Shown one piece after another: positions 1-64,000 of a stretch of DNA of 64,000 nucleotides. A program made the translations under genes and the position numbers. The stretch lies in contig JALQPE010002635.1 in NCBI GenBank assembly GCA_030407315.1, forward strand, positions 41,091-105,090, written 5' to 3'. A model generated the notes under the pieces. That model saw nothing but the letters and a program-made list of their open reading frames with translations. It had not been told where the DNA came from and did not search any database. Numbering within the stretch: the first letter of the stretch is position 1; every line of letters starts with the position of its first letter. Source of the DNA: Asparagopsis taxiformis. Its lineage: Eukaryota; Rhodophyta; Florideophyceae; Bonnemaisoniales; Bonnemaisoniaceae.

Positions 1-1242
1 TCATGCTTGCACTGCCTCTCAACGTCGACAGGAAATACCGTACCGCGACCTTTGGGTCACAGCTTGCACGCCGAGAAACCGAACCAGATCCTGCATTTTG
101 ATTTTTGCTACATCGGGAAAAGCAGCACAGGCGAAATTTACATACTGATATTGAAAGATGACCTGAGCTCGTACGTTTGGTTGTTCCCTTCGGCAACTGC
201 AGACGCCGAGCAAGTAGCTGACGCACTCATTGAATGGTTCTCGGCATTCGGAACAGTGACGCAATGGATCTCAGACCGGGGATCCCACTTTCGCAATAGC
301 GTCATCCGAGCTATCAGGGAGCGCTTGCATTGCGCCCACCACTTCACACTGGCTTACTGCCCTTGGACAAACGGTTCCGTGGAAGTGGTATGTCGAGAGC
401 TCATAAGAGCTATGAGAGCGCTCCTTTCGGAGTACCAGTTACCGCAGAGATCGTGGCCAGCCGTCGTCCCGGTTGTCCAGTCGATCCTGAATAACACTCC
501 GCTCCAGCGACTTGGTGGAAAATGCCCACTGACTGCGTTTACACAGCTACCTGCTGACTCTCCTCTTCTGGCCATTCGTCACCCAACAAAAGAACCAGTT
601 GAAATCCTCCAGATTGAGGAAGTTCGAGCAAAGCAATTGCTGAGAGTCCGCGAGCTGCAGGACTCAATGGACCAGATACACCGAAATTTGTCTCTTTCCG
701 TTTCGGCCGCACGCGAGAAGCGTGTGGCATCGCACAACGCCAGGACACACGTTCGCGCGTGCAATTTCGACGTTGGGGACTTCGTCCTCTGCGGTAAACT
801 GAATCGACATACCGGAAGTAAGCTTTCATTGCGTTGGTATGGACCTCGCCGCATTACTAAGACCCTTTCCGATTTCCTCTTCGAAGTGGAAGACCTCCGG
901 ACGATGGACAAGTCTGTAATACACGGAACTCGCCTCAAGTTTTTTCGAAACAGTAGCTACACAGTCACTGAGGAGCTAATCAATCAACTCTCTTTCCAGG
1001 ACGGAGAGCTGTGTGTGGTAGAGAAATTCTTGGACTTACGGGAGCGCCGAGGAAGGGTAGAAGTACGAGTTCAATGGAAGGGGTTTGAGGATGAAGATCC
1101 CGCCTGGGAGGACATCGACGCCATCCGAAACGACGTCCCCATTCTATTGTCGGAATTCCTAGGTGAGATACAGACTAATGGGACAGCTCGGCAAAAGCGT
1201 ATCGCCTCCAAGGTTCTGGGGATGAACAACAGCACGGTATAG
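1..1242 (+). CDS. Ty3/gypsy integrase with C-terminal chromodomain, 5'-partial
   Basis: The frame is open from the first base, so this is the 3' part of a pol polyprotein. The catalytic triad is visible as Asp in HFDF (about residue 32), Asp in SDRG (about 90) and Glu in GSVEVV (about 126). The 35-residue spacing between the last two is the DDx35E of retroviral-type integrases. The zinc-binding HHCC domain would lie outside the window. After a basic linker, the last ~60 residues (VRVQWKGFEDEDPAWEDI) form a chromodomain, as in chromoviral integrases, where it steers insertion to modified histones. The PWTNGSVE version of the E motif and the diverged core differ from the integrase of the element at 43-53 kb, so this is another lineage. 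No frameshift is seen in this piece. Integrase identity is secure; lineage placement is inference. Confidence 0.9.
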   Translation, partial: SCLHCLSTSTGNTVPRPLGHSLHAEKPNQILHFDFCYIGKSSTGEIYILILKDDLSSYVWLFPSATADAEQVADALIEWFSAFGTVTQWISDRGSHFRNSVIRAIRERLHCAHHFTLAYCPWTNGSVEVVCRELIRAMRALLSEYQLPQRSWPAVVPVVQSILNNTPLQRLGGKCPLTAFTQLPADSPLLAIRHPTKEPVEILQIEEVRAKQLLRVRELQDSMDQIHRNLSLSVSAAREKRVASHNARTHVRACNFDVGDFVLCGKLNRHTGSKLSLRWYGPRRITKTLSDFLFEVEDLRTMDKSVIHGTRLKFFRNSSYTVTEELINQLSFQDGELCVVEKFLDLRERRGRVEVRVQWKGFEDEDPAWEDIDAIRNDVPILLSEFLGEIQTNGTARQKRIASKVLGMNNSTV

Positions 1243-3022
1243 ACGAATCGTGCAATTGTTCATGGGGGACTGTTCTACCCCCTACGTCTCGCGGGTACAG
1301 ATACTGTATCTTAATCTCGGCTTTACGTAGTGACGAGAAATATCCCTTGAGGATCTTGCGGGCTCCCCGAGACACTGTAAATCAGGTGAAGGGAGTTACT
1401 CGCCCGATCGGCCCCGAAACTGATCTGATGAGCTCGCGTCGAGGCGCGACAGTGATCTCGCTATCAAGCAGAGACACCAGCCTCGAATAATGCGCGGCGG
1501 CGAGCGGAGAGATACACTAATAAACTCGCGACGCGCCGTCTCGAGCGAAGGGCGGCGCGGGGTACATTCAGGTACCGGTTCACCTTGCCTCGTAGAGAGA
1601 TTAGTCTGAACTAGCGTGAAATCGCTTCCGCGTACCGCGCGGATCGACCGGAGTGACGCGACCGAATTGGCGAGCGAGCAGGCGGTCTACGCGTACAGCC
1701 TCAGGTGGAGAACAAGGAGTCACTGGCGGAACTTGAATTGTGCCTAGATAAGTTCATTAGTATACGTGCTTTCGGGTTTCATTTGATTTCCTCCAGCCTG
1801 ACTGCATGAAACAAATAGGTTGACGAAGCTGTCGGTGAACTTGCACATCGATCTAAGGGTAAAATAAACTAAGAAAAATTTGCTTCTCCAGACATTGCGC
1901 TGAATCTTATAGCGTGCCATTCGCCTGTCCTACTCCAACACAACTGCTCCATATCATAACTTTGGGGCAACAAGCGCTACATTGTTACCTAGGTTTCAAG
2001 GTATCCAAGTTGCGCTCTGGATCACGAATTGCTGCGAAAGTTTGTGAAGCCCCAATCGGACGCCATCTGCAGGCATATTGAACACGGTTCCAATGAGATA
2101 TATCGGAAACAATGTCACAATCACGGACGAAATCTAGCTTTGTGACAAAACTTGCTTCTGTGACGTCATTTCCGCGCACTTGAATTTCGGCCAGCCGGTG
2201 GAAATTGGGAGAATTATCTACAGTGTGTTTGCCGTGTTCCATTTGTCGACCCATAGCTTCCAATGACTGATGATGCATGTAGAGTAACAGTAATCTTACT
2301 ATTACGCATTATGTTCTAGAGGCATGGACGAAGGGAGAAGATGGAAGTGTGTTAGCATCGACAAATCTCACAGTGGTCTTGCTACACAGATTATGTCACC
2401 TCAAATGATACGCGCGTTCTGGGTTGAGGCTTATGAATTACGACGCGTTATCCAAACATTACCACAGATGCAGTATGGGATGTTTCGCTGAAAATTGTAC
2501 TTTCTACGTTCTTTGATACCTGCTGTACCAGAATAATCATATCGCTACGATTGTTCAGTTCGTCAGAAATCACGTCAGATGCAAAGGCAACAGTGATCCA
2601 GGTAAGGTATGATGTGTGCCTTCTTTTGCACGTGACGGGGTGCGGCATAACCACTCATCCATGGGATTAAGAGCATTAACACACCTTAAGGAATAGGAGG
2701 CTCGTAAATTTCGGGTCGTAATAGTAGTTCCATGAGACTTTAATTATAGATCACCCTTGTTGTGAGCAATGACGTTTACAAAGGAGGGGTACCAACCGTA
2801 CCCTTCTCAATTGAATGGAATAACGTTAAACGTGCTCATCTTGCTCTACCTCCATGGAAAGCGTTGCGCATCCCACTAATAGTTGCCATCACCTTGCTCC
2901 ATTCAACAACCCATCTCTCTTATATTCCCACACCATTCACCACTCCTCCCCCAACCCCCCAACTCCCTCCCTCCCCCTCCTCCTCCTCACTTCTCACACA
3001 AACAAATCTATCACTCCCTCCC
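1243..3022. other. Non-coding; candidate 3' LTR then unassigned DNA
   Basis: No supported gene. A purine run (CATGGGGGAC, about 1260-1270) after the pol stop is followed by TGTTCTACCCC, which could be a polypurine tract and the start of a 3' LTR. A possible LTR end is near 1717 (GAGAACA). No second copy lies in the window, so the limits are unproven. The stretch from about 1730 to 2760 is AT-richer with no ORF I can support. From about 2900 the sequence becomes pyrimidine- and AC-rich and belongs to the cupin promoter. Confidence 0.3.
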
Positions 3023-3030
3023 TATATAAA
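3023..3030 (+). promoter_or_regulatory. TATA box of the cupin gene
   Basis: TATATAAA lies 99 nt before the ATG at 3129, after a long C/T-rich tract (2940-3005). It is followed by a G-poor leader rich in CCA and CAC. The same arrangement recurs before the microprotein and membrane-protein genes. Confidence 0.7.
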
Positions 3031-3128
3031 CTCTCCATCCCCACCCCATTTCACCATCACCTCCCCACCATCAACCCACCTCACCCACAACTTCTCACTA
3101 CTTCCACATCATCCTAACATCCCACCAA

Positions 3129-3587
3129 ATGGCGCCCTCAATTACTCTCTCCTTCATCGCACTCTCCTCCCTCCTCGCCCTCTCTCTCGCCGCGACCCTC
3201 ACCCCCAATCTCGCCGCCCAGCCCGCTGCCCGCCCCCAGCTCACCAAGCGTGGTCTCAGTGCGCAGTCGCGATCCGCGGAGCAGCTTCCGACAGTGAGCC
3301 GTCAATCTGTGACCAATGTCCTGATCGAGCTCGGGCCCGGGGATGTGATCCCTCCGCATTTCCATCCAGATACCATTGAGACATTCCAGGTCGTGCGCGG
3401 CAGACTGGGGATCACATTGTGGTTGGACGGACTTGATGGCCGATCAATTTTCAAAATTGTTGGTCGCGGTCAGAAGTTGACGCTTCCCCCGGGCGCCATT
3501 CATTCCGTCGAATGCATCAGCCGAGTCGACTGTGTCGATGTGTCCACTTTCGACCCCGCTGATCCGGAGACAATCTTTGTTGAATAG
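3129..3587 (+). CDS. Secreted single-domain cupin (germin-like)
   Basis: 152 aa. The N-terminus (about 1-22) is a hydrophobic signal peptide ending in LSLAAT, followed by an Ala/Pro-rich spacer and a possible KR processing site near residue 40. The rest is one small beta-barrel cupin. Motif 1 fits G-x5-H-x-H-x4-E-x6-G exactly (GDVIPPHFHPDTIETFQVV, then RG). Motif 2 (GQKLTLPPGAIHSVE) supplies the fourth ligand. All three His and the Glu for metal binding are present, so a metal-dependent activity or binding role is possible. Germins proper are longer (about 200 aa), so this is a minimal cupin and the substrate cannot be told. The start is the first ATG after the TATA box. It probably acts outside the cell or in the secretory pathway. 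Confidence 0.85.
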   Translation: MAPSITLSFIALSSLLALSLAATLTPNLAAQPAARPQLTKRGLSAQSRSAEQLPTVSRQSVTNVLIELGPGDVIPPHFHPDTIETFQVVRGRLGITLWLDGLDGRSIFKIVGRGQKLTLPPGAIHSVECISRVDCVDVSTFDPADPETIFVE

Positions 3588-5764
3588 GATGGTTATGAGT
3601 GACCAGCTGACATGGCAGTGTGATCGGGTTCTGTTTTCGCTCGCATGTAGTGGTACCGATCTGTCCAGGCCACATTCGTACTGAGAAATAAGTTGTGATG
3701 ATGGTTGAGTCTATTTAACATTGCGTGTTGTTCCAATTCCTTCTCTGAAGCAAACATTGAATAAATGGAATATTATTTTTCAATATTCAGATTTCGAAAG
3801 TCGCTTTTAAAAATTTAAAATGATGGCAAGGTTCACAATATTCTCCGAGATTGGCTACGGCATGCACTAAACCCGATATGTCTGTTGTAGAGCCCTGAGA
3901 CAGGCCGTTCTCCATTGCAAGCCTGTTACGACCAGCTTGGATTCAAGTATTGAGGTAGTCCATTCCCAAGCAGCCCACGTGTTTCAAGTACTGACATGCG
4001 AAACCACGTATTTGGAGCGACATCGCAAGGCCACAACCTTCCATTGTTGTATGCGAACTCCATGTAGAATTTCCAGTGCCTCTAGAACTACTAATAACAT
4101 GCTCTTGAAAGACCATAGCACTACAGCTCTTCGAGTTGAGCATGGAGATATCGATATGGTTGGTCGTAGACCCGTATTCTGCCTTTTTTTGGTGTTTGTC
4201 GAGTACTACCAAGTACTTTGCCTTGCAGCATAGTGGCGGAACACAAAGTGTTTAATCTATGCAGAGAGACTTGTGAGCACAACTCCACAAGTCATTCTAG
4301 TCATATGCCTTACTGCTTCTGTTGCATCATGAAACCAAACTACAAATGACCCTTAACGAGGAAAACCTGACGGTTCCTCACCCACTTCATAGTCTGTGAA
4401 CAGCTGAGGTCGGCTAGATAGTTGCCATCGTGATATCCAGATTCATCTCATTCCGATGACCAATCCAAACATCGTCCGAATTAGCTCTACATCTCGCGCA
4501 AGTAGTCTTCCTCTCAAAGCCCATTTTTGACACTCATATGCAAAAGAGATGAGATACTACGTTCTATCCCTCATCACACTTCTCTATCTCTCTGCCTATC
4601 TCCTAGAATCCTAGCCACAAATGTTCGTAGCTACCCCAAAAGCCGTGACCTGCGAATTTAAATACACCTTGCTGCGCAGGCCTGGCTTCATCCGCTGAAG
4701 ATATGCAAGTGCAGACGCTCCATGTCAGCCACGGCACTTCCACCCTGTAGTTTAATGTGTTTATGGCTCTGTAGAGCACTAGAAGTGAGTCTCCTTAACG
4801 ACCGAGTCTGAAAGTAGACTAATGATGCTAATCGTGAGGGGAACACTGTTTCGCCAAAAGGCATAGTCTGTCGGACCAGGCCCAGCAGATGACTTATGAG
4901 TTTGGCGGTTCACGCACGACTTTCTCAGTGAAGAATGTTGGAGAAAATTGACTCAAAAATAAGTTTTTCCTTGGAAACTACGCTCCATCGAAATTTAGTA
5001 ATCGTCCATTCTGGAACAGCCATCAGAAAAATGACCTTCAAATTGTTCTTCCTGCATTGCTGATGATGCTAGATAGTCCACCTAGATGATCGCGCCGTTC
5101 CCAGGAAGCAGAGCAGTATGGACATCTCATGGGTGTGGATTTGATACTTGTGCACCAACTGAATAGCCGAATATGACTGAAAGATACGGAGGAGGAATAG
5201 GAGTTGTCACCAACCGATACAAGGTGGTTGAACCATAGTTCATGCACATCACCGTCTTCAAAATTGTCAGATCGATAATTCAGTCGCTTTAAGGGTACCA
5301 TGTTCCGCTGTGCCCAAAAACGCTTGATAAGGCCTTATGCAACGTTGGCACAATTTGGTGTACAAACTGCAAAGCCAATGAAATTGCATGCGGAAGCGTC
5401 GCGACAGCATTTACAATCTTCGGGCTGTCGCTCACACCTATTCAAGTAATCTCAGGACTGCTCCCACTCTTGCTCAGAGTGCGGAGCGGTCCTTTCCGTC
5501 AATAGCAGTACTCGGGCTGTCGCGTCATAAGGACACCTGTCGTACAGCAGAGGACAGCCGATTGAAACATCTAACGTCCTTAATTTTCCACCACGTCACA
5601 ACGTCGAAAGGTATACTTGATGTATTTTTCTGAAAAATTTAGCCGGTCCTTTTCTACACTGCGGTAATCACATGTCCTCTTTGGCATCATCCACGTCGCG
5701 GCAGTCTGAACAGTTGTGAAAGACTGGGTGCAAATTTATCTTCCTACTCTCTAATAGACGTCTC
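3588..5764. other. Intergenic, no gene seen
   Basis: About 2.2 kb with only short ORFs in conflicting frames on both strands, none with recognisable domains. ATGAATAAATGG-like AT-rich sequence just after the cupin (about 3755-3790) could hold its poly(A) signal. Confidence 0.5.
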
Positions 5765-5770
5765 TATAAA
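5765..5770 (+). promoter_or_regulatory. TATA box of microprotein copy 1
   Basis: TATAAA, 102 nt before the ATG at 5872, followed by a C/T/A-rich leader almost without G. Confidence 0.65.
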
Positions 5771-5871
5771 GGTTCAACCCCTTTCCGACTCTACACAGAT
5801 GCTTGATCCACACAACATTTCCTCTTGCTTTCCCAACTTCCAAACTCACTCATCCTAACTCATCAACAACG

Positions 5872-6024
5872 ATGGTTCGATTCAACATCTTCTCCCTCAT
5901 GGCTATTTGCTGCATGCTCAACTTTTCTATCACCCTGCTCCCCATCGCCGGTTTCAAGTTTGTGCCGCCTCTTATCGCAGCCGCTTTCATGCGCTCCCAT
6001 GGCAGACAACCTAACAAGCAATGA
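5872..6024 (+). CDS. Hydrophobic microprotein family, copy 1 (50 aa, type A)
   Basis: 50 aa starting MVRFNIFSLMAICCMLNFS and ending FMRSHGRQPNKQ. I do not recognise the family. The N-terminus is a short polar MVRFN, followed by about 18 hydrophobic residues (IFSLMAICC...ITLLPI), then a GFKFVPP break and a second hydrophobic stretch (LIAAAF) with a basic tail. This suggests one long or two short membrane helices. There is no cleavable-signal pattern and no cysteine motif. Three further copies lie within 4.2 kb, with conserved start, length and core (FN-SLMA-C--N-S--LP----K--PP--AA). Conservation at protein level with diverged flanks argues for a real coding gene despite the size. Copy 2 is the closest relative (same length, same FMRSH). 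Its own TATA box and leader suggest an independently transcribed gene. Confidence 0.75.
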   Translation: MVRFNIFSLMAICCMLNFSITLLPIAGFKFVPPLIAAAFMRSHGRQPNKQ

Positions 6025-6870
6025 CGCCCCGTCCAATTTTGTCACCCCGACTGAATCGTGCAAAACGACAAGTTGACTCACGTATGAATGTCGGTTAAGC
6101 AAGTGTTCCACTTCGACTTGCCATACGTGCACATTCAATATTTCTTAACTCAACAATTTAGTAACTTATTAACTGAACAAATGTAAATCAACTAATTTCT
6201 CAAACCACGACATTTGGCTTGTTCCACTCTCCATGCATTGATTGTTTTTTATCTCGTGTAGAGAAGAATCCACATCCTTGCCAAGGTAGTTTGACGACAA
6301 GAACGAGGGATTTCATAGAGTTTCTCGTAGATGGGAGAACAGACGCCCTGTTATCTTGTCTCGTAACAGATAAACCCCTACAACAATTCACGGGCCTTAC
6401 CTTTTCTCTATTAGTCAATATATCCTCTTCAAGAATGCTCTACACCGGTACAACAGGTGTGTTTCCACGAAGGGCAAGTCAACGCAGAAAAATAAAAAAA
6501 TCAAATTTGCGCAGTCCACATTTTTCGAGGGAGAAACGCCTTGCATCGTCAGATGCACAGTTTCCGGCATTGTTGACCAACTCCTTACTACTACTTGATC
6601 ACCAAAGATCTCAATCTGCGGGAGCATGTAGATCTCAAACAGCATATTTGAAACGACGCAGTTTCATGGTTCTGTGGACGATTAAATCTATGGCAAGAAT
6701 GAATTGGATGAGTCCTGGGACAATACGTCCAAGCCGGTTCAGTTTAGTTAGATTAAATAGTTAGTTGATCTAGGCTGTAATACTTGCACCACGATCAAAA
6801 TTGATATGTACATCTCGGCTGAATCGAGCGTGGTACAGACGTTGCCACCAGAGCATGGGCAATTACGGAA
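6025..6870. other. Intergenic between convergent microprotein copies 1 and 2
   Basis: No supported gene. A 181-codon open frame (6219-6764, +) starts only with TTG and shows no domain or membrane pattern. I treat it as chance. Confidence 0.45.
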
Positions 6871-7023
6871 TCAGTGTTTGACATGCTGGGTGACATGGGA
6901 GCGCATGAAAGCTGCGGCGATTATCGGGGGCGCCAGTTTGAGACCGATAAACGGGAGAAGTGTGAAAGAAAAGTTGAGCATGCAGCAGATAGCCATGAGG
7001 GAAAAGATATTGAATTGAGCCAT
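6871..7023 (-). CDS. Hydrophobic microprotein family, copy 2 (50 aa, type A)
   Basis: 50 aa on the minus strand, starting MAQFNIFSLMAICCMLNFS with the core TLLPFIGLKLAPPIIAAAF and the tail MRSHVTQHVKH. It is nearly identical to copy 1 over the first 20 residues and diverges in the tail. It is convergent with copy 1 and divergent from copy 3. The ATG is the family start; an upstream in-frame ATG would add 42 non-conserved residues, so I reject it. A TATATC element lies about 90 nt upstream, with the same C/T-rich leader. Function unknown; membrane microprotein by inference. Confidence 0.72.
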   Translation of the reverse strand: MAQFNIFSLMAICCMLNFSFTLLPFIGLKLAPPIIAAAFMRSHVTQHVKH

Positions 7024-7109
7024 AGATGCAGACGAGAGGGATGGATGTGTTGGAATGGGACGAAATGCGATGGGAAGGTTCGATGATGGGAGCGTCGACC
7101 ATAGTGAAA

Positions 7110-7116
7110 GATATAT
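7110..7116 (-). promoter_or_regulatory. TATA-like element of microprotein copy 2
   Basis: On the minus strand this reads ATATATC within GCATATATCTTTCAC, about 88 nt before the ATG, at a spacing similar to the other family members. Confidence 0.5.
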
Positions 7117-8436
7117 GCTTGTTTTGTGGATGCGATGCAATGTGGTCATTGGCGTCGAAAAGAATGTCTGGCATGGTACTGCTGTCTCGAGCGCTCGAAT
7201 GGCTGGAGAATTGCTGTCCCGTCTAGAGAAATTCCTGCCGCGGAATTCAGTGAATGACAGTAATTATTTGCGGGAATTTCTGGCGCGTGGTATTTTTCCA
7301 TACGAGAAATGTTCATCAGACCGCATTGGTCAAGGACACGTTTCTGTGTCCCGGCAGAAAGAACGGAAATAACCAAGAAGATTCTGATTGGCTAGACGCG
7401 ATGGGAGCTATTTCTCTCGTAGTATCCCTCGGCTACTGTCATACGTTGTTTACGTGGTCGACACGCGCCACGGCGCGAGAAGTCGATGTGCTGTTGACAG
7501 CGTTGTAGTATTTACAAACTCAGTGTCAATGGACATTTCAGTTGTGACGTGGGCTCCAGCCGTTCAGTGAGTAGTGAAACATATGCCTTGCTTTCAGGAC
7601 TTTTACTTCCGCTTTTGCATCTCTTGCCCGAAAACCACCGTCAAGCTCATGTCGACAGGGACTTTCGGACCGGTGTGTCGGAACGAACGACACGTGGGTG
7701 ATGAAAGAATTTTTTCTCCCATCGCTCACATACAAGTTGGTCTCCTAACGCACAGGCAGTTGCTATCATCTCATAATCTCCGTCTATTGCAGACATGCCA
7801 GCATGGTGCCAAATTGCTTTCTGTTTGGCAAAAGTATTTCAACTGCTTCCATAGATATTGTACGTGTCAATCGTGCGCTTTATTAAAGCCGTTCGTGAAC
7901 AACAAACTGCAACATATACATTTTGCGATTGCAAATTGGCCGGTTTTTTTTCAGTTGCTGCTTGCTATCTACCAATCATCATTCCGTACGTTCGGATACA
8001 TCTACACGACCCGTTGGACTTGCGAACAGCTTGGAAGGAGGGGCAAACTCACATAACACTCATGATCGTGAAACTCGTCTATACGACAACGATATGTGAT
8101 CGCTTTGTCAATAGCTCTCTGCTAATCCTTCCACCAGTCAACCACCGCGTGCACCCGCCGTGAATCTCATTTCTGCGTAGAATGATAGCCACAAATCATG
8201 ACCAATCGTGAACCGCGGTATGCACAGCGACGCTTTCGCAACCCAGAAAATTGTATCAGATGAACGTCTGACTTCTTGCATCATGTTTCATTACAACGTT
8301 TATTCCTTCCTCTCTTGTTGACGTTTCCTTCACGGCACTCGACGTTGATCGCACGTGCATTTGCACCCTGTCTCATAGCTCTCACTATAACAATTTTTCC
8401 AAACCATCACCCCAAACATTCTCCTGTCCTAATTGC
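7117..8436. other. Intergenic, no gene seen
   Basis: Open frames here (the longest is 7574-8056, +) overlap others on both strands, lack domains, and look like non-coding sequence. Confidence 0.45.
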
Positions 8437-8442
8437 TATAAG
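8437..8442 (+). promoter_or_regulatory. TATA-like box of microprotein copy 3
   Basis: TATAAG within GCTATAAGAAC, 105 nt before the ATG at 8547. Confidence 0.55.
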
Positions 8443-8546
8443 AACAAAGAACGAATGCTGTACTTCAAACCGTGTCCAAGACTCCTCCATCCTTACTGCG
8501 TGCTCATTCTCTCGCACAGATTGAATACCACTCCCAAACCAAATCT

Positions 8547-8726
8547 ATGGCTCGTTTCAACGTTCTCTCACTGATGGCTGTTTGTGTCCTGCTCAACGCA
8601 TCGTTCTCAATGCTTCCATTCCTTGCGTTAAAGCTTATCCCGCCGTTCATTGGAGCGGCGGTATTCAGAGGAAGTGGAAGGAATTCGAAGCCACTTTTGC
8701 ATAGATTGGTCAATTTGACATCGTAG
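8547..8726 (+). CDS. Hydrophobic microprotein family, copy 3 (59 aa, type B)
   Basis: 59 aa starting MARFNVLSLMAVCVLLNAS, then FSMLPFLALKLIPPFIGAAVF, and a longer tail RGSGRNSKPLLHRLVNLTS. It shares the FN-SLMA-C--N-S--LP---LK--PP core with copies 1 and 2. The tail FRGSG(R/K).SKP.LHRLV is shared only with copy 4, which defines a second subtype. The second hydrophobic segment carries the LIPPF kink. The start is the only ATG matching the family start; an upstream in-frame start would add 25 unconserved residues. TATA box and C/T-rich leader are present. Function unknown. Confidence 0.75.
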   Translation: MARFNVLSLMAVCVLLNASFSMLPFLALKLIPPFIGAAVFRGSGRNSKPLLHRLVNLTS

Positions 8727-9769
8727 TGAAGATGAGATACATGCTTTCGAGACAGAATATTGATGGAAGATTGAAAATAACCCATTTTGTGGACAGTTTG
8801 GTCCGAGCGTCGCGGTAGGGAACGAGTTTTGAAATGTAGGCAGAATTGATTAAAGCCTGAACAGTTTTTCGAGTTGGTTTCGACATGCGCATCCCATCTG
8901 CATCTTTAGTTGCAATCTCGCTTAGATGACGCAGGTATGGCGGCTATCTTCTTTTCTATACCGTCGGAGCTGTTTTGGATCGCAAGCTTACTCCATTTGC
9001 GCGTTGTCATACCACGATTACACTGCTGGGTGGTGACGTGTTCATACGGCACACGCCGTGAGTACCCTGCGGTTACCGGGCGGTAACTTTGGGGTAACTG
9101 TTGTGGTGACCAGATGAAAGCCACTATTTCCAAAATTATCTTCGCCATGACGCAGCGAGTGTAATGAAGTCTCCCGAATACCCAGTCTCAAGTTTCGTCA
9201 TCCTGGAACAATTGTCGCGCATTGATTGGCCCCTGCTCCCGCCTGGCGGAAGGTAGAAAACATAGACCATCATGATGAACTTTTGAGCCGTTCGATAAGA
9301 TGGCCATTGCGATTATTAACTGATGGAGATGCAAACTTTGCTGTCCTCCAACGGTCCCGAATCGTAGCATAGCGTCCATCCATCTTAGGTTAATTTGAAC
9401 AGTGAGGACCAGAATTGCAGAATATATGTGTGGTGCAATCCAGATAACAGACATCAGCTGATGCCGTGCACGCGCTGAGAAAATGCGCCAATCTATTATT
9501 CCTGGAGGCTAACGGCGGCATGTGTACAATCATCATCACCTTCGTTTCTACACAACGCAGCACACGTATATATCCTGTCACAGCACACTATTTCTTCGCT
9601 AGAAATCGTTTGATTCAGAGTTGACCGGATACGGGTACCATCAAAATCCTTGTAGAAACTAGACACATCCTCACCTCATCCGAAATCTCGCAGCGCCCCC
9701 CTTGCTGCTTCCATCCGACACCTTCTCTTGCGTCCTCGAGAGGACACATCCGTACAAAAGGGTGCTTTT
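8727..9769. other. Intergenic, no gene seen
   Basis: About 1 kb without a supported ORF or repeat. Confidence 0.45.
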
Positions 9770-9775
9770 ATAAGA
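9770..9775 (+). promoter_or_regulatory. TATA-like box of microprotein copy 4
   Basis: TATAAG within TTTTATAAGAG, 85 nt before the ATG at 9855, followed by a C/T-rich leader. Confidence 0.6.
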
Positions 9776-9854
9776 GTCGCTCAGATGTATAGTTCCTTCC
9801 CCTTTCGTCATTCTTTCCTCCTCCACCACCACCGTCACAGCCCAACTCCAGCTA

Positions 9855-10025
9855 ATGGCCCGTTTCAACATCGTTTCCCTCATGGCCATCTGCTTCGCTC
9901 TAAACTTCTCCATGACCCTTCTGCCCTTTATTGGTCTGAAGCTCATCCCACCGTTTGTAGCAGCGGCTGTCTTCCGAGGTTCTGGCAAGTCGAAGCCTAT
10001 TTTACATCGTCTTGTTGCTGCATAA
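9855..10025 (+). CDS. Hydrophobic microprotein family, copy 4 (56 aa, type B)
   Basis: I translated this by hand: 56 aa, MARFNIVSLMAICFALNFS, then MTLLPFIGLKLIPPFVAAAVF, ending RGSGKSKPILHRLVAA and a TAA stop. It combines the type A core (TLLPFIGLKL as in copy 2) with the type B tail of copy 3, so it bridges the two subtypes. The position of each hydrophobic block and of the LIPPF kink is preserved. It is followed after about 525 bp by FCF1. The same TATA, leader and ATG layout as the other copies supports expression. Function unknown. Confidence 0.75.
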   Translation: MARFNIVSLMAICFALNFSMTLLPFIGLKLIPPFVAAAVFRGSGKSKPILHRLVAA

Positions 10026-10551
10026 TATCCGCTGTTCAGTACGACTTAAAATTGCGTACCTTGCAGAAACACAGTTTTGAAATTGCGTTCGTAAGACGAG
10101 GGGTACATCTGCCGCCAGTCTTTTGAAACGCCGACTGTACTTTACTAATTTAACTTGTCTCATGGTCAGCGATGATATCAACACTTGACCAAAGAGTTTT
10201 GTAACGATTGAGAATGGGAAACGGGGGTTGAATGGATAGAATGCAATTCGAGATGGTATTAGCCCAACATGTAATTCAATAAACTTGGACAGATATTCCA
10301 CCGACACTCTATTAGACTTCTTCCCGTTACACTTTGAAAATGGAATCAAACAGGCCATTTCTTCATACATTTTTCAATTTCCGCCAGGAAATTTTAATTT
10401 TTCAACAACCAATCAGAAAACCTAAAACATCCCTGTGAACCGTCCAGAAATCCGTAACTTCGTCGCCAGTCAAACAACATTCTCCCACGCCCGCCGCCAC
10501 CGCCATCAGCCTTCCTCCCAAACAGTTCTCCAACTATTCCAGACGTTCAAA
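10026..10551. other. Intergenic between microprotein copy 4 and FCF1
   Basis: About 525 bp with no supported ORF. It must hold the FCF1 promoter; no clear TATA box is visible. The last ~100 nt form a C/A-rich leader. Confidence 0.45.
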
Positions 10552-11151
10552 ATGACGCGCATGAAGAAGACCCGCAAATACGCACTAACGAAGCGTCAAA
10601 TATCGCCCAAGGACAAGCGTTTGAAGCTGAAAGAGATCTCCAAACAAAAACATGCTCCAATTGTGGCGAAAAAGACAGATGCGCAAATACTGCGCGAGAA
10701 TCGCAACCCGTCGTCAATGTTCTTCCAGTACAATCCCAACCTCGGCCCGCCATTCCGCGTTCTCATCGATACCAATTTTGTAAACTTCTCCGTTTCCAAC
10801 AAGCTGGACATTTCCCGCTCTATGCTCGATTGTCTCGCGGCGCCCACGACAGTCTGCGTCACCGACTGTGTCATAGCAGAATTGCAAAAGCTACCGAAGA
10901 AATACGCCGTGGCACTGCGCCTTGCGCGTGATAGAAGGTTCAAGAGGCTGGCGTGCTCGCATAAGGGTACCTATGCAGATGATTGTCTTGTGAATCGCGT
11001 TGCAGCGCACAGAGTCTTTATTGTTGCGACGTGTGATAAGGATCTGAAGAGAAGGCTTCGCAAGATTCCTGGTGTACCTGTCATGTATATTTCGGGGCAT
11101 AAGTATATGGTGGAGAGAATGCCGGAGACTTTGGCACCAACATTGAAATAG
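10552..11151 (+). CDS. FCF1: Fcf1/Utp24 rRNA-processing PIN endonuclease
   Basis: 199 aa, the usual length of Fcf1. The basic N-terminus [15 protein letters not shown] is followed by KDxR and [16 protein letters not shown], a family signature. The PIN domain follows, with the first acidic residue in VLIDTNF, then [11 protein letters not shown], a Lys/Arg-rich helix, [10 protein letters not shown] and [19 protein letters not shown]. It ends [15 protein letters not shown]. In yeast this nuclease of the small-subunit processome cleaves pre-rRNA at sites A1/A2 in the nucleolus. The visible acidic residues suggest an active enzyme. The ATG is the first in frame (upstream only a GTG) and gives the conserved MxxxKKTRK start. 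Its stop is 4 nt from the stop of the convergent PRL1 gene, so the 3' UTRs must overlap. Confidence 0.95.
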
Positions 11152-11155
11152 TCAT

Positions 11156-12742
11156 CTAGTATCTCTTCTCATCCAAATTGGGCTTCCAGTTCAGTGGATG
11201 AGTTTCCTTTGTTGCTTCTTCATCCTCCTTCCACATCTTAATTGTCTTATCAGCCTCGCAGGTAATTAATCGACTTCCGCTTCTATCAAATGCCATTGCA
11301 AATATTCCTGCTTCACAGTCTAAACTTCCGGGTTGTACGCGCGTCTTCTCTGTCTGAAAGCAATGCGCCGCCGCATAGTCCCACATGCAGAGCGTTCCGT
11401 TATCGCCCCCACTCGCCATGACACCGTCCTCATTCACCGCGAGTGCATTTACAAGCCCGTCGTGTTGGGTCAGATTGCGCATGAATGTACCCTGTGGCAG
11501 CCCCCAGGTCTTTATCGCATCGGCTGACGCACTGGCAAATGAAAATAAGCGCGGATGTCTCACGAGTGCTCTCACACCTTTTTTGTGGTTGGTCAATGTC
11601 CCCGAGCAACGTCCCGCCGCCAGATCCCACATTCGTATCGTGCTATCCACCGATGCTGATACAATTTGAGGATCGACCACATCTGTCAATAGCGCATTTA
11701 CTGTATCGCGATGGCCAGGTAGCACGAACACGGCCGCTCTGGTTCGGATGTCCCAGACACGAACTGTTGAATCGCGACCACCTGTAACAAGCACGTCAAG
11801 TGTCGGATGTAGAGATGCGCAATAAACTCCGGATAAATGGCCATGATAGTTTCTGATAACTTTGTTCTGTTCCAGATCCCAACACTTGACTGTTTTATCT
11901 TCACCCACAGAAAACATGTATGGGTGTCGTTCTGAGATGACTAAACCCCTCACTGCGGATATATGTCCTGTCAGCGTGAGTTTGAGCCGTCCAGATGCGA
12001 GATCCCAAATCTTTACGGTCCTGTCCGACGAGCCAGTCGCAAACCAGTGGTTTGACGGATCGACCGCCACAGATCGCACCCAACCGAGATGTCCACTAAT
12101 CTGTCTAAACGGTACCCATGGCGCATGCCATTCCGGCGCGTCCTTCGCAAGCGTCAGTGCATTCTTCGTTGATTCCTTTGTGGACTTTACAATGGCAAGC
12201 GTCTCCCTGCCTACATGGGCTGTTTTCTGTGTAGAACGTACAGCATGCGTGTCGACAGCGTCTATAGCGCGCTGAACAGACGCCTCGAGAGCTCCATGTG
12301 CTACGGAGGCTTCACTATGCCTTATCTCAGTCTTTTCCGGCTCGGCATGCTGTTTTGCTATGAGATCCGACGGAGCGGAACGGGCGGGCGGATGTGATAC
12401 ACGTGGTTGGCGAGGACGCGGTCGTTTGGAAATTGCAGCCGTGTGTGGAGGGGCATAGTGGCCGTGGCGATAGCGAATTGCCAGGCTCTGGGCGAGTACT
12501 TCTGAATCCTCAGGCGGTGAAACCTCCAGAAGAGCACTTTGCGCGCCGAAAAAGATCTGAGTTGAGGTCCGGTTGTGATCTACTAGCGCCTTTGCGCGCT
12601 CCTGGGTGTTCATCGCTGCCAACTTTCTTTCGAAGGGGACGGAAGGATGTGATAAGTCAAGTTTTGGTTTCAATTCAGCGCATGAATTATTTTCTGAAAT
12701 ATTGACTGTGTACGCGAAATAATGAACAGATTTATTCGTCAT
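11156..12742 (-). CDS. PRL1: Prp46/PRL1/PLRG1 spliceosomal WD40 protein
   Basis: 528 aa. The N-terminal ~210 residues are polar and low in complexity, with an RPRPRQPR basic patch. The remainder is a seven-bladed WD40 propeller beginning [20 protein letters not shown]. The blades read [45 protein letters not shown] and MWDLAAGR. Diagnostic C-terminal family motifs are [23 protein letters not shown] and THPLNWKP. This is the Prp19-complex (NTC) subunit needed for activation of the spliceosome, in the nucleus. I start at the ATG at 12742; three residues upstream there is only a TTG. The gene is convergent with FCF1 (4-nt gap) and divergent from PFK (204 bp between ATGs). It implies a working splicing machinery in this intron-poor genome. 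Confidence 0.95.
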
Positions 12743-12946
12743 GTTGGCCAATCAATTTTCCACACGTATTGCGGATGCCATACGGCGCATGTACATTGAT
12801 CCATAGCGACCAATCACAAGTTGAAATACAGAAAAAACTATGCACCGTAGTTACTGAGTATTTACATTACTTTTTCAGGCGATTGTCATTACGTGTCTGA
12901 TACCTCTCTGACGGGCACCAACTCACTCTAAACTATTTCGGTAACG
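12743..12946. promoter_or_regulatory. Shared divergent promoter region, PRL1 / PFK
   Basis: Only 204 bp separate the two ATGs, so both promoters and leaders must fit here. No TATAAA is visible; AT-rich sequence lies near 12855-12875. Confidence 0.5.
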
Positions 12947-14787
12947 ATGCCTCATTCGCCCACCAAGACGCAGTCGATCACCATCGCCAGCCTTGCAGTT
13001 CCCAAAGCCAGTTCGTCTGTCAAAATGTCCCGTCCTCCGACAGCAGCCGCGCCCATTGTCCGCACCAAGACGCTTGACACTGTTAACCTCGCACCAGAAG
13101 ACGATGTACAGTCGACGCATGATCTGCCAAAAATTATCCGTGATGCACAGGTAACGTACGACGACAACGCGTCCAAGATAACTGCCCCTCGCTTTGCTAA
13201 ATTCTCCAAGATCGTCTTCCCGCGTCCGAGCCAATGTCTCGAACCGCAGCACATTTCCTCCTGGGCCACCGTCGGCTCCTTCCCCAGTCCGCTAGGATCC
13301 GACCCCTCCGGCCAGAGCAACCTCGGCATGAGCTTTGTCGGCGCCAATGAAACCATTCTTGTCGACATTATTTCAGACGCGGAGAACACTACCATGTGCC
13401 GCGAATTCTACCGTGCAGGTCCCAGAGCGCTGCTCGCTTTTCATCCGCGCAATATGGTCCGTGCATGTATCGTCACCTGCGGCGGTTTGTGTCCTGGCCT
13501 TAATTCTGTTATTCGTGAGCTGGTGATTACGCTTTCGCAGTTGTATGGCGTTCAGAATATTTCTGGGATTCCATATGGCTATCGTGGATTCTATTCGACC
13601 CATCTCAAGCTTATTCCACTTACGGAGGATAAGGTTCAGTCCATTCATCATGATGGTGGCAGTATATTGGGCTCTTCGCGTGGCGGCCATAATACCAAGA
13701 TGATTTGCGATGCAATCCAGACCATGGGCTTCAATCAGATCTACATTATTGGTGGGGATGGTACCCATCGTGGTGCTGTGAAGATTTTTGAAGAACTCAG
13801 GGCCCGTCGCTATTTGGCTGCAGTTGTAGGCATCCCGAAGACAATTGATAATGACATTGCGTTGATAGACAAGTCATTTGGATTTGACACAGCAGTGGAA
13901 GAAGCGCAACGAAGCATCAAGTGTGCAAAAACAGAGGCAAAGAGTGCACTTAACGGAATAGGACTCGTGAAACTTATGGGTAGACACTCGGGTCAGATTG
14001 CAATGTTTTCTACGCTCGCATCTAGGGATGTAGATTGCTGTCTCATTCCTGAGGTCAAATTTGAACTTGAAGGTAAGTGTGGTCTTTTCCAGTACATTGA
14101 GGATAAGTTACGATCGAAGGGGCACATGGTCATTGTGATTGCCGAAGGTGCCGGGCTAGAACTTGTAGAGAAAGAACAAGTCACCACTGGCTTTGACGCG
14201 TCAGGGAATAAGCACTTGCCCGACGTCGGCCTGTGGTTGAAGAATAAGATTAACGAAGATTTTAAGAAGCGTGGAAGGGAGATCAATTTGAAGCTCATCG
14301 ATCCTACATACGAAATTCGCTCCGTCCCTGCTAATGCCAGCGACAATTTGCACTGCTCACTTCTTGCACAAAGCGCTGTTCACGGTGCCATGTACGGCTT
14401 TTCAGGGTTTTCTGTCGGATTGATCAACACACATTTCGTTCTCATCCCCATGGAGGAAATTTGCCATCGCGGACGAACGAAAGGTAAGTGTTCCAGTTTT
14501 TCCATCGGCATACGCGTTTATTCTTCGATTCTGACTTGGATGTTCATTCCCGTTTTTGATTTGCAGTGGATGTGAAAAGCCGAATGTGGCAACGTGTGAT
14601 TTCAACAACCCATCAACCACGTCTCTCGGCCGTCTCTCCCTACAAGAAGGATTCGACTGTGACTAGTGCGATGGAAGACGTCAGCATAACAGCTAATGAA
14701 CAGATGGTAACGATAACAACGCCGGCGGACAGTGAGCCAACCATCGAGGAGCCATACGAAGACGAACAAGTGAAGGCAACGTCTTGA
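12947..14787 (+). CDS. PFK: Plant-type ATP-dependent 6-phosphofructokinase (two exons)
   Basis: Join of 12947-14483 and 14567-14787, about 585 aa. It catalyses the committed glycolytic step, fructose-6-phosphate to fructose-1,6-bisphosphate. The N-terminal ~150 residues are variable and show no clear transit peptide. The core contains REFYRAGPR, VTCGGLCPGLNSVIRE (about 178), GYRGFYS, GGDGTHRGA (about 269), PKTIDNDIALID (about 297), GRHSGQIAMFSTLAS and IPEVKFELEG. GGDGT (Gly where the PPi enzyme has Asp) with PKTIDND matches plant-type ATP-PFKs. Splicing restores the conserved end VDVKSRMWQRVISTTHQP in exon 2; without it the protein would end in intron sequence. The acidic C-terminal tail is ~40 residues. 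The gene is divergent from PRL1 and convergent with the CorA-like gene. Confidence 0.93.
14484..14566 (+). other. Intron in PFK (83 nt)
   Basis: GTAAGT donor and TTTGCAG acceptor after a T-rich tract. It is a phase 1 intron. Joining restores RTK-V-DVKSRMWQR, the expected family C-terminus. Confidence 0.88.
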
Positions 14788-15165
14788 CTGTGTAAGAGGG
14801 ATTTTGAAGTGCCGGAGTAGCGAGGATACTGATAGCGGTTTACGTTTGGTGTAGGCTGGACATACAATAATCCAAATGTTGGCATGTACACAAGCGTTAT
14901 TTGCCTATTCTCATGTGTTGCTTCGAAAAATGTTCTGCCGTAAGCTTCTCTTGCTACTTGGAGGCAAACCTATCCAAGTCGTTTTCTAGTAAGTGTATGC
15001 CGACGCACAGAGGGAACCTGACACGCACGCAATCAAGTTTTTGTGCCCTTGTCTGCACCGACCGCTAGAAATCGGTTCCATTTGGTGGATGAGCGAAGCT
15101 TCGTTCAAAAACAAGGAGTTTGGGCGACGAGCAACGAATTGGGGATGAGGTGTATAGTTGAGCGC
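14788..15165. other. Intergenic between convergent PFK and CorA-like genes
   Basis: 378 bp with both 3' ends. No ORF on either strand shows coding character. Confidence 0.5.
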
Positions 15166-16191
15166 TCACATCCAGCCCTTCTTCCGAAAAATTATAATCT
15201 GAAGCAACACCACAACAGCCACAACGACCCAGAAAATGCTGTAACTCCACTTGCCGAGCAGTTCGGGCATGTATTTGAAATTCATCCCTTCAATGCCAGC
15301 AAGAAAGGTCAATGGCACAAATATTGTGGTGACTATTGTTAGCGTCTGCATAACTTCCTGCATTCGATTGTTTTGTCTCGCCAGTTGTAGTTCCAGTAGG
15401 GAATGAGCGCACAGCCGGTAACTCTCCAAAACGTCTAGAATGAACGACACAATTTCTTGCGCATCCCGCAAATGTCTACTTGAATGTTCTGAAAGCCATT
15501 GTTCCGACAGCATGGAGAGCGTCATGAGGCAGTGGCGCATTGGCCAGATGCTCGTCCTGAGGGCAGCAATATATCGTTTGGACTGTGTGATACGCAACGT
15601 AACGTTGCATCTACCTTGAAACGCTAGACTCGGGTTGTCTGACAAAATGATCTGTTCGAGTGTGTCCAGTTCCTCACCTGCAAGCTCCAACGCTGGGAAG
15701 AAGCTTTCCAGTAAGGCATGCATGAGAACGAACATCAAGTCTGAAACTTGTTTGTTTCGGACACCGTGCACATTATTGCGGAGGACGTGCAGCAATAGAT
15801 GAGGTGAGTGTGTCCGCGAATTTGGACCTGACTGCACGCAAACGACCACTTTGTCCGTGCAGAGAAGTGCTGTTTGGAGCAAGTTGCTCCGGACGGGGAG
15901 ATGGGCAACGACAAGGAGAGTGTTCTCGTACAGTCGTACATAGGGGCGTGCTGAGGGAGTTACTACGGCGCGAAGAGCATCAGGATGCAGTTGATGGTGT
16001 TTTTCGAGGAGATGAGAGATGCGCGATTCAATTTGGCGGAGATGGATGTAGCGCGTTGTGTATGGTGTATGCAGCACGGTCGACAGAGTAGATAGGTCGT
16101 GACAGTGAAAATGTTCAACGGTCGTGGAGTCATAGTCTATGACGGTAGCTAATGGAGATGTAGTTGGACGATGTTGCGACTGGCGGAGCAT
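15166..16191 (-). CDS. CorA-like divalent cation (Mg2+) transporter
   Basis: 341 aa. The N-terminal ~275 residues are the soluble alpha/beta and long-helix domain (HLRQIESRISHLLEKHHQLHP, then an ALRTSIWPMRHCL helix). Two closely spaced C-terminal membrane helices follow: TLTIVTTIFVPLTFLAGIEG and SIFWVVVAVVVLLQIIIF. The loop between them carries GMNF, the GMN signature that forms the selectivity filter of the CorA/Mrs2 superfamily. The C-terminus KKGWM is basic, as in bacterial-type CorA. Length fits bacterial and lower-eukaryote CorA rather than longer Alr1 types. I infer a plasma-membrane or organellar Mg2+ (possibly Co2+/Zn2+) channel. The start is an ATG with no in-frame alternative upstream. 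It is divergent from AMPK-gamma. Confidence 0.92.
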   Translation of the reverse strand: MLRQSQHRPTTSPLATVIDYDSTTVEHFHCHDLSTLSTVLHTPYTTRYIHLRQIESRISHLLEKHHQLHPDALRAVVTPSARPYVRLYENTLLVVAHLPVRSNLLQTALLCTDKVVVCVQSGPNSRTHSPHLLLHVLRNNVHGVRNKQVSDLMFVLMHALLESFFPALELAGEELDTLEQIILSDNPSLAFQGRCNVTLRITQSKRYIAALRTSIWPMRHCLMTLSMLSEQWLSEHSSRHLRDAQEIVSFILDVLESYRLCAHSLLELQLARQNNRMQEVMQTLTIVTTIFVPLTFLAGIEGMNFKYMPELLGKWSYSIFWVVVAVVVLLQIIIFRKKGWM

Positions 16192-16752
16192 GATGCTGGC
16201 AGTAGAAGGTCATGACGATTGTTGGCGGTGTAGTGATGGACGACGAGTTTTGAAGAGGGTAGGAAAGATGGAACGGTGGCTGGCGACTTGGAACGATGGC
16301 AGAGCGGAAGTGGTGTGAGATGATTTCGAAGAAGAAGATTTACTGGTTGAACGTCTGCAGTGATGCACGATATACTAGTGAGTAGACTGAATCATTGCGG
16401 CTACTGTCTCTGACCGGGTGTCGCAGTAAAGTCGGGCATTGATCACGACATCCCAATAGCGGAACGTGGCGTCAAAGTTGCATGTAGTGTCAGGCTGTCT
16501 CGCATGAACCTTTTGATAGGTAGTCGTGACGGACTTGGCGGAAAGCAGACTTCGGCGCGTGTGAATGGACGAAAACTGGACAACAAGCGCACAACTGACT
16601 GTACAGTAGTAAAAAAAGTTGATAAATTATGTGCCCATAAATCCCAAACTGCCACCATCGCAGTAACTCGTTTCTGCCCGCAAGCGCCAATCTCACCCGT
16701 TCAACCTTATATCACTTCGACTATCGGCCACCATCCACGCGCGTCGCGCGTC
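16192..16752. promoter_or_regulatory. Divergent intergenic region, CorA-like / AMPK-gamma
   Basis: 561 bp between the two ATGs. An in-frame open stretch (from 16504) precedes the AMPK-gamma ATG but is not conserved with the family. No clear TATA box on the plus strand; AT-rich around 16605-16630. Confidence 0.45.
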
Positions 16753-17807
16753 ATGGCTACCGACGATGCCATGGACGTCGAGTCCAGTGCAGCATTCGGT
16801 ATGGAAGTCGACCGCGGTGCAGACCGCTATGCGCAGTCTCTTCAATTGGCCCGCCGCGTCGTGGTGGCTTTCATGCGCGACCGTCGCGCCGAAGAGATCG
16901 TGCCTGTCAATTCGCGCGTTGTCGTCATCGACGCCAACATCACACTCCGTCAGGCGTTTCGTGCCTTATTGCAGAACGGTATGTCATGCGATTTACTCAT
17001 CCGTCACTCACAACCGCAATCACTAACTGGTTCCTAGGTGTCCGAGCTGCGCCCGTGATCGACACATCGACCAATGCCTATACCAGCATGATTTCTGTGT
17101 CGGACATTGTGGACACATTGCTCCACTTCTATTTCACATCGCCCACGGCCATTGCGCAGGGCCTCTCTGAAAACACTGTATCGCTGTGGTACACACTTCA
17201 CCCGCCGGCGCCGTTCCAGTATGCTCCTGCTGAAGCGACTTTGTACGACGCTTGCATCCAGTTACGCGATTTGCGCATCCACCGATTGCCAATCCTTTCT
17301 CAATGTGGCACATTGCTCTACACTCTCGGCCATCGACGCGTGCTCCGCTTTCTTCACGCGCAATTTGGCGGTGCCGATGCGCATGCAGGGCGAATGTTCA
17401 CCCTCAGCATATCGTCTCTCGCGATCGGAACGTATACAGCAATTGATACCGTGCGTGATACAGACAGTGTTGTCAGCTGCCTCCAGGCGATGAAGACTCG
17501 CAATTTATCTGCCGTACCTGTTGTGAACGAACGCACAGAGCTTGTCAACGTCTTTTCTCGCACGGATTCTGCCGCGTTTGTCTCGGCTGACGTCGCCGAA
17601 TTGCTGGAGCGCCCCGTTGCGGAGGTACTGGCCGAGTGCAGACCATTTGTTGCCGCGACTTGCCGACGGGAGGATAGTCTTGGCGTTGTTTTTGAAAAGT
17701 TTGAACAGTCTGGCCGACATAGATTGTACGTCGTGAACGATGCCGCTGTTGTAGAGGGCGTCGTCTCTCTTAGTGATTTGTTGCGCTATTTTCTGGATGC
17801 GTTCTAA
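16753..17807 (+). CDS. SNF4: AMPK/SnRK1 gamma subunit (Snf4-like, four CBS repeats)
   Basis: Join of 16753-16978 and 17038-17807, 331 aa, the same size class as short eukaryotic gamma subunits. Four CBS repeats are readable. The first spans FMRDRRAEEIVPVNSRVVVIDANITLRQAFRALLQN and continues across the intron into GVRAAPVIDTSTNAYTSMISVSDIVDTL. The second contains TLYDACIQLRDLRIHRLPIL. The third contains DSVVSCLQAMKTRNLSAVPVV followed by NVFSRTDSAAFVSA. The fourth contains SLGVVFEKFEQSGRHRLYVV and VVSLSDLLRYFLD. They form two Bateman domains that bind adenine nucleotides and tune the kinase to energy state. MATDDAMDVESS is the most likely start. Splicing is needed to join CBS1. Confidence 0.93.
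16979..17037 (+). other. Intron in AMPK-gamma gene (59 nt)
   Basis: GTATGT donor, CTAAC branch-like motif about 15 nt before the TAG acceptor. It is a phase 1 intron; joining gives LLQN-G-VRAAPVID, the conserved CBS1 sequence. Confidence 0.88.
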
Positions 17808-18637
17808 GACCACGTGCGAAGCTCATGAGTTCGCCGCGTGACACAAGTGCTATTTAAAGCATCTCTTTGCTTTTGATCAGACCAGTCCATACGTGTGCAC
17901 CACGCCGCACCTGCGCTGGTGATGCACCGCGGATGGATCTACAAGTTTACTTTATTTGATGTAACCAGCCAAAGCCGTTCATGTTTTCGTGGCAATCGTC
18001 AAGTGTTTCGAAAGGCACCCCCGTTATGTCGGTTACCGCGCTCGCAAGAGCCAGCTAAGCCAACAATAGCCACCGCATTGAGAAGCTATGCGTAATGTTT
18101 TGATATCAAGGCAGGACAAGTAGTAACTCTATGTTTTGTGTGCCCACACTCTACAAATGAACCAACTTTACGTTTGCAAGAATTTTGTAACATAGATCTC
18201 ACCGCTTAACCAGATTTGTTTTACTCTCAGGCTGCGAACGGCTTAAACTTTTTCAAACTCGCGTAGCGTGCGAGGCTCATTCATCTACATGATAGCTATG
18301 CGTTCTGCATGATGAATCTGCAGAACGACTGTTTCCCAGTCAAGTTGCGCAACGCAGCGGCCTGCTACGATCAGTTTGTCAGTCTTGGAGTGCAGCGTCT
18401 ACTGCGAGTCGGTTGACTCGATTTAGATACCCACCGCCAAATTACCCGTTTGCAGCGATCAGCAATCTGTGGAGAAACTTTTGATAGTCTGTCCATATTC
18501 ACAACATGTCATTTCCAACAAAAACCGTGCTGCATCCTCGCCAATCCACGTCCCGACCCACCGTCGACCTTTGGTGCACAACTCGCACCTCAGCTGCACC
18601 CACCGCCAGAACCCGCTTCACATTTGATACATATCAA
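17808..18637. other. Intergenic between convergent AMPK-gamma and LSM14 genes
   Basis: 830 bp. Small plus-strand ORFs here and opposite LSM14 show no domain. No repeat seen. Confidence 0.5.
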
Positions 18638-19861
18638 CTATGCGCGTTCCGATTCGTCATTACGCGTCGGCGCCGGTCTAGATCCGTACGGATAACCTCT
18701 GCCTCCACTCCTGTTTCGCCCACGGTTCGCATTCCTACGCCCCCTATTGCGGTACGAGCGATGACGGTAACCTCCAGTCTCTCCAAATGTCTCAAAGTCG
18801 GTCGCGCGACGTTGCGCGGCATTCGTCCTGTCCGAGCCAACGGTTTTATCTGTGGCCAGGTCGTCGAAGAACGACTTTGACTTGTCGTAACGCACCTCGA
18901 CGGGCGGGAAGGTGTCGGTACTACCATCGTTTTCTGCAGATTGGATGGTCGCCTTGGAGAACTTGGAGTTCATGGTTGCAAAATCAAAGTCTTCGTCCGG
19001 AATTTTTATTCCTGGACCGCGACGCCAGTTTCGACGCGGACGGCTAGACGAGTTTGGACCGCCGTTCTGTCGGCCATTCGGAGGCCTCTGATTGTTGCGC
19101 GTACTTGCACCCGCGCCATTAGGAACGTTTTGATGAGGCAACTGTTGCTCAGACGAGTTACCGTTGGAACCGTTCTGAATCTGGCTGTTATCGCCGTCAC
19201 GCTTGCTCGGGTCCGCTGGAAGCGGGCGACGGGAATTTTGCGCACGTGCCGGGACGGGTTGCGCACCGGATACTGACGGTGATTTGTGCTCGTCTGAACG
19301 CTGCGGCTTTTTCGCTTCGAGGTCCTGACCTGGAGGGGGGCCCCATGCGCGCGGGGTCGGAAGATGGGCAGGAACTGGCGCGGACGGCGTCGGCGGAGGT
19401 GCGGATTTGACTGCGGGCGGCGATTCTTTTGGTTCGGGTTTCGGCAGCTGAGGAGTCGGCTGCTGCGCAGGTGCGGGCACAGGTTGGGGCTCGGGAGCGG
19501 CTGGTGATGATTTAGATTGTGTAGTTTGCGTAGGTTTCACGGCGTCAGTCGTCGTTTCGCGCGATGGGGTCGGGAGAAACTGCAAGTCGAGAATATCTGG
19601 ACCGCGGAATATGATGAAGGAATATACATGAGTTGATGGTTCGACAGGACCTTCTTCACGATGACGACCTTCGGTGCCGAAAGACTTTACGTCTTTGAGA
19701 GCGACAGTGCTGGCTTTTGTGTCAATGGTGTACAGGGTGCCTACATAGCGAATACCGCTGCGTGAGATGAGGGAGATTAGACTGCCGACGTAAGGCACCT
19801 TTGGAGCAGAGGAGGCTGCGGGAGCTGGAGCAGGGGCGGCGACTGGTTGTGAGTCGGACAT
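18638..19861 (-). CDS. LSM14: Lsm14/Scd6/RAP55 P-body protein
   Basis: 407 aa. The N-terminal LSm14 domain (about residues 20-100) reads [20 protein letters not shown], then [26 protein letters not shown] and [17 protein letters not shown] long Pro/Ala/Gln-rich linker follows, then the FDF box ([18 protein letters not shown]), an FFD box ([11 protein letters not shown]), a TFG box ([18 protein letters not shown]) and RG/RGG-rich ends. This order LSm-FDF-FFD-TFG-RGG is diagnostic for Scd6/Lsm14. The family represses translation and promotes decapping through Dhh1/DDX6 and eIF4G in cytoplasmic P-bodies. The ATG at 19861 gives MSDSQPV; the frame upstream holds only a TTG. It has the same orientation as the membrane-protein gene that follows. 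Confidence 0.94.
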
Positions 19862-20046
19862 GGCGATGCGTCGGGAAGAGTAGTGCGGGTGTGAAAGAGC
19901 GAGTGCGTTGAAAGGGTTCAAATCTGGAAGATGAGAGATTTATAACTTTGTTCTGTTCTAATCGATGGAATTAGATTAGAGATCTATTTTCTGCATCATA
20001 TGTTAATTGGGCATTTAATCGGCCGCAGCATTTCGACGACCTTTGC

Positions 20047-21051
20047 CTAAGCCTCTTTGTGTTCCAGAGAGGATAGTCTCAGGAAGTAGGCGCCCAAAAA
20101 CACAACCATGAACACAAGACCGGTGTGCATTGCGACAGCGCCAGACGTCGTCACCGCATCGCCGGTTGTAAACTTGCCAAACTGCACAATACCGAAAATC
20201 AGCAGCATATACACAAAAACGGTTGCAGTTCCCACGTAATACGCCGAACCAACTTTCCTGTTCCGTATTGCCAGCAAGATTCCAACGCCGCCCCACAGGA
20301 ACATCACGCCGCCAGTCACAGTTGTCAGCGCGGGCAGCACACTGACATTGGGCGGCGATACAAACGGAGTTTCCAACTCGCCGCCATTGTCGGCTGCAAT
20401 GCTCACAATCAAACCGGTTGTAAACGTCCACACGCCAGACATGAGCAGATTCCAATTCCAGAACACGGCCCTCATTTGCGATCCCTTGCGTTGCATGAGA
20501 AAGTCTTTGCCGGAACCGGCAACGACCAATCGTGCCAAGAAGATAAACTGGCCGCCCTGCAGCGCGAGACAAAAGTTGAACGATGTTAGCAGCCCCATGA
20601 TGATCACGGCGCGATTCTGGCTGAGCGACAAACCGTCCACCATGGGTGTTTCGAGATCGACAGCATCAAATATTGGGATGACGAAGATGTAGATTGCAAA
20701 GACGTAGTAGCCGAGTACGGTCTGGATAAGCATGACGATTTTGGTGACCGGGGTGCTGTACCATTTGAGCAAAAGTGCGGATATGCCGACGAGAAAGCCG
20801 AGAAGGCCGAAGATTACTTCGGAGAGTGCTGCGGAGAATAGGACGATTTTGGACGGTCGACCGGAGGAGAAGAGATCAACGGACGGTGCTGTGTCATTGA
20901 ATCGAATGGCTCCTTCATTGTATACGAGTATAGACCAGAGGGAGAGCAAAGCGGCGGCTTCGAGAAATTCGATAGAGTCGACGGGAGATTGCTGTTTCAC
21001 CTGAGCGTTGTCGTCGGCTGCAGGCGGTGGGGCGGTTTCGAGCGCTTCCAT
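20047..21051 (-). CDS. Eight-helix membrane protein family, copy 1 (unknown function)
   Basis: 334 aa. I do not recognise the family. About eight hydrophobic helices follow a polar, acidic N-terminus (MEALETAPPPAADDNAQ). Conserved in all four copies are (S/A)I.F(L/I)EAAALL..WS.LV.NEG, SE(V/I).FGLLGF.VG, Q.VLGY.VF, LSL.Q.R.V, CLALQGGQF.F.AR, MRA.FWN, PFVSPPNV.VLP, and GLVFMVVF at the C-terminus. The glycine-rich LALQGGQF segment at the end of helix 4 is the best signature. The family resembles a small transporter or receptor-like fold only in topology. I take MEALETAP as the start; upstream there is only a GTG. This is the most diverged copy. It lies 0.2 kb from LSM14 and head-to-tail with copy 2. 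Confidence 0.85.
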   Translation of the reverse strand: MEALETAPPPAADDNAQVKQQSPVDSIEFLEAAALLSLWSILVYNEGAIRFNDTAPSVDLFSSGRPSKIVLFSAALSEVIFGLLGFLVGISALLLKWYSTPVTKIVMLIQTVLGYYVFAIYIFVIPIFDAVDLETPMVDGLSLSQNRAVIIMGLLTSFNFCLALQGGQFIFLARLVVAGSGKDFLMQRKGSQMRAVFWNWNLLMSGVWTFTTGLIVSIAADNGGELETPFVSPPNVSVLPALTTVTGGVMFLWGGVGILLAIRNRKVGSAYYVGTATVFVYMLLIFGIVQFGKFTTGDAVTTSGAVAMHTGLVFMVVFLGAYFLRLSSLEHKEA

Positions 21052-21522
21052 TTTGGCGGATGGAGTCGGTTGTGTGTACACTGAGCAGTTTGATGTGCAC
21101 AGTGCATAGTATATATAATAACGGACATAGCGTCATGGTTGTGGACAGATGCAGGCGGAAGACCAAGGTGTCCGAAAGGCTAAGCACTGGACGCGCTGGA
21201 CCGGACAGTTCTGGACAGACATGACTGGACGCGGAGAGAAAAAAAAAGTTTGCCAATGGAGATGGAGGAACAATCTGAGGAGGGCACGCGCTGGAAATGG
21301 ATTGGAAACTGTGTGGAGTGTGATGGGGAAGGTATCATGGTCGATGATGATGGGCAGACAGACAGGCAGGCAGGCAGTGCGCGATGAGTGACAACGGCCA
21401 GCTGGCTGGTTTATTTTTATCAAAGTTAACAAATGACATTTTTTTATTTCACCTACAAACAAATAGCGCCGCCTCGGAAAACTATTAACACACATCCTTG
21501 TCCAACGCACTGACAAACGGCG
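21052..21522 (-). promoter_or_regulatory. Promoter region of membrane-protein copy 1
   Basis: On the minus strand TATTATATATACT (around 21110-21120) is a TATA box about 60 nt before the ATG. The rest of the ~470 bp to the stop of copy 2 holds only tandem GACA(G) runs near 21355-21375 and no gene. Confidence 0.55.
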
Positions 21523-22509
21523 TTACATCTTCTCGTCCTGCTCCCGTTCGGACACGATCAAGAAATAGGCGCCCATGAACACGACCATGAACACGAGGCC
21601 ATTATGCAGCGCCACGGCGCCGGACGGTCCTCCGAACAGGCCAAACTGCACGATGCCATAGTTTAAAAACGCCGACACGTACACATAGGCGGTGACGAAA
21701 TAGTACAACTTGGGCACCGCCATACCACTGGCGCCCAGAAAGGCGCCGACGCCTCCCCACAGCAGCAGCAACAGGCCGGTCCACACGGTGAGCCCTGGCA
21801 GAACGCCGACATTGGGCGGCGAAATATACGGATCGGATAATCGACCACTTTCAGTCGCATTGGCGGACACGATCGCGCCGGTGATGAGCGTCCACAGCCC
21901 CGAAAAGGCCATATTGGCATTCCAGAAGATGGAGCGCATACGCGCGCCGTTCTGCTGTCTGAGAAAGTCCTTGTGTGTGCCCGCGACGATGAGACGGGCC
22001 ATAAACACAAATTGGCCGCCCTGTAGCGCGAGACAGAAGTGGAACGAGGTGAGCAGACCCATGACGAGCACGGCGCGACTCTGCGATAGCGAGAGACCGG
22101 GCACGATGGGCATGTCGAGATCGACGGTGTCGAAGATCGGCTTCACGAAGACGTAGACGACAAACACATAGTAGCCGAGCACGGTTTGGATGAGCATGAG
22201 CGCTTTGGTTGCGGCGGTGCTGTACCAGCGGAGCGTGAAGGCGGCCACGCCGACAAGGAAGCCGAGGAGCCCGAAGATCACCTCGGAGAGCGCGGCGGTG
22301 AAGAGGATGAACTTTGAGGGACGGCCGGCCTCGAGAAGCTGTATGGACGGCTTGGTGTCGTTGAGTCGGATGGAGCCCTCGTTGATGACGAGGAGAGACC
22401 AGACGGTGAGCAGGGCGGCGGCTTCGAGGAAGGCGATCGATTTGGACGGCGGGGTCGGGATCATCTTTGTGTCGGGCTCCATTTGGAGTTGGTCGTGATC
22501 GGCGTCCAT
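21523..22509 (-). CDS. Eight-helix membrane protein family, copy 2 (unknown function)
   Basis: 328 aa from MDADHDQLQMEPDTKM. It has the same eight-helix layout and signatures as copy 1: SIAFLEAAALLTVWSLLVIN, SEVIFGLLGFLVGVAAF, QTVLGYYVFVVYVFV, GLSLSQSRAVLVMGLLTSF, CLALQGGQFVFMARLIVAG. It ends HNGLVFMVVFMGAYFLIVSE plus an acidic tail. By eye it is closer to copies 3 and 4 (35-38.6 kb) than to its neighbour copy 1. The start is the first ATG after a TATA-like element; the longer open frame begins with TTG. No charged or catalytic signature points to a substrate. Plasma-membrane or endomembrane location is a guess. Confidence 0.85.
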   Translation of the reverse strand: MDADHDQLQMEPDTKMIPTPPSKSIAFLEAAALLTVWSLLVINEGSIRLNDTKPSIQLLEAGRPSKFILFTAALSEVIFGLLGFLVGVAAFTLRWYSTAATKALMLIQTVLGYYVFVVYVFVKPIFDTVDLDMPIVPGLSLSQSRAVLVMGLLTSFHFCLALQGGQFVFMARLIVAGTHKDFLRQQNGARMRSIFWNANMAFSGLWTLITGAIVSANATESGRLSDPYISPPNVGVLPGLTVWTGLLLLLWGGVGAFLGASGMAVPKLYYFVTAYVYVSAFLNYGIVQFGLFGGPSGAVALHNGLVFMVVFMGAYFLIVSEREQDEKM

Positions 22510-22585
22510 GATGGAAGGGATGGGAACAATGAGGTAGTTGGTTTGGTAGGATAGCGACAGTGGGGTGAGGCGCGAATGATCTAGG

Positions 22586-22593
22586 TTATAAAC
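22586..22593 (-). promoter_or_regulatory. TATA box of membrane-protein copy 2
   Basis: GTTTATAA on the minus strand, 77 nt before the ATG at 22509. Confidence 0.55.
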
Positions 22594-24608
22594 GAGAAGG
22601 TGGTGCAAAAAATTGGTCAATGATGGACGTCTGGTCGTAATGCCATGACGAGACGGGGCGCTATCAACTGTCGCGATTTAATGGGAGATGAAATTTGTTA
22701 TATTTGCGCGCAATTCAAAATGACGTGTTTTCAACCGATCATTTACAGTTATGAATTGTTCAAGCATTGGTGTACAGTTATGATGCATACACTGTACGTT
22801 ACATTTCTGCGCACATCCATCTGCTGCCGCTGCCGCCGCCGCCCGACGTGGTCGTCGACACCAGCCGCGCGCGCACAGCTTCTGCATGCCATTGCATTGC
22901 ATCGCATCGGAGCACTGGAAACAGCGCGCCACGCAGCGCCATTTCTCCGCGCTTCGAGAGAGTAGGCGGTAGAAAAGGATGTGCTGATTGTTCAGCCTCG
23001 AGACCGTCAGCCAGGCCGCGCGGCGATCATTTACAGCGCGCATACACGTGTTGATCGTACGAGCACCGTTCCAATCGAGCCATCGTCCATGTTTAAACAC
23101 ATCCCGTCGCCATGTACGTGTATTAATCTACACAACCATCCATCCTCCACCCCTACAAACCCGTCCGCCGTGCCCCACCGACCCGTGCACGCTTCTCGCC
23201 GCGTCGGACCTCGCCGCCATGCAATGCGATCGCATCGCAATGGACGGCGTGGCGTGCCAATCGAACCGTGTGGCGGTGTGTATTAACGTGTCGACGCGGT
23301 TTTAAACGCTGGTGTGCAAATTATTATTTGTTTTTTTCTTCCCGCATCCTTTTCTCGCTATATTTAGCCGCCGTTTCACACGCGCGCATGCTCGTCAGGA
23401 AACTGTTTACGTTACTTTGCCGCACGGGGCACCGTCGCGGCCTGCCATGGTCGTTTGTAGACCGCCGACGAGAACGACTCCTCGCCGGACGATTCTGCTT
23501 TCCCGCGGCGTGCTTGCCGCCTAAACTTGCATCGCTACGCATGCCGCTTACGTCACTTGAACGTTGATATGATCGCGGGATGTGACAGGCGATTCGCTTC
23601 GATAAGAAAACGTTAAATGTGCATCTAGTGTTGCTTTCTCCGTTTACACCCCAATCAAATTTATATATTCGTTTAATAGCAATCGCGTCGGCGACCAACC
23701 ACTGATAAATCGATTCTATTTAGGGCTGATTTCTGCCATATCGTCTCAAATGATCGACTCTGTTCCGCAGCAGAAGACCCTTTCTGGTCGCATTTTGAAA
23801 TTTCACGTACGTAGGAGACGCTCTCAGACATCTCCATGTCTTAATCTGGAATAAATAAAAAGGATGCTTGCCGTGTATGGCAGTCTGAGTATTGGCGTTA
23901 TATTGGACCACTCAGGTACAAACTTGAATCACAAATAAAAGTTGCTTCAATGTTACTATTAATTCACAAAAGCAACCAAAACAAGCTATTGGTTCGCGTC
24001 AATTGGACGAAATTGTTCACGCTTCCAAAACATTACGTCATTTCACAACGTTTAGTATTTCATCACTAGAAATACCAACCAAACTCCAAATATCTACAAC
24101 TTGGAAGACGTGGTCAAACCGTTCCACCGTTGAGTGGGGCATTTCCTCTCGGACGAGTTCGATTCCCACCTGCACAACCACGCAATTCGAAAAGCCGCTG
24201 ATACGCGCACGATGCATCGCCACAAACAACCCACACTGCCGGGTCAAAATAGGCAGCACTACACAACGGGAGGGAACGAGGGTGTCAGGAATCTGTGGCA
24301 AAGTCGGCGCTTTGTTTTTGTTCGTCTGGCAATTTTTCTATCATCATCCATCCATGCTAAAGTAGAATTGATTCTTGCATTTACACTTCTCTTGTCTTCT
24401 AAACCATTAGATCTCGACACTGAAACGTAGCTTGGCCATACAACATCGGCCTGTCTAATCCCCAGCTCTGGAAAAGCGGATGGCGGCCACTACCAGCAAC
24501 AAACCACTGCGACAGTCAGCACGGCTCAACCACTCGGCAACTTTTCCGTATCGCAACCTAGAACATCGCTCCGCACAATCCACTACACAAGCAACGAAAG
24601 CATATACG
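22594..24608. other. Intergenic, no gene seen
   Basis: 2 kb. GC- and CpG-rich in the first half (22800-23560) and AT-richer after. Many short overlapping open frames on both strands lack domains. A tRNA B-box-like GAGTTCGATTCCC near 24160 does not fold into a tRNA (see rejected). Confidence 0.45.
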
Positions 24609-25406
24609 TCACAAACGTGACATACCCCGCCCGCCACCATCAAACCTCTCACAACAAAGTGGCTTTGCATTAAGCTTGGGCGACACGCACGCAAAGCTAT
24701 CATCTCCCAAATCCGAACAAATATCGCCCTCCATACACTTCTTATCATTGCACGTACACAACAGCTGTTCCAAACTCCGCGGAAAACATAAACATCCCTT
24801 CCGTTGACGACACGGCTCCAATTCAAACCCAACAATCTTCATACAGATACGTTCCCCCGCACAATAAGAATCGCTATTGCATTTTTCTCCCGAGAACCCG
24901 CCACTGCGCATGCCCGGTGTCTCCTCCACCACTTCCGCAGTTTCACTAGGCGTTTCTGTCGCGCACACGATCTCTTCATCGTCATTCACAACCGAGGTAC
25001 ACACATTCATCCCATTGACAACCTTCGCACTGCATCGATCCCCGGGCAGACAATCCTGGTCTGCACAGGAGCATGTGAAATCGCAATAATTCACCGGCAG
25101 ACAAATACATTTCAAACCGCGACATGGCCCCCGAACAGAAATTTCGTCCCGCTCAACACAGGTACGGCTGCCGGCACATTGCGAATCTTGCGAGCAATTC
25201 TCCCCCGTCGCACGACTGTCCGACGCGTCCTGTCGGAGCGCTGTGCGCAGCGACGGGTGGTCGCTGTGCGCGCGCGCCGGGGATAGCTGCGTAATGGTCT
25301 TCAACTTGGCGATGATGGGCTGCGTCTGGTCGACGCGCAGGCCGCGCGTGCAGAGAGCGAGGAGGAGCATTGTCGTCAGAGAGAGAATGGGACACACGCG
25401 CTTCAT
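24609..25406 (-). CDS. Secreted protein with two twelve-cysteine modules (copy 1)
   Basis: 265 aa. The signal peptide MKRVCPILSLTTMLLLALC is followed by a ~50-residue polar propeptide-like region. Two cysteine-rich modules follow: about residues 70-140 (GENCSQDSQCAGSRTC) and 170-250 (GEKCNSDSYCAGERIC). The module pattern is C-x5-C-x5-C-x(8-12)-C-x(4-5)-C-x-C-x(8-9)-C-x-C-x4-C-x5-C-x(n)-C and a final C, with the signature (E/P)GD.CS near Cys10. It looks like a compact disulfide-bonded repeat, distantly reminiscent of Dickkopf/EB-type modules. I recognise no named family. The C-terminal GGGRGMSRL tail lacks an anchor. Two paralogs follow upstream at 26.5 and 30.5 kb on the same strand. I infer an extracellular or cell-wall role. 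Confidence 0.82.
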   Translation of the reverse strand: MKRVCPILSLTTMLLLALCTRGLRVDQTQPIIAKLKTITQLSPARAHSDHPSLRTALRQDASDSRATGENCSQDSQCAGSRTCVERDEISVRGPCRGLKCICLPVNYCDFTCSCADQDCLPGDRCSAKVVNGMNVCTSVVNDDEEIVCATETPSETAEVVEETPGMRSGGFSGEKCNSDSYCAGERICMKIVGFELEPCRQRKGCLCFPRSLEQLLCTCNDKKCMEGDICSDLGDDSFACVSPKLNAKPLCCERFDGGGRGMSRL

Positions 25407-26538
25407 GACGGGAGAATGCTGGACAGTTGTGCGAATTGGTCAGGTTGGGAAGGGTTGGTGGTGTTGGTTGCTGGATATGGTGCCGCGGTTTCGAGGCGTT
25501 GAGAGTTGTCATGAGGCCAATGAGATGGTTTGTCTATTGAGTCATAGTTTTTGCTTGTTCTGCTGGACATTGTTTAGATGGTATTGGAGAACTGTTCATT
25601 GGATTTGATGGTGTTTTGTCGATCGAATACGATTTGACAAGGCAATTGAAGTTCCTCCTAGACATGGGTTACACAGAAATCGCTTGGTTCTTTACCCGAA
25701 TTTAAGGCTGCTGTACTGTTGGGTTATGGAGATCTGGAAAAGGGGAATTTTGACAAACACTCAAGTTGTTGTTTCGCATTGGGTGAAACCATAATGTGCA
25801 CCAGTTGTGGCTGGACTGAGATCTTATTTAGGCGCAGCGAAGCGAGAGTTGCAAAGTAGGCGTAGAATGGGACATACATGTGTATGTGATATTTCCAGCA
25901 GTGAAATTTGCGATGGACTCAGCATCACTATACAAGATAGAGATGTCGTTGGTTGGTCAAGATGGTGTTGTGCCAGGCTGTTCACCCTGTAAGAGGTGTT
26001 CTATGGTAAAGATGAAGATTGCGGAGAAACTGCAAGGTCGGAGACATGTATGTACAGCCACACTGGTGTTGGATACAAGTGTGTTGTCGTGATGCGCTGA
26101 CGTGTACCCCGCATTTTTACGTCATACAGGCAAGCAACTAGCGATGATGCAGGTCGGGGTTAAAACTGGACAGTTGAGGTTGCACGACGAAGATTACAAC
26201 AGTTGAAACGCAGGCGAAAGTGAAGGTTCACCGGCAAATAACACGCAAAGTCGCAACCGCTGTGGTCATATATTCCGTTAAGAGACGGCGTGAAGGTGAA
26301 GGAGTTGCGCGAGCGTGAGGTGACTATACTCGTATCTGTGAACAAACCATTTCGCTTCGCCTTGCCAGAAATGTGAAAATATTTCAAACTTATTAAAAAC
26401 TTTTCGTCCTGTCTCAACCAGGAGAACGACTTGTACACAATTTATCAACAAGACTACCGACACCTTCTAACTTCGTTCCCTACTCGTCAACTACCAACTA
26501 CAATGCGCACATACAAATCCAATAATCACAGCAGCCCA
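25407..26538. other. Intergenic between cysteine-rich genes 1 and 2
   Basis: 1.1 kb, no supported ORF. It must hold the promoter of copy 1; no convincing TATA box found. Confidence 0.45.
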
Positions 26539-27387
26539 TCAATTCGCGCACTGCGCGCGCGCGACATCAAAAACGCGTGACAAACACGCCTGCGTACCAT
26601 CGCCAAGTTCCGAACAAACGTCGCCAGCGAGACATTGTCTATCCCTACACGAGCACAACAGATTGTCCAAATCGCGCGGCACACACTCGCATCCAAATCC
26701 GGGACTGCAAGCCAGCAAATCGATACCACTAGAGCGGAAGCAGCCCCTCGAAGCGCCGCAATCGTCGTCCGTGGCGCAACTTTCACCCGTCGCGCCGCGC
26801 GCCAGGGCTGGCCCCAACGACGGCTCGACGGACGTCAGCGCGTCGGGGCCGTTGCAATCGATGGGCGGGAACATCGAAAATATCGATAGACATAGCGTGC
26901 TTCCGTTCAGATCGGTGCAGATATCGCCGAACATGCAGTTTCGATCTTCACACGTGCAGAATAGATCGTTCCGCGACGCGGGGAAGCAGAAACATCCGCT
27001 TGGTGTCGAACAACGCTCCGTATTGCCTGCGTCGTCGATGAATTCGCACGTTCGCGATGAATGACAATCGATGTCCGTGCTGCACCCCTCGCCGGAAAGC
27101 GCGCCGAGAATCTGCCGACTCAGGCTTTGGACCCGCTCGTCTGGATGCGGGAGAATAGACTTTCGGTCGCGCGTCCCTCTCTGAAGTGCACGCTTGACGT
27201 GTTGCGATAGTGCTTGCTTCGACGCTGGAAGGACCGGCTGCAGGATTTTTTCGTTTGCTTTGTGTTGCGCGTAATCGCTTATCAGCTTGCTGACAGTCGT
27301 ACCGACCGGTTGGATTGCAATTGCACACGCGACGCATATGGAAAGCAGCGCGGTGAATAATAAATGGATGTTGTAGGAGGCTTTCAT
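26539..27387 (-). CDS. Secreted protein with two twelve-cysteine modules (copy 2)
   Basis: 282 aa. The signal peptide (MKASYNIHLLFTALLSICVA) is followed by a basic, Gln-rich stretch with paired basic residues (VKRALQRGTRDRK) that may be a propeptide. Module 1 begins GEGCSTDIDCHSSRTC and module 2 GESCATDDDCGASRGC. Both carry the C.C.....LCTC/LCSC pair, then CMFGDICTDL or CLAGDVCSEL. Cysteine spacing matches copy 1 module for module, so duplication of a two-module gene is likely. No enzyme motif and no membrane anchor. The start is the ATG directly at the signal peptide; a TATA box lies about 125 nt upstream. Confidence 0.83.
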   Translation of the reverse strand: MKASYNIHLLFTALLSICVACAIAIQPVGTTVSKLISDYAQHKANEKILQPVLPASKQALSQHVKRALQRGTRDRKSILPHPDERVQSLSRQILGALSGEGCSTDIDCHSSRTCEFIDDAGNTERCSTPSGCFCFPASRNDLFCTCEDRNCMFGDICTDLNGSTLCLSIFSMFPPIDCNGPDALTSVEPSLGPALARGATGESCATDDDCGASRGCFRSSGIDLLACSPGFGCECVPRDLDNLLCSCRDRQCLAGDVCSELGDGTQACLSRVFDVARAQCAN

Positions 27388-27511
27388 GGTGCGCGTGTCG
27401 GAGTTATTGGTTCCTGGTAAGGAATGTTGTATGTTGATGGTGCATTCGAGTTGAGTTAATTTTCCAAATTGCGATACAAGGTGGATAAGCAGGTTTTGTG
27501 TTTCGGAGTTG

Positions 27512-27517
27512 TTTATA
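27512..27517 (-). promoter_or_regulatory. TATA box of cysteine-rich gene 2
   Basis: TATAAA within GCATATAAACAAC on the minus strand, about 125 nt before the ATG at 27387. Confidence 0.55.
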
Positions 27518-30466
27518 TGCGGTACGTGTTGTTGTTGCGCGCTAGCTATCTTGGCAAGGCAAGAGCCGTGCCATCAGTTGTTGAATATTGGTATTGAGTT
27601 GTTGCCGCATAATTCGTCCACATCGTGCGTGTTAATAATCGTTCCAAGCTTTGGCTCAGTTTAACAGATGGCACAGACCTGTGGGTATGGACTTGGAAGC
27701 ATTCATATATTTAGCATCTAAGGGATCTCAAGTTCAAATACGTAGTTGGCATTGATTGAATCTTAACTGCCGAGGATATTCCCCCTTTTCTCAGTTATGC
27801 TTAACATCTATGACACGGCTGGCATGGGCGCGTACAAACTCAACACCTATGCATGAATATTTGAACAAGATTAACAGTTGTGAATCTCATGTAAGTCGTT
27901 ATGAGATGGTGGCACGGCAGTTGATCTTCATTTGAAGATGTTTAATACAGGATGCAATACGCTCACTAAGGTAAAGAGAGCGGTGCTGCAGGGATGGAAA
28001 TGTAACCGTTGTGCACTTGACCATTCTTCTCCGTCATGCCATGTCGTGCATGCCTGGTAAACGTGTCGAGTTCTCAGCGTCGGTATCGCTCTTCAAATGT
28101 CAACCATGTATCTTGGTGACTTTGTGTCTTGTACGGCAAGTGTGATAATAACGCGCCTGTTTTCTCTGCCTATGATACAGCCTGGACCAATTGCTTTTCA
28201 TTGGTGTCCAATGTTTATACGAACATCTGTATCAAACTCATTTCACATTCAACATTAGTCTACTCGAGGACCTTTGGAAATTGGAATGTGCCATTCGTGT
28301 ACAGCAAAAGACAACGGTTCTATGTCTACCTCACACAAAAGAATCTGGCTTATGACGACCCTCACGAGACATTAGACGTGCTGAAAACATTTGGTTATGA
28401 AAGGACGACACATGTTTTCTGGCCGCAGCATTTGCTCAACTTCATCTTCACCTTGGATACAACGCTATTCGATACATGTCCAAGGAGTATAATCACTGAT
28501 AACACGGCGCAACCACCACGATACAGAACCTCTATGATTATGATTAGGAAACACCGATCAAAGCAATTGCACTACTGAAGGTCTTGCACAAATTGAGAAA
28601 GGATACACGCACACAGATATGTTGCTCAGACCGCCTTACCCCAGATCAATCGCGAGTGGATTACAGATATGACTGAAGATCACCTGCGCGTTACAAAAAA
28701 ACCTGATCAAAGCAGATCAGCTCTGAAAACGACACCTTACGTAACTCAATCGGTACAAAGTTTCCCAAACCAACGTGGATCAACTCTTCGACAATGATTC
28801 TCCCCCGGGTCCAAACTTGTGGATCATGAATCAACGGCAGAAATTCATCGCACCCTCGCTGCCACTATTCTACACTCATACATCGCATGATTTCGATGTG
28901 CACATCCACGCGCGCGCATGAATTACCATACGAGCTGATACACTCATTGAGACCGACCGCACAACGGCGAAATTATTGCGCAGTGCTCTCCTTCGACAAG
29001 CAGACCGGGTTTCACATACTCCGACGCGAAAGCCGAATATCATGCATTCAAACGCGGTCAATATTTCAACGCATTGCGTCACAACGGATAACATTTGAAG
29101 ATTATCCGAATGTGCCGCTAGAAGTCGAGCTGTTTGCCGTGCTACCCATAGCGATCACTGCTTTCTATCAGCGCACATTCTGGGAATGATCACCATGACA
29201 ACGCCGGTGCCCTGCGTATCGTCGTATGACATCGAAGAGTATCACACAGACCAGTGGGATCGCGCAGCTCTCAAAGGCTCTCAGCGCAGTTGGATGATGT
29301 GGAGTACAAGGTTTTCATGAAAACGCGATCGCGATTTGAAAGGACTTTAGTGGTGGGATGGCGGTAATTCACGCATGAATTTGGGAATGATATGCGGTGA
29401 TGACGCGTTTCCGTCGAATGGGCATGACGTCGCACAATTTGAAGTCTGTGTTGCGTGATTGGGCGTGCGAGCAGATCGAAATGGCGCTGTGTAGAAGAGA
29501 GGTGCATGTGTATCAGCGAGACAAGTGTGCAATATTTGCCGAGCAAACGTCTGTAAGAAGCTGTTTGTAATAATGTGAACTAGTTTAATCATGCGGTGTC
29601 CCGTGATATTCCAGACACCACGTATCCAATCGTCCGATGCGTGCTTATGACCCGACGGTACATCGAATAGCGCCACGCGGAACTGGCGATATGCTACTCC
29701 GACCTGTCACAATCAGATTTCTCGCGACGCATTTCACCGGCATGCAAAAGTTTGCTCGAAACTGCACGTCCATCCATTGCAACCATGTCCAGTCGAGAGT
29801 GCAAGTGCAGCACAGCAGCGGCGGACAATATTCATGATGCACATGCGACGCACGGTCATTGCATGCATTTTGACAGTTTTGGAGCGCATCCCAAATGAAT
29901 TGTTCCCGCATGCGCAGCGCATAGATATTATTTGTCTTCAATGGGAGATTTGCATCGTGCAACAACCGTATTGCAGCATTTCGAGGCCTCGTGTTTCGTA
30001 AAGCCCCCGCTGCGGTTCGGTGTGCGGGAATTACGATATGGAAATGGTATTCACTGTGCATGCGTCACAGAGAGTATGGTTACAAAGATGTATGAAATCA
30101 TTTTGGCAGACTTGTGTCATCGCTGATCTCCTCACCCGTGGCAATAACTCGAGGCGTAAAACATCTGCGCGGCACCATTGAATCTGGTGAGCATGCATGC
30201 CGTACGTAGGGCACATACTGCTAGAGCATAGTCAGCAAGTTTTTCCGACCTTCCGTACCTTTGCTTTCATTGAGCCAGCGATACGTATATGCAACCGAGT
30301 TGGCTATAAAACTCTACGACTGGTCGCAGTTCCACACTACATCACCTGATCCAAACATCAAAATTTACGCACTGTCATTCTGCGCCATACCTGTCGATGA
30401 TCAACACATAATTTCACCTCAACGACACTAAATACATACAACTTGAAAACGGTCCATCTACATCTC
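27518..30466. other. Long intergenic region, no supported gene
   Basis: About 2.9 kb. Open frames at 28129-28578 (+) and 29645-30061 (-) have no domain, repeat or plausible start. The stretch 28600-29300 shows scattered in-frame segments that could be a very old mobile-element remnant; I cannot assign it. Confidence 0.4.
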
Positions 30467-32251
30467 TCAAAGGCCGACACGCACCGCCGCCGCCAATACG
30501 GCTTCCTCCGCCACTGTCGCGTAGCGCGCCGCAAACGCCGTGAATTGCAATCCATGCGTGTTCGACTTGACGCGAAGCTGTTTCCTGTATCTCGGACTGT
30601 TGACATGCATGACGCGCTGTTGGCAGCCGACGCGATCGCAATACGTCTTCATCATCATCGTCGACCCCAAATAACGCACGATGTGGCCCTGCGTCGCGCA
30701 ACTTTCAAACGCATCGCACAGCACGTTGCTAAGCACGTGCTGTTTGTACAAAAGCTCGTGCGATTGTAGATGCGACAGAGCGCGCGCGTCTATACACACG
30801 CTATCCACAACTTCGGGCTCGACCGATTGCTGCGTCTCGATTTCCATCTGCGCCGACGGCGTCGCACCCACTGCTTCCACATTTGCATCGGGCGCATCTG
30901 TCACTGGCAGTGGCGAAAACACAACCCCATCGCATGTCATCGGATGGACTTCCAATTTGGCCGAATGACAGTATGTATAGACAGATTTGAATGCGCATAC
31001 ATCCCCCTTGAGACATTGCGGCTCATCGCACGAACACTTGCTGTCGTCTTGGTCAACGGTACGACAGTAGCATCGTTTCAGTCCACGACACTCCTTGTAG
31101 TTTTCATCCCGACATTCGTAATTCTTCGCACAGTCACTTTGCTCGGAACAAAACTCGTAATTTGTGGCTCCCGAGCCTTCCGGCAACGGTTTCCCCGGCT
31201 TTATCGTCTTCCCGTCGCAAATCAACGGCATGGACTCGACAGCCGTCGATAGACAGCGCGTATCTTCCGGGAGAAAACCGCAGATTTCACCCTGCGGACA
31301 TTCTGGATTAAGACATGAACATAATCTATCCTCCTTCTCCGTCGACTGGCACGTACAATCCTTGTGGCCATCACATTCAATTTCGTCATCATTGTCACTA
31401 TACGTCATGCACCAACGATCGCCAGCACATTCACTACTCATATCGCAGGGTTCCCACGACAACTTTGTCCCCGGCTGATTGGGCGGCGGCGTCTGCACAG
31501 TACACACGACCAGCGGTTCATTGAGAGCGGCCGACGAGCATAATATAATATTATCCAACGACGTACACACCTCACCCTCCACACAATCCGGATACTTGCA
31601 CGAACAATAAGCCTCATCATCATCCACCGGGAGACAATCACATCCGCTCTCACCGTCACACGGCAATCGATTCTCCTGCTGCACGAAGCGATAGCATCGG
31701 CGACCCTGCGCGCAATCGGCGTCTGAATTGCAGGGCTCGAAAGTAAAGCCACCCTGATTGATCGGGAGCGGAACTTGACACTCGATCGACTGTGCTTTCA
31801 ACGCGGTCGAGACGCACACATTGAGGCCGGGCATGGGGCCGTCCACACCTGCGGCGGTGCCGGCGTCGAAACTGGACACGCACTTTTCGCCGACGGGACA
31901 CGGGCGGTCGCACGCGCAATAGCGCAGTGCGTCGTCGAGATTGTGGCAGAAACAACGGTCGGAACCGAGCGAACAAACGTCCAATGGCTCGACGTCAAAG
32001 TCCATGCAGCGTCGTGGCTCGACGCATCGGTTGCGTGGAAAGTCTTCAAGTTTGCATCGTTCGCCGTTGAAACCCTGTCGCGTCGCGGCGCGCAGCTCGT
32101 CGCCCGTCGCGACGAGCAGCCGTTGGCGCTGGTGGTAGCGCTTGGCGAGCGCGAATTTGACGTCGACGATTGGCGGCGCGCCGCGCGTGGCTGTGAGACA
32201 CGCGAGTAGCACGACGCACACGAGCGAGACATGTGGGCGACGGGTCGACAT
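30467..32251 (-). CDS. Secreted protein with four twelve-cysteine modules (copy 3)
   Basis: 594 aa. Signal peptide MSTRRPHVSLVCVVLLACLTATRG, a short basic segment, then four modules. They begin at GERCKLEDFPRNRC, FEPCNSDADCAQGRRC, WEPCDMSSECAGDRWC and YEFCSEQSDCAKNYEC. Modules 2-4 follow the same spacing as copies 1 and 2 with the CxC.....CxC core and P(D/E/Q)C..G(E/D)(V/I)C. Module 1 is looser, with an insert before Cys11. Modules are separated by PLVVC / MPLICD / HPMTCD linkers. The C-terminal ~130 residues are not modular and contain six further cysteines and basic patches. The four-module gene is about twice the smaller paralogs, consistent with internal tandem duplication. Extracellular by inference; function unknown. 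Confidence 0.82.
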   Translation of the reverse strand: MSTRRPHVSLVCVVLLACLTATRGAPPIVDVKFALAKRYHQRQRLLVATGDELRAATRQGFNGERCKLEDFPRNRCVEPRRCMDFDVEPLDVCSLGSDRCFCHNLDDALRYCACDRPCPVGEKCVSSFDAGTAAGVDGPMPGLNVCVSTALKAQSIECQVPLPINQGGFTFEPCNSDADCAQGRRCYRFVQQENRLPCDGESGCDCLPVDDDEAYCSCKYPDCVEGEVCTSLDNIILCSSAALNEPLVVCTVQTPPPNQPGTKLSWEPCDMSSECAGDRWCMTYSDNDDEIECDGHKDCTCQSTEKEDRLCSCLNPECPQGEICGFLPEDTRCLSTAVESMPLICDGKTIKPGKPLPEGSGATNYEFCSEQSDCAKNYECRDENYKECRGLKRCYCRTVDQDDSKCSCDEPQCLKGDVCAFKSVYTYCHSAKLEVHPMTCDGVVFSPLPVTDAPDANVEAVGATPSAQMEIETQQSVEPEVVDSVCIDARALSHLQSHELLYKQHVLSNVLCDAFESCATQGHIVRYLGSTMMMKTYCDRVGCQQRVMHVNSPRYRKQLRVKSNTHGLQFTAFAARYATVAEEAVLAAAVRVGL

Positions 32252-34987
32252 GGCGCGGATGTGGTGGCGGCGGGTTTCGGGGCGGCATTGTGCGCGGGGA
32301 GATTGTATGTGTGCGGAGCGATGGGGATGGGATGTATGAGAGGTTGTTATGGGGGTATTGAAATTTGATGCGAGGAGGAGGGTATGTCAAGTACCCTCGA
32401 GGGTAGAAATTGTTGTTGCGCGATTTGTGATCCAAAGGGGAAAGCGTCCCGATTTAGAAGGGGTGAAATTTTCTTGTTTTACACAGTGGTTTTGCATTGC
32501 TGATCGATGGTGGTTGGCTGTGCGTGCGGCATATCGTGCGTAGAGCACGTTGGTTTCATTGCGCGAGTTGTGCCGATGACGTTTCTCCATGCGCGCGTGC
32601 AGGAATGAAGGTAACGTGCAATGAGCAAACATTTGTGCGGTATGACTACAACCGCATGTGTTACCGCCGCGCCGAAAACCTCTACCAAAACGCATGGCAT
32701 TGTTGAGAGACAACTCTTCCAAGTCTGGAGGAGGAGACCATCAACCATGCCAAGTATGGTAACGCACCATCCGGCGCTTGCAGTCCCCGCAACCGAACGC
32801 GCGCCCCTTCCCCGACCACACACGTCCGAACCTACCACATACGTTCACCGGCACACGTAACCCCGGGTCGTGGCGGCCGGCCGCGCGGAAGAAGCCGCCA
32901 CCCCGCAGCGGGCATGATCGCATTGTATCGCATCGCGTCGCGAGCGGACCTGTACCAAGCGCGCGGAGCGTGAGTGATGGTAGTGAACGGACACACTTCA
33001 CAGAGGTGAACACGTGCTATAAAACACAACCGCCACCGCAAAAATCAACAGAAATGCAATCGAAAACGTAGCGCGTCTCCGTCGTGCTGCAAGGACTTGG
33101 TCTACACACGCCGCACATCGCCTCCACGTGGACGACATGTGCGTCGACGATTGGCGTCGCGTCGCACACGACGCGATGATCACCGCCAATTGGCCGTGTT
33201 GTTGCGCGATAAGCTCCGTCATACGTGCGTTTATTTCGGCCATTTGTGTCTTGTTTGGATATGACGTGCTGCTACCGGTTAGATGCGTGCATTTGCCGAG
33301 ATGCGTCCTGCTAATTATGTGCCCGCTCCTGCTTTTCGTTATTCAGGACTATTGTTTGTCGCTCTTCGCCAGCTGGTGCGCTCTTCACTGCTGACGTATG
33401 CGTCCTGCTTGTTATCCCGGCTTGTATGTTGCACGTAGAATTTCACCGTGTCTAATCGTTGCGTTCCGTGCTAGGTGTACACACATCTGTATTGACATCA
33501 CATCATGCAGCAAGTAAGGCGAGCGAGTGTCCATCACCCTGTTGCGTTGTTATTTTGTTTGATATCCCGTCGTGCACAACACCCGTAGTCTTCGTGTAGT
33601 CCAGGCATGCGTTGAGAACATTCATGTCAGCCAAAGCACAACACACAGACACTGCTGTCATAGACATCGGTTTATTACAACATCGCCCATCAGCATTCTA
33701 CCCAATCGATACACGAAAACTCGCATCATAAATTGCTGATGTCCCCATCATCTCACCGACGGAAAACGAACAATCACACGGTACATCGCAGTCCAAAAGC
33801 TAGCGCCTGTACAATCCATCACCCGCCAACTCGGACAAATCTCGATGTGTACAGTCTCGAAATATAAAAACTTGCCCAACCGTCGCTCAACTCGAGTGCA
33901 ATAAACATAAACGCGTAAACAGATACATCCAATCCATGCCAAAATATCTCGCACCTCAGCAATGTCGCCACTAAACCGGCCAATCTGTCATCCACGGAGA
34001 TAAAGCACCGCCAATTTGGCGGCGCCAAAGTTCCGGAACAAACCTAAACTGATTGCCCTCTAGCTAGTCGCCTTTCCAGCCAGCCGTCACAAGTTCAATT
34101 GCTGCTGGGTGTTTGGCTTGGTCAAACAGCCGCAAAGCGCACCACGCAGACGATTATAGTTCCAGTGCGAAAAACTCCGTCTGTCCGAATGCGCCGTTTG
34201 TGCTATTACAGCGACGGAACCCTCCTTCAAATTCCACCAGATGTATCCCAAGAACATCCGGTGCTACAATCACAATTTCTTGCTTTGTTGAATTTTTCTT
34301 CTTGCACTGTGCTTCTCTTCATGTCGTTTCATTCGTCGATTATCGCCCTTCATTTTCGTTGTAGCACCCGCAATGTCCGATTGTGACACTTTCTCACTAC
34401 TTGTGACTACGTGTATTCTTCGGTAATCCCCCACATGTTTTTAAAATTTTATCCTCTTCGCACGCCACTTTTTCCCCGCTCGTCCTCCTCCGTCCCAATT
34501 TTAACCCTCAATCCAGATCATGGTTGCCGTGCCCCCAGTGCTCGACGAGAGTACTCGCGTACAGTAAGTCATACAATTTGTTCGGGAATAATATCAACTC
34601 TCGAGACCCGTATCAAAGATGTATCGTTTTTCTACTTTTTTCCCTTTGCCGCCTCGTTGTCGCTGTCATTTTCACCGCCGACATCAATCGTCGCACAACA
34701 TAAACGCGCCTCCTCGCGATATCTCTACCATCACCTCTCTTGATTACACCCTCGCGCAATTCACTCTTTCCAAAAGGAGGATCATCTGCCGTTTCGATCC
34801 CAAATATCTCTCTACTTACACACACGTACACGTTGTAATCAATCACGTTATCAGTTTATGGCATCTTCTATTCCATAACAGTTAAATACGACACAAATTG
34901 TCCAGTCGTTTCAAACAAACAAATTACTAGTAGAGGAACTACAGTATATACCGACTCGAAAACATCATCAGTCTTTCATAAACCGCC
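32252..34987. other. Intergenic, one possible small gene only
   Basis: 2.7 kb. Apart from the candidate at 32998-33243, the open frames are short and overlap each other. Sequence from 34430 to 34800 is pyrimidine-rich. Confidence 0.4.
32998..33243 (-). CDS. Candidate tail-anchored small protein (81 aa)
   Basis: 81 aa from an ATG. The N-terminal ~55 residues are polar (MAEINARMTELIAQQHGQLA), with four cysteines overall. A basic cluster ARRRRA is followed by about 20 hydrophobic residues (TFSIAFLLIFAVAVVFYST) and a short CSPL tail. The charge-then-hydrophobic-then-stop layout is that of a tail-anchored protein. There is no paralog or known domain, no clear TATA box, and overlapping open frames lie on the other strand. 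It may be a chance ORF. Confidence 0.35.
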   Translation of the reverse strand: MAEINARMTELIAQQHGQLAVIIASCATRRQSSTHMSSTWRRCAACVDQVLAARRRRATFSIAFLLIFAVAVVFYSTCSPL

Positions 34988-35971
34988 TCACATTTCAGCT
35001 TCATTCTCCCGACTTTTCAAGTTGACAAAGTATGTTCCCAAGAACACCACCATGAACACGAGACCATTATGAAGCGCAATAGCGTCCGTTGGTCCATCGA
35101 ACAATCCAATTTGAACAATACCATAATTCAAAAACGCGGTCAGGTACACATACGTGGTGATCACATAATATTTCGGCCCAACCGGGCGGCTACTGACCGC
35201 ATGCAAAATTCCAACAATACCCCACACAAGCATCAACAACCCAGTCCAGATCGTCATTCCGGGTAGAACACCAACATTGGGCGGCGACACATATGGCATT
35301 GACAGTCGTCCACTCTCATCCGCATTCGCCACGACAATAGCACCAGTGATCAGCGTCCAAAGCCCCGCGAGCGACAGATTCAGGTTCCAGAAAATCGCAC
35401 GCATACCCGCACCGCTGTTCTGCTTCAAGAAATCACGTCCAGTAGCCGCTGCAATCATACGCGCCATAAACACAAATTGGCCGCCCTGCAGTGCGAGACA
35501 GAAATTGAACGAGGTGAGAAGGCCCATTACAAGCACGACGCGGTATTGGTTCAGAGACAGACCGGAGACCATGGATGCTTCCGCATCGACCACGCTGAAA
35601 ATCGGCTGGACAAACACGTAGACAACAAACACAAAGTAGCCGAGAATTGTCTGGACGACCATGGTGGCCTGCACGGCAGTGGTGTTGTACCAGCGCAGAA
35701 CAAAGGCAGCGACGCCGACGAAGAAGCCGAGAAGCCCGAAGAAGACCTCGGAGAGGGCGGCGAAGAAGAGCACAGCTCTGGAGGGACGGCCGGGGCCGAA
35801 GAGATCCATGGACGGCTGTGAGTTGTTGAGACGGATGGAGCCTTCATTGATGACGAGGAGGGACCAGATGGTGAGGAGGGCGGCGGCCTCGATGAAGGCT
35901 ATGGATTTGGAGGAGGGGGGCTGCGGTTTGACGCCAGACTCCATGTCGTGATGCTCGTCAGCTGCCTGCAT
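34988..35971 (-). CDS. Eight-helix membrane protein family, copy 3 (unknown function)
   Basis: 327 aa from MQAADEHHDMESGVK. It has the same eight predicted helices as copy 4, with the signatures SIAFIEAAALLTIWSLLVIN, LALQGGQFVFMARMIAAATG, MRAIFWNLN, MPYVSPPNVGVLPG and HNGLVFMVVF. It faces copy 4 head-to-head at 1.7 kb distance. The DNA of the two is almost identical in blocks (first ~430 coding bases, the PYVSPPNVG block, the last ~110 bases) and clearly different between blocks, for example in helices 4-6. The start is the ATG shared with copy 4; the longer frame begins with TTG. No TATA box is evident upstream. Function unknown. Confidence 0.86.
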   Translation of the reverse strand: MQAADEHHDMESGVKPQPPSSKSIAFIEAAALLTIWSLLVINEGSIRLNNSQPSMDLFGPGRPSRAVLFFAALSEVFFGLLGFFVGVAAFVLRWYNTTAVQATMVVQTILGYFVFVVYVFVQPIFSVVDAEASMVSGLSLNQYRVVLVMGLLTSFNFCLALQGGQFVFMARMIAAATGRDFLKQNSGAGMRAIFWNLNLSLAGLWTLITGAIVVANADESGRLSMPYVSPPNVGVLPGMTIWTGLLMLVWGIVGILHAVSSRPVGPKYYVITTYVYLTAFLNYGIVQIGLFDGPTDAIALHNGLVFMVVFLGTYFVNLKSRENEAEM

Positions 35972-37577
35972 TGTGGGATGGATGTGTGTTGGGAGAGTTG
36001 GTGGATTGATTGAAAGTTGTTGTGTGTTGGTTTGAGATTGTTGGTCGAGCAATTGATCGCTGTTAAGTAGACATTTTAATGTTAGGTTGGTAGATCAGAA
36101 GTTGCGATTTCTCGCTTTGCTGCTTGGGAAAGGAATGATATGACAGCGATAACAGCCTAGCCATCATTTTCTTCGTCCAGCAATCAATCCTTGTAGCTCT
36201 GAGGAAATATTCAAAAATCAGGAAATGAATTTAGGTAACACGTGGGAATGGGAACAGTTGCATATGATGCTCCGTGGTCAACTCGTGAGCATTGTCAGCA
36301 ATTAAAGGCACGCTGGATCGAAATCGAAGAATTTTTGTGTTATGATTCAACTGGGTTACCTTGTGTGTTGCCCGTTTCTACATTTATATGAAAAGCACCT
36401 CTGTTCAGCCGCTCGGTATTGCGCTGATGTCATCCCCAGATCATCATCACGAATGCACGTGTTCCCCACAGACTGCAGCAAGGTCGAACGATCACTCTTC
36501 CATAACAATTCATACTATACCTCGTTGCTGGAGTGGGTGCACGCTGGTTGCGACGGCTGGGATCCACCCCTCAACTCTGGCAATTCATCTCGTGAGAGTT
36601 ACGGACGGGATGTCGCAAGCGGCAATAATGCGCGCGGCTTTCAGAGTTGCATGTTTCCGAGGAGGGCGGCAATGCGCTAGGTGATGATCGCGCACGAGTA
36701 GCAGTACCAGATGGCATACGAAGATGAGAGATAGTTCACCGCGATGTTGCAATGGAATGACGTCGTACGTTACACGAGCGAATCGGTATTTCTCCTAACG
36801 AATGTATAAGATTTTTAACCGATAGATGCTGACAGTAGTTCAATCTCATTCGTCTGCTTCCGAGAGTTTGGCACTTGCTGTTAGCGTCGCGCAGGGCGCC
36901 AGGCGCGGGACGTGATGAAAGACGACGAGTGGTTTTGCAGATGGGCTCTGAGTAGAAAAGATGAGTGGACGCGTGCAGAATTGGAAATATCACCGCGAAA
37001 AACAACTCGAGGCCAAATTTTAAATCGGCCCGTTGGTGACGTCAGAAAATTTGAACTGGTCCACATTGCGGAGAATTGACTTGGGGCGCAGAAGGTTTTA
37101 GTAGGAATTGTGAAAACTGACAAATCAGCGAAGAAATTTACCAAATTTTCTTTGAGATTCTCCTCTATAGTGCACGAAATATATTGTACTCTACGGTGCG
37201 TACAATATATACCCATAACCAATTTGGGCTCTCGTGTGGCGCGTGCCATCAACCAACTACGCCGCCATATATCTCAATTACATGCCGATCGGCCAATCGG
37301 CGTCGACACTTGTATGTAGAAATAGCGCCGCCTGTGATGTATACCACATATGAATTAACGTGATTCACAAAATAAACAGAACAAACTTACTACACTACCA
37401 CCCAACTTCATCGGCTACGACATCAATCAAACGTTTCTACCGCACTTCGGAAACACCCTTCAGTCCATCCCCAACAGGCCATTCTCCAATTGCTTCGTCA
37501 TCAACTCACTACACAAAATGCCTTCAGTCCAAATTTCTCGCCCAACCAATCGGTTCCATCACACGCCATTCGTCTAC
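35972..37577. promoter_or_regulatory. Head-to-head intergenic region of membrane copies 3 and 4
   Basis: 1.6 kb between the two ATGs (to 37668), containing both promoters. No supported gene. The last bases before each ATG are alike (CATCCCAC(A/C)ATG), but the rest is not obviously duplicated. Confidence 0.45.
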
Positions 37578-37584
37578 TATAAAA
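37578..37584 (+). promoter_or_regulatory. TATA box of membrane-protein copy 4
   Basis: TATAAAA, 91 nt before the ATG at 37669, with a C/A-rich G-poor leader. Confidence 0.65.
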
Positions 37585-37668
37585 CCCATCCAGCACCCGT
37601 CACAGTCCAACCATCATCCCACCACACCCCGTTCAATCCTCCGATCCCCCGAACACAACCATCCCACC

Positions 37669-38649
37669 ATGCAGGCAGCTGACGAGCATCACGAAATGGA
37701 GTCCGGCGTCAAATCGCAGCCCCCCACCAAATCCATAGCCTTCATCGAGGCCGCCGCCCTCCTCACCATCTGGTCCCTCCTCGTCATCAATGAAGGCTCC
37801 ATCCGTCTCAACAACTCACAGCCGTCCGTAGATCTCTTCGGCCCCGACCGTCCCTCCAGAGCTGTGCTCTTCTTCGCCGCCCTCTCCGAGGTCTTCTTCG
37901 GGCTTCTCGGCTTCTTCGTCGGCGTCGCTGCCTTTGTTCTGCGCTGGTACAACACCACTGCCGTGCAGGCCACCATGGTCGTCCAGACCATTCTCGGCTA
38001 CTTTGTGTTTGTTGTCTACGTGTTTGTCGAGCCGATTTTCAACGTGGTCGATGCGGAAACATCCATGGTCCCCGGTCTGTCTCTGAACCAATGGCGCGCC
38101 GTGCTTGTAATGGGTCTTCTCGCCTCGTTCAATTTCTGCCTCGCACTGCAGGGCGGCCAATTTGTGTTTATGGCGCGTATGATCGCGGCGGCCACTGGTC
38201 GTGATTTCTTGAAGCAGAACAGCGGTGCGGGTATGCGTGCGATTTTCTGGAACCTGAATATGGCGCTGTCAGGGCTATGGACAGTGATAACAGGGGCGAT
38301 TATTGTGGCGAATGCAGATGAGAGTGGACGACTGTCAATGCCATATGTGTCGCCGCCCAATGTCGGTGTACTACCCGGATACACTATTTCCACGGGTGTC
38401 GCATTGTTGGTATGGGGTATCGTTGGAATCATTGTGACAGTTAGTGGCCGAACTGTTGGACCTAGATATTATGCCATAACAGCGTATGTGTACCTGGCAG
38501 CGTTTTTGAATTATGGTATTGTTCAAATTGGATTGTTCGATGGACCAACGGACGCTATTGCGCTTCATAATGGTCTCGTGTTCATGGTCGTTTTCATTGC
38601 CGCCTACTTTGTCACATTGAAGAGTAGGGAGGATGAAGGAGAAATGTGA
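37669..38649 (+). CDS. Eight-helix membrane protein family, copy 4 (unknown function)
   Basis: 326 aa from MQAADEHHEMESGVK. Predicted helices lie at about 23-41, 66-90, 98-121, 143-160, 191-213, 239-257, 268-288 and 299-315. The N-terminus is acidic and polar and the C-terminus (SREDEGEM) acidic. The LALQGGQFVFMAR segment (158-170) closes helix 4 and is invariant in all four copies. The loop between helices 5 and 6 carries ADESGRLSMPYVSPPNVGVLPG. Upstream in-frame residues (from 37360) include leader and TATA sequence and are not coding. It is about 1 kb from a copia remnant. No catalytic motif; a transporter, channel or sensor is possible but unproven. Confidence 0.87.
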   Translation: MQAADEHHEMESGVKSQPPTKSIAFIEAAALLTIWSLLVINEGSIRLNNSQPSVDLFGPDRPSRAVLFFAALSEVFFGLLGFFVGVAAFVLRWYNTTAVQATMVVQTILGYFVFVVYVFVEPIFNVVDAETSMVPGLSLNQWRAVLVMGLLASFNFCLALQGGQFVFMARMIAAATGRDFLKQNSGAGMRAIFWNLNMALSGLWTVITGAIIVANADESGRLSMPYVSPPNVGVLPGYTISTGVALLVWGIVGIIVTVSGRTVGPRYYAITAYVYLAAFLNYGIVQIGLFDGPTDAIALHNGLVFMVVFIAAYFVTLKSREDEGEM

Positions 38650-39012
38650 GATGGCTACGAACGCGTAGATGATAAGATTTTCCGATTCCGTATAATTTTC
38701 CAGAGGTTTGTTGCGTGGCAGTGATGAACGGCACATGAATTTCATGTATTTAACTTTCAAGAATAAAAAACTGCGATTAATTGTGATTGAAAATGAGGTA
38801 GTTGCCAGTTGCTGTTTCAACCGTCGGCGCCTACTGTAGTGGGGGAATTTGTTGAAACAATGAGTGGTCTGACACTCTTTATCTTTTGATCGTTGGCAGT
38901 ATGCCTATAAATACTGAGTCTCTACTGTAAGTATGTCAGTTATTCATCAGTTATTCGTTACGTGAGGGGAAGCGAAGCAGTGGATGCGGCTCGAGAAACA
39001 AGTAGTTATTCG

Positions 39013-39447
39013 TCAGTCGCCGCGAGACGTAGACGCTGCGAGGTGAAGTAGTGGTAGTTTGTGAGTGAATTGGCCTGGTTTTAGAGCATTGGTCAGAAGG
39101 CCGGCAGGGCTAGAGGAGGATGGAATGTGTCGTGGAGTAATGAGGCCGGCGGTTACTTGCTCACGTAGCCAGTGGTACTTGACGTCAATCTGACGGGCGT
39201 TGGGGGTGGGAAATTCAGAACTGGCTGTGCGAATAGCAGCCGCATTATCCATGAAGAGGGGACCTGGAGTTGTTGTAGTGTGTGATATGTCAGAAAGAAA
39301 TTTAGAGAATGAGAAGTGCAGTGTAGAGTGGAAAGCAGCTACATATTCTGCAGTATGGTAGACGGGGAAACATGTGACTGGCGTCTGGATTGCCAGGCAA
39401 TAGGCGCGTTGTGGTAGAAAACAACAGTACCCGTTGTGGAGCGGCAT
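39013..39447 (-). pseudogene. Copia RNase H C-terminal fragment
   Basis: Continues the RNase H in another frame: YHTAEYVAAFHSTLH, GPLFMDNAAAIRTASS and RQIDVKYHWLREQVTAGLI, the typical copia end (DN.AAI; HID+KYH+LRE). Terminates about 360 bp from membrane-protein copy 4. Confidence 0.82.
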
Positions 39448-40034
39448 GTGATGGGACAGGCGGCGTAGTCTGAGTCGGAGTATGCTTCCAGAGTGGCGTT
39501 GGAAGTGCGAGGGTATAGGATTCCGTCGTCAGTATGGGATTTGAGGTAGTGCAACACGCGAAGACCGGCTTGCCAGTGGTGTGTTGTCGGAGCTTGAGTG
39601 TGTCGACCAAGTAGGCCGGAGATAAAGGCAAGTTCCAGGCGAGCAGAGTCATCTAGATAGCGTAGCGCGCCGATGAGTCCAAAGTAATCATACTTTCTAG
39701 TGTCTAGTGGTTTGGATGATGATTGGTTGGGGGCTAGGAGTTCAGAAGCGATAGATGAGGAGGCGGGTTTGGCGTCGGTAAGTTTGAAGCGTGCAAGTAA
39801 GGTGCGAATGTAACCGGGCTGGGAGATGCGAAATACCACAGGAGGATGGGGTTCTTTCCAACCAAGGATGTGTTCAACGCGACCGAGGTCTTTTATATTG
39901 TATTTTTGGCGAATGTTGTTCTTGAATTTGTGCATGAGACCAAGGTTATTGGTCACGACGAGAAAGGCATCCAAAGCTATGACGAGAAACCCAAATTGGG
40001 TCGGGTCGTAGCTATCCGCTGTATGAAATAGCAT
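39339..40034 (-). pseudogene. Copia RT C-terminus / RNase H fragment
   Basis: The YVDD region is degenerate (GFLVIALDAFLVVTNN), so the RT active site is lost. Recognisable copia blocks follow: KYNIKDLGRVEHILGW, ISQPGYIRTLLARFKLTDAKP, YFGLIGALRYLDDSARLELAF and the RNase H start LEAYSDSDYAACPITCRSTTGTV, then APIAWQSRRQ. It is offset in frame from the upstream piece and ends in a frameshift into the 39013-39447 piece. Confidence 0.85.
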
Positions 40035-40211
40035 GAGTCAGATGAGAGGCGAGTGAAGATGGAGGACGTCAGGAAGTTAGCCAGGCCAGTGGTAAATATG
40101 GTGCAGGCTTGTTTGTTACCATACATGTTTCCGGTGAGCTGAGCTATGTGGTGTGGATATTTCTCTGTTCCATTGAAACGTTTTGGTTGTCGGAGAAATA
40201 TGGGTATATCA

Positions 40212-41009
40212 TCAGTGAATGGCTCGTGGAGAAACGAGAAACGTAGACTCCAAGTCCCAATGATGAACGTGATAATTGAGTGCTGCAGCCAGGGAAAGAT
40301 CGGTGCGGATAGTGTCTGTGTATGCTACTGGGCTGGAAAGTTCGCTAGGTTTAAAGTGAATTACAGCGATTTTGCGGTCTCCACGGATGGTACAGCGGGC
40401 TTTGCGCTGAGAAGGATTTCCATTTTCGTCTTTCTGAAGTTTGAGAACCATCGTGGTTGGAAGTAGTTTAGTGTTCAGTGGGAGAGTCGAGTGCAGAATG
40501 TATGTGAAGATTCCTCTGGTTTCATGGGTATCTAATTCCGAGTTCCAGGCTTCCCCCCACTGTGCTGCGTCAGGGGCAAGGCGGACTGGAATGACTGTTT
40601 GGGGTTCAGAGAAGTTTTCAGCAGTGTGATGGGCTGAGGGAAATAGGGAGGTACATATCGGGTCGTCGAAAGGTCGATAGGTCTGGAAATCGGAGATGCG
40701 GCAGCGAGACACTTTGGCTGTGAAGGGATTGTATACATAGTAGTGGCGGTAGTCTTGCCTGCATATGCAGTGAACATATGTGGCGCGCGGCTGCAGTTTG
40801 TGTAGGGGTGAACGGTCATGGACAAATCCAGGTGTGCCAAATGGTAGAAGGGTGTGTACGTCTGGCGCAGTGTCAGTACAGAGGGCATGTGGGATTTCAC
40901 CTGTCGCGAAATGGGGAGTATGGTTGTAGGTATCTACACAGGAGTGGAATACATAATCCCATAACGAGAGGGGTAATTCGGAGGCTATAAGGAATGTCAG
41001 TTGTAGGAC
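40212..41009 (-). pseudogene. Copia integrase C-terminus and RT N-terminus
   Basis: The frame is open from 41009 down to 40212 without an early ATG. It reads the copia GKR-like core ASELPLSLWDYVFHSCVDTYN, then LPFGTPGFVHDRSPLHKLQP and CRQDYRHYYVYNPFTAKVSRC. The RT start follows: AAQWGEAWNSELDTHETRGIF, KLQKDENGNPSQRKARCTIRG and the IRTDLSLAAALNYHVHHWDLESTFL block. The WDLESTFL segment corresponds to the first catalytic Asp region (usually QMDVKTAFL). The frame breaks just after it. Non-functional remnant. Confidence 0.82.
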
Positions 41010-43162
41010 TCATTTCTCACTGCGAAGCGATAGAATTCTCTGAAAACAGAGTAACATAAGCGGAAACGAGGAAAGCCCCGATCCAGCAAGTACGCTGTAG
41101 GAATGATATCCAATCGGCGGTGATCAGCCGGATTCCGAAAGGAGGAAAATGAGTAATACTCGAGGATCGAGTCCTTCAATGGCCTTCGACTAAGAAGTCG
41201 GTAGAGTGGGTCTTTTACGAGATTTCCTCCGACCAGGAGTATTTCAGTCTTCCGTCCCTTACCTACTGAAAGGTTAGCTGGACTCGCGAATCCTCCGAAC
41301 GGAGTATCTCCTTGTGCGAGTCGGACCGGATGGGGTGCGCGAATGCCAGAACCGGATCTGGTCTTACTACCTCGCGGTAGGAGTCTCCTGCACAGCCGTG
41401 AATCGGCGTCAAGGCGCGTCGCGGTGTGTTGTGTGGTTCACGAGCGACGGAACTGTAGTAGCTAGATGCCTACAGGGTCCCTAGCCTCGGTAGCGAGGTG
41501 AGCGGTAGAGCAAACGAATCCAAAAGATTCACGCTGCTTTCGCGTTGGCGGTAAGCCAATAATCCACGCTAAGTGGGAGGGTGCTCACGCGCTGGGCGTA
41601 TCGATGGAGCAAGGGACGTAAAATATAGAGCCACGAAGCTGGTGAGAGCGTTGTCTCAAGAGGAGGGAATCTCGAACTGAGATAAACGGCAAGCCCGCGA
41701 GGTGCTGAGTCAATGGGGTCGTAAGTCCCAATAACTTTACGTTACCTTTTCAGGCTAGGCGCCCTCTGCTTGTCGGAGGGGCTTAAGTACTAGTAGTTAG
41801 TCTAAATAAAGCTACACTATTGGCTAGTGATTAGGGTGTGCATGCGAGCTGCATGAACCCAAGTGGTTGTCCAATAGTATTGGTTGTAGCCGGATTGGCA
41901 GGTGCAAGATCATTGCATAGAATACAGGTAGTGTAATACATGTTACTAGTTTACAGTGTAAAGGCGCTCGGCCAAAATAAATTTCCCCGTGTGGGTCAGT
42001 CGTAGTGGTTCCGAGGTCCGGTAAGCACTGAGATCACCTATAAGGTAGTTTACAGTGAGGGAGGGTCCTACACCTGTACCTCGTGGGCAGTTGGACGGCT
42101 TACCTGACTGGCGAGTCCCGGGCTGGGACTTGGCCAATCATGTGGCAGCACGCGCCTATTAGGGGTAAGCCTAAAATACCTACTACAGGAACACGATTGG
42201 GAATCGTAGATCTACTCTCGCGAGAGAGGTTGCACGCTGAAGAGCGGTTGTAAGGTGCTTTCCAGGCGAATAGGATGTAGTCCACAATGGTGCTGACTTT
42301 ATTGTAACCGTTGCGGTGAGTCACTGTACTAAATGCGTTAAAGTCGGATCTCGATTGGCCAGGACAGATGGTCCCGGACAACCAGTGGGGTGGACCTTGT
42401 GGTCCCTACAAATTCCCCACGACACTGACACTTTTCGTGTACTTCTACTACAGTAAACTAATATTGAAACTATCGCTAACAGTGTCGCTACTATTGCAGA
42501 ACGACGTGTACGCGCGCCGACGTACACGTGTTAGAAGGCTCGCGTCCCTGCTGTCGCCTCGCGCTACTACACGTGCCCGTGGATTCTGTCGTACCGCCTG
42601 GCGGTCCTCCCATACTGAACCGTGTTGCCTCTCTATTTGGTAGCCACTTACGGGATGTGCCAATCATAAGGCACCAGCCAACTGTGTAGTATACGTGGCC
42701 AATTCGAAAATGGCAAATATTTACGGTTTCCGCGGAATTCGAATTTCGGCGGACCTGAGCGATAACAGCAATGCACGAACATTGCTGGCGCGTGCGCGCG
42801 CGCAACCGGCACACGTGCGCAGCGAACGAACTGGCACGCGGCCAACGGACCAACGGGTCCCCACGTGTGACCCACAAGGTCCTTTCCCATTCGGGGACGT
42901 TACGAGCAGTGTTTACACTGTAATGCGATGCCATTGTTGCTACATAGGTATTGGCAACGTGCCGGGAGGGAAAGGGGACAAGCATCGATCGAGCAACGAG
43001 CTCTAGTCTACGACTGACTTCTACGTTTTACGTTTACGTTTACGCCTAACGAGGCTTCGTCTCCGTCGAGCTGCGTACTCCCTGCCCATTGCCACACGTG
43101 AGGCTGATCGCGTGTCGTGCCTACGGGTTTGGTTGAGAGCGCCTCCGGTGACGTGCCACCTC
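41010..43162. other. Non-coding region upstream of element A
   Basis: 2.1 kb with no supported ORF. Several short stem-like and GGTCC-rich stretches (42370-42410, 42850-42880) and a TTTACG short tandem repeat (about 43026-43045). It may contain LTR debris, but I could not pair copies. Confidence 0.4.
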
Positions 43163-43821
43163 TGTCATACCACGGAGTGGTCTGCCCTGGTGGGGTCGTG
43201 TCGACATCCTATTGGACGACCCCGGTTCGGGAATAACCAATGGAAACAGCCTCGCTGTACCTCAGACCAGTAAGGGAGAGGGACCCATTGGGACAACTAA
43301 AGACCCCACAAGGGGCAAATTTTAACTAAGCTGACTCAGCTAACTTTACACTGTAACACTAACAGTCGGTGATCTCGCGGGCTCCCGCAGTCGCCATAAT
43401 CAGGGATCTGATTGGTGCACATAAGGATATTTATTCCTAACTGTCTACCTACCCTAACTGTTTACAGTAACTTAGTCTAGTATAAAATGCCTCTGGATTA
43501 GCCAGAGTGCTTAACCTTTAGAGGTAACGTAAACTCACGTGGAATTTACGACTCCACTGAACAGTGTTTGCATTGCTCTTTTCTATCCTTCTAGGACGAA
43601 TTAGCTTTAGCTATACAGCTCGACGGGTTACGTCTTTCGCTCCATCAATACGCACTTCGTGCGTGAGCACCCCCCAACCTTCACCCGGTATTACCGGCAG
43701 ACCTTTCGGGGTATACTCGCTATTGGCGGTTGACGCAAGATTCGCTTGCTCTACCACACTACCGAGGCTCGGGACACCTGTAGGGTGGTTTTGCCGCTTT
43801 GCGGATTTTCTACCTACTACA
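43163..43821 (+). repeat. 5' LTR of element A
   Basis: Begins TGTCATACCACGG and ends CTACTACA; matches 52519-53174. Contains a TATAAAA at 43481-43487. Confidence 0.92.
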
Positions 43822-43840
43822 TTGGTCTCTCGACCTAGAA
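43822..43840 (+). other. Primer-binding site of element A
   Basis: TTGGTCTCTCGACCTAGAA starts at the LTR end; TGG is the complement of a tRNA CCA end. The primer tRNA is not identified. The identical 19-mer recurs at 53436. Confidence 0.6.
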
Positions 43841-44044
43841 TCTTACCGTCATCTCAGCCGACCGGCGACACACCGAAACCACTCAAGAAGAGTAAACTCG
43901 TCGTTAGACGTGAGCTCATTGAACAAGAGTAGAAGTGATGCCATCGGACAAGTCTCCGGAACATTCTGACTCCGAGTCAGACCCCATCGGGGGAGGTTCA
44001 ACCCAAGAATTCGTCACTGAGGAAGGAGTCTACCGACTTATGCT

Positions 44045-45877
44045 ATGCATGAACATGCAGACAAGATTCTCAATGATAAATTGAAAGAGATGCGTGATGA
44101 GATCAGCCAAGCTGTGGAGGACACCCTCGATGACCGACACGGCGATCTCGTCTCAACTCTCGTGGATAACACGATTGATTTGCTTGCACCCAAGCTGAAA
44201 GCCATTTGCCACGAAGTGGTAGATGAGAAAGAAGTAGAAGTCTTTTCGGGAACGTGGAAGTCTATCCGTGTGGATTTTCTACAACGGGTTATCCGGCTTG
44301 AAAAGAAGGTCACTGACCTACAAAGGAGAAGCTACGCTAGCTCTTCTTCCGGCGATCATCAGCACCAAGGGCTTTGGAACCAACAAGACGGCACTGCCGA
44401 GAACAGCGTAGCTGTGGAAGCCGAGAAGCTCGACAAGGTCGTGGACGTCACCAGACGTTTATCAGATCGAGTGGACTTACTCAGCGAGTCTCTCGCCCGT
44501 CCGGTAACAAGTCGAAATCCCAACGTGGGTGACCCAGTCTTTGGGTTTGGTGATACACCTTCGAATCCATTCGAAACAGAAGAAGGACCCTTGGAACCAG
44601 GCTTAACTCCTTTTAGAGCCCGCGAACCCGCGTTCGATCGTGTAGTATCCTACCGGTATTACCGGTTACAAGACAAGTCGTCATCGACAGAAGCTCCGAA
44701 CGGAAAGAGTAGAAGTCTCTACAAGATAACGGAAAAGATTCGGAACTTCAATGCGTCCTTGACGCCGTTCGATGGAACGCAACCCATCGATATACTTCAA
44801 TTCCTCGCCGAGTACCAAGATGCTTGTGACTCCTGCGGAGTATCAGAAGGAATAGCAACAAAGTTGCTACGTTATTTCCTTGAAGGAGATGCGCAACGAT
44901 TCATCGCGTCCGAATCTCGGAAAAGGAAGTTGCTAAATCAACTGCACCAGCAGATAACGTGGCCACAGGCCGTCCATGCTTTACTTTCTCGTTATGCAAC
45001 GGATACAGTTTTGGCTGACGCCTACGACGCGGTCACGCGTATTAAACAAGAACCTCACGAAGATGAGGCAGAATACGCCGACAGACTGCAAGAGGCCGCA
45101 CTGTTGTGTGCTAATGTTTTCTCTGAAAGAGACTTGGTAAACTACTACCTCAAAGGGCTACGCCCGGGGGTAAAAGACACCGTGAAGGTCACCGTTGGCC
45201 GAGACGGCGAAGATTTCCTTGCTGTGCGCAATCTGGCAAAAGGACTCGGGGATTCCCTAAGAGCCACCACAGCCGACACGGCTAAGCCCAAGATGTACCC
45301 TAGTAGGGAACTCGCCGAACGGAAACGCAAAGCGTTACTAGCCACCATGGCTAGAGAAGACCTCGGAACGAGGAGAGAAGCAACTACGTCGCAGACGTTA
45401 CAACCACTGACTGTGGGTCCGAACGCGGAGGCACCGCCGATGGAAGTACCACCCCTCACCGAGGATCATGTGAATCTTGCCGAGTCCATGATCCCGAAGG
45501 GTGCGGTCAATTGGCGTTGCTCCGGATGCCGGCAACCCGGTCACGTGTTGTACACGTGCCCGTATCTCTCCCGTTCCGTAGGAATGTATTTCGCTTTCGC
45601 AAACTATGCATACCAGCAAGAACCGGAACAAGTCAGGCGCCGACAGCAACGGCAATTTGACAAGTTCAAGAAGAAGCAAGTCCCTGCAAAGACGATTATC
45701 CAACGGCAGAAACCGTTTCCACGCATGGTCGCGTTTGCCGAGGACGACCCCGTCGCTGACCAAGCCAATCCGGTTTCCGGACTTCAACGGAGTATAGGTT
45801 CGTCTCTCTCGGCGGAAACCGCAGTTGATACCCTGGCATCTTCAGATGAATCATCCGACACTTCGTCGGAAAACTAA
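44045..45877 (+). CDS. gag: Gag of element A
   Basis: 610 aa. The N-terminal ~170 residues are helical and charged (LKEMRDEISQAVEDTLDD, EKKVTDLQRR), probably coiled coil. The central retrotransposon gag/capsid domain (about 245-400) carries FDGTQPIDILQFLAEYQDAC, LLRYFLEGDAQRF, WPQAVHALLSRYA, EAEYADRLQEAALLC and YYLKGLRPGVKD. Near residue 490 there is a zinc knuckle CSGCRQPGHVLYTC, fitting C-x2-C-x4-H-x4-C, for RNA binding. A second ATG at 43938 in another frame opens a Ser/Asp-rich stretch that runs into this ORF only through a frame change near 44040. The true N-terminus may therefore lie there. The particle-forming protein is cytoplasmic. Confidence 0.85.
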   Translation: MHEHADKILNDKLKEMRDEISQAVEDTLDDRHGDLVSTLVDNTIDLLAPKLKAICHEVVDEKEVEVFSGTWKSIRVDFLQRVIRLEKKVTDLQRRSYASSSSGDHQHQGLWNQQDGTAENSVAVEAEKLDKVVDVTRRLSDRVDLLSESLARPVTSRNPNVGDPVFGFGDTPSNPFETEEGPLEPGLTPFRAREPAFDRVVSYRYYRLQDKSSSTEAPNGKSRSLYKITEKIRNFNASLTPFDGTQPIDILQFLAEYQDACDSCGVSEGIATKLLRYFLEGDAQRFIASESRKRKLLNQLHQQITWPQAVHALLSRYATDTVLADAYDAVTRIKQEPHEDEAEYADRLQEAALLCANVFSERDLVNYYLKGLRPGVKDTVKVTVGRDGEDFLAVRNLAKGLGDSLRATTADTAKPKMYPSRELAERKRKALLATMAREDLGTRREATTSQTLQPLTVGPNAEAPPMEVPPLTEDHVNLAESMIPKGAVNWRCSGCRQPGHVLYTCPYLSRSVGMYFAFANYAYQQEPEQVRRRQQRQFDKFKKKQVPAKTIIQRQKPFPRMVAFAEDDPVADQANPVSGLQRSIGSSLSAETAVDTLASSDESSDTSSEN

Positions 45878-45891
45878 CCGGGGGGAGTGAG

Positions 45892-48660
45892 GTGTCGCGC
45901 TCCCGCCAGGAGGTGGAACAGCTTAGCTGTAAGGTGGACATCTCACCATCCACACCTCCACAGGGTGGAACGGAGATACCAACGCGGTTGAACCGTCCTA
46001 CCCAGACACCAACAGGGGATATCCCTTATCCCCTCCCCTCTCAGCCAAAGGCTGCATGTCTTTTGAAGGCAGCCCACTACGTGGTTTTAGGTTCCATCGG
46101 AATATCCGAGACACTTCTAACGCCTATGCGTATGGTTATAGACACAGGTTCAGGCCCTTCTGTAGTCCAAGAATCAACCTTACCCAAAGGATGGAAGACC
46201 TATGCCGCGCATACCGGGAACATTCCTCAACTGGCAGACGCCAATGGTAATCCTCTCAGGATAACAGGAAGAATCAAGCTGCTAATACAGCTAGGTCGTA
46301 AGGTTCTGGACGCAGAATTCTTTGTAGCACCTAAGCTGGCAGTACCAGTTATCCTGGGAACAAGTATCATGAACTCACATGTAGATGCAATTCGATGCCG
46401 CGCTCAGCGCATTGATGTACACGATGGTGGATCGATCGCCATCCTGCTGATGCAAAACGTGAGTAAATTGAACAACTCTTCTTCTTGCTATGTACATGAA
46501 CCAAACCCTTCGCAGGGTACTGATCTGGACCACCAGTCAAACCGGATCCGGCTAGCAAGAGAAATCACAATCCCCCCTATGAATCAAGTAACCGCATCGG
46601 TTGTCTGTGCTGGGGGCGGACTAAGCCTCCTTGAGGCAAAGGAAAAACTATTCCACCGACAGCGGATCTCAATGCCGAACGGCATTGCTGAAATCATTCC
46701 TCGTACAGTCTTCACTGTCATTCTCACCAATTTTGGTTCGACCGAAAGATACCTCCCGAAGGGGACGGTTGTCGGTATTGCCCGTCGAGCACCCGGCCCA
46801 GCCGATCAAAAGCTCCCTAGTGAGTTATCCTCTTCCGGCTCAAACCGTATCATCAGTCTAACCAACCCGATGACGGGAACCAAGGAGAAAGAGAATCCGC
46901 AATGGCGGGAGGATGTATCCTTGGAGCACCTTCAACAACCACAGTTGAAGGAGAAAATTATAGCGATGCTATCGCAACATGAGTCCATGTGGGACGGGTC
47001 TCTTGGAGACATTAAAGCAACCGAGCATCGGATTGATATAATCGAAGGAAGTCGACCACGTCGACAGCAACCATACCGAATGGGACCCTTGAGAAGGGAG
47101 CTAGCAAGTAAGGAGATCATCTCCATGCTAGAAAAAGGTGTCATTGAGCCCTCGAACTCCGAATGGGCTAGCCCAGTGGTCCTGGTACCCAAGAAGGATG
47201 GTAAATTACGCTTCTGCGTTGACTACCGACGTCTCAACGACATCACCATCTCGGATGCTTATCCGTTACCCCGTATGGACGATTGCATAGACTCCTTAGG
47301 AGATGCACGCGTGTTCACCACGCTTGATTGCAACTCAGGCTATTGGCAAATACCCGTTGCCTCCGAGGATCGGGATAAGACGGCTTTCACGTCACATCTT
47401 GGGACGTATCGGTTTAAACGACTGCCCTTCGGGCTGAAGAATGCACCAGCCACGTTCCAACGTGCGATTGACATTATCCTAAGCAGCGTACGCTGGCAAA
47501 CATGTCTTATCTATCTTGACGACGTCATCGTCTTCTCACGTAGTGAGGAAGACCACCTCCACCAAGTGGACCAGGTACTCACACTGTTGAGGACGGCAGG
47601 GGTAACCCTCACGCTGGCCAAGTGCCACTTCTTCGAAGCAAAAGTAGACTACCTCGGACATGTTGTTATGCCAGGTAAGCTGGCGGGCGCCCAAACTGCG
47701 ACGGATGCTATCGCGAAAGCAACTTTTCCAACCACCCCCACGCAAATGCGTTCCTTCCTGGGGAGCTGCGGTGTCTTCCGCCGTTTCGTCAAAGGGTATG
47801 CGGATATCTCCCACCCCCTCAACGCGATGTTGACCAAAGACAAACTACCGAGCTTCGGTTCAAGTCCTCCAACAGCGGAACAACGCCACGCGTTCGATAA
47901 ACTTAAAGAATCTCTGGTGCAACCACCGATACTGGCTTTGCCCAGGGTGGGTAAACCCTACATCGTAGATACAGACGCCTCTGCGTATCAGATAGGGTGT
48001 GCGCTGTTGCAACAGCAGGATGACGACGACTATCGTCCTGTAGGATATTGGTCGCGGACCTTGACCAAACCTGAACGGGGATATTCTCCGACGGAGCGCG
48101 AGTGTCTCGCCGTAGTATGGGCAGTCACTACCCTTAGGCCGTACCTTGAACAAACGAAGTTCGTGGTGAGGTCCGATCATAACGCGTTGCGTTGGTTGAT
48201 GAATATCACTGACCCGTCAGGGCGCCTGTGTCGTTGGCGACTCCGTCTGTCGGAGTTTGACTACACCATAGTCTATCGTCCTGGCAGGGTTCATCAGGTA
48301 CCAGACGCGTTATCGCGTGTCGAAACGGAAGGGGCAGACCCCCATCCAGTGGATGACGAAATACCCACGCTCTTCGCGTATGACCTTCACCAGGAAATAC
48401 CTGTTACCGAAGAGATGAACCCGTGGTTCTTTGATGTACTCATCGCGCGAACTTCCGATGACACCCCCCTGATGGAGGAAAACCAAGCTGTCATGACGAC
48501 ACATCCTCAGACAGAAGGTTCCGAACCAATCACACTCAACGAGTGGATCGAGGAGCAACGCTCTGATGACTTTTGTCAACAAGTATTGACAAGTCAGAAG
48601 TCTGACACTGTCTTCTTCGAAGATGACAAAGGTGTCTTGCGACGTAAAATCCACCCTTGA
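45892..48660 (+). CDS. pol: Pol of element A: protease, reverse transcriptase, RNase H
   Basis: 922 codons in the -1 frame relative to gag. The frame is already open from 45850, overlapping gag by 28 nt, so a -1 shift could connect them; no canonical slippery heptamer is seen. Aspartic protease: MVIDTGSGPSVV (Asp about 84). RT: PVVLVPKKDGKLRFCVDYRRL, TTLDCNSGYWQIPV, FKRLPFGLKNAPATFQRAI and YLDDVIVFS (about 541), giving all three catalytic Asp. RNase H: YIVDTDASAYQIGCALLQQ (about 692), PTERECLAVVWAV and VVRSDHNALRWL. The GTG at the listed start is not a likely initiator. It ends at a stop in the linker before integrase, which continues in another frame. Confidence 0.9.
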   Translation: MSRSRQEVEQLSCKVDISPSTPPQGGTEIPTRLNRPTQTPTGDIPYPLPSQPKAACLLKAAHYVVLGSIGISETLLTPMRMVIDTGSGPSVVQESTLPKGWKTYAAHTGNIPQLADANGNPLRITGRIKLLIQLGRKVLDAEFFVAPKLAVPVILGTSIMNSHVDAIRCRAQRIDVHDGGSIAILLMQNVSKLNNSSSCYVHEPNPSQGTDLDHQSNRIRLAREITIPPMNQVTASVVCAGGGLSLLEAKEKLFHRQRISMPNGIAEIIPRTVFTVILTNFGSTERYLPKGTVVGIARRAPGPADQKLPSELSSSGSNRIISLTNPMTGTKEKENPQWREDVSLEHLQQPQLKEKIIAMLSQHESMWDGSLGDIKATEHRIDIIEGSRPRRQQPYRMGPLRRELASKEIISMLEKGVIEPSNSEWASPVVLVPKKDGKLRFCVDYRRLNDITISDAYPLPRMDDCIDSLGDARVFTTLDCNSGYWQIPVASEDRDKTAFTSHLGTYRFKRLPFGLKNAPATFQRAIDIILSSVRWQTCLIYLDDVIVFSRSEEDHLHQVDQVLTLLRTAGVTLTLAKCHFFEAKVDYLGHVVMPGKLAGAQTATDAIAKATFPTTPTQMRSFLGSCGVFRRFVKGYADISHPLNAMLTKDKLPSFGSSPPTAEQRHAFDKLKESLVQPPILALPRVGKPYIVDTDASAYQIGCALLQQQDDDDYRPVGYWSRTLTKPERGYSPTERECLAVVWAVTTLRPYLEQTKFVVRSDHNALRWLMNITDPSGRLCRWRLRLSEFDYTIVYRPGRVHQVPDALSRVETEGADPHPVDDEIPTLFAYDLHQEIPVTEEMNPWFFDVLIARTSDDTPLMEENQAVMTTHPQTEGSEPITLNEWIEEQRSDDFCQQVLTSQKSDTVFFEDDKGVLRRKIHP

Positions 48661-49468
48661 CAATTCCCACCAGGTGGTTGTACCAAGAACACTCAGGCCC
48701 CGCCTGTTGAAGATGTGTCATCACGATGTACTCGCGGGTCACCCCGGACAAAACCGTATGTATGAGAACATGCGTCTCTCGTACTACTGGCCGGCCATGG
48801 CCGCGGATATCACCGCTACGGTTGAACGTTGTCAGGCTTGCGCCAGGAACCGACTCAAGTTGCGTAGATACGCTAATACCTTGAAACTATTCCCAGCTTC
48901 AGCACCGCTGGAAGAAGTCTCTATAGACTTACTAGGCCCTCTGCCTAAAACAAAGAAGGGTAACTTTCACCTCTTAGTAATTACCTGTCGCTTCACGAAG
49001 CTTACACAGGTTGTACCATTACGCAGTATCACTGCTTACCATGTGGCTGTCGCCTTCTGCACCCACTGGATTTTCAAGTACGGTCCCCCTAGGACGTTGC
49101 TCTCCGATAACGGACCTCAGTTTGCTTCCAAACTTTTCCAGGCTGTTTGCCTGCAACTTGGAACAAAGAACTTGTTCACAACAACCTACCACCCACAGAC
49201 CAACGGTCAGGTGGAACGGTATAACCGTACGTTGTTGAACATGTTACGCAACTACGTAAACGAAAACCAGAATGACTGGGACGTGTACGCACCAGCGTTG
49301 ACGTACGCGTACAATACGCACGTGCATCGCACGACAGGGACGACACCCTTTGACCTTATCCTAAGTAGACCACCACCCCTTATTCCCTTCATCACTCGAC
49401 AAGAACACGGCAAAAACCGGACGCTTTCTGAAACAGGACTTCCTGCAACGGATTGCTCAAGCAATTGA
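48623..49468 (+). CDS. Integrase core of element A (frameshifted from pol)
   Basis: The frame is offset from pol; the pol frame stops at 48660 while this frame carries the continuing sequence DNSHQVVVPRTLRP, so a single-base indel near 48650 is likely. Zinc-binding HHCC: HHDVLAGHPG and CQACAR. Core: Asp102 in VSIDLLG, Asp162 in LLSDNGPQF and Glu198 in TNGQVERYNR, with DDx35E spacing. The C-terminal part ends in a second frame change around 49412, within a run of five A. All catalytic residues are present although the reading frame is broken on both sides. Confidence 0.88.
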   Translation: MTKVSCDVKSTLDNSHQVVVPRTLRPRLLKMCHHDVLAGHPGQNRMYENMRLSYYWPAMAADITATVERCQACARNRLKLRRYANTLKLFPASAPLEEVSIDLLGPLPKTKKGNFHLLVITCRFTKLTQVVPLRSITAYHVAVAFCTHWIFKYGPPRTLLSDNGPQFASKLFQAVCLQLGTKNLFTTTYHPQTNGQVERYNRTLLNMLRNYVNENQNDWDVYAPALTYAYNTHVHRTTGTTPFDLILSRPPPLIPFITRQEHGKNRTLSETGLPATDCSSN

Positions 49469-49907
49469 GAAGGCCGGTCAAAGGCTACACGCCACGCAAG
49501 CGCGTTATAAGCGAGACTTTGACCGGGGAGTCCGGAAGACCAAACGACTCCTCCAGGAGGGCGACTACGTCTACCTTGACAACCCCGAGGTACGGGAACG
49601 AAACAAGTTAACGCCACTAGCGCAAGGACCTTTCAAGGTCGTGAAAGCCGGTAGGCGAACCGTTCACATAGAACGGGATGGACTTGTCGAACAAGTTAGC
49701 CACGACCGCGTGACGTATGCGCCACAACCTGAACAGGAAACACCGCACTCACGGTTAACTTCTAACGGAGCATCCGCACCTGCGGTGGGAACCGACGACC
49801 AAACCGCCAACACGGTGCCGAGTATGGCGGAAGAGTGCCTACATCGTGATGCATCAAGCCCGCAGCGCGTACCTCTTCCAACCGAACAACCCCAGGTCAC
49901 CCTGTAA
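49404..49907 (+). pseudogene. Integrase C-terminal domain of element A
   Basis: Continues the integrase in a third frame: GRFLKQDFLQRIAQAIEKAG, QARYKRDFDRGVRK, then the GPY/F-type end LQEGDYVYLDNPE and KLTPLAQGPFKVVKAGRRTV. Stops at TAA, 49905-49907, before the chromodomain ORF. Confidence 0.8.
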
Positions 49908-49915
49908 CCAAGCCT

Positions 49916-50581
49916 TTGTCATCCCGCTCCGCGGTTGAGGGTGAACCTTTAACCGACATACCGAGTATCGGTCCGAGACGAACCGTCTTTAAGGAGGGGG
50001 CCCAGGCCGATATTCATCGTCAGGATAATGCTGCTTCACAGCCGATCTCCACTCAACTTGACCTCTCCGAGGATGAAACTCTTGACAAAATGCAGGAACC
50101 TGCTTCCCAAGACGCCAACAAGACGTTCTCCCGGCTGCGCCGATCAACCCAGAAGGAACCAACCGGAACAAGCCCGAAGAAGAATAGTCGCCCTCATCGA
50201 CAAGCAAGAAGCCGGCAGCACGGCATGGAAATATCCCAAGAAGCCACTTCGGCTGAGCCGCTTAACCCTACGGGTGACACGGCTAACACCGTAAGAAGAC
50301 GACGCTCGTCGAGTCAAGATGTTCCAACCGAACAGGGAGCTATCTCCCAGAACCTGGAACCACCTGAGGAACAGGAATTCGCCATAGACGACTTGATCGA
50401 CCATGTGGTCGACGACGATAATGAGGAGTGGTTCCTCGTAAGGTGGTACGGGTACCGTGACCCCACATGGACGCAACGGCACAACGTGCCTGACGAACAA
50501 ATCTCCCGATACTTCCGTAAGCGGAACCGCCAAGCGGCTAAGAAAACGTCTAAAAGACGAACGGCTAAGAAGCGCCGATAA
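49916..50581 (+). CDS. Chromodomain-bearing C-terminus of element A pol
   Basis: 221 codons in a new frame after the stop at 49907. It is mostly a charged, Ser/Arg/Pro-rich linker. The last ~70 residues form a chromodomain: EFAIDDLIDHVVDDDNEEWF, LVRWYGYRDPTWTQ, NVPDEQISRYFRKR, followed by a basic tail (KKTSKRRTAKKRR). In chromoviruses this domain, fused to integrase, directs integration to heterochromatin. The separation by a stop codon is either decay or a stop/shift; there is no good initiator ATG, so decay is more likely. Confidence 0.78.
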   Translation: MSSRSAVEGEPLTDIPSIGPRRTVFKEGAQADIHRQDNAASQPISTQLDLSEDETLDKMQEPASQDANKTFSRLRRSTQKEPTGTSPKKNSRPHRQARSRQHGMEISQEATSAEPLNPTGDTANTVRRRRSSSQDVPTEQGAISQNLEPPEEQEFAIDDLIDHVVDDDNEEWFLVRWYGYRDPTWTQRHNVPDEQISRYFRKRNRQAAKKTSKRRTAKKRR

Positions 50582-51674
50582 GTGAAGATATAGGGTTGCC
50601 CCACAGCTACGCTGATTGTACGCAGAAGCGTCAAGTAGAACGGCTAGTGGTTGCAGCGTCACAGCTGGGGACCACAATGTAAACCTGGTAAGGTACCATG
50701 TCTGCAGGGCAGCAATCTTCACAAATGGTTTTCCCTCTTACGCACGTCGCAGCGCTCAAGGACAAGCCGTTTCCGGTCAAATGTTGCATACCCAATAGGG
50801 TGGATGGTGAAGGATCATCGGCAAATACCGGAAAGTCTGTGAGTACAGATTCTCCACGAGGAGGAATACGCCATGGGTAAGGAACTGCGACGCAGTGAAA
50901 GGTCGAAACCCGAAGGGTGCTCACGCGGAACGCGCACACGCCAAAATATGGTTGCATGATCACCGCTGGCCGGGAGCCAAAAATTGCAATTTTTTGATCA
51001 GCCGATGCGGCCAGAAATTGGAAAATTTTATTCGGCCGCCGGCGCCAAAATTTGGCTAGAGGCCGAAGGCCAGAAATTCTAAAATTTTGATTTTCTTGTG
51101 CCTCGACGGCGGTGGAACGCAGCGGCGCGTTGATCAACTCAAGTGCAATGCACACCATGGAACCGCAGCATCGCTGGCATCAGATCTCATGCCCAACGCC
51201 GCCGGCGTCTACCCAAGGACCAGGCGGCCCATGTCGAACCCATTCGGACCACTTTTGGGGACCAGTCGGACCACATCTGGACCACGTGGTCCTATATTTG
51301 GACCGCTCGGACCAATTTTTTATTTGTCTTTGATACGCACAGGTATCCAAATTCTGGCTATTGCACGTTATTTGGGCTTCTTCCAAAGCGGAAACGGGAG
51401 AAGACTACCTTCTTCAGACCACAATGTGGTACGCATCAGCGATGCAAAGGTGCAGCACTTAACAGTCAACTGAAAAGGAACATCAAACCGATCCTCTACA
51501 TGCCAATTAACTTCCCGCACAGCGGTATTTACTATCAAGACTTGCAGCACTGCTGATCATCGCCTATTGCCTCCGCAATCTCCTCCGGTTCCGGTGTCTC
51601 GCGAGGCGAACGGGGGGAACCCTGCTTGTCGATTGGCGGTGAACGCGGAGTGTTCCGGTGGACTTCTACTTCTT

Positions 51675-52031
51675 CTACCTCGGGACGAGGACCGCTGGCA
51701 GACACAATTTCCCTTGACGGCGCCGCCGGTTGACTTGACTTGGCCTTGAGAGGTGTCCCCTCGGCGAGGGTTCCGTGGAACGGCGAGTGGATGAAGGCGA
51801 CTTAGCCTGTTCTTGAACATTCCCTGAAGAGGGCGGGACTTGGGAACCGGTAGCCGGCGGCTGCGCAGAAGAAGCAGGGGCTGCAGCGGCAGATGCCGAA
51901 GGGCTTGTTGACGGCGTGGCCGGAGTCGCATTTGCACGCGACGCCTGGTGGCGTGTTGTTGGTCGGCGAGAAGACGCCCGGGTTGAACGAGGAGGCATGT
52001 TGCCTTGTGGGCTGTTACCGTGTGCAGCCAT
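51675..52031 (-). CDS. Candidate antisense ORF inside element A
   Basis: 118 aa from an ATG: MAAHGNSPQGNMPPRSTRAS, then Ala/Ser/Pro/Thr-rich low complexity (SASAAAAPASSAQPP) and a basic end. Composition resembles the N-termini of gag proteins, including that of element B. A TATATAAG lies only about 20 nt before the ATG on the minus strand. It could be a nested remnant of an opposite-strand retroelement gag, or an accessory antisense ORF as known from some plant gypsy elements. No conserved domain. Confidence 0.35.
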   Translation of the reverse strand: MAAHGNSPQGNMPPRSTRASSRRPTTRHQASRANATPATPSTSPSASAAAAPASSAQPPATGSQVPPSSGNVQEQAKSPSSTRRSTEPSPRGHLSRPSQVNRRRRQGKLCLPAVLVPR

Positions 52032-52506
52032 GCTGATTATCTTCCGCCCTTATATACACTCCACTGGAGTTAGTGATCGCCAAAGAAGAAATCAACGGAC
52101 AAGCCGTACGGTCGCAGCAGGCGTGAGCCTTTTTCTTGAAACCCGAAGGGACACCTAAAATACGCAAAGCGGGTGTTACCCTTAACGCAAGAAAGGTCGC
52201 GTATCACGCAAGCAAGCTACCGAAAGGTACGGAATTCAAATCGCCAGGCAGGCGATCACTTCGCAATCCGGAACGGCGGGCTGGAAAACACGGCAGTGCC
52301 GGTGAAGAGGATGAAGAAACTCGAAGGGTCGTGAGTCGGATGGATGAGCGAGGCTCGGGGTGGAACCGTGTGCACGGGTAAATATAACAGCCAATTTTGG
52401 CGCGCAAAATTTTTACCCGGCTGGCCGGCCACGGCAGTGGAAATTATTTGGGAATTTAAAATCAACGGATTTTTGGAATTTTAATTGTCGGGACGACAAT
52501 TGGCTT

Positions 52507-52518
52507 AGGAGGGGGCGA
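52507..52518 (+). other. Polypurine tract of element A
   Basis: Purine run AGGAGGGGGCGA (one C) directly before the 3' LTR; primer for plus-strand synthesis. Confidence 0.75.
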
Positions 52519-53174
52519 TGTCATACCACGGAGTGGTCTGCCCTGGTGGGGTCGTGTCGACATCCTATTGGACGACCCCGGTTCGGGAATAACCAATGAA
52601 AACAGCCTCGCTGTACCTCAGACCAGTGAGGGAGAGGGACCCATTGGAACAACTAAAGACCCCACAAGGGGCAAATTTTAACTAAGCTGACTCAGCTAAC
52701 TTTACACTGTAACACTAACAGTCGGTGATCTCGCGGGCTCCCGCAGTCGCCATAATCAGGGATCTGATTGGTGCACATAAGGATATTTATTCCTAACTGT
52801 CTACCTACCCTAACTGTTTACAGTAACTTAGTTAGTATAAAATGCCTCTGGATTAGCCAGAGTGCTTAACCTTTAGAGGCAACGTAAACTCACGTGGAAT
52901 TTACGACTCACTGAACAGTGTTTGCATTGCTCTATTCCATCCTTCCAGGACGAATTAGCTTTAGTTATACAGCTCGACGGGTTACGTCTTTCGCTCCATC
53001 AATACGCACTTCGTGCGTGAGCACCCCCAACCTTCACCCGGTACTACCGGCAGACCTTTCGTGGTATACTCACTATTGGCGGTTGACGCAAGATTCGCTT
53101 GCTCTACCACACTACCGAGGCTCGGGACACCTGTAGGGTGGTTTTGCCGCTTTGCGGATTTTCTACCTACTACA
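52519..53174 (+). repeat. 3' LTR of element A
   Basis: TGTCATACC...CTACA, 656 bp, matching 43163-43821 with about 15 small differences. It is followed directly by unrelated sequence leading to element B, so it may also serve as the 5' LTR of that element. Confidence 0.9.
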
Positions 53175-53435
53175 AGGACGGCCACGGCCGATAGATCCCT
53201 CCGGCAGGCTAGATCCAGCCCTCCCGGACCCTGCTCTACCACCCGCTACCGGGTGGGAGACAGGTGTCAGGGCTCCGAGGGATCGATCGACCCGACACAG
53301 CCCTCGGGCTACTAGGATCGCACGAGGCGTCAGCCTCGTGGAATCGGCGCTCTCACTCGTGAGTTCGGAGCCTTATCCCTATCCTCCAATCCTCCTCGGA
53401 GGTACAATCTATCTACAAGGGCTAAGGTCCTAAAT
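53175..53435. other. Insert between LTR and second primer-binding site
   Basis: About 260 bp, GC-rich, with CTACAAGG at both sides (53170-53177 and 53413-53420). It may be an insertion with an 8-bp target duplication, or the tail of a different LTR. No ORF. Confidence 0.5.
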
Positions 53436-55635
53436 TTGGTCTCTCGACCTAGAAGCGTTCGGGACGCTGTTGATCAACCTAGGTTGCTAAAACATCTCCG
53501 CTGGTGAGCATCGTACACCGCTTTGTCAGCGTCAAAAACTAGGAAAGTAACAAAGGAAAGGAAGGTGTACCGTACGCGAGGTACGAAGAAAGTCAGAACG
53601 GGTACGCCCGGAGCTGCAGGCCCTGTAAATCGACGAAGATTCGTGTGAGGTAACCGTCGACAGACGTTAAACACCGGAGCTCGGAGGAGCATAATCTCAA
53701 CCAAATTAATTATATTCATTTCGGTGAGCGAACAGAATGGCCCCCGGCATCGATGAGCCGACGGCCAGCTCACTAGCCAAGGAGCGAAAATCCTCGGCCA
53801 CTACGACTACCAGTCGTAGAAAAGGGAGGGCAGCCAGCGTGCCGCGAAGCTCCCCTCCCCGAACTCGCGCAAACGCGCGAAAGAAGACTGCCTCGGCAGT
53901 TTCAGCGGCGACACCTCCAAAGTCGCCGCCCCCGGCGGAAAATGTCCACTCGCTGTCAAGCGTGGACTCAGGGATGGGCGCTAGGCCACTTACAATTCCT
54001 GTAGTGGCGCCTACCCCTAGAGGTGATGAATTATCGGTGGCTCAAGAGCCGACAACTGCTGCAGCGAACGGCAGAAGCGAGGGGAGAGAGAGTGCTTCGC
54101 GAGCCCTCTATCCATATTGACCCTCTTCCCAGCCTCGGCTTGACCACATTGCCATCCACGGGACTGTTTTCGGACAGGCCCCCACGGATGCCAAGCACGG
54201 CCACTACCCCTGCCAGTGCGGCGGCTTTGAAGCAGCCGCCTGCCACGGCAGTTGCCCCGCAGGAGATCCGGGCTATCGCACGGGAGGTAGCCCGTGAAAT
54301 CGCTCGCGAGGAGGTGCGTATCGACCGCGCCATTCACCCGCAGGCAGCTTATGACGATATGCGCGCCTCGCTGATCTCCGAAATCGTTCCCATCGTGACC
54401 AGACAATTGGAGTCGGTCGTGACCGAACGCGTTTACACGCGACTCAAGACGGCCGTAAGGCTCGAAATTCCGCATCTCGTCCGGGACGCCGTGACGGAAA
54501 TGCAGGACGCCGAGGCGCCGTTAAGTCCGCTCTCTCCTCGCAGTAGGGCGGGCCGGAACGATGACGCCGCTCGAACGGTTCGAATGGAACCGATCGGTGG
54601 AGACCCACCGAACCATGACCCCCGCAGGGAAGATAGGGAACATGAAGAAGCCCGTCGCTGGGTGGACCTCATGCGTGAATCTTGCGCTCAAGCCCCACAC
54701 CAAGAACGCCCCCGGGCGGAAGAGTCACTAGACTCGTCTTACCCCGGCCTGGTCGAAATCAGGCCGCTTAACGAGCGCTTCACGAAGGCCCTATCTTACC
54801 GCACATATAGGTTGCGGAACCAAGACGACCGCTACGACGATGAAGTCGCCCAGCGGCTGTCCCGGACGGCAATACAGCTCAGGCATGTCATGACCGTACC
54901 GCTCTTCACTGGTGAAGACCCAATCGCCGTTCTGGCGTTCTTGAAGAACTTCAAGTTTGCGTGTGACGAAACCGGCGTAGCCGAGGGAGCAGCCCTCCCG
55001 CTCATGAAATATTTCATGGCTGGGGAGGCTCGTGAAACGATGCTCTCTTACGTCGGCCGAGGCACGGGTTTTGCCGACGCACGCCCGGGAATTGATATCA
55101 TCAATTCCTATCCGGAAGCCGTCAACTGGTTGTTACTCACGTACGCGAAGGAGTCGGTACTCCAGCACACATACCGTCAAGTCACGCAAATGCGCCAAGG
55201 CGTAGCAGAGACTGAAGACCAGTTCGCCTTCCGTCTCCGAAGGGAAGCCCTGAGGTGCGGTGACGCATTCCTCGAGCGCTCCCTCATGGCGATTTACATC
55301 GACGGATTATTATCATATTCACAACACGTTGTGCGGGATGATGTGTCCAAAAACCCCCGTATGACGTTTCAGGACGTTCGTATGCGCGCGCAGAGCCTTG
55401 GCGATACTGCTCGTGAAACGCAGCGCCAACACTCCCGCCTGCGCACTAATCCCCCGATACCTACGCAAAAACGGGTCACCACGCGTAGGGTGAATACGAT
55501 ATCCGTAGACGAAGGAACGCTCGCGAGCGAACAAGGAAATTACGCCGTGTTGGCCGTGGCCTTCGGCGGGGAAAATACCCCGCCTCTGGATTCGGTCGAT
55601 ACGACTCCCATCACTACTGTGTCTGAAATCGGGGC
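53436..55635 (+). mobile_element. Second Ty3/gypsy element (element B), truncated after gag
   Basis: Starts with the same 19-nt primer-binding-site sequence as element A (53436-53454), then a leader and a gag of a different lineage. No pol follows; the gag is interrupted at about 55636 by repeat-rich foreign DNA. Confidence 0.75.
53737..55635 (+). pseudogene. Gag of element B, frameshifted and 3'-truncated
   Basis: The N-terminal part (53737-54120) starts at an ATG: MAPGIDEPTASSLAKERKSS, then a Ser/Thr/Pro/Arg-rich segment. It must switch frame between about 54080 and 54120 to reach the main frame (to 55681). That frame has EIRAIAREVAREIAREEV, then the capsid core: LFTGEDPIAVLAFLKNFKF, ACDETGVAEGAALPLMKYF, AVNWLLLTYAKESVLQ, ETEDQFAFRLRREALRC and MAIYIDGLLS. 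These align block by block with gag A at low identity. No zinc knuckle is reached. The last codons (after VSEIGAGAV) derive from the GGCAGTA tract, so the true gag end is missing. Confidence 0.8.
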
Positions 55636-56780
55636 TGGGGCAGTACTGTACGGCAGTAAAATTTACTGCCTGAGGCAGTAAAATTTAGTACTGTAAAAAT
55701 ATAAATTAATGCCCTACTTGCCGGCAGTACAGTGCACTGCCCGGAGGCAGTGGCCATGTGCTGCCGACGGCAGTAGAAAGTACTGCCTGGATGTATGACG
55801 TGAGGCAGTGGAGGGAGGCAGTGATAGTTGCTGGATTTAGATTGTCTTTCTGGCAGTGATTTGTGCTACATTGGCCTGTAAAATAAAGTAGTATATGTGC
55901 TGACTTGGGCAGCACGGGGAGGGAGTAAAATATGCTGTCCAGGAATATGGCCCACGGCAGTACTATTTGGTGGCATGGGATGCACCGTGTGGCAGTAGAA
56001 GCTAGTGTTTCCGGCAGCGTGCTGTGCTGGCTGCGGGCCCGAATGACGGCAACACATTTTGCTATATTTAGGTAGTGCCCCGATGTACTGTATGATACTG
56101 CCTGCAAGTCATGGCAGAGGCAGAGAAATGTACTGTATTCTATTATTGGACAAAGCAGTAATTTCTGCTGCTGTGTGGTGCTGCTTTTTTTGTACTTACA
56201 GGTAGTGACAAGTCTATGTTCTGGCAGTAGAGTAATGTAGTGGAATATGATGACAGCAGACATGCTTCGAGGCTGTGTATTCTACTGCCTGTGGAAGCGA
56301 GTGGGGAAAGTAAATTATGATGTCTGACGAAATGTGTGAAAGCAATGAAATGAGGTGCTGATAGTCTCTGGGAAAAGCTGCCTGATAGTACTGCTTTATG
56401 ATACGAAAAGTGGTACCGTACCGTGCTACTTGCCGTGGTGGAAAGTGCTGCCGTGCTCTACTACTTGCGTATGTGTAAATCACTGCCACGCTGTACTGCT
56501 CCAGGATATGTGAATTGCTGCCCCACAGCACTACAAAAAGTAGTAGATTTTGATGTATTATAGAGCTGTCCAGATCAGCGTAAAGTACTGTCCTGATAGT
56601 GTTGTACTCGACAGGGGCATAGGACAGTACCAGTTACTGCCTGTGGCAGTGCAGTGTACTACCTGGAAGTGCTACCTGTGGCAGTACATTTCACTACCTG
56701 GAACTAGTGCTTGAGACAGTACAATTTACTACCGGGAAGTCTATACTGAACCAGTAAATTGTAGTGCCTGGCGGTACTGA
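55636..56780. repeat. GGCAGTA/TACTGCC-rich tract
   Basis: Dozens of irregularly spaced, degenerate GGCAGTA motifs in both orientations. It opens with GGGCAGTACTG and GGCAGTAAAATTTACTGCC (55652-55670, a near-perfect palindrome), then GGCAGTAAAATTTA again. Dense to about 56780, with none before 55636. Not a simple tandem repeat; it resembles the subterminal transposase-binding repeats of large cut-and-paste elements. Confidence 0.75.
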
Positions 56781-58218
56781 CTCGGACAGAACGGGAAAGT
56801 AGTACAATATGATGCCTAGGGTAATACTTTCTAGTGCCTACAATTGGTGTTCAGGACGATAGGATCAGGTGGAAATGCCATTCCAGCCGCATGTTCAGGC
56901 ATCTGGCTACGAAATGTCAGGCAGAATGGAGTATCTCTCTCGGTGGTCTTCATAGAAGTGTATAGGGATAACCAAGTGTGATCTAAAAGGATGTCAGAAT
57001 TTTTATGTAGCAAGGACAACGATGCCTGAAGGATTGTTTCAGTTCTATCATTAGACTAGACTACTCATAAAATCGAACTATCGTATCTAAAATCTTACTA
57101 TCTCTACAACCAGGACTATTGTGCAAGCAAATCGAGTTCCTTGCTGTTTCAAAACTACATGTGATGTTCAGACAGGAGGGAAATAAACACCATTACAGAT
57201 GATTTGCAACAGGTTAGCAATCGGATATAGAAAAGTATTGTAAAGGATGAGAAGAACATGAGTATGAATGGAATGAACAAACTTACCATCATTGAACTAT
57301 TTTTGCGTGCAAAGGTATTGGTTGTAGGTTGGAATGACGAAAGCTTGCAAGCTTTCGTCATTCCAACCTATAACCAATACCTATGCCAGAATCATTTGCA
57401 ATCAATAGACTAGAATAGGATCAGCGAAGAACGATATTTATGGTTAGTGCACTATCTTTCATGGAAAGCATGTGGAAAGAAATGAGAGAGGGGAAAGATA
57501 CCTACTCGACAACGTACCAGCCTTACCTGTCATCTTCATGATAACCGGATGATGAAATGGTCCTATACGTCGCGCATCAACAGCCTTAAATAGACAGCTA
57601 TCCACTCATAATGACCTCGTCGTAACTGGAAGGCAGATGATTTGGCAGACGATGATGTGGCATATGATTTGGCAGCGGATGATCTGTCAAATTTTCTGGA
57701 CGTGATAAATTAGCAGAAATAGAAATCATGCCCCTACGCAATGTCAAACCAACCTAAAAGTCTTGGTATTGATGTTTAGCTGCATACTGAAGGAGAAACA
57801 TCGAATAAATGCTGTAAATTAGAGTAGTAGACAATCCGAAAGAGAATTGCAACCGTGTTCTCATCTATATATAGTTTATTACCATAACAAGATTACTATT
57901 GAGGCCTATTATACCATGTACTGAAGCTAAATGTGAATGATTCGTGTATTTCATTCAGAAAAGGAAGCAGGAATCGTTGGAGGCATTAAAGATCGCTGAA
58001 GAACCCAACATGGGAAATCAAGTCACCTGTTCCTTGAGTTAGGTAGGACACTAGTCAGTGTGAAGTTTTCGATAAGATGTAACGGTAAGAAAAATATAGG
58101 TACCATAAACTATTACAGTGGCCTGGTTAAAAAGAGACGGATACCATCATATTAGTTGCCTACTAGTTGACATTAATCCACAATTTGTGCAAGGTTCTCT
58201 CGAATCCAAAGAGAAGAG
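56781..58218. other. AT-rich non-coding part of the putative transposon
   Basis: 1.4 kb with no supported ORF. Contains the 70-bp palindrome at 57313-57382. Confidence 0.5.
57313..57382. repeat. 70-bp palindrome without spacer
   Basis: Arms of 35 nt meet at AAGCTTG|CAAGCTT. The left arm begins AGGTATTGGTTG and the right arm ends ACCAATACCT. I find a single mismatch. Could form a hairpin or cruciform. Confidence 0.92.
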
Positions 58219-61200
58219 ATGAAACGAACAGCTGTTCGGAAGAAAGGTACACCTCGAAGAACCCGGAGAAGGTTTGAATCATTGCCAATCCCATACGAAA
58301 GTGGGACAAGGCACGAAAATGGGGAACCCCGCTAGTTTCGAACGAAACATTCGAGGTTCACGCCGATATACCGGACGAAAACGTCGGAAAAGCATCTGCT
58401 GAAGACGAGAATATTTCTAGTGGCAATGGAGAAGAGCACATTGGATTTTTTGAGGCTGGAAAAGTTACCAGAGAAGAAGAAACGATAGGCTCTGAGGAAA
58501 GCTCGGCCGAGAGCTGTGATGACCACGACGGAGAAGAGGCAGCGGAAGATGACCGCGGACTTGTGGATAAACTGCTGACCTGGCCAGTATTCTCTGCAAT
58601 AATATTGCTTAGTGGAACGCTACGGATGAAACGCAAGGACTATGAAGGTATGCGTGAGATGTCTAATTTCAAGCGGGACATTTCGGATCAAGCACCAGCG
58701 ACTCGTACATGAGGAAAGTCATTTTACCGTTCATTCTGAAAACATGTTTCCCACAAAGCATGGATACAACGTGTGAAATAGATGTAACAAAAAGCGGCTC
58801 TAGGCTTGGAAAGATGTCTCCAGGACTGTCTAGTAGCCGTAGAGCTCATTGTACTACATCGGTACGAGTCGTGCTACCGAGCACATGGGCGGAAAGGGAT
58901 ATACAGACCGGACCCATTCTGGACTGCATAAAGTCTAGTAAAAGGGATAATAGTGATGAAAGAGAAGATGAAGCATATCAAATTGCTTCAGAAAGTATTG
59001 AAAACTCTTTCATTGTCAAATGCCGTTCAGCTGTTCTGAATGACCCATTCCATCGCATTTCGGTAAGTGCATCAGATCATGACGGTCACAAGATGCACAG
59101 AAAGGTATACGCCCGACATGGAGACGAGTTGAGGATCATATGTATGCCGACGACAAATCAAGAGGCCCTGGTGGCTAAGCTGGGAGGAGCCAGAACGAAA
59201 CAGGGAAAGAACATCGAAACTGGAAAGAATTCTAGGAGCAGAAGAAGTTTTACAGCAAGGAGTGACTGGAGAATTGAAGCTATCATCATTGCAAGTTATC
59301 TTGCAACCGGAGAAGAACAACAAGAATCAAATATGGAAGATGTGATAGGCCCGCAAATCGATGCAATGGAAGAAACTGAGAAAAGAAATGCGAGGCGTGT
59401 CGTCTCCACCACAACGCTCGACGGAGAACATTGCAACAATGATATTCGGGCAGGTGACGCTATCACTCTGTTTCGGCCAAAAAGTAAGTCTGATGGGAGC
59501 ACATTTGAAGAGTTACTACTCGTGAACAGACATCTGAAAAAGGGACGCTCTGAACATGCGACTTTTCTCATTTGCTCCACAAGGGGAGCAACTGGGCAGC
59601 TACATCGCGAACAAATTCGGGTGAAAGACGTCCAGCTCATAGGAGCTCCAGACAAGAGGTCTAGATGGCACCCCGGCTCTAAACGTATGGATGCCTGCAG
59701 TGAGGGGAATCTTTCAGATGGCAGGAAATATATCGTATACCGATTTCTGCTATATGCTGATGACTTCCAGCCGTTCACAAGCCGGAAAGGAAGTTTTGGT
59801 GGCTGCTATATGCTTCCATTAGGCATACAGCCAAGCAAGAGAGCAAGCTTCCACGCAGTCCGCGTTCTTGGATTCGTTCCCCCGGGAGTTTCAACAAATG
59901 TTGTAATTGAGAGAGTTGTACCCGACATTGTGAAGGGAAGTACAGACGGTTTTCCAGCGAAAGATGCAAATGGAGAAGACGTGGTCATATTCCTGGATCC
60001 TGTTGGATTATCGGAGATTACCCAGCTGTTTCGCATACTCTGGATGTCCGTGGACACACCAGTAATACACCATGCCATAGCTGCATTTTCGAAAAGCAAG
60101 ATATGAGCAGCAGTGGAGGTTCACGAAATGCATACACAGCATTGCTAAACAGTCAGATGAGTACGCATGCCCGAGGAATGCACCGAAACAAGCTTGTGAG
60201 GGAAGTCGCATCGCAAGATCAGCTCAAAGTTCTTGGACTAAGCCTAGATCCGATTGAGAATAAGGCACTCCATAATTTGAGTGAATCCCTTAATCGTGTG
60301 CGGAGAGGAGTTCCTACAAACGAAGAAGGAGTTCCAGTTGTTCCTTGTCAATTCGATCCATATCGCTCTGCTGTAGTTGCCCCAGACCATCTGCTCTCCG
60401 GACTGGCTCAAGATGTGATGAATGCGACAATCGCCGCAGCAACACCTGTACTTCGAAATGTTGCGGAAACAGTTCTACTGAATACCCTCCGAATGTTCTG
60501 TTTGAGTAGTCAGAGTCAGGTATTCGGGCAGAACTACCTATTATCGATGAACATGAGCGATATATTCGCTGTTCTCGTTGTAGCTCCCCAAGCATTTTAT
60601 TCGGCATTTCGTATCGTCATCGGGAACTCTTGGACGGGTATGAAAAACTTGAACGTATTCTTCGTTTGCTGAAAAAGTTTCAAATGGTTGTTGCCAGCAT
60701 TCGATTCATCCCAACATGGTGGATAGATGGACTTGAGTCAACCAGGAGGTTCGAGGCCGAGAATGGCGGACGTCATGACCACATTCTAGCTCTTGTTTCA
60801 GACTATATGAAAGAACTGCATGAGGTATGCAAGAAGGATCCTATTGCAATGAAACATCTGGACAAACCGAACTTGCATCGGTTGATAGAATTTTGCGTAC
60901 ATACATTACCAGCTTTTGGAGCTGCGAAACATGTGGAAGAGCTTTTATTCGAGAGAATGCACCAGCCTCTTAAAAGAGGGTTCGAAACTCGAACCATAAG
61001 AATGAACATCTGTCATCAATGGAGCTCATCATGGCCGATGACTGGCTCGCACGAATAGCCATCACGCTGGGTGCGGTAGGTCACAATACAAAACAATGGA
61101 CGTCTGCCGATTGCAGACGCGTGTATTTTGCACTAGGAAAAGGAATTTCGGAGAGTCCACATGCGACAGAAGAGGCAGCAAAAAGATGCTTCTTAAGTCC

Positions 61201-61729
61201 TGTATTCCGTCTCATATCAGAGAGGAGCAGTACTATGGTGAGCACCCACTGTCCAATCACGCGGTGGCGAGGGGAATCTGTTGAAGACGCGAAAAATGTT
61301 CCGGCAGAAGAAACCGTCATGATGGCAAGGATACGTAAAGCTTCTGAAACTTTTCTCAGAACCAGACAGGTAAACGGGTCTCAACATGGTGAACGACTAT
61401 GGTGGCTCACTGCTGCACAAAGAGTGCGCACTAGTCATGAGGGATCTGAGAGCGAATCGAGGTTAGGGCGTGCTGAACCTGGAAGCATCATTCAAGCAGT
61501 GTGCAAAGATGGATGGTATGATGCTGGTATAGTAGTACCCGCCCATAGCAGGACGAGCATGGAGGAATTCACATGTTCAGACGTGTCCTTTTCGTCACAC
61601 TGTCCTTTTTATTGTGGTAGGGCAAGGAGAGGAGAAGAAGGCAAAGAAATGGAAGCAGAAAAACTCCATATGCTGTCTGGATTCCCTGACATGCACTGGA
61701 GACGTTATGTACCGGAAAGGTGGGAATGA
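58219..61729 (+). pseudogene. Transposase-like gene, broken by frameshifts
   Basis: Successive overlapping frames read as one protein. 58219-58334 starts MKRTAVRKKGTPRRTRRR. 58278-58712 has no ATG and contains RKWDKARKWGTPLV, an acidic stretch and WPVFSAIILLSGTLRMKRKD. 58709-60106 contains RYILYRF-like YRFLLYADDFQPF and GGCYMLPLG. 60103-60672 contains MHRNKLVREV and VAPDHLLSGLAQDV. 60630-61058 contains YEKLERILRLLKKF and KPNLHRLIEF, plus FERMHQPLKRGF. 61019-61729 contains MADDWLARI. Near 60600 and 60985 the other frame restores sense (YRHRELLDGYEKLE; SNHKNEHLSS), so single-base indels rather than introns are likely. The layout (DDFQ, DHLL.GL, KPNLHRL, HQ.LKR) suggests the large eukaryotic KDZ/Plavaka/CACTA-type transposases, but I cannot place it firmly. 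Confidence 0.55.
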
Positions 61730-62470
61730 TACTATAGTTCACGTTGAAATGAAACGACGGGGTCCGAGAAGTTTTGCACGTACATAACTGCGAGTCAGGA
61801 GTTTGTTCATACGATAGACAAAGTGGCATTGTAGAGCACAATAGTGATTCTTTCTGGTGGTGAAGTGAGCGTCTAACTAGAGAAGATGGATACCTACCAC
61901 GTTCAGCATAGAGGTTCAGCACAGTGTTTCATACATCAGTAAACTTTCGTAATTCATTTACAGCAGTCTTGATCAAGTCTCCAACAAATGCTATACAAAA
62001 TTTGTACATGTCGTTTGAAGAATAGAGTGGGATTTTTTTCCATGCGCACAAATAAAGTGTGTTTTGCGAAGAGCGTACGCACTTACGTACGTATGACGCC
62101 ATTGGTACTAGAGATGGAGCCGCGAGTTGCAGGACTCCTGGTTCCACAAAGTTGAGTTCGCATAATCCAATGGAGAGCCGGCACCTGGCCAATGAAGTGG
62201 AAAATAATACCCGGTATAGTTTTCTGGCTCCAGTGACAAGTGGAGTATTGTGACTGATGGCTGTCTGCTGGCCAATGGGAGCCGCACCTGGCCAATGAAG
62301 TGGAAAATAATACCCGGTATAGTTTTCTGGCTCCAGTGACAAGTGGAGTACTATGATTCATGGCAATGGGATGGTTTTGGGAACGAAGGAATTGTGTGTG
62401 GGAAGTCCTTCGCGAGGAATGACAGATGGCCGAATACAATTGGAGCGCGGGAAGGTGAATCAATAACTGA
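61730..62470. other. Spacer between transposase-like gene and second ORF
   Basis: 740 bp. No gene; a 783-nt minus-strand open frame (62083-62865) runs through the duplicated segment and is rejected. Contains the tandem duplication below. Confidence 0.5.
62181..62350. repeat. Tandem duplication, 103-bp period
   Basis: A 67-nt block (GCACCTGGCCAATGAAGTGG...GTGGAGTA) occurs identically at 62181-62247 and 62284-62350, preceded both times by CCAATGG(GA)GAGCC-like sequence. Confidence 0.9.
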
Positions 62471-63541
62471 TATTTCACGTTTAGACGTGTAGGGATATCG
62501 TTTCCCGCCAAATACCACCTTGAAAGAGGAATATCTCTTGATCGTGTAGTCGGAGAGAAAAGGTATCTTGTTATCCTGAACGGCTTCTCTACGCGTCCCA
62601 AATCTTTGCAATGGCCGGAAGCGACACTGAGCGCGCTGCGGAAACCAAAGGATACCGTCGAAAGCGTTGCAGAGAGACTTGCAACGACGGTAGGCGGTGA
62701 TAAAACACCCTCCGGAGGTTCTGCGATGGAGGGGTCCGTCTGCAGCGGGAAGGGAGACGGCAGATAGCCAGACACCCATTCAGGGAGCAGACGCTGCCAT
62801 GATAGAGGCAGCAAAAACCCTTGGTGATATATCACCATCTGGAAAAAACACTCTACGCTTTCCATCTACTCCTGGGACGGTGAAATCGAAAACAGGAGAG
62901 GGTCTAACGTCCGTGAAGGCGAGGGGAGTCCTGCTGGCATGGAAGATCAGAAGAGTCTGTGATGGATTGACATCAACATTGTTCGAATGCAGGACTGAAC
63001 CTAAAATGACCAATCCGCTAGATGTTGCCAAACCGGAATCAACTTCTCGTCTTGTGCAGGAGGCCAGAGTGCGCGATCTGGTCAGCAAAATATCTACCGA
63101 GGGGTTTCTGGAAACTGGCACCCGAATGACCATCTGTGAAACAATGGGGTCAGACGGACGGAAGAAACTGCAGTGCATTGATGGAGGTCATCTTATCAGC
63201 GCTTTGCAGTCGATCGTGGAGAACAAAACCGACAGTTGCTGATCGATGAGACTGAGGAGCATTAGCGTTGACTTCATCCGACCACCTGGAACCCGTGAAA
63301 GTTTCATCCTCTTGAAGTGATGCGAATATCGCAGAAGCTGAACGAAAAGACTCATGACGTGATAGAAGTTTCTATTGCTGACCACGTCTGTACGGTCATG
63401 AAGGTCATGATGATGAAGGGCTTGATGAAGGCGAAGGTAAATGTGTGCACAAAAGTTGTAGTCGAGAACAAGGTCATTCCAGGTTGTCAGGAAGGAATCA
63501 TGATGAAGTACGTTTCGATGCGCAGGGCTTCGGAGACGTAA
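62471..63541 (+). pseudogene. Second transposon ORF, frameshifted; possible ParB-like motif
   Basis: Three adjoining open frames. 62471-62767 lacks an ATG and reads ISLDRVVGEKRYLVILNGF, KPKDTVESVAERLATTVGG and TPSGGSAMEGS. 62694-63242 reads AAMIEAAKTLGDISPSGKN and VLLAWKIRRVCDG. Its last ~60 residues are VRDLVSKISTEGFLETGTR, DGRKKLQCIDGGHLISAL. 63320-63541 starts MRISQKLNEKTHDVIEVSI. The run (helix)-GF...-(strand)-C(I/V)DGGH..AL resembles the first half of ParB/Srx-type domains, where an (I/V)DG(N/G)HR..A motif follows a helix. This is by eye only. It lies downstream of the transposase-like gene on the same strand. Function unknown. Confidence 0.4.
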
Positions 63542-63582
63542 ATAACCCGGCGTTCGAACATTAGTCAGCTATCCCAAGTCGA

Positions 63583-63873
63583 TTGCAACTGAAACTAGTC
63601 CGCCAGACCGAAGAATATGCAGGGATGCACTGGGACGTCCTATTCGCTTCTGCGTTTCGAAAAGCTTCGGTGGACACAAAACTTGTCATTCTAGAGCTCA
63701 CTGCAATGTGGACGATGTGGAAACGTAGGAAAGGAGATGGTGGTATAAGTCTAAAGACATGCGCGCAAAAGTGGTGCTACAGCATGTGTGAAAATATGAC
63801 ATACTTGAGAAAGCTGTACGGAAAGGAAAACCTGGCATTCCTCACCTCATCCATGTTTCAGGAAGTTACATGA
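63583..63873 (+). other. Open frame downstream of second ORF, possibly its continuation
   Basis: 96 codons, starting with TTG: ASVDTKLVILELTAMWTMWK, CAQKWCYSMCENMTYLRKLY. Moderately amphipathic, no domain recognised. It could be the next piece of the same decayed ORF, as frame changes occur every few hundred bases here. The last 130 bases of the window show nothing further. Confidence 0.3.
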
Positions 63874-64000
63874 AGTACCGGAGCCAGGTGGACGAACACG
63901 AAAAACCATACGATATCGCATTTTGACTGTCCTCAAAGATTCTATCCTTCCGACGCACCAACTGGGAGAGGTATACGGCAGCATTGACGCGGTCTATGAT

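Follow-up and report, generated by a model that had tools for sequence, protein, structure and literature searches.

We describe six genes that form one family of hydrophobic, basic microproteins and that, judging from their sequences, are under strong purifying selection. Residues 1-33 of these microproteins are, on well-supported sequence evidence, homologous to the leader of germin-like cupins of the same genome. The reading we favour, with a modest degree of confidence, is that the leader of a secreted cupin gave rise to an independent microprotein, mostly uncleaved, which would reside in the endomembranes and act on a membrane partner. Four of the genes lie in the window, as we call the whole 64,000-nucleotide stretch of DNA analysed here.

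Six microprotein genes on one contig

The preliminary description of this DNA had reported four related ORFs, and we recovered all four at the same coordinates and on the same strands, each with an ATG and a stop (50, 50, 59 and 56 aa). A search for copies across the whole assembly (141.49 Mb, 3156 contigs) gave six microgenes. The repeated duplication that had been proposed is real, but six copies were found rather than four, with two on the minus strand (c24k and c48k) rather than a single inversion, because two extra copies sit outside the window, upstream on contig C2507.

5872..6024 (contig C2507 46962-47114), + strand: microprotein gene c47k, 50 aa, short subtype
6871..7023 (contig C2507 47961-48113), - strand: microprotein gene c48k, 50 aa, short subtype
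8547..8726 (contig C2507 49637-49816), + strand: microprotein gene c49k, 59 aa, long subtype
9855..10025 (contig C2507 50945-51115), + strand: microprotein gene c51k, 56 aa, long subtype
contig C2507 24261-24410, - strand: microprotein gene c24k, outside the window, upstream
contig C2507 26476-26625, + strand: microprotein gene c26k, outside the window, upstream

The common motif was borne out by 19 invariant columns in the alignment of the four window copies, and the same 19 columns are invariant across all six copies in the six-sequence alignment. The LP....K..PP break is exact (L23 P24, K29, P32 P33). None of the six microproteins contains D or E, their net charge ranges from +3 to +6, every ORF is intact, and the four short copies have a common stop position. 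Upstream of the window copies we noted TATA-like strings, whose role is putative and carries no chance control:

5765..5772, + strand: TATA-like string of putative role, 107 bp upstream of the c47k ATG
7109..7116, - strand: TATA-like string of putative role, 93 bp upstream of the c48k ATG
8437..8444, + strand: TATA-like string of putative role, 110 bp upstream of the c49k ATG, with a second at -161
9769..9776, + strand: TATA-like string of putative role, 86 bp upstream of the c51k ATG, with a second at -67

Whole-window Rfam (gathering scores) and tRNA scans gave nothing, nor did a tandem-repeat scan of positions 4000-12000. Elsewhere in the assembly, phycobiliprotein genes show a phycoerythrin-bearing plastid, and a search for VWA domains gave 55 matches.

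Purifying selection on the coding sequence

Pairwise counting over 43 codons gave a finite dS for 12 of the 15 pairs, and in these dN/dS was 0.05-0.29; dS was saturated in the other three and ranged across pairs from 0.5 to saturated. Fisher tests on four pairs, using rounded counts, gave p = 1.0e-7, 3.1e-5, 2.9e-10 and 3.7e-5. The flanks were essentially unrelated, as had been claimed: in blastn comparisons of +/-1.5 kb, likeness runs from the ATG into the CDS and covers 17 to 50 codons depending on the pair, in no case continuing beyond the stop. On the upstream side about 30 bp are alike in the pairs c24k/c26k and c24k/c47k, 13 bp in the pair c47k/c48k and at most 4 bp elsewhere, and the remaining flank matches are overlapping flanks in which one DNA is counted twice, including a 74-bp stretch on opposite strands. 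Low dN/dS together with essentially unrelated flanks makes this a selected protein family. Passengers of a mobile element were also considered and ruled out, the flanks not being shared between copies.

Taken over all 15 pairs, pN/pS rises from 0.21 (codons 1-21) to 0.28 (codons 22-41), and it is 0.49 in the tail (codons 42-50, four short copies), the fastest-evolving part. Conservation thus peaks within the leader, not in any would-be mature peptide, and reaches through residue 41. This pattern bears on whether the ORFs could be upstream ORFs of a regulatory kind, which stall ribosomes and so control the gene that follows. They are short, conserved and close to genes (c51k lies about 0.5 kb ahead of the Fcf1 gene), but the critical part of stalling peptides is usually the C-terminal end, here the least conserved; the 3' flanks have no DNA in common within 1.5 kb, and by eye no common downstream ORF appeared within 300 bp. 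We regard such a role as very improbable.

Resemblance to the leader of germin-like cupins

The preliminary description matched the microproteins to no known family. As far as database searches go this stands: a protein-database search with one query (P0004) found no homologue, and one with the six-sequence alignment returned 45 candidates, none at E <= 10, although such an absence is weak evidence because these databases may omit short ORFs. The Pfam scan of the four window microproteins gave no match at E <= 1, the cupin barrel PF00190 included; 28 pattern stretches in prokaryote genomes and 42 in viral contigs yielded no confirmed relative; and a literature search, which matched terms only loosely, found nothing on the family. 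What does not stand is the lack of any relative, since the start of the microproteins resembles the leader found in a family of secreted germin-like cupins.

Cupin genes lie at 31967, 34650, 36596 and 44219 of contig C2507, with a cupin relic at 28396-28829, and they are interspersed with the microgenes, which lie at 24.3 and 26.5 kb on one side and at 47.0-51.1 kb on the other. One cupin gene falls inside the window:

3129..3587 (contig 44219), + strand: secreted cupin gene cup44k, Pfam Cupin_1, E 1.4e-9

This gene is among the more distant members of that cupin block. It agrees with cup34k over the first 42 residues, and its leader bears no clear resemblance to the microproteins at the protein level. 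An off-contig cupin, C107, matches PF00190 at 1.4e-16. The nearest solved structures to the cupins are those of oxalate oxidase (2et7/1fi2), which we take to be barley germin.

Microprotein residues 1-33 align with the germin-like cupin leader, which comprises the signal peptide and some 11 mature residues; identity is about 36-45%, and the alignment contains one gap. When the C107 leader was searched against 48 kb, all six microgenes were matched (E 4.6e-6 to 5.5e-4), against 0.018 for the best of 100 shuffled leaders and 0.093 for the reversed leader; the null here draws on shuffled leaders and a handful of neighbours rather than on many genuine signal peptides. At the protein level the same leader gave z 6.7-9.4 against all six microproteins, and hhalign, run without a null, aligned microprotein and cupin leader with a probability of 91.7 over 34 columns. 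In 141 Mb there are 22 sites with the DNA pattern for M[AV][RHQ]FNxx followed by an S-like codon and then L/F: the six microgenes, 15 cupin leaders and one other. The reversed control occurs at none.

Could this likeness instead be convergence among the signal-peptide-like sequences of one genome, with the membrane microprotein of independent origin? The composition is common to signal peptides in general, and on a genome scale the leader search is weak when taken alone, with E 0.039-0.135 and three of the six microgenes among the matches listed. The reverse search ranked the six microgenes first and then nine cupin leaders among ten further matches (E 0.044-0.065; the tenth, C1336, was judged by eye to be noise). 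Some same-contig cupins also lack protein-level likeness: cup34k, and likewise the cupin C778, showed no clear resemblance (z -0.4 to 2.2, equal to the range of three unrelated secreted neighbours used as controls), and the cup36k leader fails against c49k (z 1.2). Moreover, F4 may be partly convergent because the MARFN start occurs in off-contig cupins, while on-contig cupins of that type read MARSN or MAFSS. In a DNA codon-shuffle test likeness extended to all four on-contig cupin starts, the fraction of shuffles as similar as the real sequence being 0 to 0.047, but these positives include the 34k and 44k genes, negative in the protein test, and we relied on the protein tests.

Against convergence, the likeness continues beyond the hydrophobic core (P..G...AP) and is unmatched by the 100 shuffled leaders of equal composition. 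With residues 1-9 removed, four copies still gave p <= 0.003 against C107, and none of 400 shuffles reached the C107 likeness of c24k, c26k or c48k; c49k (p 0.062) and c51k (p 0.018) were marginal. Given also the low z of the unrelated secreted neighbours (n=3) and the interspersion of the two kinds of gene, we think an independent origin rather unlikely. Descent from cupin leader to microprotein is the direction we infer, and only infer, because the leader is partly common to other cupins.

Decay of truncated cupin copies, with ORFs left by accident, is another conceivable origin, and real relics exist both nearby (28396-28829) and elsewhere (the C443, C186 and C550 types). A search of the 48 kb with the 31967 cupin found no cupin body beside the microgenes, however, the best hit outside the known cupins, relic and microgenes having E 0.27; likeness running past the c24k stop looks like noise. 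Decaying sequences would hardly keep six intact ORFs, four of them ending at one stop position, with dN/dS as low as reported above at such dS, and we give a pseudogene origin very little credence.

One predicted membrane segment and an apparently faded cleavage site

In all six microproteins the hydrophobic core (residues 4-20) has a predicted insertion energy of -0.39 to +0.05, on a scale with simplified weighting, so that one segment is predicted to be able to span a membrane. The second segment is too short, and too interrupted by K29 and P32P33, to pass for another membrane-spanning helix; its best predicted cost is +4.4 to +4.8. AlphaFold produced only a poor model (mean pLDDT 68.7, pTM 0.36), which consists mainly of one long helix.

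Cleavage scores at residue 21 were 3.9, 3.9, 1.9, 3.1, 5.6 and 0.9 (c24k, c26k, c47k, c48k, c49k and c51k), compared with 10.5-13.7 at the equivalent site of five cupins; four of the six exceed the usual threshold of 3.5 at some site (21, 27 or 37). From sequence, then, the strong signal-peptidase site of the cupins appears to have faded.

The microproteins could nevertheless be secreted cationic peptides with an antimicrobial or signalling role, the leader being cut near residue 21 to release a basic, hydrophobic peptide of 29-38 aa with a variable tail. Acidic residues are absent; the part beyond residue 21 has a charge of +3 to +5 and is about half hydrophobic; the tail evolves fastest; and the parent cupin leader resembles a normal cleaved one, with the threshold passed somewhere in four copies. 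With S19 invariant and either T or S at position 21 of every copy, the -3/-1 rule for signal peptide cleavage sites is unbroken. Yet the score at 21 lies well under the cupins' in every copy and below 3.5 in three, the best site varies by copy, and conservation is highest inside the leader. The helical moment of residues 22-41 (0.07-0.14) was no better than in shuffles in any copy (p 0.72-0.93), and an amphipathic antimicrobial peptide was rejected on this ground, charge alone being as expected of one. Secretion is possible but, in our judgement, unlikely.

Discussion

On the uncleaved-leader reading, the microprotein would be a cupin leader without its cupin body, with the hydrophobic core retained. 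The cleavage site may have weakened, K29 and the PP-AA segment would have become fixed, and each ORF would have come to end in a variable basic tail of new origin. The leader would still direct the nascent chain to the ER, where the microprotein would be inserted mostly uncleaved, and it would remain in the endomembranes or the plasma membrane, its single helix accompanied by a juxtamembrane segment kinked at PP and by a basic tail. It may act by packing against a larger membrane partner; our guess is one in common with the parent, namely machinery for cupin export or maturation. That the leader cut loose gave six selected copies which tune the export or maturation of the parent cupins is a speculative extension, and quite a doubtful one.

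Germin-like cupins (PF00190) of the same genome resemble the microproteins in the first 33 residues, and their genes are interspersed on one contig. The microproteins differ in lacking the cupin barrel, in their weakened cleavage site, in a length of 50-59 aa rather than about 170, in having K where the cupin has D after G, and in the PP-AA segment and basic tail, which are peculiar to them. In the plant sense, microProteins such as LITTLE ZIPPER are small products that descend from a single part of a larger protein; the family described here is likewise small, corresponds to one segment of a larger parent, and is duplicated and selected, with the direction of descent presumed. Unlike in plants, the part kept is an export leader, not an interaction domain, and an effect on the parent is conjectural. 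The single-pass membrane micropeptides sarcolipin and phospholamban are similar in size, in their one hydrophobic helix with conserved polar residues and in basic residues near one end, a likeness of layout only; the Pfam search gives no sequence relation. Precursors of frog-skin cationic peptides share a conserved leader, a variable basic end and organisation as a gene family, whereas the microproteins are not amphipathic, are conserved through residue 41 and are doubtfully cleaved.

Signal peptides are commonly viewed as disposable tags under loose constraint, yet one of them now seems to be an independent, strictly conserved gene product. A microprotein without a database homologue could here be traced via the short starts common to its neighbours. 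If the host is as assigned, the locus lies in Asparagopsis, a species under study as a means of reducing livestock methane. If descent holds, the family illustrates a concrete and uncommon way for new membrane microproteins, and with them a gene family, to arise, in which the leader was kept and the cargo lost.

Six intact microgenes form a selected family

The preliminary description had reported four short ORFs with a shared motif in the window, and we found each of them complete, from ATG through stop, with 19 invariant columns in the common motif. All four copies are thus present, but a total of four is too low: a genome-wide protein search with a 56-aa query (141.5 Mb, E <= 10) gave at least six family loci, every one on contig C2507, which carries the window, six being a lower bound in a search that scored the best candidates only. 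With the upstream copy c26k as a second genome-wide query the identical six loci were recovered, followed by weak matches only.

Microprotein genes, named by their position on contig C2507
contig C2507 24261-24410 (-), c24k, outside the window, upstream
contig C2507 26476-26625 (+), c26k, outside the window, upstream
window 5872..6024 (+), c47k
window 6871..7023 (-), c48k
window 8547..8726 (+), c49k
window 9855..10025 (+), c51k

The two additional genes precede the window by 14-17 kb. The ORF is intact in all six microgenes, each with a TATA-like string 86-124 bp upstream of the ATG; four copies form a short subtype (50 aa, C-terminal KQ or KH), and two a long subtype (56 and 59 aa).

Over the first 43 codons (ungapped), dS was finite in 12 of 15 pairs and saturated in the other three; dN/dS in the 12 was 0.05-0.29, with several of their dS values exceeding 1 and hence imprecise. 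Fisher tests on four pairs gave p from 2.9e-10 to 3.7e-5. Across all 15 pairs pN/pS was 0.21 in codons 1-21 and 0.28 in codons 22-41, and among the four short copies it was 0.12 and 0.17 in these segments and 0.49 in the tail (codons 42-50). By blastn, DNA similarity between microgenes sets in at the ATG or slightly upstream of it (by about 30 bp in c24k/c26k and c24k/c47k, and by 13 bp in c47k/c48k) and ends no later than the stop; the remaining 1.5-kb flanks had no common DNA except overlaps of the same DNA. The proposals of a selected micropeptide family and of unrelated flanking DNA both hold, since dN/dS is not near 1 and similarity does not extend equally through the non-coding flanks. 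Judged from these comparisons, the microgenes are a selected protein family.

The microprotein start resembles a cupin leader

No microprotein homologues were found in protein, prokaryote and viral collections, in line with the earlier statement that the family matches none known, a statement that needs amending for the start, which resembles the leader of germin-like cupins (signal peptide plus about 11 residues, aligned to microprotein residues 1-33). Cupin genes lie between the microgenes themselves.

Cupin features on contig C2507
28396-28829, cupin relic interrupted by stop codons, located after the second microgene and before the intact cupins
31967, secreted cupin
34650, secreted cupin (34k)
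36596, secreted cupin
44219, secreted cupin (44k)

The relic has about 80% DNA identity to cupin 31967. For a closely related cupin on contig C107, the top solved structures were oxalate oxidase/germin (2et7, E 2.2e-11; 1fi2, E 4.8e-11) and the Pfam Cupin_1 match had E 1.4e-16; its leader, MARFNTLSLLALLSCLISLSLASIPSLGLDTAP, can be compared with the start of c26k, MARFNIFSLMAICCLLNFSITLLPVVGFKLAP.

Across the genome, 22 sites (6 microgenes, 15 cupin leaders and 1 other) matched a nucleotide pattern encoding M[AV][RHQ]FNxx, then an S-like codon, then L/F; its reversed control matched 0 sites. A genome leader search recovered all 15 of these leaders at 98-100% identity, and at 13 of these loci a cupin body was present as well.

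In a 48-kb search space (contig C2507 14000-51999 plus 1-10000), the C107 leader matched every one of the six microgenes (E 4.6e-6 to 5.5e-4), compared with a best E of 0.018 for shuffled leaders, 73/100 of which had some microgene match at E <= 10, and of 0.093 for the reversed leader. Alignment scores stood 6.7-9.4 SD above shuffles for C107, 5.2-8.7 for cupin 31967 and 1.2-5.0 for cupin 36596, against -0.4 to 2.2 SD for three unrelated secreted Cys-rich neighbours. With residues 1-9 removed, 0/400 shuffles matched C107 as well as c24k, c26k and c48k did, and p was 0.003 for c47k, 0.018 for c51k and 0.062 for c49k. A profile comparison of leader and microproteins gave a probability of 91.7 over 34 columns (a figure without a null), and c26k shares 39 of its first 54 bases with cupin 31967.

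At genome scale the leader search reached E of only 0.039-0.135, with three of the six microgenes among the matches listed, and the reverse search E 0.044-0.065, cupin leaders making up 9/10 non-family matches and noise the other. Also counting against the link, the germin-like cupins on the contig start MARSN or MAFSS, not MARFN; the 34k leader (the same in 44k) and that of a cupin on contig C778 had no clear protein-level likeness to the microproteins. Taken together, the microprotein start is very probably homologous to the cupin leader. We infer that descent ran from cupin to microprotein, because more distant cupins, on contigs C778 and C2744, carry the leader's P-S-[LF]-G-L-[DE]-T portion too.

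Other observations in the genome and window

At two MARFN cupin leaders (C534:17429-17572 and C1889:15499-15642) no cupin body was found at the same place, and leaderless cupin bodies lie about 5.7 kb away. Five equal-scoring leaders at C2079:25999-47700, four of them spaced about 5.2 kb in one orientation, are probably a recent tandem array of a MARFN-type cupin. On contig C186 and 11 others, 12 equal-scoring places begin as a cupin leader and then diverge; the ORF, 63 aa in the single copy read, is a second short ORF from the cupin leader family, apparently repeat-borne. The genome also has phycobilisome genes (contig C469, for example, encodes an R-phycoerythrin-like alpha chain), which point to a red alga as its most likely source.

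Other features of the window, grouped by eye
20047-21081 (-), 21523-22620 (-), 34988-36052 (-), 37360-38649 (+), multi-pass membrane ORFs, apparently one family
24609-25406 (-), 26539-27387 (-), 30467-32251 (-), secreted Cys-rich repeat proteins, apparently one family
7-1242, 39339-40712, 44045-50581, 54023-55681, retrotransposon-protein-like ORFs, from the ORF list

The ORF at 20047-21081 matches tetraspanin below threshold (E 0.0015), and related sequences occur in Chondrus crispus and Hildenbrandia rubra; the one Cys-rich repeat protein of the three that was scanned had no significant Pfam match.

A proposed membrane anchor derived from an export leader

Both single-pass membrane micropeptides and small proteins that arose from a portion of a larger protein are known kinds; a limited literature search, with most subscription papers outside its scope, found no family retaining an export leader. 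The best explanation, which we favour with modest confidence, is an export leader turned membrane anchor, mostly uncleaved and acting via a larger partner. In all six microproteins the hydrophobic stretch at residues 4-20 has a predicted insertion energy of -0.39 to +0.05, acidic residues are absent and net charge is +3 to +6. A second hydrophobic stretch (predicted +4.4 to +4.8) lacks the length and continuity to cross the membrane by itself, and the low-confidence AlphaFold model is chiefly one helix (residues 6-41). Two other identities were rejected: a cupin, the barrel being absent in the four copies scanned against Pfam, and an amphipathic antimicrobial peptide, the helical moment being no better than in shuffles.

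Scored with a signal-peptidase matrix (usual threshold 3.5), the expected cleavage site reaches 10.5-13.7 in five cupins, and the equivalent residue 21 of the microproteins 0.9-5.6, with 3/6 under 3.5. The best site varies by copy (21, 27 or 37), and our confidence in the best explanation is slightly lowered because 4/6 copies pass the threshold there. These residual scores would also suit a cleaved, secreted cationic peptide, as would S19 and T/S21, kept in all six, and the fast-evolving tail, but amphipathicity is absent, and we consider this main rival rather unlikely. As a membrane anchor, the microprotein would be targeted to the ER by its leader part and inserted in the membrane, mostly escaping cleavage, as its sequence suggests; held there, it may act by contacting a larger partner, which is our guess.
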